Below are positions 1 through 34,164 of a stretch of 34,164 bases of DNA, piece after piece. The notes below the pieces were generated by a model. It was given only the letters and a program-made list of their open reading frames with translations. It ran no database searches and was not told the origin of the DNA. The first letter of the stretch is position 1. Every line of letters begins with the position of its first letter. This DNA comes from Aromatoleum toluolicum. GTDB lineage: Bacteria > Pseudomonadota > Gammaproteobacteria > Burkholderiales > Rhodocyclaceae. The DNA lies in NCBI RefSeq assembly GCF_012911005.2, contig NZ_WTVS01000058.1, positions 1-34,164 on the forward strand, read 5' to 3'. The position numbers and the translations under genes were made by a program.

Positions 1-40
1 GGATGTGAGGGGGCGAGGCGGGCTTTGCCTCTCGGCGAGG

Positions 41-262
41 TCAGCGCAGATGGTTCGAGATCAATTCGAAACCGGACTGGGAAACCGGGACGGGCTCAGG
101 CGTGTGATGCGGAATGGCCCACTCGGGCGCGGTTCGCGTCGTGTCGCGAGCACGGTGGTCCGCGAGCGTGAGCGTACTCAGCGCGGCAAGCGACGCAGTG
201 AGCAAGCTGACTGCGAGCGTCAGCGGAATGAAATGTCGTGAGCGCTTGTTGCGGTTGAACAT
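41..262 (-). CDS. small membrane or secreted protein, unknown function
   Basis: A 73-residue protein beginning MFNRNKRSRHF. The ATG at 262 is preceded by AGGAGG at good spacing (complement of 271-276), which supports it over an in-frame codon 9 residues upstream. The N-terminus has basic residues followed by one hydrophobic stretch (about residues 11-33), which reads as an uncleaved anchor or a signal peptide. The rest is polar and proline-rich with no recognised motif. It lies 150 bp beyond the end of the radical SAM/methyltransferase genes on the same strand and could be the last gene of that operon or separate. Not recognised as any family. Confidence 0.55.
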   Translation of the reverse strand: MFNRNKRSRHFIPLTLAVSLLTASLAALSTLTLADHRARDTTRTAPEWAIPHHTPEPVPVSQSGFELISNHLR

Positions 263-412
263 GACCGTCGCCTCCTGACTGGCTTGCACAGGGTCAAGTT
301 ACGCCAGAGCAGCAGGACTTTCGCCCCCCCAACAAGAGGAGGGGCGGGGAAGGAGGACGCCTGCATCGGCCGTCGGCCAGTGAGCCGCTATTCGGTGGCC
401 GAGCGCCAACGC

Positions 413-1153
413 TCAACGGGACATGTCGCGCAGCTGCTTTGTCGCAGTGATGTTCGCCGCAGCGATAAAGTGCTGTATTGGCCGGTCGGGAGCCCATGAA
501 TCGATGACGGAACGGCCGTGTTGTCCGATGGCAATTTCCACGGACGTGAAGCCGGTTTCGCGAAGCATCGCGGAGAGCCCGTCCAATCCGGTCGCGCCGG
601 CAATGCAGCCGGTGTGAAGCGCGATGTCGTCCTGAAGTTCGAGGGGTAGTGGCGCCAGCGCGACGATGTCTGCGACGGCAAGACGTCCTCCGGGCTTGAG
701 CACCCTGCGGGCTTCGGCGAAAACGCGTTGCTTGTCCGCGCAGAGATTGATGACGCAGTTCGACATCACGACATCGAAGCTGGCATCGGGAAAGGGGAGG
801 GATTCGATCTCCGCCTGGACGAAGCTCACGATCGGGACATCCGCATCGCGCGCGTGCCGGCGGGCCAGTCGGACCATCTCGGGCGTCATGTCGACGCCAA
901 CCACGCGCCCGCGGCGGCCGACCTCGACGGCCGCGGCGAGGCAATCGAAGCCGGCGCCGGACCCCAGGTCGAGGACCCATTCGCCCGGCGCAAGGCCGGC
1001 AAGGACGGTGGGACTGCCGCAGCCAAGGCCGCTGTGCGGGGTGCAGGTCAATGGTCTCTTGCCGCTGACCACGGCGGCGGCCCGAGCCGCGGCGTCCGCG
1101 TAGGCCTGGCGCACCCGCGGGCGCAAGGCGTCGGTCGGACGATCTGCGCTCAC
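413..1153 (-). CDS. ArsM-like SAM-dependent methyltransferase
   Basis: A class I methyltransferase of 246 residues. The SAM-binding motif LDLGSGAGFDC is at about residues 61-71, followed by GVDMTPEM, SNCVINLC (131-138), the post-motif RVLKPGGRL, and TGCIAGA (181-187). Cysteines 45, 71, 133 and 183 lie where arsenite methyltransferases carry their metal-binding cysteines, and the overall sequence pattern is that of ArsM. The GTG start at 1153 overlaps the stop codon of the radical SAM gene (GTGA), implying translational coupling. No arsR, arsB or arsC is nearby, so arsenic is not assured as substrate. The coupling suggests it works with the radical SAM enzyme on a common product. Family call firm; substrate open. 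Confidence 0.85.
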   Translation of the reverse strand: MSADRPTDALRPRVRQAYADAAARAAAVVSGKRPLTCTPHSGLGCGSPTVLAGLAPGEWVLDLGSGAGFDCLAAAVEVGRRGRVVGVDMTPEMVRLARRHARDADVPIVSFVQAEIESLPFPDASFDVVMSNCVINLCADKQRVFAEARRVLKPGGRLAVADIVALAPLPLELQDDIALHTGCIAGATGLDGLSAMLRETGFTSVEIAIGQHGRSVIDSWAPDRPIQHFIAAANITATKQLRDMSR

Positions 1154-2571
1154 GGGCGCCCAGCGCAGTCGGCCGGCTGGCCTTCCATGCGCCGATATTT
1201 CATGTTGTACAGGCAGAAGGGCATGAGCTTGCCGTCTGCGGTGAGCTTGTGCACACAGCAGCGGCGCGCGCGCTCCTGGTCGAAGCAGTACGCGTCCATC
1301 ATGCCGTGAAAACCCACTGCGAAGAAGTCGGCGCCCTCGAGCGCGTCGGCGAGTTGCTGGCGGACGTCGCCGCTGCCGTCGCCACACCCGCAGCCGGCGC
1401 TATCGCAACCGAGTTGTCGCAGCAGGGTGTCCCAGTCGCTGAAATCCGCCACGTGCTGGCGCAGGCGATCGTCGCCGACCAGTCGGCTGAGCGGAAGCAA
1501 CTCGCCATTCCGGTCCACGACGATGTAGGCGAGCAAGCCGCAGCGCGGGTCGGGACAGGACATCGGCAGCAGGTCGCCGGCGCGCAAGCGGCCCTCGCTC
1601 TGCGTTTCGATCGCATGCAGGAAATGGGTGGCCGTGAAACGCCGGTGGCTCTGCGCGAGTTCGCGCGGATAGCGGCCGGATAGCACCACCGACTGGAAAT
1701 TGATGCCGGTAAGGCGCCGTTCGGCGGCGAAGCGGATCAGGGGCCACAGTGCCTGTTCGTTGACGCCGGGAACCACGGTCACTGCGAGCACCACTTGCAG
1801 GCCTGCGGTGCGGCAGTGCTCGATGGCCTGCAGCTTTTCGGCGCGCAGGTCGCGACCGCGGATGAATTCGTTCTGGACGGCCTCGAGTCCGTCCATTTGC
1901 AGGTAGACGCCGGTGAGTCCGGCGGCGCGCAATTCGACGGCCAGGTCAGGATTGCTTGCGAGCACCAGCCCGTTGGTGTCGATTTCCATCTTCGTGAAAC
2001 CCAGGGCGCGGGCCCCACGGACGATTTCCACGAGATCGGGATGGACCGTCGGTTCTCCGCCGGCAAACTGCAACGGTACCGGCTGGCCTTCGGTTTCGAG
2101 CAGGCTCCGCAGCGCGCCGAGGACTTGCTCGCGGCTCAGTTCGCTTCCCTTGGCCTTGGCATCGGCCAGGCATACAGGGCAGGGGAGGTTGCAGCGCTGC
2201 GTGATCTCGACGATCGCCAGGCAGGTGTGCTGGTCGTGCGCGGGACACAGGCCGCAATCGTCGGGGCAGCCCTTCGCTTCGGGCATGCTCACGCGTGCGG
2301 GGCGTTTGACGAAACGTGGCGAACGGCGCATGCGTTCGTAGCTGGCGATGTCGGTCGCGATGAGGCTCTCGAACGCGCCGTGCTCGGGGCAGGTCTTGCG
2401 CATGACGACGCCGGCCGGGCTCGATGACACCCTGCCCGGGATGCTCTTCAGACATTCCGGGCACATGCTCATGACGTCGTGGCCGAAGCGCAGCCCGCCG
2501 CTGATGTCGATGCGGGTGCTTGCGCCTGGCGAGGCCGGGGCCGACGGAGGCAGGCAGGACTGGTCGTTCAT
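1150..2571 (-). CDS. cysteine-rich radical SAM enzyme (Tes/MJ0619-like architecture)
   Basis: A 473-residue radical SAM protein. The CNLPCPVC motif gives the SAM-cluster cysteines 127, 131 and 134, and FAGGEPT follows as the SAM-contacting GGE region. An unusual cysteine-rich N-terminus precedes the barrel: CPEC (37-40), CPEH (61-64), then CPDDCGLC (102-109) and HTCLAI. The C-terminus carries CPDPRCG, a CDSAGCGCG run and a YCFDQERARRCC...PFCLYN tail, which predict auxiliary Fe-S or Zn sites. This layout resembles the family that includes tetraether lipid synthase and the pterin methylase MJ0619 (from memory, not from an alignment). The ATG at 2571 overlaps the upstream stop as ATGA, and the gene is likewise coupled to the methyltransferase downstream. 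Substrate unknown; it may form C-C bonds or methylate an unactivated carbon. Confidence 0.85.
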   Translation of the reverse strand: MNDQSCLPPSAPASPGASTRIDISGGLRFGHDVMSMCPECLKSIPGRVSSSPAGVVMRKTCPEHGAFESLIATDIASYERMRRSPRFVKRPARVSMPEAKGCPDDCGLCPAHDQHTCLAIVEITQRCNLPCPVCLADAKAKGSELSREQVLGALRSLLETEGQPVPLQFAGGEPTVHPDLVEIVRGARALGFTKMEIDTNGLVLASNPDLAVELRAAGLTGVYLQMDGLEAVQNEFIRGRDLRAEKLQAIEHCRTAGLQVVLAVTVVPGVNEQALWPLIRFAAERRLTGINFQSVVLSGRYPRELAQSHRRFTATHFLHAIETQSEGRLRAGDLLPMSCPDPRCGLLAYIVVDRNGELLPLSRLVGDDRLRQHVADFSDWDTLLRQLGCDSAGCGCGDGSGDVRQQLADALEGADFFAVGFHGMMDAYCFDQERARRCCVHKLTADGKLMPFCLYNMKYRRMEGQPADCAGRP

Positions 2572-2834
2572 TCGAGTTCGACCATGATGCAAGCGAAGAC
2601 CAGATTGCGCTTGAAGCCAGGAAGGTCGGACGTGGTGAGCGTGAAGCTGCGCGTCGGCCAGTCCGGCGGTCCGATTTCATCGTTCACACCAAGGATGTCC
2701 GTGATGTCCTCCTCGACCGTCTCGAGGAACTCCGCCTCGGACGCCATTTCGCTCACGAAAACGACACGGTAGCCTTGGTCCGCCAATGCCTCGATTTTCA
2801 CTTTCTTCCACGGTTTGGAGGGCAGTGCAAGCAT
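2568..2834 (-). CDS. conserved-looking 88-residue protein of unknown function
   Basis: A short acidic cytoplasmic protein starting MLALPSKPWKK. It has a strong Shine-Dalgarno (TAAGGAGG, complement of 2843-2850) about 8 bases before the ATG. It has no cysteines in motif arrangement apart from one near the end, and no membrane segment. Its stop overlaps the radical SAM start (ATGA), so it is made together with that enzyme. Small proteins coupled to radical SAM genes can be peptide substrates or chaperone-like partners; nothing in the sequence distinguishes these. Not recognised. Confidence 0.7.
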   Translation of the reverse strand: MLALPSKPWKKVKIEALADQGYRVVFVSEMASEAEFLETVEEDITDILGVNDEIGPPDWPTRSFTLTTSDLPGFKRNLVFACIMVELE

Positions 2835-2902
2835 GGTTGCGGCGCCTCCTTACACGCGTCGAAGTCGATCTGGATTGCGCATCTGAACCCCCTCGGCGTT
2901 CG

Positions 2903-3379
2903 TCAGGTTCCTTCCTTGGCCAGCAACGTGGCGGCGATCTCCGCCGCTCGGGAAGTGTAACGCGCACAGCGACGGTGCAATCGGCGATCGCGGAAAACGG
3001 CCTGGCCTTCGGGGGTGCCGATATCGCAACCGAGCAGTTGGTCGCAATTGCGTCCGCCGAACTCCGCTTCGAACGCGCGGACAAGCTCCCGGGTTGCCGA
3101 ATAGGCGGCATCAGCGGTTTGTTCCGCGTTGCTGCGACCCAGCGACAGACCGAGGCCCATGATGGCACCGGTGAGGGCCCCGCAAGGCCCGCAGGTGCGA
3201 GACATGCCGCCGCAGAAGGCCGTCGCCATCTTCGGGATCAGCTCGGAATCGATGCCTTGGGCCTTGGCCAGCGCGGTCAGCACCGCTTCGGCACAATACA
3301 GTCCCGACGCCGAAGCTTCCTCGGCCAGACGGCGGACGTCGTCGGCCGACAGCGGTGCCTTCGATGCGTCGGTGTTCAT
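2903..3379 (-). CDS. C_GCAxxG_C_C family redox-active protein
   Basis: A 158-residue protein with the family signature: LYCAEAVL near residue 28, then FCGGMSRTCGPCGALTGAIM around 55-75, and later cysteines in NCDQLLGC and RRC. The family is thought to bind a metal or Fe-S centre or act as a cysteine redox protein, and often sits beside oxidoreductases of anaerobes. The start is preceded by GAGGAG. It lies 24 bp after the SDR gene and about 70 bp before the 88-residue gene, in one run of same-strand genes. A role as an electron carrier or maturation factor for the neighbouring radical SAM enzyme is inference. Confidence 0.85.
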   Translation of the reverse strand: MNTDASKAPLSADDVRRLAEEASASGLYCAEAVLTALAKAQGIDSELIPKMATAFCGGMSRTCGPCGALTGAIMGLGLSLGRSNAEQTADAAYSATRELVRAFEAEFGGRNCDQLLGCDIGTPEGQAVFRDRRLHRRCARYTSRAAEIAATLLAKEGT

Positions 3380-3403
3380 CGCGCGGCTCCTCGGTAACGT
3401 GAA

Positions 3404-4180
3404 TCAGCAGGCGATGCCGGCTCCGCCGTCGACCACGACGTACTGCCCGGTGATATGGCGCGAGGCCTCGGTTGCGAGGAACAGCGCGGTGCCCTGGATG
3501 TCCTCTTCGGCGCCGAGGCGGTGCAGGGGCGTGCTGGCGATGAGCGCCTCGCCGATCTTTTCGAGATGGCGCGCGGACATCTTGGTCGGGAAGTAGCCGG
3601 GGCAGATGGCATTCACGTTGATGTTGTACTTGCCCCATTCCGAGGCGAGCGCCCGCGTGAAATTGACCACCGCTCCCTTGCTGGTGTTGTAGGCAATGGT
3701 GGTGGTGCCGACCGGACCGCCGGCCAATCCGGTGACGGACGCGATGTTGACGACCTTGCCCGAATTGCGGGGAATCATGCAGCGTCGGCCGACTTCCTGC
3801 GTGAGGAAGAACAGGCCATTGATGTTGAGATTCATGACCTTGTTCCACGCGTCCGCCGTGTAGTCCTCGGCCGGCGCGCCCCAGGTGGCGCCCGCATTGT
3901 TCACGAGGATGTCGATGGTGCCGAAGCGGTCGATCACCTGATCCACCATGTTGGGGATCAGCTCGAACTTCGAGAGGTCGTTGGAAATCGTCATGGCCTC
4001 GATACCGAGGGCCTTCAGATGGGCCTCGGCTTCCTTCAGTTCGTCGGCCTTGCGTGCCGTGATTGCCACCTTTGCGCCCATCTCGCCCAGGGCCTCGGCC
4101 ATCCGCAGGCCGAGTCCGCGCGAGCCGCCGGTGATCAGGGCGACCTTGCCGGTGAGGTCAAACAGATTCTTTACGCTCAT
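3404..4180 (-). CDS. SDR-family NAD(P)-dependent 3-oxo/3-hydroxyacyl oxidoreductase
   Basis: A classical short-chain dehydrogenase of 258 residues. The cofactor motif TGGSRGLG is at about 17-24, NNAG near 93-96, the catalytic Ser in NIASVTGLAGG, and the YNTSK tyrosine/lysine pair around 163-167. The tail is close to RhlG/gluconate-5-dehydrogenase types. In this operon it most likely oxidises a 3-hydroxyacyl-CoA or a cyclic alcohol. The start lies after repeated AGGA units (complement of 4183-4198), giving several overlapping Shine-Dalgarno registers. The ligase gene ends 82 bp upstream, with a hairpin between them. Substrate cannot be read from sequence. Confidence 0.88.
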   Translation of the reverse strand: MSVKNLFDLTGKVALITGGSRGLGLRMAEALGEMGAKVAITARKADELKEAEAHLKALGIEAMTISNDLSKFELIPNMVDQVIDRFGTIDILVNNAGATWGAPAEDYTADAWNKVMNLNINGLFFLTQEVGRRCMIPRNSGKVVNIASVTGLAGGPVGTTTIAYNTSKGAVVNFTRALASEWGKYNINVNAICPGYFPTKMSARHLEKIGEALIASTPLHRLGAEEDIQGTALFLATEASRHITGQYVVVDGGAGIAC

Positions 4181-4216
4181 GGTCCTTCCTTCCTTCCTCT
4201 ATCGATGTCTTCCGAA

Positions 4217-4245
4217 GTGCGGGGTGCCGGCTTGCCGGACCGCAC
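4217..4245 (-). other. intercistronic hairpin between ligase and SDR genes
   Basis: GTGCGG (4217-4222) pairs with CCGCAC (4240-4245), and inside it CCGG (4227-4230) pairs with CCGG (4235-4238) around a CTTG loop. There is no T-run after it on the minus strand, so it is more likely an mRNA processing or stabilising element than a terminator. Confidence 0.4.
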
Positions 4246-4262
4246 CGGGTGTGCCGCGACTG

Positions 4263-5819
4263 TCAGATTTGCCGCGTCGCGCCCTGCCAGTACTTGTCGC
4301 GCAGATCGCGCTTCTGCACCTTGCCGTTGGCGCTGCGCGGCAGCCGATCGATGAAATCCACCGACTTTGGCGTCTTCACGCTGCCGAGTTTGCCCTTGCA
4401 CAGGGCGATGACTTCCTCTGCGCTGACCTGCTTGCCCGGACTGAGCTCGATCACCGCCTTGACCGCTTCGCCCCATTTTTCATCGGGCACGCCGACCACG
4501 GCGCAGTCCTGCACCGCGGGCAGGCTGTTGATCACGCCTTCGACTTCGGACGAATACACGTTGAAGCCGCCGGTGATGATCATGTCCTTCTTGCGATCGG
4601 TGATGTGCAGGAAGCCCTCGGTGTCCAGGTACCCCACGTCGCCGGTGTGCAACCACCCCCCGACGACGGTTTCCGCCGTCTTCGCGGCGTCCTGGTAATA
4701 CCCCTTCATCACGTTGTCGCCGGCGACGCAGATTTCGCCGACCTGGCCGTCGGGCAGTGCCTTGTTGTCGTCGTCGCGGATGGTGACGCGCAGGAAGGGG
4801 AAGGGACGTCCGCAGGAGGACAGCCGTGCTTCCGGTGCGATTTCGCCGTCGACGAAATGCTCTTCGGGACGCAGGCAGCTGATGCTGGCGGCCGCCTCAG
4901 TCTGGCCGAAGGCCTGGATCATCACCGGGCCGAAGGTCTTCAGCGCCCGGCGCAGCTTCTCCGGGGACATCGGCGCTGCGCCATAGAGGAAGTAGCGCAG
5001 CGACGAGAAGTCGCGCTCGGCAATGCCCGGCAGGTCGAGCAGCACGTAGATCACCGTCGGCGGCAGGAAGAATTCGGTGACGCGGTGCTTCTCGATGGCA
5101 TCGAGGAGGAGGGCGGGATCCGGCTTTGGCAGGATCACGACCTTGCCGCCGCGCAGCGTCGCCATCAGCGAAAACACACCGGCGGTGTGGGTGAGCGGTG
5201 CGGCGGCGAGGTTGACCGGCTTCTGGTCCGCGGGATAGTTGAGTGCCGAAAGGTAGTTGGCCACCATGGTCTGCAGCGCACGGTGGGTCGTCATGACGCC
5301 CTTCGGCTTGCCGGTGGTCCCCCCGGTGCTCATCAGCGCGCACACGTCATCGTTGTCGGTCTGCACATCGGGGCACGCTTCCGACTGCGTCGCGGCCCAT
5401 TTGGGCAGGGACAGCGCATCGGGCACGTCGCCGTCGATGCAGATGTAGTGGCGCACCTTCGTCAGTTGCGGACGCAGCGAGGCCACCTGGGCGGCAAAGG
5501 CCGACTGGAAGAACAGCACCTCGCAGTCGAACGTGTCGAGCACGTAGGCGTTTTCCTCCGCGCCGTTGCGCGGGTTGATCGGCATCCAGGCCATGCCCGC
5601 GCGCCAGATCGCCAGCGTACATAGCCAGCCCGTTGGATCGTTGGCGGACCATACGGCGGCCTTGGCTTCCTTGCGGCAGCCCAGGTCCAGCAGCCCGTTG
5701 GCGACACGATTGGTGAAGAGCCGGGCTTCGCCGTAGGTGGTGCGCTGCTCGCCGAAGATCAGGTAGTCCGCGTCGGGGTCGATGCTGCAGCCGCGATCGA
5801 AGAAGTCGATGATCGCCAT
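4263..5819 (-). CDS. AMP-forming acyl-CoA ligase
   Basis: An ANL-superfamily adenylate-forming ligase of 518 residues. It has the P-loop-like motif MSTGGTTGKPKGVM around residues 163-176, the A5-type QAFGQTEAAA, the hinge region LHTGDVGYLDTEGFLHITDRKKD, and the catalytic lysine in SANGKVQKRDL near the C-terminus. It should convert a carboxylic acid, ATP and CoA to the acyl-CoA in the cytoplasm. The ATG at 5819 lies 3 bp from the preceding gene's stop codon, whose end carries its AAGGAG ribosome site. The surrounding dehydrogenase and thiolase genes point to catabolism of a fatty, cyclic or terpenoid acid. Chain type is not determinable. Confidence 0.9.
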   Translation of the reverse strand: MAIIDFFDRGCSIDPDADYLIFGEQRTTYGEARLFTNRVANGLLDLGCRKEAKAAVWSANDPTGWLCTLAIWRAGMAWMPINPRNGAEENAYVLDTFDCEVLFFQSAFAAQVASLRPQLTKVRHYICIDGDVPDALSLPKWAATQSEACPDVQTDNDDVCALMSTGGTTGKPKGVMTTHRALQTMVANYLSALNYPADQKPVNLAAAPLTHTAGVFSLMATLRGGKVVILPKPDPALLLDAIEKHRVTEFFLPPTVIYVLLDLPGIAERDFSSLRYFLYGAAPMSPEKLRRALKTFGPVMIQAFGQTEAAASISCLRPEEHFVDGEIAPEARLSSCGRPFPFLRVTIRDDDNKALPDGQVGEICVAGDNVMKGYYQDAAKTAETVVGGWLHTGDVGYLDTEGFLHITDRKKDMIITGGFNVYSSEVEGVINSLPAVQDCAVVGVPDEKWGEAVKAVIELSPGKQVSAEEVIALCKGKLGSVKTPKSVDFIDRLPRSANGKVQKRDLRDKYWQGATRQI

Positions 5820-5822
5820 GGC

Positions 5823-6932
5823 TCAGATCTCCTTGACCATCTTCGCGTAGCCGAAACGCTCCAGCGTGGCCAGCACGTTCTTGTAGCCGAAGGCCTGCGA
5901 GGGGCTCTGGAAGCCAGTGGGAGGCGTCGTCATGCGCAGCAGGCAGCTGGCGACGAAGGCCTGCAGCAGGCCCGTCTGCTGGTAGCCGCTGTGGCTGTAG
6001 ATCGTGTATTGGACGCGCCCGGTGAGACCGCTGCCGGTAGCAGTGTCCCAGTTGCGCGCGGTCAGCGGGTTCTCGCGCGGAGGCATGCCGTTCTGAACGC
6101 CGTCGGCGATCTTCGCCAGCGCCTTGACCTGCTCTTCCTCGGGCAGTTTGGCCAGCTCGTTGTGGTAGAGCTTGTTGATGCCGATGATCTGCTCCGCCAG
6201 TTGGCGGTTGCCGAAGGCGCACAGGGCCTTGAGGTTGCGGATGCGCGGATGGCTGGTGAACCACAGCGGGGGCGCCAGACCGGCGCCGGGGATGCCGAGC
6301 ACGGTGCGGGTGGTGAAGGGCGCGGTCAGCTCGGCGCTGTAAGCCGGCGGCCAGGCGGTCAGCTGGCCGTTCTCCAGGAAGTATTCCTTCGCGCGCGCCA
6401 TCTGCACCAGGGTGTGGGCCGAGCCGACCGTCGGCGTGACGGCCGGGATGGTCACCGCCTCGATGGTGTCGATGTCCTCGTGTTCCGCGCAGGCATGGCA
6501 GGCGATGTCCATCACCGCGTTCTGGTAGGCGGTGCAGGGGCCGAAATAGAGGCCGCGCTTGGCGAACTCGGCGCTGTACTTGTCGCGCATGTCGAGCATG
6601 AAGGCTTGCTCGCCGGTCGTGTCGAGATAGTGGCAGCCGGCTTCAAGGGCAGCCTGCACGACGGTTTCGCCGTAGAGCAGGAAGGGGCCGACGACGTTGC
6701 ACACGACTTTCGCGCCCGCGAAGAGCTTGGTGAGCGCGCCTACGTCGTGCTCGACCACCGCCAGTTCATAGTCTGCGGTTTCAATGCCCGGAACGCGCTT
6801 CATTGCTTCTTCCAGCCGTTCCCGGTTGCGTCCGGCGGCGATGAAGGGGATCTGGTAATGGCGCAGGAATTCGCAGGTCAGTTGACCGGTGTAGCCGCTG
6901 GCACCGTAGACGACGACGGGTTTCTTGCTCAT
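5823..6932 (-). CDS. saccharopine dehydrogenase-like (trans-acting enoyl reductase family) oxidoreductase
   Basis: A 369-residue protein with an N-terminal Rossmann motif VVVYGASGYTGQL (about 6-18), followed by AAGRNRERLEE and the VVGPFLLYGETVVQAALEAG segment typical of the saccharopine-dehydrogenase NADP-binding domain. Relatives include mycobacterial trans-acting enoyl reductases of lipid synthesis, not only lysine enzymes. Between a thiolase and an acyl-CoA ligase it most likely acts as an NAD(P)H-dependent enoyl or keto reductase on a CoA ester or free acid. The start at 6932 has a TTGGAGA site; an alternative ATG at 6959 would add 9 residues. No lysine-pathway genes are nearby. Confidence 0.8.
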   Translation of the reverse strand: MSKKPVVVYGASGYTGQLTCEFLRHYQIPFIAAGRNRERLEEAMKRVPGIETADYELAVVEHDVGALTKLFAGAKVVCNVVGPFLLYGETVVQAALEAGCHYLDTTGEQAFMLDMRDKYSAEFAKRGLYFGPCTAYQNAVMDIACHACAEHEDIDTIEAVTIPAVTPTVGSAHTLVQMARAKEYFLENGQLTAWPPAYSAELTAPFTTRTVLGIPGAGLAPPLWFTSHPRIRNLKALCAFGNRQLAEQIIGINKLYHNELAKLPEEEQVKALAKIADGVQNGMPPRENPLTARNWDTATGSGLTGRVQYTIYSHSGYQQTGLLQAFVASCLLRMTTPPTGFQSPSQAFGYKNVLATLERFGYAKMVKEI

Positions 6933-6961
6933 GGATGTCTCCAACTCTGGTGTAGTCATGG

Positions 6962-6985
6962 TTGCTGGCTTGCTGGCTTGCTGGC
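6962..6985. repeat. three tandem copies of an 8-bp unit
   Basis: TTGCTGGC occurs three times head to tail with no mismatch, in the 101-bp spacer between the thiolase and the saccharopine-dehydrogenase-like gene. It lies immediately upstream of that gene's alternative ATG (6959). A unit of 8 is not a multiple of 3, so slippage would change spacing rather than reading frame unless translation starts upstream. Confidence 0.85.
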
Positions 6986-7033
6986 TGCCCAGCGGTGGTT
7001 TGCATGCAGGCGGGCCGCATTGCGATCGGCATG

Positions 7034-8224
7034 TCACTGCCTCTGGAAGATGTGCACGAAGCCGGCGCTGCCGAGGCCGCCGTTGTGCTGCAGGGCGGTG
7101 CGCGCACCTTCCACCTGGCGGGCGCCGGCTTCGCCGCGCAACTGCCAGACCAGCTCGGTGATCTGCGCGAGGCCGGTGGCACCGAGCGGGTGCCCCTTGG
7201 AGAGCAGACCGCCCGACGGATTGACGACGTACCTGCCGCCGTAGGTGTTCTGGTCCTCCATCACGAAGCGCTGCATGTCCTCGTCCTTGCACAGGCCGAG
7301 CGCGGCGTAGGTGATGATCTCGTTGCTGGTGAAACAGTCGTGCAGCTCGACGACGTCGATGTCTTCCGGCCCGACGCCGGCGCTCTCGTAGGCCAGTTGC
7401 GCGGTCTCCCGGCTCACGCCGCGGAAGATGACGTCCAGTGGATTGTCGCTGTCGAAGTATTCCTGCCGGTCGCTGCGCCAGCCTTGACCCACCAGGCGCA
7501 CATCGCTGCGGATACCGTGCTGTTTGGCGAAGTCCTCGCTGCACACGAGCACGGCCGCCGCGCCGCAGCTGGGCGGGCAGGCGTAGAGCTTGCGCAGGCC
7601 GCGGTAGATCGGCTGGGAGTCGAGCACATCCGCTTCGGTCAGCGGATCGCGGAAGATCGCGTACGGGCTGGCCGCGGCGTGCCGGCGCGCCTTGACCGCG
7701 ACGCGAGCCAGTGCCCGGTCGGTCACGCCATAGCGTTCCTTGATCGCATCCACCTGCGCACCGAAAAGCTGGATGGCCGGCGGCAGCTTGCGCTCTTCGT
7801 CCGTGTAGTGCATCAGGTTCGCGACCGCACCGTTGTGGCGATGGATCGGGTTGATGCGATCGGGGAAGATGAAATCGAGCGCGCCGGGCACCATCTGCTC
7901 GAAGCCGACGGCCAGCGCGCAATCGACCTGGCCGCCCTTGACGGCCTGCGATGCCAGCGCGAACGCCGTCGAACCGCTCGAGCAGTTGTTGTTGACGTTG
8001 ACGATGGGCACGCCGTTGATGCCAACGTTGTAGAGCGCCGCCTGGCCGGAGCAGGAGTCGCCATAGACATAGCTGGCGTAGGCCTGCTGGACCTGGTCGT
8101 AGGCAATGCCCGCGTCCTTGAGCGCACCGCGTGCGGCCTGCGCGCCCATGACATCGTAGGACTCGCTCTTCCCCGGTTTCTTGAACGGAATCATGCCGAC
8201 GCCGGCAATCACGACTTGGGTCAT
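7034..8224 (-). CDS. SCP-x/thiolase-like acyl-CoA C-acyltransferase
   Basis: A 396-residue thiolase of the lipid-transfer (SCP-x) subgroup. The nucleophile lies in NNNCSSGSTAF (about residue 80). The HDCFTSNE segment replaces the NEAF loop of classical thiolases, and GGLLSKGHPLGATG supplies the catalytic histidine. This subgroup cleaves 3-oxoacyl-CoAs with bulky, branched or sterol-like side chains, which suggests the pathway handles a cyclic or branched substrate. The start at 8224 has AAGGAAA at correct spacing. It follows the acyl-CoA dehydrogenase by about 36 bp, so the two are probably co-transcribed. Confidence 0.9.
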   Translation of the reverse strand: MTQVVIAGVGMIPFKKPGKSESYDVMGAQAARGALKDAGIAYDQVQQAYASYVYGDSCSGQAALYNVGINGVPIVNVNNNCSSGSTAFALASQAVKGGQVDCALAVGFEQMVPGALDFIFPDRINPIHRHNGAVANLMHYTDEERKLPPAIQLFGAQVDAIKERYGVTDRALARVAVKARRHAAASPYAIFRDPLTEADVLDSQPIYRGLRKLYACPPSCGAAAVLVCSEDFAKQHGIRSDVRLVGQGWRSDRQEYFDSDNPLDVIFRGVSRETAQLAYESAGVGPEDIDVVELHDCFTSNEIITYAALGLCKDEDMQRFVMEDQNTYGGRYVVNPSGGLLSKGHPLGATGLAQITELVWQLRGEAGARQVEGARTALQHNGGLGSAGFVHIFQRQ

Positions 8225-8260
8225 TCCCTGTTTCCTTTTCGGATCGGTTGATTGGCGCGC

Positions 8261-9535
8261 TTACAGCCCGTGCTGCTGCTTGTACCAAGTGCTGAGCCAG
8301 CTGCCGCCGACGAGGCTGAGCAGGTTGTTCTCGCCATCCTCGATCAGTGCCGCACGGGCATCGCGGAAGATCTTTTCGAGCGGGTATTCCTTCGTCAGGC
8401 CGTTGCCGCCGAACATCTGCAGCGCCTCGTTGGCCACCTCGAATGCGGCTTGCGTGACGTAGGTCTTGCTGGTGATCGAGCCGAGGACGTGGGGGCCGTT
8501 GGGGCCGTAGTTGTAATTGACGACGCGGTGGGCGATGGCGCGCGCCGACTCGACCTTGCGCCACATGTCGAACAGGCGGGCGCGCACGCTCTGGTGGTTG
8601 ATCAGCTGCGTGCCGCCCTGCTTGCGCTCGTGGGCGTAGGCCAGCGCGTGCTCGAAGGCGGCGCGCGCCACGCCGGTGAAGGTGAGCGCCATCTCCATGT
8701 TGGCGAAGGTGAGCGCCCCGAAGAACGCGCCGTGCGCGGTGTCCTGTCCCGCGATCACGTACTTCTTCGGGATCACCACGTCGTTGAAGTAGATCTCGCC
8801 CTGGGGCAGGGGGCGCTGGCCGATCTTGTCCAGCGGCTTGCCCTTGGTGACGCCTTTGTCGAACGGCACCAGCGCGGCGATGTAGTTGAGCCCGCCCTGG
8901 TCGTTCCACAGGCCGTCGCCGTAGTCGCACTGGCAGAAGACGAAGCCGCTGGTGGCCACCGGCGCGCCGCTGACCCACGCCGAGCACTGGCCGGTGATCA
9001 CGACCTCGTCGCCGACCACCTTGGCGAACAGGTTGCCGCGGCCCTGTTTGGTGCCCGGATGGACCTGGGTGGCCTGGATGTCGCCCAGGTCGCTGCCGCG
9101 GTCCGGCTGGGTGCCGACCCAGCAACCGATGCCGTTACCGAAGCGGTCGATCAGCTCGGGGTCGCCCGACATGTAAGCGGCGAAGGCCGGGAAGGCCGTG
9201 GCGAGCGAGAAGATCGCGAGGCCCGGGTCGCCCCAGCCCAGTTCCTCGAAGATCAGCGGCAGCATGCGCGCCTTCTGCTCCGAGCTCATTGCGCCGACCG
9301 CTTGCAGGTCGAGCAGGCCGATCTCCTTCATCTGCCTGACGTAATCCCACAGCGGGGAACCGGCCGCCACGACCTCGTCGGGCGTCATATGGTCGAGCTT
9401 GCGGCCGATCGGGCGCATCACCTCTTCGGCGAAGCGATGCGCGACCTCCTGGATGGCGCGCTCTTCCTCGGAGAGTTGGGCTTCGAGGCCGGCCATGCCG
9501 AGCGTGGGGTTCGGGATTCTGTCAAATGCAAACAT
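8261..9535 (-). CDS. acyl-CoA dehydrogenase
   Basis: A flavoprotein of about 424 residues of the acyl-CoA dehydrogenase superfamily. It has an N-terminal helical domain (LSEEERAIQEVAHRFAEEVMRPIG), a middle beta domain, and a C-terminal helical domain ending with QMFGGNGLTKEYPLEKIFRDARAALIEDGENN. The glutamate in that last segment is the candidate catalytic base, at the place of the usual YEGT motif. It would form a 2,3-enoyl-CoA and pass electrons to ETF. No etf genes are in the window. Start: ATG at 9535, or a GTG three codons upstream; neither has a clear ribosome site. First gene of the long minus-strand operon, behind a 458-bp AT-rich leader. Confidence 0.88.
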   Translation of the reverse strand: MFAFDRIPNPTLGMAGLEAQLSEEERAIQEVAHRFAEEVMRPIGRKLDHMTPDEVVAAGSPLWDYVRQMKEIGLLDLQAVGAMSSEQKARMLPLIFEELGWGDPGLAIFSLATAFPAFAAYMSGDPELIDRFGNGIGCWVGTQPDRGSDLGDIQATQVHPGTKQGRGNLFAKVVGDEVVITGQCSAWVSGAPVATSGFVFCQCDYGDGLWNDQGGLNYIAALVPFDKGVTKGKPLDKIGQRPLPQGEIYFNDVVIPKKYVIAGQDTAHGAFFGALTFANMEMALTFTGVARAAFEHALAYAHERKQGGTQLINHQSVRARLFDMWRKVESARAIAHRVVNYNYGPNGPHVLGSITSKTYVTQAAFEVANEALQMFGGNGLTKEYPLEKIFRDARAALIEDGENNLLSLVGGSWLSTWYKQQHGL

Positions 9536-9993
9536 GTTTATCACCGCGCTGGATTAAGAAATGGTCCTGCCAATGTCTATGGCGATAAAGGCGAAGTCGC
9601 GATCAATTGGAATTGAAATTGAATTCGGTCTTTGCCTTCCCCAATACATCGAAGCCCTGTCTATTTGCTAATTGAACGATTAAGTTGGCTGAATTCTGAA
9701 CTGGACTTCGCTCTATTCCGATTCTGAAGTTGCGACTTAAATATCGGGTATCTGAATTGATCGGTCACCCCCCCAGGCGAGGTGGGGCGCTGGATCGGTG
9801 CTCTGGAAGTCGTGAAACCGGGACGGTTGCCATGCGTGCTGCGCGGAGAGTCACGCGTGAATTCGTCTTCGCGAGCGGCAATGCGTGCGTGCCGGACCAT
9901 CCGGATCCCAGCGCGTTTGCGTGGGTTTGGATGGTGACCGGCATCTTGACTGCGCCCGCGTGCGTTACGGCTTCGCGGATTGTTCAGGGGGGG
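9536..9993. promoter_or_regulatory. AT-rich intergenic region upstream of the acyl-CoA dehydrogenase operon
   Basis: No convincing gene lies here. Positions 9560-9760 are clearly more AT-rich than the surrounding genes, consistent with the promoter of the leftward operon. The stretch contains a short hexamer repeat (listed separately) and further AATTGA/GAATTG copies near 9670 and 9745. The part from 9770 to 9993 is GC-rich again and shows no motif I can name. Confidence 0.5.
9605..9622. repeat. three tandem AATTGR hexamers in the operon leader
   Basis: AATTGG (9605-9610), AATTGA (9611-9616) and AATTGA (9617-9622) lie in direct repeat, followed by AATTC. They are about 70 bp upstream of the acyl-CoA dehydrogenase start. 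They could be a protein-binding array or simple AT-rich sequence. Confidence 0.6.
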
Positions 9994-10131
9994 CTAGAGG
10001 CCCAGGCCAGAGCGATAAACGACCGCCCAGACGGCGATCCATCCGGCACAACCCAAAGCGGTCAGAAGCAGCCGGATTGCCGCACACGCGATGCCGCAAT
10101 CCGGATCTTTCTGCGAGGTTTCGATCGGCAT
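9994..10131 (-). CDS. 45-residue single-pass membrane peptide
   Basis: A short reading frame, MPIETSQKDPDCGIAC followed by one hydrophobic helix (about residues 18-40) ending YRSGLGL. The ATG at 10131 has a good Shine-Dalgarno, GAGAGGAGA, 9 or so bases upstream. It begins 38 bp after the ferredoxin stop on the same strand and is probably co-transcribed with it. Two cysteines (12 and 16) lie before the helix. Not recognised; it might anchor the ferredoxin or an oxidoreductase at the membrane, but this is guesswork. Too short for many gene callers. Confidence 0.55.
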   Translation of the reverse strand: MPIETSQKDPDCGIACAAIRLLLTALGCAGWIAVWAVVYRSGLGL

Positions 10132-10169
10132 GGAAACGGTCTCCTCTCGATCGCGCAGAGGCGCCTTTC

Positions 10170-10388
10170 CTATGCGTGAGCCCGGATTTCCCGATGGGCC
10201 GGATCGGGGAAAATACAGTCCGAAAGGCAAACCTTCACGCATTGCGACTCCTCGAAATGTCCGATGCACTCGGTGCATCTGGCGGGATCGATCACGAAGA
10301 TGTCTTCGCCTGGAGCGATTGCCTCGTTCGGGCATTCCATTTCGCACATGCCGCAATTGATGCAGTCAGAATTGATCAGTAGTGCCAT
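10170..10388 (-). CDS. 2[4Fe-4S] ferredoxin, Alvin type
   Basis: A 72-residue low-potential ferredoxin. Cluster one: Cys9, 12, 15, 19 (CINCGMCEMEC). Cluster two: Cys38, 41, 50, 54 with the 8-residue insertion C-x2-C-x8-C-x3-C that defines the Allochromatium vinosum type. An extra Cys58 sits in the tail. Ferredoxins of this type donate electrons to benzoyl-CoA reductase in Thauera and Azoarcus. The start at 10388 has GAGGAGGA upstream, ruling out the longer in-frame extension. The reductase operon about 1.5 kb away shares a promoter element with this gene, so it is the likely electron donor. Confidence 0.93.
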   Translation of the reverse strand: MALLINSDCINCGMCEMECPNEAIAPGEDIFVIDPARCTECIGHFEESQCVKVCLSDCIFPDPAHREIRAHA

Positions 10389-10701
10389 GTCTTCCTCCTC
10401 GTGTGTGCCCGATACCTCTTCGGCTCGTCGCGGTGCGACGTCTTCGGTGTGATGCTCGTGAGCGGTATTTAGCGCGTGGAAGTCCCGAGCGCGTTTGACG
10501 CTCAAGGTCATCGACTTGACAATCCGTGACAGTGGGAAGGGGGAAATGCCTGAGCGCCGATCGCCACGCGATCGGTTCACCGCGAACCTACCGGCAATGC
10601 GCAGGGCGGGCGTTGGGCCGACGGGCAGGGGCGCGCCGCACCGGCGAGCGTCGCCGGCCGAGTGCGGGCGTGCCGAGGGCTATTGGTGCGTCTGCCGAAG
10701 C
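10389..10701. promoter_or_regulatory. ferredoxin promoter region
   Basis: No gene is seen in these 313 bp. On the minus strand the region contains the element shared with the reductase promoter (10491-10531), a possible -10 (TAAATA, complement of 10466-10471), and a perfect 6-bp hairpin CGTCGC-GGT-GCGACG (10426-10440) in the presumed leader. The part from 10540 to 10701 shows nothing recognisable. Confidence 0.5.
10491..10531 (-). promoter_or_regulatory. shared upstream activating element, ferredoxin copy
   Basis: Reading on the minus strand from 10531: TGTCAC-GGAT-TGTCAAGT, then ATGACCTTGAG and CGTCAAACGC. The first 20 bases match the reductase copy at 11776 in 16 of 20 positions, and similarity continues to the end of the element, including a TTGA-N3-TCAA inverted repeat. 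TGTCA half-sites repeat every 10 bp, as expected for an AraC-type regulator binding one face of the helix. Confidence 0.65.
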
Positions 10702-11727
10702 TTAGATCGCTTCAGGTCCGTCGTTCAGGTGCGTCTGGCGCCACGTCGTGGCCGTGCAGCCGAAGCGGCTGGAAAACCATCTCGAGAACGCCGACGGCTC
10801 CGAGAATCCCAGCAACTCCGCAAGGTCCTTGAGGGGGCGCTGGGAGTTACTCAAGTACTTGACGGCCAGTTCGCGCCGCGCACCATCGAGAATTTCCGAA
10901 AAGGTTTGTCCGCTGCGTTGCAGGTGTCGATGCAGCGTGCGCCGGTCGAGACCGAGGTGTTGGGAGACCACGTCGACCGAACACCGGCCCGTCGGCAGAA
11001 GCAGCCAGACGAGCTGGCGCACGTTCTCGGCAGGGGATTGAGCCGGTTCCGTGTTGATGACCTCGAGCAGCTTCTGCATGTAGCGCGCGGTTTCGGGATC
11101 GTAGGTCGGCAGCGGGTCATCGAGAATCGCGGCACGGCAGATGATTCCGTCGATGTTGCTGTTGAACTGCAGGCGCGTATCGAACACGCGCTGGTGTACG
11201 CGCAGGTCGCTCGGGGCCGAGTGGCGGAAACACACGGCGGTCGGATGCCATTCGTTGCCCAGCAACACGCGGAGCGTTCGGTACAGCACACCGAGTGACA
11301 GCTCGGTTGCCTGGCGAATCGGTTCCGGTCGATCGGGCATCAGTTCTTCACGGATGATCAGGACGCCGTCGGCCTCCTCGAACAGGAACATTGCCGCCTC
11401 GGCCTGCAGGTAGCTGTAGTTGCGTATTGCCTCGAGCGCCTTGCGCATCGTGGGCTGGCTCTTCAGGACAATGCCCAACGGTCCGAGATTCGAGAGTTGG
11501 CGCCCCTCTGCCAGCCGCAGGCCGAAGTTCTCCACCCCTGCCGCCCTGGCCGAGTTTTCCAGCAACTGCGCATAGGCAGAGAACGGGATCTTCGTGTCGG
11601 GGTTCGACAGGCATGCGGGGCTGATATTGACGCGCCGCAGTTCTTCCATTGGGGAAATATTCAACGCCTGCGCGAGTTCGACGTAATTGGTCAGGCCCGC
11701 GCTGCGGTGAAGTTTTTTTATTGCCAT
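10702..11727 (-). CDS. AraC-family transcriptional regulator
   Basis: A 341-residue regulator. The N-terminal two thirds match the arabinose-binding-like domain of the OruR/ArgR-type AraC group (segments FSAYAQLLENSARAAG, FGLRLAEG, LGPLGIVLKSQPTMRKALEAI). The C-terminal AraC DNA-binding domain (about 240-335) has two helix-turn-helix units, CSVDVVSQHLGLDRRTLHRHLQRSG and KDLAELLGFSEPSAFSRWFSSRFG. It is transcribed divergently from the reductase operon and lies between that operon and the ferredoxin, whose promoters share an element. It is therefore the obvious candidate for their activator, with an aromatic or cyclic acid or CoA ester as possible inducer. Confidence 0.92.
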   Translation of the reverse strand: MAIKKLHRSAGLTNYVELAQALNISPMEELRRVNISPACLSNPDTKIPFSAYAQLLENSARAAGVENFGLRLAEGRQLSNLGPLGIVLKSQPTMRKALEAIRNYSYLQAEAAMFLFEEADGVLIIREELMPDRPEPIRQATELSLGVLYRTLRVLLGNEWHPTAVCFRHSAPSDLRVHQRVFDTRLQFNSNIDGIICRAAILDDPLPTYDPETARYMQKLLEVINTEPAQSPAENVRQLVWLLLPTGRCSVDVVSQHLGLDRRTLHRHLQRSGQTFSEILDGARRELAVKYLSNSQRPLKDLAELLGFSEPSAFSRWFSSRFGCTATTWRQTHLNDGPEAI

Positions 11728-11775
11728 TGCCCCTGTCGTCCCTGAATCGAATAGCGCTGCTTAACTCTATCCGGG

Positions 11776-11816
11776 TGTCACCAAATGTCAAGTTGCTGTC
11801 TTTGATCGTCAATCTC
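11776..11816 (+). promoter_or_regulatory. shared upstream activating element, reductase copy
   Basis: TGTCAC-CAAA-TGTCAAGT starts at 11776, followed by CTGTCTTTGATCGTCAATC. GTC trinucleotides occur at 11777, 11787, 11798 and 11808, i.e. every 10-11 bp on one helical face. The same layout occurs in the ferredoxin promoter. A possible -10, CTTAAT at 11833-11838, lies 57 bp from the element start; the ferredoxin candidate CTAAAT lies 59 bp from its element. There is no good -35, fitting an activator-dependent promoter. Confidence 0.65.
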
Positions 11817-11883
11817 GATCCGATTGACCGTCCTTAATGTGGCAGCGCAGATCAAATCAAAATTTCAATTGGAGGAGCCAGCG

Positions 11884-12783
11884 ATGAGTGAGAGCAGTTT
11901 CAAGATCGCCGAGGTGATTGATCCGAGGAAGATACCCGAGTTGCAGCCGGTGACCACTATCGGCATCGACATCGGGTCTCGGCAATCGAAGGCGGTGATG
12001 GTCAGTGGCGACCATATCCACACCGTAATTACCGCCAGCGGTGTCCATCCGGCCGAAACGGCTACGCGGCTGGTCAACAAGTTGCTGAAAGTGTCGGGCC
12101 GCCAGCGCAGCGACATCGCCATGATCGCGGGCACGGGTTACGGCCGCATCGCCCTGCAGTTCGAGGACATCCGTGCCGAGGTGATCACCGAGATCACTTG
12201 CCACGCAATGGGGGCCCACTTCCTCAACGCCAGTACCCGCACCATCATCGACATCGGCGGTCAGGACTGCAAGGCCATCAAGCTCGATACCCGCAACGGG
12301 CGCGTCACCGAGTTTGCGATGAACGACAAGTGCGCTGCCGGTTCAGGTCGCTTCCTCGAAAAAACCGCCGAGATGCTGGGCTACTCCCTGGAAGAGCTGG
12401 GCAGCCGCGCCATGGCGTCGACGAAGGAACTGCAGATGAGCAGTCAGTGCGTCGTGTTCGCCGAGTCCGAGATCGTCTCCCTCAAGGCCAAGAACGAAAC
12501 CGGCGAGGACATCGCAGCCGGCGTCCATTTCGCCATTGCCCGGCGCGTCTGCAACCTGGTTAACCGTATCGGTCTGGATCCCGAGCTGGCCTTCTCCGGC
12601 GGGGTGTCGAACAACATTGGCGTCAAGTACGCGCTGGAAAGCCTGCTCAAGCGCCCCTTCGTCACGCCGCGGCTTAACGCGGTGTTCGCCGGGTGTCTCG
12701 GGGCCGCCCTCATCGCCCAGCAAAAGGTGTGCGGCACGGCCGACTTCGATACGACCCCTGAGCAGGTAGAGGTGGAGGCATGA
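11884..12783 (+). CDS. BcrAD/BadF-type ATPase (activase) subunit of an ATP-dependent reductase
   Basis: A 299-residue ASKHA-fold ATPase. Phosphate-binding signatures: GIDIGSRQSKAV (27-38) and IIDIGGQDCKAI (121-132); FSGGVSNN (237-244) closes the nucleotide site. Cys150 (NDKCAAGSGRF) and Cys189 (SSQCVVFAE) are 39 residues apart, as in dehydratase activators, and should ligate the [4Fe-4S] cluster bridging two ATPase subunits. ATP hydrolysis here drives an electron to very low potential. The ATG at 11884 follows GGAGGAG; an upstream in-frame ATG at 11824 lacks a ribosome site. The stop overlaps the next gene (ATGA). It most resembles the small ATPase (BcrD-like) member of a BCR-type pair. Confidence 0.93.
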   Translation: MSESSFKIAEVIDPRKIPELQPVTTIGIDIGSRQSKAVMVSGDHIHTVITASGVHPAETATRLVNKLLKVSGRQRSDIAMIAGTGYGRIALQFEDIRAEVITEITCHAMGAHFLNASTRTIIDIGGQDCKAIKLDTRNGRVTEFAMNDKCAAGSGRFLEKTAEMLGYSLEELGSRAMASTKELQMSSQCVVFAESEIVSLKAKNETGEDIAAGVHFAIARRVCNLVNRIGLDPELAFSGGVSNNIGVKYALESLLKRPFVTPRLNAVFAGCLGAALIAQQKVCGTADFDTTPEQVEVEA

Positions 12784-14843
12784 ACATGCGACACGAGAAC
12801 ATTCCCGGCGAGCGCAGTCTGGCCTTCGCCGACGTCATCGATCAGGCTCTGGTCCACGAACTGACCGGCGTCACCTCCCTGGGCATCGATATTGGTTCCC
12901 GCAACTCGAAGGCCGTTCTGCTGCACGACGGACGGCTCTATACCGCGCTGCTGCCCACCGGCCTGAACATGCAGGAGACGGCCGGCGAACTGCTCGAGGA
13001 GCTGTACGAGAACGCGAACATCACCCTTGAGGACATCGACTTCATCGTCGGCACGGGTTACGGCCGGGTGTCCCTCAAGTTCACCACGGTGCCGTGCGAG
13101 ATCCTCACCGAGATCTCCTGCCACGCCATGGGCGCGCACTATCTGAATGCCGGCACCCGCACCATCATCGACATCGGCGGCCAGGATGCGAAGGCCATCC
13201 AGGTCGATCCGGCCACCGGCAAGGTCGTGAAGTTCCGCATGAACGACAAGTGTGCCGCCGGTACCGGTCGCTTCCTGGAGAAGGCGGCGACCCTGCTGGA
13301 CCTGACGATGTACGACGTGGGTCCCGAGTCGCTCAAGTACACCAAGGACCTCGAAGTCAGCAGCCAGTGCGTCGTCTTCGCCGAGTCGGAGGTGATTTCG
13401 CACCGCGCCAAGGGTGAAGCCGCAGCCGACATCTCCGCCGGCATCCACATGGCGTCGGCCAAGCGCGTCGTCAGCCTGCTGCGCGCCATTCCGCTGGAAT
13501 CGGACATCGTCTTCACCGGTGGCGTCTCCAACAACGTCGGCATGAAGCACGCGCTGGAGCGCCTGCTCGGCCAGACCATCGTGACGCCGCGCCTGGACAT
13601 GGTGTTTGCGGGCTGCCTGGGGGCTGCCGTCTACGCCCAGCGCCTCGCCATCGAGAAGCGCGGGGCGAAGGTGGCCATGGTGGCCGAGAAGTTCGATGTG
13701 TCGGACCTGTCGCGCCGCATCGAGGATGCGGAGGTTTCGCTGATCGAGCGCCAGGACGTCAAGAAGGTCGGCTACCTCTGCACCTACACGCCGCCCGAGA
13801 TGCTGACCGCCGCCGGTGTCGCCTTCGGGCGGATCGACAAGTGCGGCTCGCCGTCGGTCGTCGCCGAAGGCGAGGTGATCGTCAAGAGTGTGTTCTGCGA
13901 CATGAGCAAGAGCGTGCTCGGCCACTTCCGCACCAAGGATCCGTTCCACGACGCCCTCGACCAGGTGGTCACCTTCTATACCTGCGACACGATGCGCGCG
14001 ACCTCCAACGCCATCAACCACTACTTCAAGCCGTCCTACGGCTACGTGGTGCCGCGGACGGGTGACAAGCCGAGCGCCCGCGACTTCTTCCGCGAGGAAA
14101 TGAAGAACTTCGGCAAGGACCTGGAGAAGCTGACCGGCAAGCCCATCGACGAAGGCAAGCTGCGCGAGTCGATCCAGCTGCACAAGAAGCTGCGCCAGAC
14201 CATCCACAAGATCTCCGACCTGCGCAAGCGCAACCGTCCGCCGCTGTCGGGCAGCGACTTCCTGGAGATCACTCGCGCCTACCGCAGCATCCCTGCGGAA
14301 GAGCAGCTGCCGATCCTCGAGGACCTGTACGAGCGCCTCGCTGCGGTGCCGGACGACGACACGCCGCGTCTGCGCGTGATGATCTGCGGCGGCATCATGG
14401 CCGATGGCGACCGGCGCCTGATGGATCTGCTGGAGAAGGACATCGGCGTCAACGTGGTGGTCGAGGATCACTGCACCGGACTCTCGCCCTTCTACTACGA
14501 GACGCAGGAAACCGACGACCCGTACCGCGACCTCGCCAACGCCTACCTGGACCAGGCGCCGTGTGCCCGCCAGGCGCCCCTGAGCAGGCGCATCGACTTC
14601 GCCGGCAACCTGGCCCAGGAATACGGCGTCGATGCAGTCATCTACTACACCCTCAAGTTCTGCCCGTCCTTCTCGCAGACCAAGGGCCTCTTCATGCGGA
14701 GGTTCCACGAGCTGGGATTGCCCGCGCTGGAACTGGATACCGACTATTCGCAAGGTGACACCGGCCAGATCAAGACCCGCCTCGAGGCCTTCATCGAAGT
14801 GCTCAAGGAAAGCAAAGGAGAGAAAGAATCATGCACGCAGTAA
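12780..14843 (+). CDS. fusion of BcrA-like ATPase with a 2-hydroxyacyl-CoA dehydratase/BcrC-like subunit
   Basis: A 687-residue two-domain protein. Residues about 30-305 repeat the ATPase of the preceding gene (GIDIGSRNSKAV, IIDIGGQDAKAI, cluster cysteines 158 and 197, again 39 apart, and FTGGVSNN). Residues about 325-680 form a HGD-D domain: YLCTYTPPEML (Cys334), FCDMSKS (Cys373), TCDTMRATSN (Cys402), then ICGGIMADGDRR, VEDHCTG and a terminal KFCPSFSQ. These cysteines are candidate ligands for the active-site cluster. In known class I benzoyl-CoA reductases ATPase and catalytic subunits are separate polypeptides; here one of each is joined. Translation is coupled to the gene before (ATGA), and the end overlaps the next gene by 13 bp. 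Confidence 0.9.
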   Translation: MNMRHENIPGERSLAFADVIDQALVHELTGVTSLGIDIGSRNSKAVLLHDGRLYTALLPTGLNMQETAGELLEELYENANITLEDIDFIVGTGYGRVSLKFTTVPCEILTEISCHAMGAHYLNAGTRTIIDIGGQDAKAIQVDPATGKVVKFRMNDKCAAGTGRFLEKAATLLDLTMYDVGPESLKYTKDLEVSSQCVVFAESEVISHRAKGEAAADISAGIHMASAKRVVSLLRAIPLESDIVFTGGVSNNVGMKHALERLLGQTIVTPRLDMVFAGCLGAAVYAQRLAIEKRGAKVAMVAEKFDVSDLSRRIEDAEVSLIERQDVKKVGYLCTYTPPEMLTAAGVAFGRIDKCGSPSVVAEGEVIVKSVFCDMSKSVLGHFRTKDPFHDALDQVVTFYTCDTMRATSNAINHYFKPSYGYVVPRTGDKPSARDFFREEMKNFGKDLEKLTGKPIDEGKLRESIQLHKKLRQTIHKISDLRKRNRPPLSGSDFLEITRAYRSIPAEEQLPILEDLYERLAAVPDDDTPRLRVMICGGIMADGDRRLMDLLEKDIGVNVVVEDHCTGLSPFYYETQETDDPYRDLANAYLDQAPCARQAPLSRRIDFAGNLAQEYGVDAVIYYTLKFCPSFSQTKGLFMRRFHELGLPALELDTDYSQGDTGQIKTRLEAFIEVLKESKGEKESCTQ

Positions 14844-16063
14844 TGGAACAGGCGCCGATCGGCAACGCAGAGCCGCAAAACCAGATCGAATACATCCAGC
14901 AGAGCCGGGAAGCCCACCACTACTCGCCGGGCATCCAGAAGCTGTACGACATGGCGCTCTCCTACTTTCCGGACGCCGAGCGGGGCAACCAGGAAGGCAA
15001 GCCGGCGGTGTGGTCCACCGGCCTGATGGAAGCGCCGCTGCTGTATGCCTGCGACACGATTCCGATGGCGGTGTATGACCTCGGTCGTCTGGGTTCGGCA
15101 GTGGAGGCTGCGGAGTTGTCGGAAGACATCTTCGACATGCCGAAGGAAACCTGCTCGATGGTTTCGGCGCTGATCGGCGAGTGGTACATGCGCCGCAACA
15201 ACTCGGTCAAGAAGGTGGTGGCCCTGTCCACCGTCTGCGAGCCCCTCAACATGGGCTACGAGATGATCAAGGAGTTCGGCTTCGACATCCACCGCGTCGA
15301 GCAGGTGATCCGTCCCGTGCAGGGCGGCGAGGAGCGGCTGGAGCAGATGGTCAAGTTCCTCGCCAGCGAGATCGAGGACGTGGCGCTCTTCCTCACCGGC
15401 AAGCCGGTGGATGAGAACAAGATGCGCACGGAAATCGCCCGCATGAACCGGCTGATGGCGAAGTTCCGCGAGATTCTCAAGCTGCGCGTGAAGAATCCGA
15501 TGTACATCAAGAGCCTGCCCACGCTGTTCTTGCTGATGGGGTCGGGGCACTACTTCGGCAAGCCGCAGGAGTACGAGGTCCTGCTCGACGAGCTGATCGA
15601 GGAACTGAAGACCGCCGAGTTCGTGCCCTCGCCGATGGGGAAAATCATTCCCCTGACCTGGGTCGGTGCCCGCGGCCTGGAGTTCGGGGTGTACAAGGCC
15701 GTCGATGACCTGGGCGGCGCGCTGCTGAGCTGGTTCACGCCGAACCCCTACGACCGCGTCTGGAACGAAGACATTCCGCCGCTGGAGAGCATGGCGCGTT
15801 TCATTCTCGACTACTTCGTCACCGGCTCGCCGGTGAACCAGATCAAGTTCATCGAACAGATGATCGAGGAGTCGGGCTCCAAGGGGATGCTCTTCTACAC
15901 CTACATCGGCTGCCCGTATGGCGGCATGCACGTCGAGCTGTTCCGCAACCATTTCCACCAGAAGGGCGTGCCGAGTTCGGGCCTGGAAGGCAGCTGGCAG
16001 GTGGGCGCACCGTCCGGACAGCTCATCACCCGCGTGCGCGCCTTCATCGAGATGTTGTCCTGA
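14831..16063 (+). CDS. 2-hydroxyacyl-CoA dehydratase/BcrB-like catalytic subunit
   Basis: A 410-residue HGD-D family protein. Cys74 (YACDTIP), Cys108 (ETCSMVSA) and Cys136 (STVCEPLN) lie at the positions used for the catalytic Fe-S cluster in this family; Cys361 (YIGCPYGG) is further down. With the fusion protein's HGD-D half it completes a two-subunit catalytic core, so the three genes supply all four BCR modules (two ATPase, two catalytic). The ATG lies inside the end of the previous gene, behind an AAAGGAGA site, giving equal expression. Two non-identical ATPases favour a reductase of benzoyl-CoA type over a simple dehydratase, which usually uses one homodimeric activator. Substrate unknown. 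Confidence 0.9.
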   Translation: MHAVMEQAPIGNAEPQNQIEYIQQSREAHHYSPGIQKLYDMALSYFPDAERGNQEGKPAVWSTGLMEAPLLYACDTIPMAVYDLGRLGSAVEAAELSEDIFDMPKETCSMVSALIGEWYMRRNNSVKKVVALSTVCEPLNMGYEMIKEFGFDIHRVEQVIRPVQGGEERLEQMVKFLASEIEDVALFLTGKPVDENKMRTEIARMNRLMAKFREILKLRVKNPMYIKSLPTLFLLMGSGHYFGKPQEYEVLLDELIEELKTAEFVPSPMGKIIPLTWVGARGLEFGVYKAVDDLGGALLSWFTPNPYDRVWNEDIPPLESMARFILDYFVTGSPVNQIKFIEQMIEESGSKGMLFYTYIGCPYGGMHVELFRNHFHQKGVPSSGLEGSWQVGAPSGQLITRVRAFIEMLS

Positions 16064-16177
16064 GTGGCATGAGCCCCTGCGGCTTGCGTTAGGGCATGGA
16101 TCGGGGTTGGACGGCGGTGCCGCTCAATCCCGATCGTGCATGAACAGTTCCATCACATGTTCCAAAGGACGACGGTC

Positions 16178-18319
16178 ATGGAGACAAAAAAAGACATTTA
16201 CTGCTTCGTTTGCCCCAGTCACTGCGCGCTTAAAGCCACTTTCGACGAAAACGGCAAGATGATAAAAGTCGTTGCCGACGCCGGTAGCGGACAGCATGTC
16301 GACATCTGCGACTGCCGGAAAGGGCCTGTCACCATTCCCGAAGCGCACAGCCACGGCAAGCGCCTGCAGTTCCCGATGAAGCGGGCGGGTGAGCGCGGCG
16401 AAAACAAGTGGATCCGGATCACCTGGGACGAGGCGCTCGACACCATCGCCGAGAAGATGACGCACTACCGGGACACCTACGGCCCGGAGAGCATCGCCAT
16501 GGTCCTGGGCGAGCCCAAGAGCATGGACTACGCGTTCGCGCAGCGCTTCGCGACCTTCCTGGAGACCCCGAACGTCATCACCCCGGGCAACTACTGTGGC
16601 GTGCAGACCGGCCACGCCGACCAGTTCTCCATCGGTACGATGCACGTCCTCGGGGATACCGGATACGACCCGAAGTGCATCATCATCTGGGGCTCCAATC
16701 CGCAGAATACCGGCAGCAACTTCCGTTGCTTCACCCAGAAGGATGTGGCGCGGGCGATGAAGAACGGCGCCAAGCTGATCATGATGGAGCCGGGCAAGAA
16801 CCGTTACTGCGAGAAGGCCGATCACTGGCTGCGTCTCAAGCCCGGTTCCGATGGGTCGCTGGCGATGGGCATGGCCAAGGTGATCATCGACGAAGACCTG
16901 TACGACAAGGACTACGTCGCCAACTACACGGTCGGTTTCGAGGAACTGAAGAAGGAGGTCGCGAACTTCACACTCCAGGACGTGGCTGACGAAACCTGGA
17001 TCGACATCGAGACCATCCGCACGGTCGCCCGCACCTATGCCACCAGCAAGCCCGGCCTGATCATGTGGGGTAACGCCCTCGAGAACTCGGTTGCGGCGCT
17101 GCAGATCTGCCGCGCCGTCAGCATGCTGCGCGGCCTGACCGGCAACGTCGGGGTGGAAGGCGGTGAGCTGATCAACATCCCGGCGAAGTTCGGTCGTCCA
17201 GGGCGCTTCTATTTCGACCGCAGCCATCCCCGTCCGACGCAGAAGTCGATCGGCAAGGAATTCCCCATCGCCATGGGCGCGGCCTACGTGCCGACGCAGT
17301 CGCTGGTGCAGACGATCCTTTCGGAGGATCCCTACCCGGTAAAGATGGCGATGTGCCACGTCACCAATCCGCTGCTGACCTATCCGGATTCGGTCGCCAC
17401 CTACGAAGCCTTCATGAAGGTGCCTTTCCTCGTGGTGGCCGAGATCTTCCCGACCTCCACGACGGCGATCGCCGACATCGTGCTGCCGGCGGCATTGCCG
17501 CTGGAACACAACTCGATCGCCTATTGGCCGGCCTGGCTCGGTCACATCCGCGCGATGCCCAAGTGCGTCGAGCCGCCGGGCGAGGCGTGGCCGGATTCGA
17601 GGATGATCAACGAACTGGCCAAGCGCATGGGCATGCGCGAGCACTTCTTCGAGGACTGGGAAGAGTGCCTCGACGTCATGATGGCCGACTCGGGAATGAC
17701 CTACAAGGAATTCTGCGAACCCGACAAGCGCGTCATCCATCCCACCAAGACTTACCTCAAGGACAACCCGGAGCGCTACTTCAAGACGCCGTCGGGCAAG
17801 TTCGAGTTCTATTCGCAGCAGATGGTGCAACTGGGCATCAGCCCCTTGCCGACATTCAAGGAAGTCTCGACGCAGCGTTTCAGCAAGGAGCAGTGGGAGC
17901 GCTATCCGCTGTACCTGACCAACGGCAAGGAAGGGGCTTACTTCTCCTCGGGTTACCGGCACATCGAGGGCATGAAGAAGTACAGCGCCGAGGCGATCTG
18001 CGAGTTGAATCCGCGGACCGCGTCCCGGTACGGGCTCAACGAAGGCGAGATGATCTGGATCGAGTCGCGCAAGGGGCGCATCCAGCAGCGCCTGAAGATC
18101 TCCGAGCACGTCCACCCCAACGTCATCGTGGCTGCTTTCGGCTGGTGGGATACCGAGGCGGAGCACAACGAATACGACTGGCGCAGATACAACATCAACA
18201 TCCTCACTGAGGGCGATGGGGCCAACTGCCCGGCGACCGGTTCGGTGCAGTTGCGCGGCGTTCCCGTTCGCGTCTACGCCGAAAAACAGTCGTGGGGAAA
18301 TGAGCGCGCTGACGCATAA
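16178..18319 (+). CDS. cytoplasmic molybdopterin (Mo/W-bisMGD) oxidoreductase or hydratase
   Basis: A 713-residue DMSO-reductase-superfamily protein. A [4Fe-4S] motif opens it: Cys9, Cys12, Cys16 (CFVCPSHC) and Cys46 in CRKG. Bis-MGD binding segments follow (IIIWGSNPQNTG; MMEPGKNRYCEKADHWLRLKPGSDGSLAMGM; the C-terminal FEFYSQQM and LTNGKEGAYFSSGYRH regions). Cys140 (GNYCGVQTG) sits where the metal ligand is expected. There is no Tat signal and no adjacent iron-sulfur or membrane subunit, unlike thiosulfate, polysulfide or DMSO reductases. A stand-alone soluble enzyme such as acetylene hydratase is a fair comparison. The ATG at 16178 has AAAGGA 8 bases upstream; a GTG 14 codons earlier (16136) is less likely. 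Probably hydrates or oxidises the reductase product; this is inference. Confidence 0.88.
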   Translation: METKKDIYCFVCPSHCALKATFDENGKMIKVVADAGSGQHVDICDCRKGPVTIPEAHSHGKRLQFPMKRAGERGENKWIRITWDEALDTIAEKMTHYRDTYGPESIAMVLGEPKSMDYAFAQRFATFLETPNVITPGNYCGVQTGHADQFSIGTMHVLGDTGYDPKCIIIWGSNPQNTGSNFRCFTQKDVARAMKNGAKLIMMEPGKNRYCEKADHWLRLKPGSDGSLAMGMAKVIIDEDLYDKDYVANYTVGFEELKKEVANFTLQDVADETWIDIETIRTVARTYATSKPGLIMWGNALENSVAALQICRAVSMLRGLTGNVGVEGGELINIPAKFGRPGRFYFDRSHPRPTQKSIGKEFPIAMGAAYVPTQSLVQTILSEDPYPVKMAMCHVTNPLLTYPDSVATYEAFMKVPFLVVAEIFPTSTTAIADIVLPAALPLEHNSIAYWPAWLGHIRAMPKCVEPPGEAWPDSRMINELAKRMGMREHFFEDWEECLDVMMADSGMTYKEFCEPDKRVIHPTKTYLKDNPERYFKTPSGKFEFYSQQMVQLGISPLPTFKEVSTQRFSKEQWERYPLYLTNGKEGAYFSSGYRHIEGMKKYSAEAICELNPRTASRYGLNEGEMIWIESRKGRIQQRLKISEHVHPNVIVAAFGWWDTEAEHNEYDWRRYNINILTEGDGANCPATGSVQLRGVPVRVYAEKQSWGNERADA

Positions 18320-18400
18320 CTTCAAGGCCGCGGCGGCGAGGGAGCAATGAGACCCCGGTCGCCGCGCATTCCGGATCGATCGATTGAAAGAGGGAATCTT

Positions 18401-20521
18401 ATGGATTCACCCGTTGTTACCCTGACCCGAAACGGCGCCATCGCCGTCGTCACTATCGACCGTCCGCCGGTCAACGCGCTCTCTGCCGATGTTCGCCGCG
18501 GCTTGCTCGACGCCTTCGACGAACTCGCCGACGACCCGGGCGTCGCCGGCGTGGTCCTCGCCTGTGCGGGGCGCACCTTCGTCGCCGGGGCGGAAATCTC
18601 CGAATTTGGCACCCCTGCCTTCTCCGAGGCGGACCCGAACGACGTCCATGCCGCCATCGAAAACCTGAATATTCCGGTCGTCTGCGCACTGCACGGCACG
18701 ACGCTCGGCGGCGGCATGGAACTGGCGCTGGCCTGCCATTACCGCATCGCCACGCCGACGGCCAAGCTCGGTTTGCCGGAAGTCACGCTCGGCCTGTTGC
18801 CGGGCGGAGGCGGGACGCAGCGCTTGCCGCGCCTGATCGGTGCGGCCGATGCGCTGGAGATGATGCTTTCCGGCGCTCCGATGTCGGCCCAGACTGCACT
18901 CGAGAAGGACCTCATCGACGTGATCGTCGAAGGCAACCTGCTCGAGGCTGCACAGCGTTTCGTGGGGGAACTGGTCGCCACGCGCGCACCGCTTCGTCTG
19001 GCGAGTGAGGTCGACGTCGATCGCGCCAGCGTCTCGCCGACACTGTTTGCGGAAACGCGGACCTCGCTGGCGAAGAAGGCCCGTGGCGCCATCGCTCCGG
19101 CACGGATCGTGGATTGTGTCGTGGCGGCGGTGACCCGACCCTTCGCCGAAGGACTGAAGTACGAGCGCGACCTGTTCGTCGAATGCATGAACTCCCGGCA
19201 GTCGGCGGCGCTGCGCCACGCGTTCTTCGCCGAGCGCGAAGCGGGCAAACTTCCTGGCAACCTCGCCGGCAACGCCAAGGACATGGACCTGCGCCCGATC
19301 AGGAAGGTCGGCATCGTCGGCGCAGGAACGATGGGCGGCGGCATTGCGATGAACTTCCTCAATGCCGGCATTCCAGTCGTGCTGCTGGAGGTCAAGCAGG
19401 ATGCGCTGGAGCGCGGCCTCGGGCTCATCCGCAAAAACTACGAGGCGACGGCAAGCAAGGGTCGAATGACGCTCGAACAGGTCGCCCAGCGCATGGCCTT
19501 GTGCAGCGGCTCGCTCGAGTATGCCGAACTGCAGGATTGCGATCTCGTGATCGAGGCGGTGTTCGAGAACATGGACATCAAGAAGGCCGTGATGACCCGC
19601 CTGGGTGAAGTGTGCAAACCCGGCGCGATCATCGCCACCAATACCTCGACGCTCGATGTGGACGTGCTGGCCGCTGCGAGCGGCCGCGCGGCCGATGTGG
19701 TCGGCATGCACTTCTTCAGCCCGGCCAACGTGATGCGCCTGCTCGAAGTCGTGCGCGGGCGCGACACCGCGCCCGAGGTACTGGCGACGGTGATGGGCCT
19801 GGCCCGGACCATCAAGAAGGTGGCAGTCGTTTCCGGTGTCTGCTTCGGCTTCATCGGCAACCGCATGCTCGAACCCTACCTGCGCGAATGCGAGTCCCTG
19901 CTGCTCGAAGGTGCGACGCCGACGCAAATCGACCACGCCGTCGAAGCCTTCGGCATGGCGATGGGACCCTGCCGCATGATCGACATGGCGGGCGTCGATG
20001 TCGCCGCCAAGGTGGTGCTCGAACGCAGGAAGGAGGGCGCGCTGCCGGCCGACCCGAGCTATCGCACGGCGTGCCAGATGCTGTTCGAGCTCGGCCGTCA
20101 CGGTCAGAAAACGGCTGCCGGCTACTACCGGTACGAAGGCCGCACGCCGGTCCATGACCCGGAGGTCGACCGGGTCATGGAAGGCCTTGCCGCGCAATAC
20201 GGCATCGCGCGTCGCAGCGACATCAGCGACGAGGAGATCGTCGAGCGCTGCCTGTATCCGCTGATGAACGAAGGGGCAAAGATCCTCGAGGAGGGGATCG
20301 CCTACCGTGCAGGCGATATCGACATCGTGTGGCTCAACGGCTATGGCTTCCCGGCGCTGAAGGGTGGGCCGATGCATGCCGCGAACGTCATCGGTCTGGA
20401 ACAGATCGTGGCGTGCCTCGACCACTATGCCGACAAACGCGGCAACGCATTCGGCTACTGGACGGTGGCCGGGCTGCTCGGCGATCTGGCGGCCGCCGAG
20501 CGAGCGTTCGGTGACGCTTGA
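18401..20521 (+). CDS. bifunctional enoyl-CoA hydratase/3-hydroxyacyl-CoA dehydrogenase
   Basis: A 706-residue FadJ/FadB-like protein. N-terminal crotonase domain (about 1-190) with FVAGAEISEFG and LHGTTLGGGMELALAC as oxyanion-hole segments and PEVTLGLLPGGGGTQRLPR carrying the general-base glutamate. The dehydrogenase NAD-binding domain begins near residue 302 (VGIVGAGTMGGG), followed by VGMHFFSPANVM with the catalytic histidine, FIGNRM, and the C-terminal 3HCDH domain. It hydrates a 2-enoyl-CoA and oxidises the 3-hydroxyacyl-CoA. The start at 18401 follows AAAGAGGGA; a longer reading from 18347 has no support. It lies 81 bp after the Mo/W enzyme. Confidence 0.93.
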   Translation: MDSPVVTLTRNGAIAVVTIDRPPVNALSADVRRGLLDAFDELADDPGVAGVVLACAGRTFVAGAEISEFGTPAFSEADPNDVHAAIENLNIPVVCALHGTTLGGGMELALACHYRIATPTAKLGLPEVTLGLLPGGGGTQRLPRLIGAADALEMMLSGAPMSAQTALEKDLIDVIVEGNLLEAAQRFVGELVATRAPLRLASEVDVDRASVSPTLFAETRTSLAKKARGAIAPARIVDCVVAAVTRPFAEGLKYERDLFVECMNSRQSAALRHAFFAEREAGKLPGNLAGNAKDMDLRPIRKVGIVGAGTMGGGIAMNFLNAGIPVVLLEVKQDALERGLGLIRKNYEATASKGRMTLEQVAQRMALCSGSLEYAELQDCDLVIEAVFENMDIKKAVMTRLGEVCKPGAIIATNTSTLDVDVLAAASGRAADVVGMHFFSPANVMRLLEVVRGRDTAPEVLATVMGLARTIKKVAVVSGVCFGFIGNRMLEPYLRECESLLLEGATPTQIDHAVEAFGMAMGPCRMIDMAGVDVAAKVVLERRKEGALPADPSYRTACQMLFELGRHGQKTAAGYYRYEGRTPVHDPEVDRVMEGLAAQYGIARRSDISDEEIVERCLYPLMNEGAKILEEGIAYRAGDIDIVWLNGYGFPALKGGPMHAANVIGLEQIVACLDHYADKRGNAFGYWTVAGLLGDLAAAERAFGDA

Positions 20522-20654
20522 GGCGCGCGATCGCCGGCGTGTCGAGGAGCCGATGACGCAGGAACGGCTCCCGCGGTACGGCCGGCTCCCCGGTGAAGGT
20601 CGGCCGCGGACAAGTGGACGCAGACCCCATGCACAAAGAGGGAAGAGGGAAGCC

Positions 20655-21101
20655 ATGACTATGCCGAAAGCGCAGCTGACAACGGAGTTGCCCGTCGGGC
20701 GGGAACCCACCCTGCGGGTGATGCCCTCGCCAGCGGATGTGAATTACACCGGTGACATTTTCGGCGGCTGGATCATGTCGCAGGTCGACATTGCCGGCGG
20801 CATCCTCGCCATCCGTCGTGCGGGGGGGCGTGCCGCGACCGTAGCGGTGAACTCCTTCGCCTTCAAGCAACCGGTGTTCGTGGGCGACATCGTGAGCCTG
20901 TACGCGCAGATCGTGCGGGCAGGACGTACGTCGGTGACGGTCGAGGTGGAAGTGTACGCGCAGCGCTACTTCTCCGAGAACGAGATCGTGAAGGTGACCG
21001 AGGCCACGCTCACCTATGTCGCCGTGGACGACGAGCGCCGGCCGCGCGCGTTGCCGCCGTTGTCGGGCGAGTCGGTGCCAAGGGCGTCCGTGCCGGCGTG
21101 A
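20655..21101 (+). CDS. hotdog-fold acyl-CoA thioesterase (YciA-like)
   Basis: A 148-residue protein with the acyl-CoA thioesterase hotdog signature NYTGDIFGGWIMSQVDIAGG (about 31-50), whose first aspartate is the likely catalytic residue, then VAVNSFAFKQPVFVGDIVSLYA and a VEVEVYAQR strand. It would hydrolyse acyl-CoA and may release CoA from dead-end or overflow intermediates when the pathway saturates. Its start has GGAAGAGGGA upstream. It sits between the hydratase/dehydrogenase and the thiolase in the same direction. The 133-bp gap before it shows no clear terminator. Confidence 0.9.
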   Translation: MTMPKAQLTTELPVGREPTLRVMPSPADVNYTGDIFGGWIMSQVDIAGGILAIRRAGGRAATVAVNSFAFKQPVFVGDIVSLYAQIVRAGRTSVTVEVEVYAQRYFSENEIVKVTEATLTYVAVDDERRPRALPPLSGESVPRASVPA

Positions 21102-21154
21102 GCCGCCCGGCCCATCCAATGAGTCATCCAACAACCTGTTCAGGGACCTGAATC

Positions 21155-22339
21155 ATGAAAGAAGCAGTTATCGTTTCCACCGCCCGTACCCCGATCGGCC
21201 GGGCATTCCGCGGGGCCTTCAACAACACCAAGTCGCCGACGCTGATGGGGCACGCGCTCAGCCACGCGGTACAGCGCGCCGGCATCGACGCGGGCGAGAT
21301 CGAAGACGTAATCGTCGGTACGGTCCTGTCGGCAGGAACTGCCGGGATGAACATCGCGCGCAATGCGGCGCTTGCCGCGGGGATTCCGGTCACGGCCGGG
21401 GCGCAGACGGTCGATCGTCAATGCTCTTCCGGTTTGATGGCGATCGGCATGGCCGCCAAGCAGATCATCGTCGACGGCATGGAGGTTGTGGCGGCGGGGG
21501 GGCAGGACAATATCTCGGCCGTCCAGGCGGGCTATTTCGAGTGGGCGGCCAGGGAGAAGGATCCGAACGTCGAGAAGTTCGCGCCCCACGCCTACATGCC
21601 GATGTTGCTGACTGCGGAGAACGTCGCGAAGAAATTCGGCATCTCCCGCGAGGCGCAGGACCTGTATGCACTGTCGTCGCAGCAGCGCACCGCCGCCGCA
21701 CAGGAAGCGGGCCGCTTCGACCAGGAAATCGTGCCGCTGACCACCATGATGGCGGTGGTGAACAAGGAGACGAAGGAGGTCTCGTACAAGGAAGTGACGC
21801 TCGCGAGGGACGAGGGCAATCGCGCCGACACCACCCTGGAAGGTCTCGCCAGCCTGAAACCCGTGGTCGAGGGCGGGTGCATCACGGGCGGCAATGCCAG
21901 CCAGCTGTCTGACGGCGCCTCGGCCTGTGTCGTCATGGAGCGCAAGCTCGCCGAACGCCGTGGCCTGACCCCGTTGGGCATCTACCGGGGCATCGCGGTG
22001 GCCGGCAATGCCCCCGAGGAGATGGGCATCGGTCCGATCTACGCCATCCCCAAACTGCTCAAGCAGCACGGTCTGAAAGTGGGCGATATCGGGCTGTGGG
22101 AGCTCAACGAGGCCTTCGCGTGCCAAGCTTTGTATTGCCGGGACCACCTCGACATCGACCCGGCGAAATACAACGTCAACGGTGGCGGGATCTCCATCGG
22201 ACACCCGTACGGGATGACCGGCTCCCGTCTGGTCGGGCATGCGCTGATCGAGGGCAAGCGACGCGGCGTGAAGTACGTCGTCGTCACGATGTGCATCGGC
22301 GGCGGCATGGGGGCTGCGGGTCTGTTCGAGGTCTGCTGA
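21155..22339 (+). CDS. acetyl-CoA C-acyltransferase (thiolase)
   Basis: A classical degradative thiolase of 394 residues. The acyl-accepting cysteine is in DRQCSSGL (about residue 90), NEAFA precedes the active-site loop, [11 protein letters not shown] carries the histidine, and CIGGGMG the second catalytic cysteine. It cleaves a 3-oxoacyl-CoA to acetyl-CoA and a shortened acyl-CoA, finishing the beta-oxidation set with the gene two positions upstream. Unlike the SCP-x type thiolase in the left operon, it belongs to the FadA/PhaA group, so the two operons probably serve different steps or substrates. Last gene of the operon; the next starts 159 bp on. Confidence 0.93.
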
Positions 22340-22498
22340 TCCGGTTCGGGCTGCGCGCAGGGATCGGGGCCGGTGCATCGTCGTCAGTGCGCCGCGCCAC
22401 CGGTCCCGTGACATCAACGCGTGCGCGATTCCGTTTCGTGACCGACTGCGATAGTCTCTACTTCCCCTGTCCGGCGAGCCTCTGCGCACACCTGCGGA

Positions 22499-25162
22499 AT
22501 GACAACTGAAACGGCGAATCCCGAATTCGTATTGAAGTGCACGCCGCCACGCGTGCCCAAGGAGCAACTGCTGCGCGGCCGCCTCAGCTGGGACGGTGAG
22601 GAGCTCACGCACAAGACGATCATCGAGGTCATTGCTCCTGCAGGCTTCGGCAAGACATCCCTGCTTGGCCAGTGGCGGCGCGAAGCCCTCAACCTTGGTG
22701 CGCTGGTCGCATGGCTGACGCTCGACGACCGGGACGACGTCGCCCGCTTTACCGGCGGGCTCGCGTATTCGATGAGGGTGGCAAGCGGACGGCCGACGTT
22801 CGAGCGTGCCGTCGCACAGCTGATCCGCCAGGGCAGCAGCGACTTCGAAGGCCTGACGGCGTGGCTTGCCGAAGTCGCGAATCTCGGAGCCGAGACGGTG
22901 CTGATCCTCGACGAGGCGCAGGCGGCCCCGGACGCCGTTCAGCAGTCGCTGCTTTATCTGATCCTTAACGCGCCGCCGAATCTTCGCGTCGTCCTCGCTT
23001 CGCGCAAGGCGCTGCAGCTTCCGCTCTCGAGCTTTCTGGCGCGGGGCCTGTATGCCTCTGTCGGTGCGGACCGGCTGCGCTTCACGCGCCAGGAAACGGC
23101 CGAGATCCTGAAGACGCGATTCAAGGATCGGATCGACGCCGAATCCTGCATGCGCCTGCACGAGAAGGCCGCCGGTTGGCCGCTGGGGCTCCAGCTGGCG
23201 ATGGTGGTCATTGAACGCCAGGCCGATCTGAACGCGGCGATCGCGACGATGGATGCCGCGACGGGCGATCTCGAGCGCTATTTCCTTGAGGGCCTGCTGC
23301 GGGATCTGGAGCCGCGTATCGTCGAGTTTCTCGTCCGCATCTCGATTCTCGACGCCTTGCAGGTCGACCTGTGCGCAATCGTCTCCGGCTACGAGGATAC
23401 TCCCGAGGTGCTGGCGCACCTGCGTGATTCGCTGCCGATCTTCGCTGACGGGCTCACCACGGACTGGATCCGGTTTCACCCCATGGTGCGCGAGTTTCTC
23501 GCCGGGCAGTTGCGCAAGCGCCCCGACGGCGAGCGGCAGGCCCTGCACGGGCGGGCGGCGCGCTGGTTGGCCGACCATGGCATGCGCGAGGCGGCGGCGG
23601 ACCAGGCACTCGCGGCGGGCGAGGATGCACTGGCATACGGCCTGATCAGCGAATGCATATACGGTGCCGCACTCGAAGGCGACCATGTCCGCCTCATGTA
23701 CTGGCTGGAGCGCATGCCGCCCGCAGAACTTGAGCGCCATCCACGCACGCTGCTCGGTGCCGCCTGGGTGCTTGCCCTGAGCGAGCGGCACCAGGAGGCG
23801 ACGCGGCTGATCGAGAAGGTGCGTGGAAATTCCGCAGCGCCGGTGGAAGAAGGTTTCGAGAGCGCTTTGATCAGTGGCGCGGCGGCGTATTTCGCCGATC
23901 GGATCGACGAAATGGAGAGCATTCTTGCGCCATGGAAGGGGCACGATGGCTCGGCATCGCCGCCCCTCAAGGCGATCTACGCCAATTGCACGGCGGTTGC
24001 CCAGATCTACCGCGGCAATCCGGAGCGGGCGAGACATCTGATCCGGGCGGCGTACGTCGACGTGCCCGCCGGACTGCATGCGGTGCGCGGCTGGGCCGAG
24101 TGGGGGATCGGCTTCAGCTACCTGTGGGAGGGGCACGTGCAGCTCGCGCAGGAGTGGCTCGCAGAACCCTCCCGACGTGCGGACGACGCCATCGGCCGCC
24201 GCAATGGCGTGAGTGCGATGCTGGCCTCGGCATTGGCGATGGCCCACTGGGAGCTCGGCGACACGGATGCGGCGGAAGACGTGCTGCTGGGACGGCTGGA
24301 CGTGCTGGAGCACGTCTCGGCACCGGAAGCGATCGTGATGGGGTACCAGGTTGCCGCCCGGCTTGCGCGAATGAAGGGGCAGCATCGACGTGCGCTCGAT
24401 CTGCTCGACAACCTGTTCGCACTCGGCGAAGTCCGCAAGATGCCGCGTTACTGCGTCGCGAGCCTGTTCGAACAGGCCCGCATGCATATGATGCAGGGTC
24501 GCGCGCGATCCTGTCTCGATGCATGTGAGCGCCTCGAAGCGATGGCGCCCGAATTGGAGACGAACACCCTCCTTGGGCGCCTCTTGCTGCTGCGGATGGG
24601 CCTGGCGCGCGGTTACGGTGCGATCGCGAGCTGTGACTGGGAAAAGGCTCTGGCCATCCTCGAACCCCTGCACGACGAAACGGAGAAGATGCGGCGCGGA
24701 CGGGAAGGCGTGGAGACCAAGTTCCTCATTGCGTTTGCGTGCAGGCATCGCGGCCTGGAATGGAAGACCCGGCTGGACGAGGCGGTTGGCCTCGCCGATA
24801 TCTTCGGCATGCGTCGTGCGCTCAACTATCTGCAGCCCCTGGTCGGCGAGTGGGAAAGTGAGGAAGTGGCTGGCGACGAACTCGTGCCCGAACGTCCGCC
24901 GGTTCCGCCGCGGCGCACGTCGGTTCCCCCCTCCCATGCGACGGTCGTGAGGACGGGCGGGCTACTGACCGCGAAGGAAGAAGAAATTCTTCAATTGCTC
25001 GGGCGCAATCTGACGAACAAGCAGATCGCGAGTGCCCTGAGCATCAGCGACGAGACCGTCAAGTGGCACGTCAAGAACATGTTCGTCAAGTTCAATGCGG
25101 GCTCGCGACGGCACGTGGTCGACCGCGCCCGCATGCTGGGTGTCCTCAGCGATCCATACTGA
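22499..25162 (+). CDS. MalT-type LuxR-family ATP-dependent transcriptional regulator
   Basis: An 887-residue STAND-class regulator. A Walker A motif APAGFGKTSLL has its GKT at 51-53 and a Walker B VLILDEAQ lies near 135-142. A winged-helix region and a long TPR-like helical solenoid (about 350-800) follow. The C-terminal LuxR helix-turn-helix (about 820-883) reads LTNKQIASALSISDETVKWHVKNMF. Such proteins activate transcription when an inducer and ATP cause oligomerisation. It follows the catabolic operon in the same direction and may regulate it, the convergent ligase, or the DUF1302 set; AcoK/MalT-like regulators are often next to hydrophobic-compound genes. The ribosome site at the ATG is weak. 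Confidence 0.92.
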   Translation: MTTETANPEFVLKCTPPRVPKEQLLRGRLSWDGEELTHKTIIEVIAPAGFGKTSLLGQWRREALNLGALVAWLTLDDRDDVARFTGGLAYSMRVASGRPTFERAVAQLIRQGSSDFEGLTAWLAEVANLGAETVLILDEAQAAPDAVQQSLLYLILNAPPNLRVVLASRKALQLPLSSFLARGLYASVGADRLRFTRQETAEILKTRFKDRIDAESCMRLHEKAAGWPLGLQLAMVVIERQADLNAAIATMDAATGDLERYFLEGLLRDLEPRIVEFLVRISILDALQVDLCAIVSGYEDTPEVLAHLRDSLPIFADGLTTDWIRFHPMVREFLAGQLRKRPDGERQALHGRAARWLADHGMREAAADQALAAGEDALAYGLISECIYGAALEGDHVRLMYWLERMPPAELERHPRTLLGAAWVLALSERHQEATRLIEKVRGNSAAPVEEGFESALISGAAAYFADRIDEMESILAPWKGHDGSASPPLKAIYANCTAVAQIYRGNPERARHLIRAAYVDVPAGLHAVRGWAEWGIGFSYLWEGHVQLAQEWLAEPSRRADDAIGRRNGVSAMLASALAMAHWELGDTDAAEDVLLGRLDVLEHVSAPEAIVMGYQVAARLARMKGQHRRALDLLDNLFALGEVRKMPRYCVASLFEQARMHMMQGRARSCLDACERLEAMAPELETNTLLGRLLLLRMGLARGYGAIASCDWEKALAILEPLHDETEKMRRGREGVETKFLIAFACRHRGLEWKTRLDEAVGLADIFGMRRALNYLQPLVGEWESEEVAGDELVPERPPVPPRRTSVPPSHATVVRTGGLLTAKEEEILQLLGRNLTNKQIASALSISDETVKWHVKNMFVKFNAGSRRHVVDRARMLGVLSDPY

Positions 25163-25170
25163 GCCGCCGG

Positions 25171-26826
25171 TCAGACCACGGGAGCGGCGGTCTCCACCGG
25201 CCAAGGGTGTGCGGCGAACATTTCCCGTAACTGCCCCTTGCGCACCTTTCCTGTGGCTGTATGCGGAATGTGCTCGACAAAGGACACGTCGTCCGGCAAC
25301 CAGCGCCGGTCGATTCTTTGCGCGAGGTAGTCGAGCAGTTCTTCCCGGCTCATCTCGCAGCAGCTTCGCGTCACGACGACCAGCAGTCGGCGGGAGCGCG
25401 GCTGTGTACCGGGAAACGCGATCAGTGCGGCCTCGAACACGCCGGGGTGGCCGATTGCGACGGCCTCGAGTTCGCCCGAGGAAATCCATTCTCCGCCACT
25501 CTTGATCGCGTCTGCAGCCCGATCGGTGACCCGTAGCCAGCCCTTGCCATCGATCGTCGCGATATCTCCGGTTGCGAAGAATCCTTCTGTGTCGAGCGGC
25601 GATGTCCCCGTCGCCTTGAAATAACCGGCGGCGACCCAGGGACCGCGCAGGCGCAGGTGCCCCCGCGTGTGCCCATCGTGGGGCACGCGCCGGCCGGTGT
25701 CGTCGATGAGGCGCAATTCGACCCCGAACGGCGCACGCCCCTGTCTGGCCCCCGGCGGCGTCGCCCCTTCGTCCGCTTCGCCCTGCCCGGAAAGGGGGGC
25801 GCCCACCGCACCGATAGGCGAGCTCTCCGTCATCCCCCAGACCTGCGTGACGGTGGCCCCGAACTGCGACGCGAACCGTTCGGTTAGCTCACCGCCCGGC
25901 ACGGCGCCGCCGATGACGACGCGGCGCAGACGGAGTTCCTTGCGGGGATTGCGGTGCGTGGCGTCGGCATGGGCGAATATCGGTGCCCAGACTTTGGGTC
26001 CGCCGAGTGCGAGCGTGGCGCGCTCATCGCGCATCAGTTCGTACAGGCTTCTGCCGTCGTTGGCCGGCCCCGGCAGCACGAGTTTCATGCCACACATCGC
26101 CGCGGCGTAAGGCACGCCCCAGCCATTGACGTGAAACATCGGTGCCGCCAGCAGCGCGGACTCGCTGGCGGAAAGCGCCATGCTGTCGGCTGCGCATAGC
26201 GCGAACGCGTGCAGCACGGTCGAGCGGTGCGAGTACAGGACACCCTTGGGCGTTCCCGTCGTCCCCGCCGTGTAGCACAGCGACGAGGCCGTGGTTTCAT
26301 CGAAGACTGGCCAGGTGAAATCTTCATCCGTCCCGGCGATCAGGTCTTCATAGCAGAGCAGATTCGGTATGTCGCTCAGCGGAAGATTCCTGCGGTCCGT
26401 CATGGCCACGAAGTGCTTCACCGTCCTGAGCATCGGCGCCAGGCGTTCGACCAGCGGTGCAAAGGTGATGTCGAAGAATAGATGCTGGTCTTCGGCGTGA
26501 TTGATGACGTATTCGAGCTGCTCGGGAAATTGCCGCGGATGGATGGTGTGGAGAACGGCGCCGATCCCGGAAACACCGTAGTACATTTCCATGTGGCGGT
26601 AGCCGTTCCATGCCAGGGTGCCAATTCGTTCGCCGGGCTTCACGCCGAGCGCGAGCAGCGCCCTGGCCACGCCCTTCGAGCGTCGCGCGATGTCCCGATA
26701 CGTGCTGCGATTGATCGTCCCCTCCGCCGTGCGGGAGACGATTTCCGCTTCGGGGTGGCACCTTGCCGCATGTTCGATAAGCGAAGAAACGAGCAGGGGA
26801 ACGTCCTGCATGAGTCCCTTGAGCAT
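25171..26826 (-). CDS. medium/long-chain acyl-CoA ligase (AlkK-like)
   Basis: A second AMP-forming ligase, 551 residues. The motif SLCYTAGTTGTPKGVLYSH (about 180-198), VWGMTESSPIGAV, FFATGDIATIDGKGWLRVTDRAADAIKSGGEWISS and the C-terminal TATGKVRKGQL lysine are all present. The closest general type is the AlkK/medium-chain fatty-acid ligase group, and the HPRQFPEQLEYVINHAED segment is characteristic of it. The ATG at 26826 follows AGGAGG, so an upstream in-frame ATG (26844) is not favoured. It converges on the LuxR gene with only 8 bp between stops. Confidence 0.92.
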   Translation of the reverse strand: MLKGLMQDVPLLVSSLIEHAARCHPEAEIVSRTAEGTINRSTYRDIARRSKGVARALLALGVKPGERIGTLAWNGYRHMEMYYGVSGIGAVLHTIHPRQFPEQLEYVINHAEDQHLFFDITFAPLVERLAPMLRTVKHFVAMTDRRNLPLSDIPNLLCYEDLIAGTDEDFTWPVFDETTASSLCYTAGTTGTPKGVLYSHRSTVLHAFALCAADSMALSASESALLAAPMFHVNGWGVPYAAAMCGMKLVLPGPANDGRSLYELMRDERATLALGGPKVWAPIFAHADATHRNPRKELRLRRVVIGGAVPGGELTERFASQFGATVTQVWGMTESSPIGAVGAPLSGQGEADEGATPPGARQGRAPFGVELRLIDDTGRRVPHDGHTRGHLRLRGPWVAAGYFKATGTSPLDTEGFFATGDIATIDGKGWLRVTDRAADAIKSGGEWISSGELEAVAIGHPGVFEAALIAFPGTQPRSRRLLVVVTRSCCEMSREELLDYLAQRIDRRWLPDDVSFVEHIPHTATGKVRKGQLREMFAAHPWPVETAAPVV

Positions 26827-26982
26827 GGGCTGCCTCCTGAGCATGTCCGGATCCGCTGGTACAGGAAAAGGTTAAGGCATCTGCCGGAATCGGAAACCAC
26901 CTTGCAAGGGGGGTGAGCACTCGCCGGGCGGAGCCTCGTTGAGCTCGGGCGCAATAGTGGGGGCCGCTCCGACGGAACCGGG

Positions 26983-28011
26983 CTAGGCGTGACTCGCGTC
27001 CGAGGGCGCGAGATTCACGATGTGCGAGAAGATGCGACGGAATTCTGTCTTGCTGCTGCGACTGAAACGCGGATCGCCGTCTTCGGAGAATGCCGCGTTG
27101 ATCCAGTCCCAATCTTCGGGGGTCAGATGGCATTGCGCTGCCGGGAGAATGACACGCTCGAGGCGTTCCATGTGTTCCCATATGGATCGTTCGCAGCGGC
27201 TAGCGGCATCCCTGATCGCCGCAGGATCGCCCTTGCCCTCGAGATAGCGATCGATGGACGTCGCGAGTTCGTCGAAGAGGCCACAGTCCTGGTCATGACG
27301 CCGGCTCAGTTCGGCGAGTTCAGCGTCGTAACGCGATGAGCGCTCGTGCAGCCGGGGCAGAAGGTATTCCTCTTCCTTCGGCCGATGATGAGTTGCCGAA
27401 AACGTCGTGACATAGTGGATCACCGTGCGCATGAGTTCGGCGTGTGGCGGCTCTCGCAATTCGCCTTGGTTGTCGAGCAGGTTCAGCAGCGCGTGAAGGG
27501 CTGCAGCGAGCGAGCGGTGATCGTCCCGGATGGCGTCCATCGCTTGCGACAGGGCGGGCGGATTGGAGGTGGCGGCGACGAGCACGGGCATGCCGGCATT
27601 GACCAGGACCTTCAGGGTCTGTGATCCCAGCATCATGCCGATGTTGCTTCGCCGGCCGTGCGAGGCCATGTAGATGAGATCGCAGTCGGCCTCCCGTGCC
27701 GCAGCTATGATTGCACGGGCCGGCGAATCGCTGACCGCCGTCGCGGAGCCGCATGGGATGGCGAATGCCCGCGCGGCGGCTTCGGCCTTCGCGAGGAGTT
27801 CGCGCACGCGACCCTCGAAGGCATAGGCGAACTTCGCCGGGGACGTCAGCCGAACGATTTCGGCCTCGCCGTCGAGCGCCGAGGCATAGTCCGGCTGTGC
27901 GTGAAAGAAGGTGATTCGGGCGCCGAGTGTGCGGGCGAATTCAACTGCGTTGCTGCAGATTTCCGTCGAGAGGTCGGTTCCGTCGATGGGCACGAGTAGG
28001 TGGCGGTACAT
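26983..28011 (-). CDS. universal stress protein fused to a hemerythrin-like domain
   Basis: A 342-residue fusion. Residues 1-150 are a UspA domain (YRHLLVPIDGTDLS start; DLIYMASHGRRSNIGMMLGSQTLKVLVNAGMPVLV nucleotide-binding end). Residues about 160-310 form a hemerythrin/HHE four-helix domain with iron-ligand candidates in DDHRSL, THHRPKEEEYLLPRLHE, SRRHDQD and EHMERLE. Such a domain may sense or bind oxygen, nitric oxide or iron, pairing stress response with redox state. The ATG at 28011 follows AGGAGCC. It sits downstream of the GGDEF/EAL gene on the same strand, separated by a hairpin, and is probably expressed separately. Confidence 0.9.
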   Translation of the reverse strand: MYRHLLVPIDGTDLSTEICSNAVEFARTLGARITFFHAQPDYASALDGEAEIVRLTSPAKFAYAFEGRVRELLAKAEAAARAFAIPCGSATAVSDSPARAIIAAAREADCDLIYMASHGRRSNIGMMLGSQTLKVLVNAGMPVLVAATSNPPALSQAMDAIRDDHRSLAAALHALLNLLDNQGELREPPHAELMRTVIHYVTTFSATHHRPKEEEYLLPRLHERSSRYDAELAELSRRHDQDCGLFDELATSIDRYLEGKGDPAAIRDAASRCERSIWEHMERLERVILPAAQCHLTPEDWDWINAAFSEDGDPRFSRSSKTEFRRIFSHIVNLAPSDASHA

Positions 28012-28160
28012 GTGGGCTCCTGGAAACTGGGCGAATCGGGCGCTTGTGCCGTGCCCGGCCCGGACGGCCATGGTCACACCGTCATCGATCCGGTCATTGC
28101 AGTCGGCCCGCCGTCGACGGGGGGTCATTCGCAGCCGATTCTAATCCCGTCGGAATGCCT

Positions 28161-28190
28161 CGCCACCCCCTCCGCGGAGGGGGGCTGGCG
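28161..28190 (-). terminator. strong hairpin downstream of the GGDEF/EAL gene
   Basis: CCCCCTCCGCGGAGGGGG (28166-28183) is an 18-bp perfect palindrome, flanked by CGCCA (28161-28165) and TGGCG (28186-28190), which also pair. It starts 45 bp after the stop codon at 28235 on the minus strand. There is no T-run, so it is a possible terminator or 3' stabiliser rather than a textbook intrinsic terminator. Confidence 0.45.
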
Positions 28191-28234
28191 GCGACCGCAA
28201 ACATGGAGCCGACCGCCGATCAGGCCTTCCGGGC

Positions 28235-30166
28235 TTAGCTTTGCGGATGCCAGCAGGAGAGTCTCTCCCATTCCGGGAACTCTCCAGCGGGAATTGGCCT
28301 GCTGATGAAATAGCCTTGTGCCGAGTCGCAGCCGAGAATCGCCAGACGCTCCCACACGGCCTTGCTCTCGACACCTTCCGCGACGACCTTGAGGCCCAGG
28401 TTGTGCCCCAACTCGATCGTCGATCGCACGATGATTTCAGAGTCATCGTTGGCAAGCATGTTTCCGACGAAGGACTGGTCGATCTTCAGGGTGTCGACGG
28501 GAAGTTTCTGCAGATAGGTGAGGCTCGAGTAGCCGGTTCCGTAGTCGTCGATCAGTAGTTCGACACCCAGATCCTTGAGCCGGGTGAGGATTTCCAGCGC
28601 GCCAATGGGCTCCTCCATCAGGGCACTTTCAGTGAGTTCGAACTGGATCAGCTCCGGCTTGGTTCCCCAAGTGTCGAACAGCCCCTTGATGCGATCGAGC
28701 AGGCGCGGGTCGCGCAGGTCATGAGCGGACAGATTCACCGACATCGGCAGATCCATGCCGCCTTCCGCCCATGCGTAGCTCTGGCGGAACGCAGCTTCCA
28801 GCACCCATTGAGTGAGCGGCGTGATCAGGCCGGCATGCTCCGCAATCTTGATGAAATCACCGGTCGAGAGCATTCCATGTTTGGGATGCTGCCAGCGCAC
28901 CAGTGCCTCGGCCCCGCAGACGCGCTGGGTCTCGAGGTGGACCTTGGGTTGGCAGTAGAGGAGGAGTTCATTCTTCGCGATGGCGTGTCTCAGCTCGCCC
29001 ATCAGCGACAGACGACGTGCGAATTCCCGGTCCGGACTGCCACGGTAGAGCGTATGGCCCGAGGCAGTGTGCCGTGCCTGGCCGGCCGCGACAGTCGCGC
29101 GGCGGAGAAGGTCGTCGGCGTCGGTCCCGTGGCCGGGAAACAGCGCGATGCCAATGCTGGCGCGTGAATCCACCGCGAACTCGGTCAAGTCGACCGGCTC
29201 ACGCAGAATCCTCAGCAGATTCTGCGCGACCTGAGTGGCGTGTTCCGACCCGGCATCGGTAAGCAGCACGGCGAACTCGTCTTCGCCCACGCGGGCCACC
29301 AATCTGGCCTGATCGGTAAAGGCAAGAAGGCGGGAGTGAATCGTTTGCAGGAAGCGCTCTCCCTCGCGGTAGCCGAGGGTTTCGTTGATCTCCTGCAACT
29401 GCCCCATCTTCAGCACAAGCAGGGCAAGTGGATTGAATTCCTGTCTCGCGCCTTCGAGGGCCTGGCTCAGTTGTGCGCAGAGCGAGAGCCGGTTGGGCAG
29501 TCCGGTCAGCGGGTCGCAGTAGGCCATGCGCTCGATGGTCCTCTCTGCTTCGCGGTGCTTGACGCGGGTGCGCAGATTCGAGATCCCGTAGGCAAGATCG
29601 TCAGCCAACTCGCAGAGCAGACGCATCTCGGTCTCGTCGAAGGCGTCCGGGTCCGCGGCCAGCATGCTCAGCGCACCGACGATTTCGCCGTCGATGCGAA
29701 GGGGTAAGGCGGTGGCGGCGGCATAGCCGGCCTTCTGCGCGTAATCGCGAATCGGGGCGTACGAGGGTTCGGTGAGAAGGTGCCTTCCGACCGACGGTTC
29801 GCCGGTGCGGATTGCGGTGGCAACCGCCCATTCACCGAAGCCGGTGTCGGCCCAGGTGAGGGGCAAGCGTTCGAGATGCACGCGGTCGATGCCGACGCAG
29901 GCCATCAGGTGGATGCTTTTCTGTTCGTCGTGTTCGGCGTAGCACACGGTTGCAACTCGGTAGCCTCCATCTTCGACGATCACCCTGCACATTTCATGCA
30001 GCAGTTCCGGCTCATCCGTTGCCCGCAGCAGAGTCCGGTTCCCGGCACTCAGGGTGCGCAAAGCGCGGACCGTTCTCGCGAGCACGGGCGAGCAGTCGGC
30101 GGCTGGTGGGGGCGTTCGCTCAGGACGGGATGGGCTAAGGCGCCGCGGTGTTGCCTGGTGCTTCAT
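28235..30166 (-). CDS. GAF-GGDEF-EAL cyclic-di-GMP regulatory protein
   Basis: About 643 residues. The N-terminal GAF sensor domain (about 55-210, segments CRVIVEDGGYRVATVCYAE, TALPLRIDGEIVGALSMLA) precedes a GGDEF domain (about 225-385), whose signature reads RVGEDEF rather than GGDEF. The EAL domain (about 395-640) keeps its catalytic residues: EALVRWQHP, MSVNLSAHDL, ELTES, IDDYGTGYSSL, LKIDQSF, AEGVES and QGY. It should degrade c-di-GMP; the altered GGDEF may be inactive or act as a GTP-sensing module. The ATG at 30166 is chosen as the first ATG in frame, but its ribosome site is poor; a TTG at 30271 would add 35 residues. Divergent from the DUF1302 operon. Confidence 0.9.
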   Translation of the reverse strand: MKHQATPRRLSPSRPERTPPPAADCSPVLARTVRALRTLSAGNRTLLRATDEPELLHEMCRVIVEDGGYRVATVCYAEHDEQKSIHLMACVGIDRVHLERLPLTWADTGFGEWAVATAIRTGEPSVGRHLLTEPSYAPIRDYAQKAGYAAATALPLRIDGEIVGALSMLAADPDAFDETEMRLLCELADDLAYGISNLRTRVKHREAERTIERMAYCDPLTGLPNRLSLCAQLSQALEGARQEFNPLALLVLKMGQLQEINETLGYREGERFLQTIHSRLLAFTDQARLVARVGEDEFAVLLTDAGSEHATQVAQNLLRILREPVDLTEFAVDSRASIGIALFPGHGTDADDLLRRATVAAGQARHTASGHTLYRGSPDREFARRLSLMGELRHAIAKNELLLYCQPKVHLETQRVCGAEALVRWQHPKHGMLSTGDFIKIAEHAGLITPLTQWVLEAAFRQSYAWAEGGMDLPMSVNLSAHDLRDPRLLDRIKGLFDTWGTKPELIQFELTESALMEEPIGALEILTRLKDLGVELLIDDYGTGYSSLTYLQKLPVDTLKIDQSFVGNMLANDDSEIIVRSTIELGHNLGLKVVAEGVESKAVWERLAILGCDSAQGYFISRPIPAGEFPEWERLSCWHPQS

Positions 30167-30286
30167 GTTTTTTGGACCCTCGATAGCGTGCAGCGTCCCT
30201 GCGGTCCTTCCACGTGATGCAGTATTCTGGCAGTCACAGGCCGCGCAGTACGAATCTCGGGAGTTGGACAAGATCCCGCAACGCCC

Positions 30287-30302
30287 ATTCGTACCTACGA
30301 AT
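30287..30302. promoter_or_regulatory. candidate operator palindrome
   Basis: ATTCGTA-CC-TACGAAT is a perfect inverted repeat with 7-bp arms, partly overlapping a -10-like TATAAA on the plus strand. Size and symmetry fit a dimeric repressor or a LuxR-type HTH site. Which regulator binds is unknown. Confidence 0.5.
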
Positions 30303-30445
30303 ATAAATAAAGACTAGTCCCTCCACTCCAGGAATAAAGATCGCGCGTGCCCGACGGTGAATTCGTCGTGCCCGTTGCATCAATTCCCCACAGCTACTTC
30401 ACAAATCAAAGAGAGGCGGCCGCGAAAGCGCGTGACCTCAATTGG

Positions 30446-30480
30446 CACTTTTCACCACTCCTCGCAGGGGGGTGAAAGTG
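30446..30480 (+). other. hairpin in the DUF1302 leader
   Basis: CACTTTTCACC (30446-30456) pairs with GGTGAAAGTG (30471-30480) with one bulged T. Inside, CCT and AGG can pair around CGC. It lies 94 bp before the DUF1302 start and may control leader stability or be a protein site. Confidence 0.45.
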
Positions 30481-30573
30481 AAGGCATCAATGCGCAGAAT
30501 GAGTTGCGTCCAGAGTGCAGGTGCCGGACGAGCGGAATTGACAAAGCCAACCAAAAAAGAGGGGCTGAAGACG

Positions 30574-32256
30574 ATGGAGACGAGGAGACAAGGGTGCGTA
30601 GTCGCGCGCAGGCGGACGGTGCTGGCGGTGGCAGCGGCGATGCTGGCGATGGGTGGCAACGCGCAGGCGTTCGAGCTTGACACCGGCAACGCCGACCTGC
30701 AGGTGCGCTGGGACAACACGGTGCGCTACAACATTGCGACGCGCGTGGAGAGTCGCGACCGCAAGTTCGGCAACTCGGCGCTCACCGATGAGGGCACGTA
30801 CAGCTTCGACCGGGGCGATCTGGTCGCCAACCGCCTCGACCTGCTGTCCGAGCTCGACGTGGTGTACAAGGGCACGAGCGGCTTTCGCGTGAGCGGCGCG
30901 GCGTGGTACGACGCGGCCTACGGCGACCACAGCGAATCGAACCCGAACGCGCCGTTCGCGGCGATCCCGAGCTACCGCGACCACGAGTACAGCCGTTACA
31001 CCAAGCGCTACTACGCCGGCCCCTCGGGCGAGCTGCTCGACGCCTTCGTGTTCGCCAACTTCGACGCCGCGAGCGTGCCGGTGCGCCTGAAGGCGGGCCG
31101 CCACACGGTGTTCTGGGGCGAATCGCTGTTCCTCGGCGGCGCGCTGCACAGCGTCTCCTATGCGCAGATGCCGCTCGACCTGCAGAAGGGCTTCGCCACC
31201 CCCGGCGCCGAAGCGAAGGAACTCTTCCGCCCCCTGAACCAGCTCTCGGGCCAGGCGCAGGTGACCGACACGCTGTCGGTGTCGGCGCAGTACTTCATGG
31301 AGTGGGAAGCCTACCGCTACCCCGAAGGCGGCACCTACCTCGGTCCGGTCGACTTCGCCTTCAACGGCCCGGACCGCCAGTTCATCAGCCGCGGGCTGGG
31401 CTTCGCCACCAACGGCAAGCCGGTCGAACCGAAGCAGGCGGGCGAATACGGCGTGTCGCTGCGCTGGTCGCCGGAGGCGCTCGACGGCACGCTCGGCGTC
31501 TACTACCGCCGCTACGCCGACAAGCTGCCGCAGACCTTTCTCACCCGCGTCGGCGCTGGCGTCACCCGCTACAACCTGATCTACGCCGACGACATCGACC
31601 TCTTCGGCGTGAGCCTCGCCAAGAACATCGGTGGCGTGAGCGTCGGTGCGGAACTCTCCTACCGCCGCAACACCCCGCTCAACTCGCAGGTACTGGGCAT
31701 CGCGACAACGGGCCTGCCGCAGGACGGGGAAACCCCCGGCCCGCGCGGCGACACCTTCCACGCGCTGGTCAATGTGCTGGGCCTGATCTCCGACACCCCG
31801 GTGTTCGACGCCGCGAGCTGGGCGGCCGAGCTCACCTGGGCCAAGTGGGACAAGGTGCGTAGCGGCGAGCGCCTCTTCTACGCCGAGGGCTTCGCCCCGT
31901 GCACCGGTCGCGACAAGTGGGACGGCTGCACGACGAAGGACTTCTTCGGCCTCGCGCTCGCCTTCACGCCGACCTGGTACCAGGTGCTGCCCGGGGTCGA
32001 CCTGTCGGCGCCGCTGGCGCTGTCGGTGGGCCTGTCGGGCAACGCCCCGACGGTGTTCGGCGGCAACGAGGGCAACGGCAACTACAGCGTCGGGCTGTCG
32101 GCGGACGTGTTCCAGAAGTACCGCATCGATCTCAAGTACATCGACTACTTCGGCAAGTACCGCCACAACGGCACCGCGCTCACCACACAAAACGGCTTCA
32201 CCACGCTGCTGCAGGACCGCGGCTTCGTGAGCCTGACACTGAAGACGACCTTCTGA
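30574..32256 (+). CDS. DUF1302 family outer-membrane protein
   Basis: A 560-residue exported protein. A signal peptide with basic start (METRRQGCVVARRR), hydrophobic core and AQA cleavage (about residue 32) precedes FELDTGNADLQVRWDNTVRYN. The body alternates aromatic and polar residues in many short strands, ending in a phenylalanine (LTLKTTF), as in beta-barrels. DUF1302 proteins usually stand next to DUF1329 and a transporter in operons for steroids, terpenes, hydrocarbons or phenolics, and may form a pore for a hydrophobic ligand. The start at 30574 is preceded by AAGAGGGG. Codon use is strongly GC3-biased, suggesting high expression. Confidence 0.92.
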   Translation: METRRQGCVVARRRTVLAVAAAMLAMGGNAQAFELDTGNADLQVRWDNTVRYNIATRVESRDRKFGNSALTDEGTYSFDRGDLVANRLDLLSELDVVYKGTSGFRVSGAAWYDAAYGDHSESNPNAPFAAIPSYRDHEYSRYTKRYYAGPSGELLDAFVFANFDAASVPVRLKAGRHTVFWGESLFLGGALHSVSYAQMPLDLQKGFATPGAEAKELFRPLNQLSGQAQVTDTLSVSAQYFMEWEAYRYPEGGTYLGPVDFAFNGPDRQFISRGLGFATNGKPVEPKQAGEYGVSLRWSPEALDGTLGVYYRRYADKLPQTFLTRVGAGVTRYNLIYADDIDLFGVSLAKNIGGVSVGAELSYRRNTPLNSQVLGIATTGLPQDGETPGPRGDTFHALVNVLGLISDTPVFDAASWAAELTWAKWDKVRSGERLFYAEGFAPCTGRDKWDGCTTKDFFGLALAFTPTWYQVLPGVDLSAPLALSVGLSGNAPTVFGGNEGNGNYSVGLSADVFQKYRIDLKYIDYFGKYRHNGTALTTQNGFTTLLQDRGFVSLTLKTTF

Positions 32257-32270
32257 GGAGGAGGACCCCC

Positions 32271-33620
32271 ATGAAACTCACCCAAACCCTGCTGTCGGCG
32301 GCGCTCGCGCTCGCCCTGAGCGGTGCGGCCGTGGCCGCGATCACGCCCGACGAGGCGAAGAAACTCGGCACCACGCTCACCGCGGTGGGCGCCGAGAAGG
32401 CCGGCAACAAGGACGGCACCATTCCCGAGTACACCGGCGGGCTCACCACCGCCCCGGCGGGCTTCAAGCCGGGCGACGGCATCCGCCCGAACCCCTTCGC
32501 CAGCGAGAAGCCGCGCCTCGTGATCGACGCCAAGAACCTGGCGCAGCACGCCGACAAGCTCACCGAAGGGACCAAGGCGCTGCTGCAGAAGTACCCCACG
32601 TTCCGCGTCGACGTGTACCCGACACACCGCAGCGTCGCCTTCCCCAGGTTCGTCGCCGACAACACCGCGAAGAGCGCCACGCAGGCCAAGACCAACAACG
32701 ACGGGCGCTCGATCGAAGGCGCGCACGCCGGCTTCCCGTTCCCGATCCCCAAGACCGGCTATGAAGCGATGTGGAACCACCTGGTGCGCTACAACGGCCA
32801 GGCCTACGAGGTGAAGTACCGCAACCTCAACGTCGACGCGAGCGGGCGCACGACGCTCGCCACCGAAGGCGTGAACGTCCAGGAATACCCGTTCTGGGAT
32901 GCGACGAAGACCTCGGCCGAGACCTACTGGCGCATCAAGAACACCTACACCGGCCCGGCGCGCCGGGCGGGCGAGGCGCTGCTGATCGTCGATCCGCTCG
33001 ACATCGGCACCAAGGACCGGCGCGCGTGGACCTACCTGCCGGGGCAGCGGCGCGTGAAGGTCGCACCGGATCTCTCGCACGACACGCCCAACCCGGGCAC
33101 GGCCGGGGGCAACACCTTCGACGACATCTTCATCTTCATCGGCTCGATGGACCGCTTCGACTTCAAGCTCGTGGGCAAGAAGGAGATGGTGGTGCCGTAC
33201 AACGCCTACAGCGCGGTGTATCAGGCCAAGCAGGACGACCTGCTGAAACCCAACCACCTCAACCCGGACCTGGTGCGCTGGGAGCTGCACCGCGTGTGGG
33301 TGGTGGAAGCGACGCTGCGCGAAGGCAAGCGCCACGTGTATAGCAAGCGCACCTTCTACCTCGACGAGGACTCGTGGGCGGCGCTCGCCTCCGACCAGTA
33401 CGACGCCCGCGGCCAGCTCTACCGCGCCGGCTTCGCCTACATGGCCCCGAGCTACGACCTGCCGGCGCCCTACACCGACATGTTCGGCCACTACGACCTG
33501 GTCGCGGGCATCTACTCGCTGACCGGATTCGCGGCCGAGACCGGCGGCATGCGCCAGACCAAGCCGCTCACCGACCGCGACTGGTCGCCCGATTCGCTCG
33601 CCGGCTCGGGTATCCGGTAA
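32271..33620 (+). CDS. DUF1329 family periplasmic/outer-membrane lipid-binding-like protein
   Basis: A 449-residue protein with a signal peptide (MKLTQTLLSAALALALSGAAVAA, cleavage near residue 23). The mature part shows the DUF1329 pattern: GNKDGTIPEYTGGL near the start, FPFPIPKTGYEAMWNHLVRY in the middle, RRAWTYLPGQRRVKVAP, and a WELHRVWVVEATLR block. The family is predicted to fold like LolA/LolB lipoprotein carriers and to pass hydrophobic molecules between membranes. It follows DUF1302 by 14 bp with a GAGGAGGAGG ribosome site, so the pair is co-translated at a high rate. Function is inferred from family and context. Confidence 0.93.
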   Translation: MKLTQTLLSAALALALSGAAVAAITPDEAKKLGTTLTAVGAEKAGNKDGTIPEYTGGLTTAPAGFKPGDGIRPNPFASEKPRLVIDAKNLAQHADKLTEGTKALLQKYPTFRVDVYPTHRSVAFPRFVADNTAKSATQAKTNNDGRSIEGAHAGFPFPIPKTGYEAMWNHLVRYNGQAYEVKYRNLNVDASGRTTLATEGVNVQEYPFWDATKTSAETYWRIKNTYTGPARRAGEALLIVDPLDIGTKDRRAWTYLPGQRRVKVAPDLSHDTPNPGTAGGNTFDDIFIFIGSMDRFDFKLVGKKEMVVPYNAYSAVYQAKQDDLLKPNHLNPDLVRWELHRVWVVEATLREGKRHVYSKRTFYLDEDSWAALASDQYDARGQLYRAGFAYMAPSYDLPAPYTDMFGHYDLVAGIYSLTGFAAETGGMRQTKPLTDRDWSPDSLAGSGIR

Positions 33621-33646
33621 ACGCATCGACCGTCTCCTCCCCGGGC

Positions 33647-33674
33647 CCCGGTGCGGCGAATGTGCTGCACCGGG
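33647..33674 (+). other. intercistronic hairpin between DUF1329 and the YCF48-like gene
   Basis: CCCGGTGCGGC (33647-33657) pairs with GCTGCACCGGG (33664-33674) over 11 positions including one G-U, with a GAATGT loop. An overlapping shorter palindrome, ACCGGGT-C-ACCCGGT (33669-33683), could form an alternative fold. No T-run follows. It probably protects the upstream mRNA or reduces read-through, lowering the third gene's expression. Confidence 0.55.
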
Positions 33675-33701
33675 TCACCCGGTCACGACAGAGGAACAGC
33701 A

Positions 33702-34164
33702 ATGAATTTGCACCGGATTGGGGCCGTAGCGGCTTCGCTCGCCTGTTGGATGTTGGTCGCGGCACCAGCCGCTGCCTTCCAGGATGTGTTGAACGTGCCG
33801 GCGATGGCGAGCGAGCTGGCGGCCAGGGGCCTGATCAACGGCCTGGCGTTGGCGGGACAGCGGGTGGTCGGCGTGGGCCAGCGCGGCCACGTGGTGTACT
33901 CGGACGACCAAGGGCAGAACTGGCGCCAGGCGAAGGTGCCGGTGAGCTCGGACCTCGTCGCCGTGAGCTTCCCGACGCCGCAGCAGGGCTGGGCGGTGGG
34001 CCACGACGGCGTCGTGCTGCACTCGAGCGACGCCGGCGCGACCTGGACCAAGCAGCTCGACGGCCGCGCGCTCGGCGAGCGGATGGTGGCGTACTACAAG
34101 ACCCGGACGGGCGACGACGCGGCGAAATGGGTCGCCGAGGCCGAGCGCTTCGCCGCGCAGGGCG
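33702..34164 (+). CDS. YCF48/BNR-repeat photosystem-stability-like exported protein, cut off by the window end
   Basis: The first 154 codons of a gene that continues beyond the window. Signal peptide MNLHRIGAVAASLACWMLVAAPAAA with cleavage near residue 25. It is followed by two BNR/YCF48-type propeller units: RVVGVGQRGHVVYSDDQGQNW and AVGHDGVVLHSSDAGATW, each with the S/D-D-x-G-x-x-W Asp-box pattern. In related genomes such a protein is encoded between DUF1329 and an RND/MMPL transporter and is thought to help assemble the export or uptake complex. The ribosome site is GAGGAA. The missing part and the expected transporter lie outside the window. Confidence 0.9.
   Translation, partial: MNLHRIGAVAASLACWMLVAAPAAAFQDVLNVPAMASELAARGLINGLALAGQRVVGVGQRGHVVYSDDQGQNWRQAKVPVSSDLVAVSFPTPQQGWAVGHDGVVLHSSDAGATWTKQLDGRALGERMVAYYKTRTGDDAAKWVAEAERFAAQG

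Follow-up and report, generated by a model that had tools for sequence, protein, structure and literature searches.

Only a small number of enzymes bring electrons to potentials below those usual in biology. In the superfamily of benzoyl-CoA reductases (BCR), 2-hydroxyacyl-CoA dehydratases (HAD) and DCCP, an HGD-D fold with three core cysteines is combined with a BcrAD-type ATPase, and the three-gene cassette described here has both. The 2025 paper on BzdNO names only DCCP, whose function is unknown, and BzdN as proteins shown to hold a double cubane (PMC11971306). In that account, Cys36, Cys73, Cys100, Cys263, Cys293 and Cys327 of BzdN from Aromatoleum sp. CIB hold an [8Fe-9S] double cubane, and Cys95, Cys128 and Cys380 of BzdO from the same strain a [4Fe-4S]-OH2 cluster (PMC11971306). 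In our searches of the open-licence literature we came across no description of the three-gene system.

The three-gene operon and its recurrence

The window, the whole stretch of 34,164 nucleotides analysed here, is the entire contig C243 of the source genome and carries the cassette on its forward strand. The first gene (11884..12783) encodes a free ATPase of the BcrAD_BadFG/acyl-CoA dehydratase activase type, 299 aa long from its ATG, in a frame that is also open from a TTG at 11824. The second (12780..14843) encodes a 687-aa fusion of an ATPase to an HGD-D electron-relay subunit, with Pfam matches to BcrAD_BadFG over residues 34–286 (184.7 bits) and to HGD-D over residues 334–675 (289.1 bits), and the third (14831..16063) encodes a second HGD-D subunit of 410 aa, H2 (HGD-D, 116.7 bits), which is the predicted substrate-site subunit. 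The free ATPase and fusion genes overlap by 4 bases and the fusion and H2 genes by 13. Coordinates and Pfam domains agree with the original prediction of a 299-aa ATPase, a 687-aa ATPase–HGD-D protein and a 410-aa HGD-D protein overlapping in one operon, and the 39-residue spacing it gave for the cluster cysteines of both ATPases is that of C150/C189 in the free and C158/C197 in the fused ATPase. The subunit architecture, which had been called new, does differ from that of class I BCR in consisting of three polypeptides with one fusion. A structure prediction of the fusion gave a low-quality model (pLDDT 63.1, pTM 0.52).

Ligand positions in the fusion were assigned by alignment from the BzdN described in PMC11971306, and C334, C373, C402, C565, C595 and C628 of the fused HGD-D half align with the six double-cubane positions. 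These cysteines are invariant in 13 of 13 aligned sequences and, among the 18 rows listed, the full set of six is confined to the three fused rows, BzdN and two DCCPs; four of the positions remain in the HadC row and three in BcrC and MbdN. Since MbdN belongs to a genuine 3-methylbenzoyl-CoA reductase, six cysteines are not required for ring reduction and, judged by this alignment, they characterise the two known proteins rather than BCRs in general. The 410-aa subunit carries C108, C136 and C361, which fill the three core cluster positions and are invariant over 19 rows (BzdO, MbdO, BcrB-like, HadB-like and DCCP sequences included), and an extra C74 that is invariant within its own family. 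Six cluster cysteines in HGD-D, as in DCCP, are found in the fused half only and not in the 410-aa subunit. We predict that the fused half carries an [8Fe-9S] double cubane and the 410-aa subunit a three-cysteine [4Fe-4S] cluster. No residue of H2 aligns with the catalytic Glu65 of BzdO, although an acidic Asp83 (Glu in Rhodobacter viridis) lies about one residue off, and BzdO His131 is unmatched as well, a histidine that MbdO and BcrB also lack; BzdO Trp46 was omitted from the comparison because its alignment is ambiguous.

The fusion is present at 14 distinct loci, in Betaproteobacteria (10), Clostridia and Rhodobacter. A scan of genome contigs with the fusion as query returned 13 loci, nine of them with the fusion, 58–91% identical to the query over the best segment (A. 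toluclasticum, A. diolicum, three betaproteobacterial MAGs including Sterolibacterium, Ruminiclostridium hungatei, a Clostridiales MAG, a Lachnospiraceae MAG and R. viridis) and the remaining four being multi-gene BCR-like sets. The fusion was also found on plasmid pAZKH of Azoarcus sp. KH32C and in genomes G137, G116 and G1430, which together with the nine scan loci and the window make up the 14. The single open frame at 14 distinct loci rules out a sequencing or frameshift artefact as the source of the fusion. Indeed, the same gene order and fusion in other genera and in another phylum, and dN/dS values of 0.075–0.186 for the window against two Aromatoleum-group copies (six gene comparisons), place the operon beyond chance, and the three-gene unit is real and conserved.

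Genomes were counted with the 410-aa subunit as query at E 1e-40, in genome samples that overlap. Matches were found in 6 of 17 genomes of the source's genus and 3 of 150 of its family, the source included each time, and in the source genome alone in samples of its order (1/399) and phylum (1/398). R. hungatei likewise stands alone in its class (1/391) and family (1/11) and R. viridis in its family (1/295), and the two matches among 200 genomes of the Lachnospiraceae MAG's family are the MAG itself and G1260. This rare and patchy occurrence points to horizontal transfer, although operon and surrounding locus match in GC content in each of the three comparisons made.

Gene neighbourhoods

Divergent from the operon in the window is the gene for an AraC-family regulator (10702..11727, reverse strand), found at 9 of 10 betaproteobacterial loci, and behind it, at 8 of 10, lies that for a YfhL-type two-[4Fe-4S] ferredoxin (10170..10388, reverse strand; 72 aa from an ATG at 10388; NF033683, 103 bits, cut-off 86). 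The L011 contig begins inside the fusion, and L013 is without the ferredoxin. YfhL-type ferredoxins are electron donors to benzoyl-CoA reductase in Thauera, and the one encoded here is likely the electron donor to the cassette. Homologues (at least 50% identity) of the window's CoA ligases, acyl-CoA dehydrogenase, FadB or thiolase occur in the fetched flank of 8 of the 10 loci; the window's FadB/FadJ-like enoyl-CoA hydratase/3-hydroxyacyl-CoA dehydrogenase (18347..20521, forward strand) and thiolase (21155..22339, forward strand) are encoded downstream of the operon. An accessory gene for a molybdopterin (MopB) enzyme (16136..18319, forward strand) follows the operon at 4 of the 10 loci, and the MopB gene of G137 is a short remnant. 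The nearest solved structure to the MopB protein is acetylene hydratase (284 bits, the next scoring 180.7), in which the second cluster cysteine is followed by an Asp that we take to be a functional residue; the MopB protein has Pro in its place, and we do not claim it as an acetylene hydratase. No sulfur genes were recognised among the scanned window proteins.

An SsuA/NMT1-type importer gene adjoins the operon at three of the four clostridial loci, scoring 232.9 bits at L014 (cut-off 163.5) and 85.7 and 61 bits, both below the cut-off, at L016 and L086; at the fourth, L015, the contig ends inside the operon. In R. hungatei the operon is preceded by a TetR-like gene and followed by an SsuABC/Sao-like importer, and the Lachnospiraceae MAG has an SsuA-like gene downstream. 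G1260 encodes an importer, then a single-chain ATPase–HGD-D–HGD-D protein and then metK; the single chain is a 978-aa frame without the end of the first HGD-D, where the sixth ligand lies, and without the start of the second, and it may be functional, degenerate or the product of a misassembly. In R. viridis a polar amino acid importer lies downstream and, beyond it on the other strand, an O-acetylhomoserine sulfhydrylase. At L014–L017, ABC importer genes stand in place of the window's accessory genes, and ORFs of at least 100 aa besides the core gave no match at E 1e-8 to 15 window proteins, two CoA ligases among them. The neighbours that hint at C–S chemistry are the SsuA/NMT1-type importers (three clostridial copies), the R. 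viridis sulfhydrylase, the metK of G1260 and YeiH-type putative sulfate exporters, the last found at L043 (below the model cut-off) and L041. As far as the contigs extend, what the 14 loci have in common is the three core genes, so that the substrate is not readable from any single neighbourhood.

Descent of the HGD-D and ATPase domains

The source genome has five pairs of HGD-D matches, ten in all, and seven BcrAD-type ATPase domains. Two bzdNO pairs, on C15 and C227, score far above the model cut-offs, C256 carries a 3-methylbenzoyl-CoA reductase set whose MbdO matches PDB 9g87_A over its full length (1002 bits), and the remaining pairs belong to an unassigned set on C234 and to the cassette itself; with these other BCR sets in the genome, benzoate-type jobs can be done by other genes. 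Among the NCBIfam models, only that for general activases reaches its cut-off on the cassette, and the BCR, HAD and DCCP equivalog models do not. The bzdQ model gives 170.5 and 200.5 bits (cut-off 380.2), bzdN 106.8 (453.8), BcrC 67.8 (421.15) and BcrB 22.2 (486.55), and the double-cubane family model NF040772 (cut-off 350) gives 213.8 bits with the fusion and 44.9 with H2. By these scores and its subunit make-up, and for BCR and HAD also by the trees below, the cassette falls outside the BCR, HAD and DCCP families. The source genome's own MbdO, at 221.8 bits, is also below the BcrB cut-off and, since a genuine 3-methylbenzoyl-CoA reductase subunit can fall short in this way, the model test is weak evidence against BCR.

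The HGD-D tree comprised 58 rows and was repeated with an L-INS-i alignment of 53 rows, from which L019_BcrB (masked stretch) and L056_RhB, L059_Y, L063_X and L057_X (long branches) had been dropped. The H2 tree and alignment are without L015, whose contig ends, and L011, the free-ATPase set is without L012, whose frame is broken in the MAG, and L011, whose contig begins in the fusion, and L087 and L086 were found after the trees were built and are absent from them. The BzdN/BzdO labels and four DCCP rows pass the model cut-offs, MbdO is labelled from its full-length match to PDB 9g87_A and MbdN as its neighbour, and the BcrB/BcrC rows are labelled by their best model, below cut-off, with L019_BcrB labelled without a scan. 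The HadB/HadC rows are best matches of 414–537 bits, below cut-off; those of L058, checked against the PDB, best match HadBC of PDB 3o3m (431 and 391 bits). Two reference ATPases of L018 were scanned and the others were named after their neighbours.

We found that the 13 fused HGD-D halves group in a single clade (100/100), separate from the BzdN/BcrC/MbdN/HadC clade (97/95, both trees) and that the 11 H2 sequences form another (100/100) outside the BzdO/BcrB/MbdO/HadB clade (99/95 in the first tree, 98/89 in the repeat). BCR and HAD rows are intermixed inside both reference clades. Within these references, the trees indicate that neither HGD-D domain is a BCR or dehydratase subunit by descent. 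H2 attaches on the stem of the active-site side, with a stem of its own of ~2.4 changes per column that carries a long-branch warning, and forcing the fused half and H2 into one clade costs 15.0 log units and is not rejected (p-AU 0.112). In fold, the likeness of H2 is greater to the relay side (HadC 38.5, DCCP 36.6, BzdN 36.4) than to the active-site side (HadB 30.7, BzdO 28.8).

In the ATPase tree (46 rows), 13 fused and 11 free cassette ATPases form one clade (99/100), apart from 22 references. The fused and free ATPases are thus more closely related to each other than to any reference, and the pair goes back to a separate duplication of its own; on this tree it is not the BcrA/BcrD or the BzdP/BzdQ pair. 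Because this duplication took place inside the cassette lineage, the presence of two different ATPases is no evidence of BCR descent. As kinship, a plain BCR isoenzyme and a plain dehydratase are both ruled out by the HGD-D and ATPase trees, within the references used. The original prediction had named a firm place for both HGD-D domains among the dehydratases as the outcome that would speak against it, and both fall outside the HAD clades. Its term "BCR type", taken as kinship, does not hold, with both domains outside the BCR/HAD clades and the ATPase pair a separate duplication. The ATP-dependent low-potential reductase that it proposed is still the best reading, given a six-cysteine subunit and three-cysteine partner as in BzdNO and a neighbouring YfhL ferredoxin.

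Proposed function and known counterparts

We consider it probable that the cassette is an ATP-driven Fe-S reductase of the BCR/HAD/DCCP superfamily that forms a deep lineage of its own. From its sequence it is most likely an ATP-dependent multi-electron reductase rather than a dehydratase and, by analogy, it most likely works like a BZD-type reductase. The YfhL-type ferredoxin would supply single electrons, and the free and fused ATPases would, as their conserved cysteines suggest, dimerise around a [4Fe-4S] cluster. ATP hydrolysis would push the electron into the putative [8Fe-9S] double cubane of the fused half, an electron store with ligands assigned by alignment, and electrons would pass to the three-cysteine [4Fe-4S] cluster of the 410-aa subunit, where, following the BzdN/BzdO pattern, the substrate would be reduced. 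The fusion would fix the ATPase permanently to the relay, an arrangement that would suit an enzyme spending ATP on each electron and not a dehydratase needing one starter electron. The least certain step of the proposal is the betaproteobacterial substrate, for which a CoA thioester (unsaturated, alicyclic or aromatic) of a beta-oxidation-like pathway is the most likely candidate.

The SsuA/NMT1-type importers adjoining three of four clostridial loci (L014 above the cut-off, L016 and L086 below) and the polar amino acid importer downstream in R. viridis would fit a DCCP-like reductase acting on an imported small molecule other than a CoA ester, for which the betaproteobacterial acyl-CoA genes are mere neighbours. 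Among NCBIfam models the double-cubane family is also the only one that H2 matches and, ATPase models aside, the one that the fusion matches best, and the BzdNO paper describes small molecules as reduced by DCCP (PMC11971306). We regard such an enzyme as possible but rather unlikely: DCCP is a homodimer of six-cysteine subunits whereas the cassette has one three-cysteine subunit, and the betaproteobacterial loci have acyl-CoA genes in the flank (8/10), the ferredoxin (8/10) and the AraC regulator (9/10). A 2-hydroxyacyl-CoA dehydratase with a tethered activator, in which one ATP-energised electron would start many turnovers of water elimination, is unlikely. In HADs, as the BzdNO paper describes them, a single activated electron comes from a separate activator and is used again and again (PMC11971306). 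In the relay half six double-cubane cysteines stand against four in the HadC row, and starred branches place both domains outside the HadB- and HadC-like clades. Moreover, against the HadC model (cut-off 700) the fusion reaches 73.8 bits, and H2 gives no match to the HadB model at E 0.001.

It is more doubtful still that the cassette is an ATP-driven reductase cleaving a carbon–heteroatom bond, such as the C–S bond of an imported organosulfur compound, for sulfur (methionine) assimilation. Methylthio-alkane reductase is nitrogenase-like, and the analogy that would make the cassette its BCR/DCCP-family counterpart is improbable to a like degree. Aromatic reductases are common in the source genome, with its two bzdNO pairs and 3-methylbenzoyl-CoA reductase set, but it is highly improbable that the cassette is one more benzoyl-CoA reductase isoenzyme, redundant or divergent, serving benzoate or a methylbenzoate, as those sets can do the known jobs and the cassette lies outside the BCR clades.

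Read as a reductase of its own lineage, the cassette would be a third lineage with double-cubane ligands, one in which an ATPase is covalently attached and the ATPase pair evolved independently, and would offer a compact three-gene model of ATP-driven super-reduction and possibly a new low-potential reaction. With Bzd-type class I BCR (BzdNOPQ of Aromatoleum sp. CIB, PDB 8s02), as described, it shares a six-cysteine relay, a three-cysteine partner and two different ATPases, and it has the two different ATPases and two different HGD-D subunits of class I BCR in general. The four separate polypeptides of that class are not found: BzdNOPQ consists of four free chains, whereas the cassette has three, one of them a fusion, neither of its HGD-D domains falls within the BzdN or BzdO clade and its ATPase pair is of separate origin from that of Bzd. 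DCCP and its reductase (PDB 6eno, 7yyl) resemble the cassette in pairing a six-cysteine HGD-D with a BcrAD-type ATPase partner, but DCCP is a homodimer from one HGD-D gene with a separate ATPase, whereas the cassette has two unlike HGD-D domains, the second with three cysteines. The (R)-2-hydroxyisocaproyl-CoA dehydratase HadBC and its activator (PDB 3o3m, 4eht) share the fold, core cysteines and ATPase family, but the activator is separate, there is no fusion and two of the six cysteines are missing from the HadC row; the one separate activator ATPase of HADs is absent from the cassette.

Two further systems also tie an ATPase to HGD-D. The clostridial two-gene locus L090, for whose type of fusion system we know of no name, encodes a 556-aa HGD-D-then-ATPase fusion with all six cysteines and a separate 418-aa HGD-D partner; like the cassette, it has an ATPase covalently tied to a six-cysteine HGD-D beside a separate HGD-D partner, but the domain order is reversed, the fetched stretch has one ATPase and an acyl-ACP thioesterase adjoins. 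The activase-related proteins of ~1,400 aa, such as the 1,427-aa ATPase–DUF2229 protein of L088, also have an ATPase and an HGD-D-like region in one chain (HGD-D match 20.8 bits, under the Pfam cut-off of 28.4), but differ from the cassette in their two ATPase stretches and DUF2229. Judged from these sequences, ATPase/HGD-D fusions as such are not unique to the cassette, and the tether in opposite domain orders in the cassette and L090 suggests that joining an ATPase to a double-cubane subunit has been favoured more than once.

Divergence of the cassette

Compared with its counterparts in Aromatoleum diolicum (L010), the three core proteins of the cassette are 85-90% identical; eight of the nine other proteins shared by the window and this locus are 95-98% identical, and FadB is 90% identical. 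At the DNA level, the gene for the second HGD-D subunit (H2) is 96% identical between the window and L042, the cassette locus of genome G137, whereas the free ATPase gene is only 83% identical. Judged from these sequence comparisons, the divergence of the window cassette (11884-16063) from the two loci is mosaic, as if recombination had exchanged the cassette.

Clostridial fusions

In the clostridial locus L086, ATPase, HGD-D and HGD-D are joined in one chain of 978 residues (2242-5178), and the gene is adjoined by an ABC importer and metK. Because this protein lacks the region of the sixth double-cubane cysteine, the fusion may be real, the gene may have decayed, or the sequence may contain an assembly error. 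A second clostridial locus, L090, encodes within 225-3939 a fusion of the reverse order, HGD-D followed by ATPase, in which all six double-cubane cysteines are present; its HGD-D partner is encoded separately and an acyl-ACP thioesterase gene is also found there. Of the 14 HGD-D matches in the genome of R. hungatei (G150), ten lie at 46.5-115.3 kb of contig C6, part of which is locus L089.

Genes neighbouring the cassette

At 1150-3379 of the window, model matches identify a TrsS/Tes-like radical SAM protein, whose 358 bits fall short of the cut-off of 490, together with a member of the C_GCAxxG_C_C family, whose 70.3 bits exceed the cut-off of 47.4. Homologues of the former are also found in L010 and locus L012, and of the latter in L010 and the Sterolibacterium MAG locus L013. 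In L013, an AraC gene and an acyl-CoA dehydrogenase gene share one frame (182-2143), which is a deletion or an assembly join. YeiH-family putative sulfate exporters lie near the betaproteobacterial cassette copies of L041 (36309-37310) and L043 (16161-17177).

A MopB gene (16136-18319 of the window) lies downstream of the cassette in four of the ten betaproteobacterial loci, and a short remnant of it is present in G137. Acetylene hydratase is the best solved-structure match to the encoded enzyme (284 bits; runner-up, 180.7), and both proteins are 727 residues long. The residue following the second cluster cysteine, however, is Pro in the MopB enzyme and Asp in acetylene hydratase.
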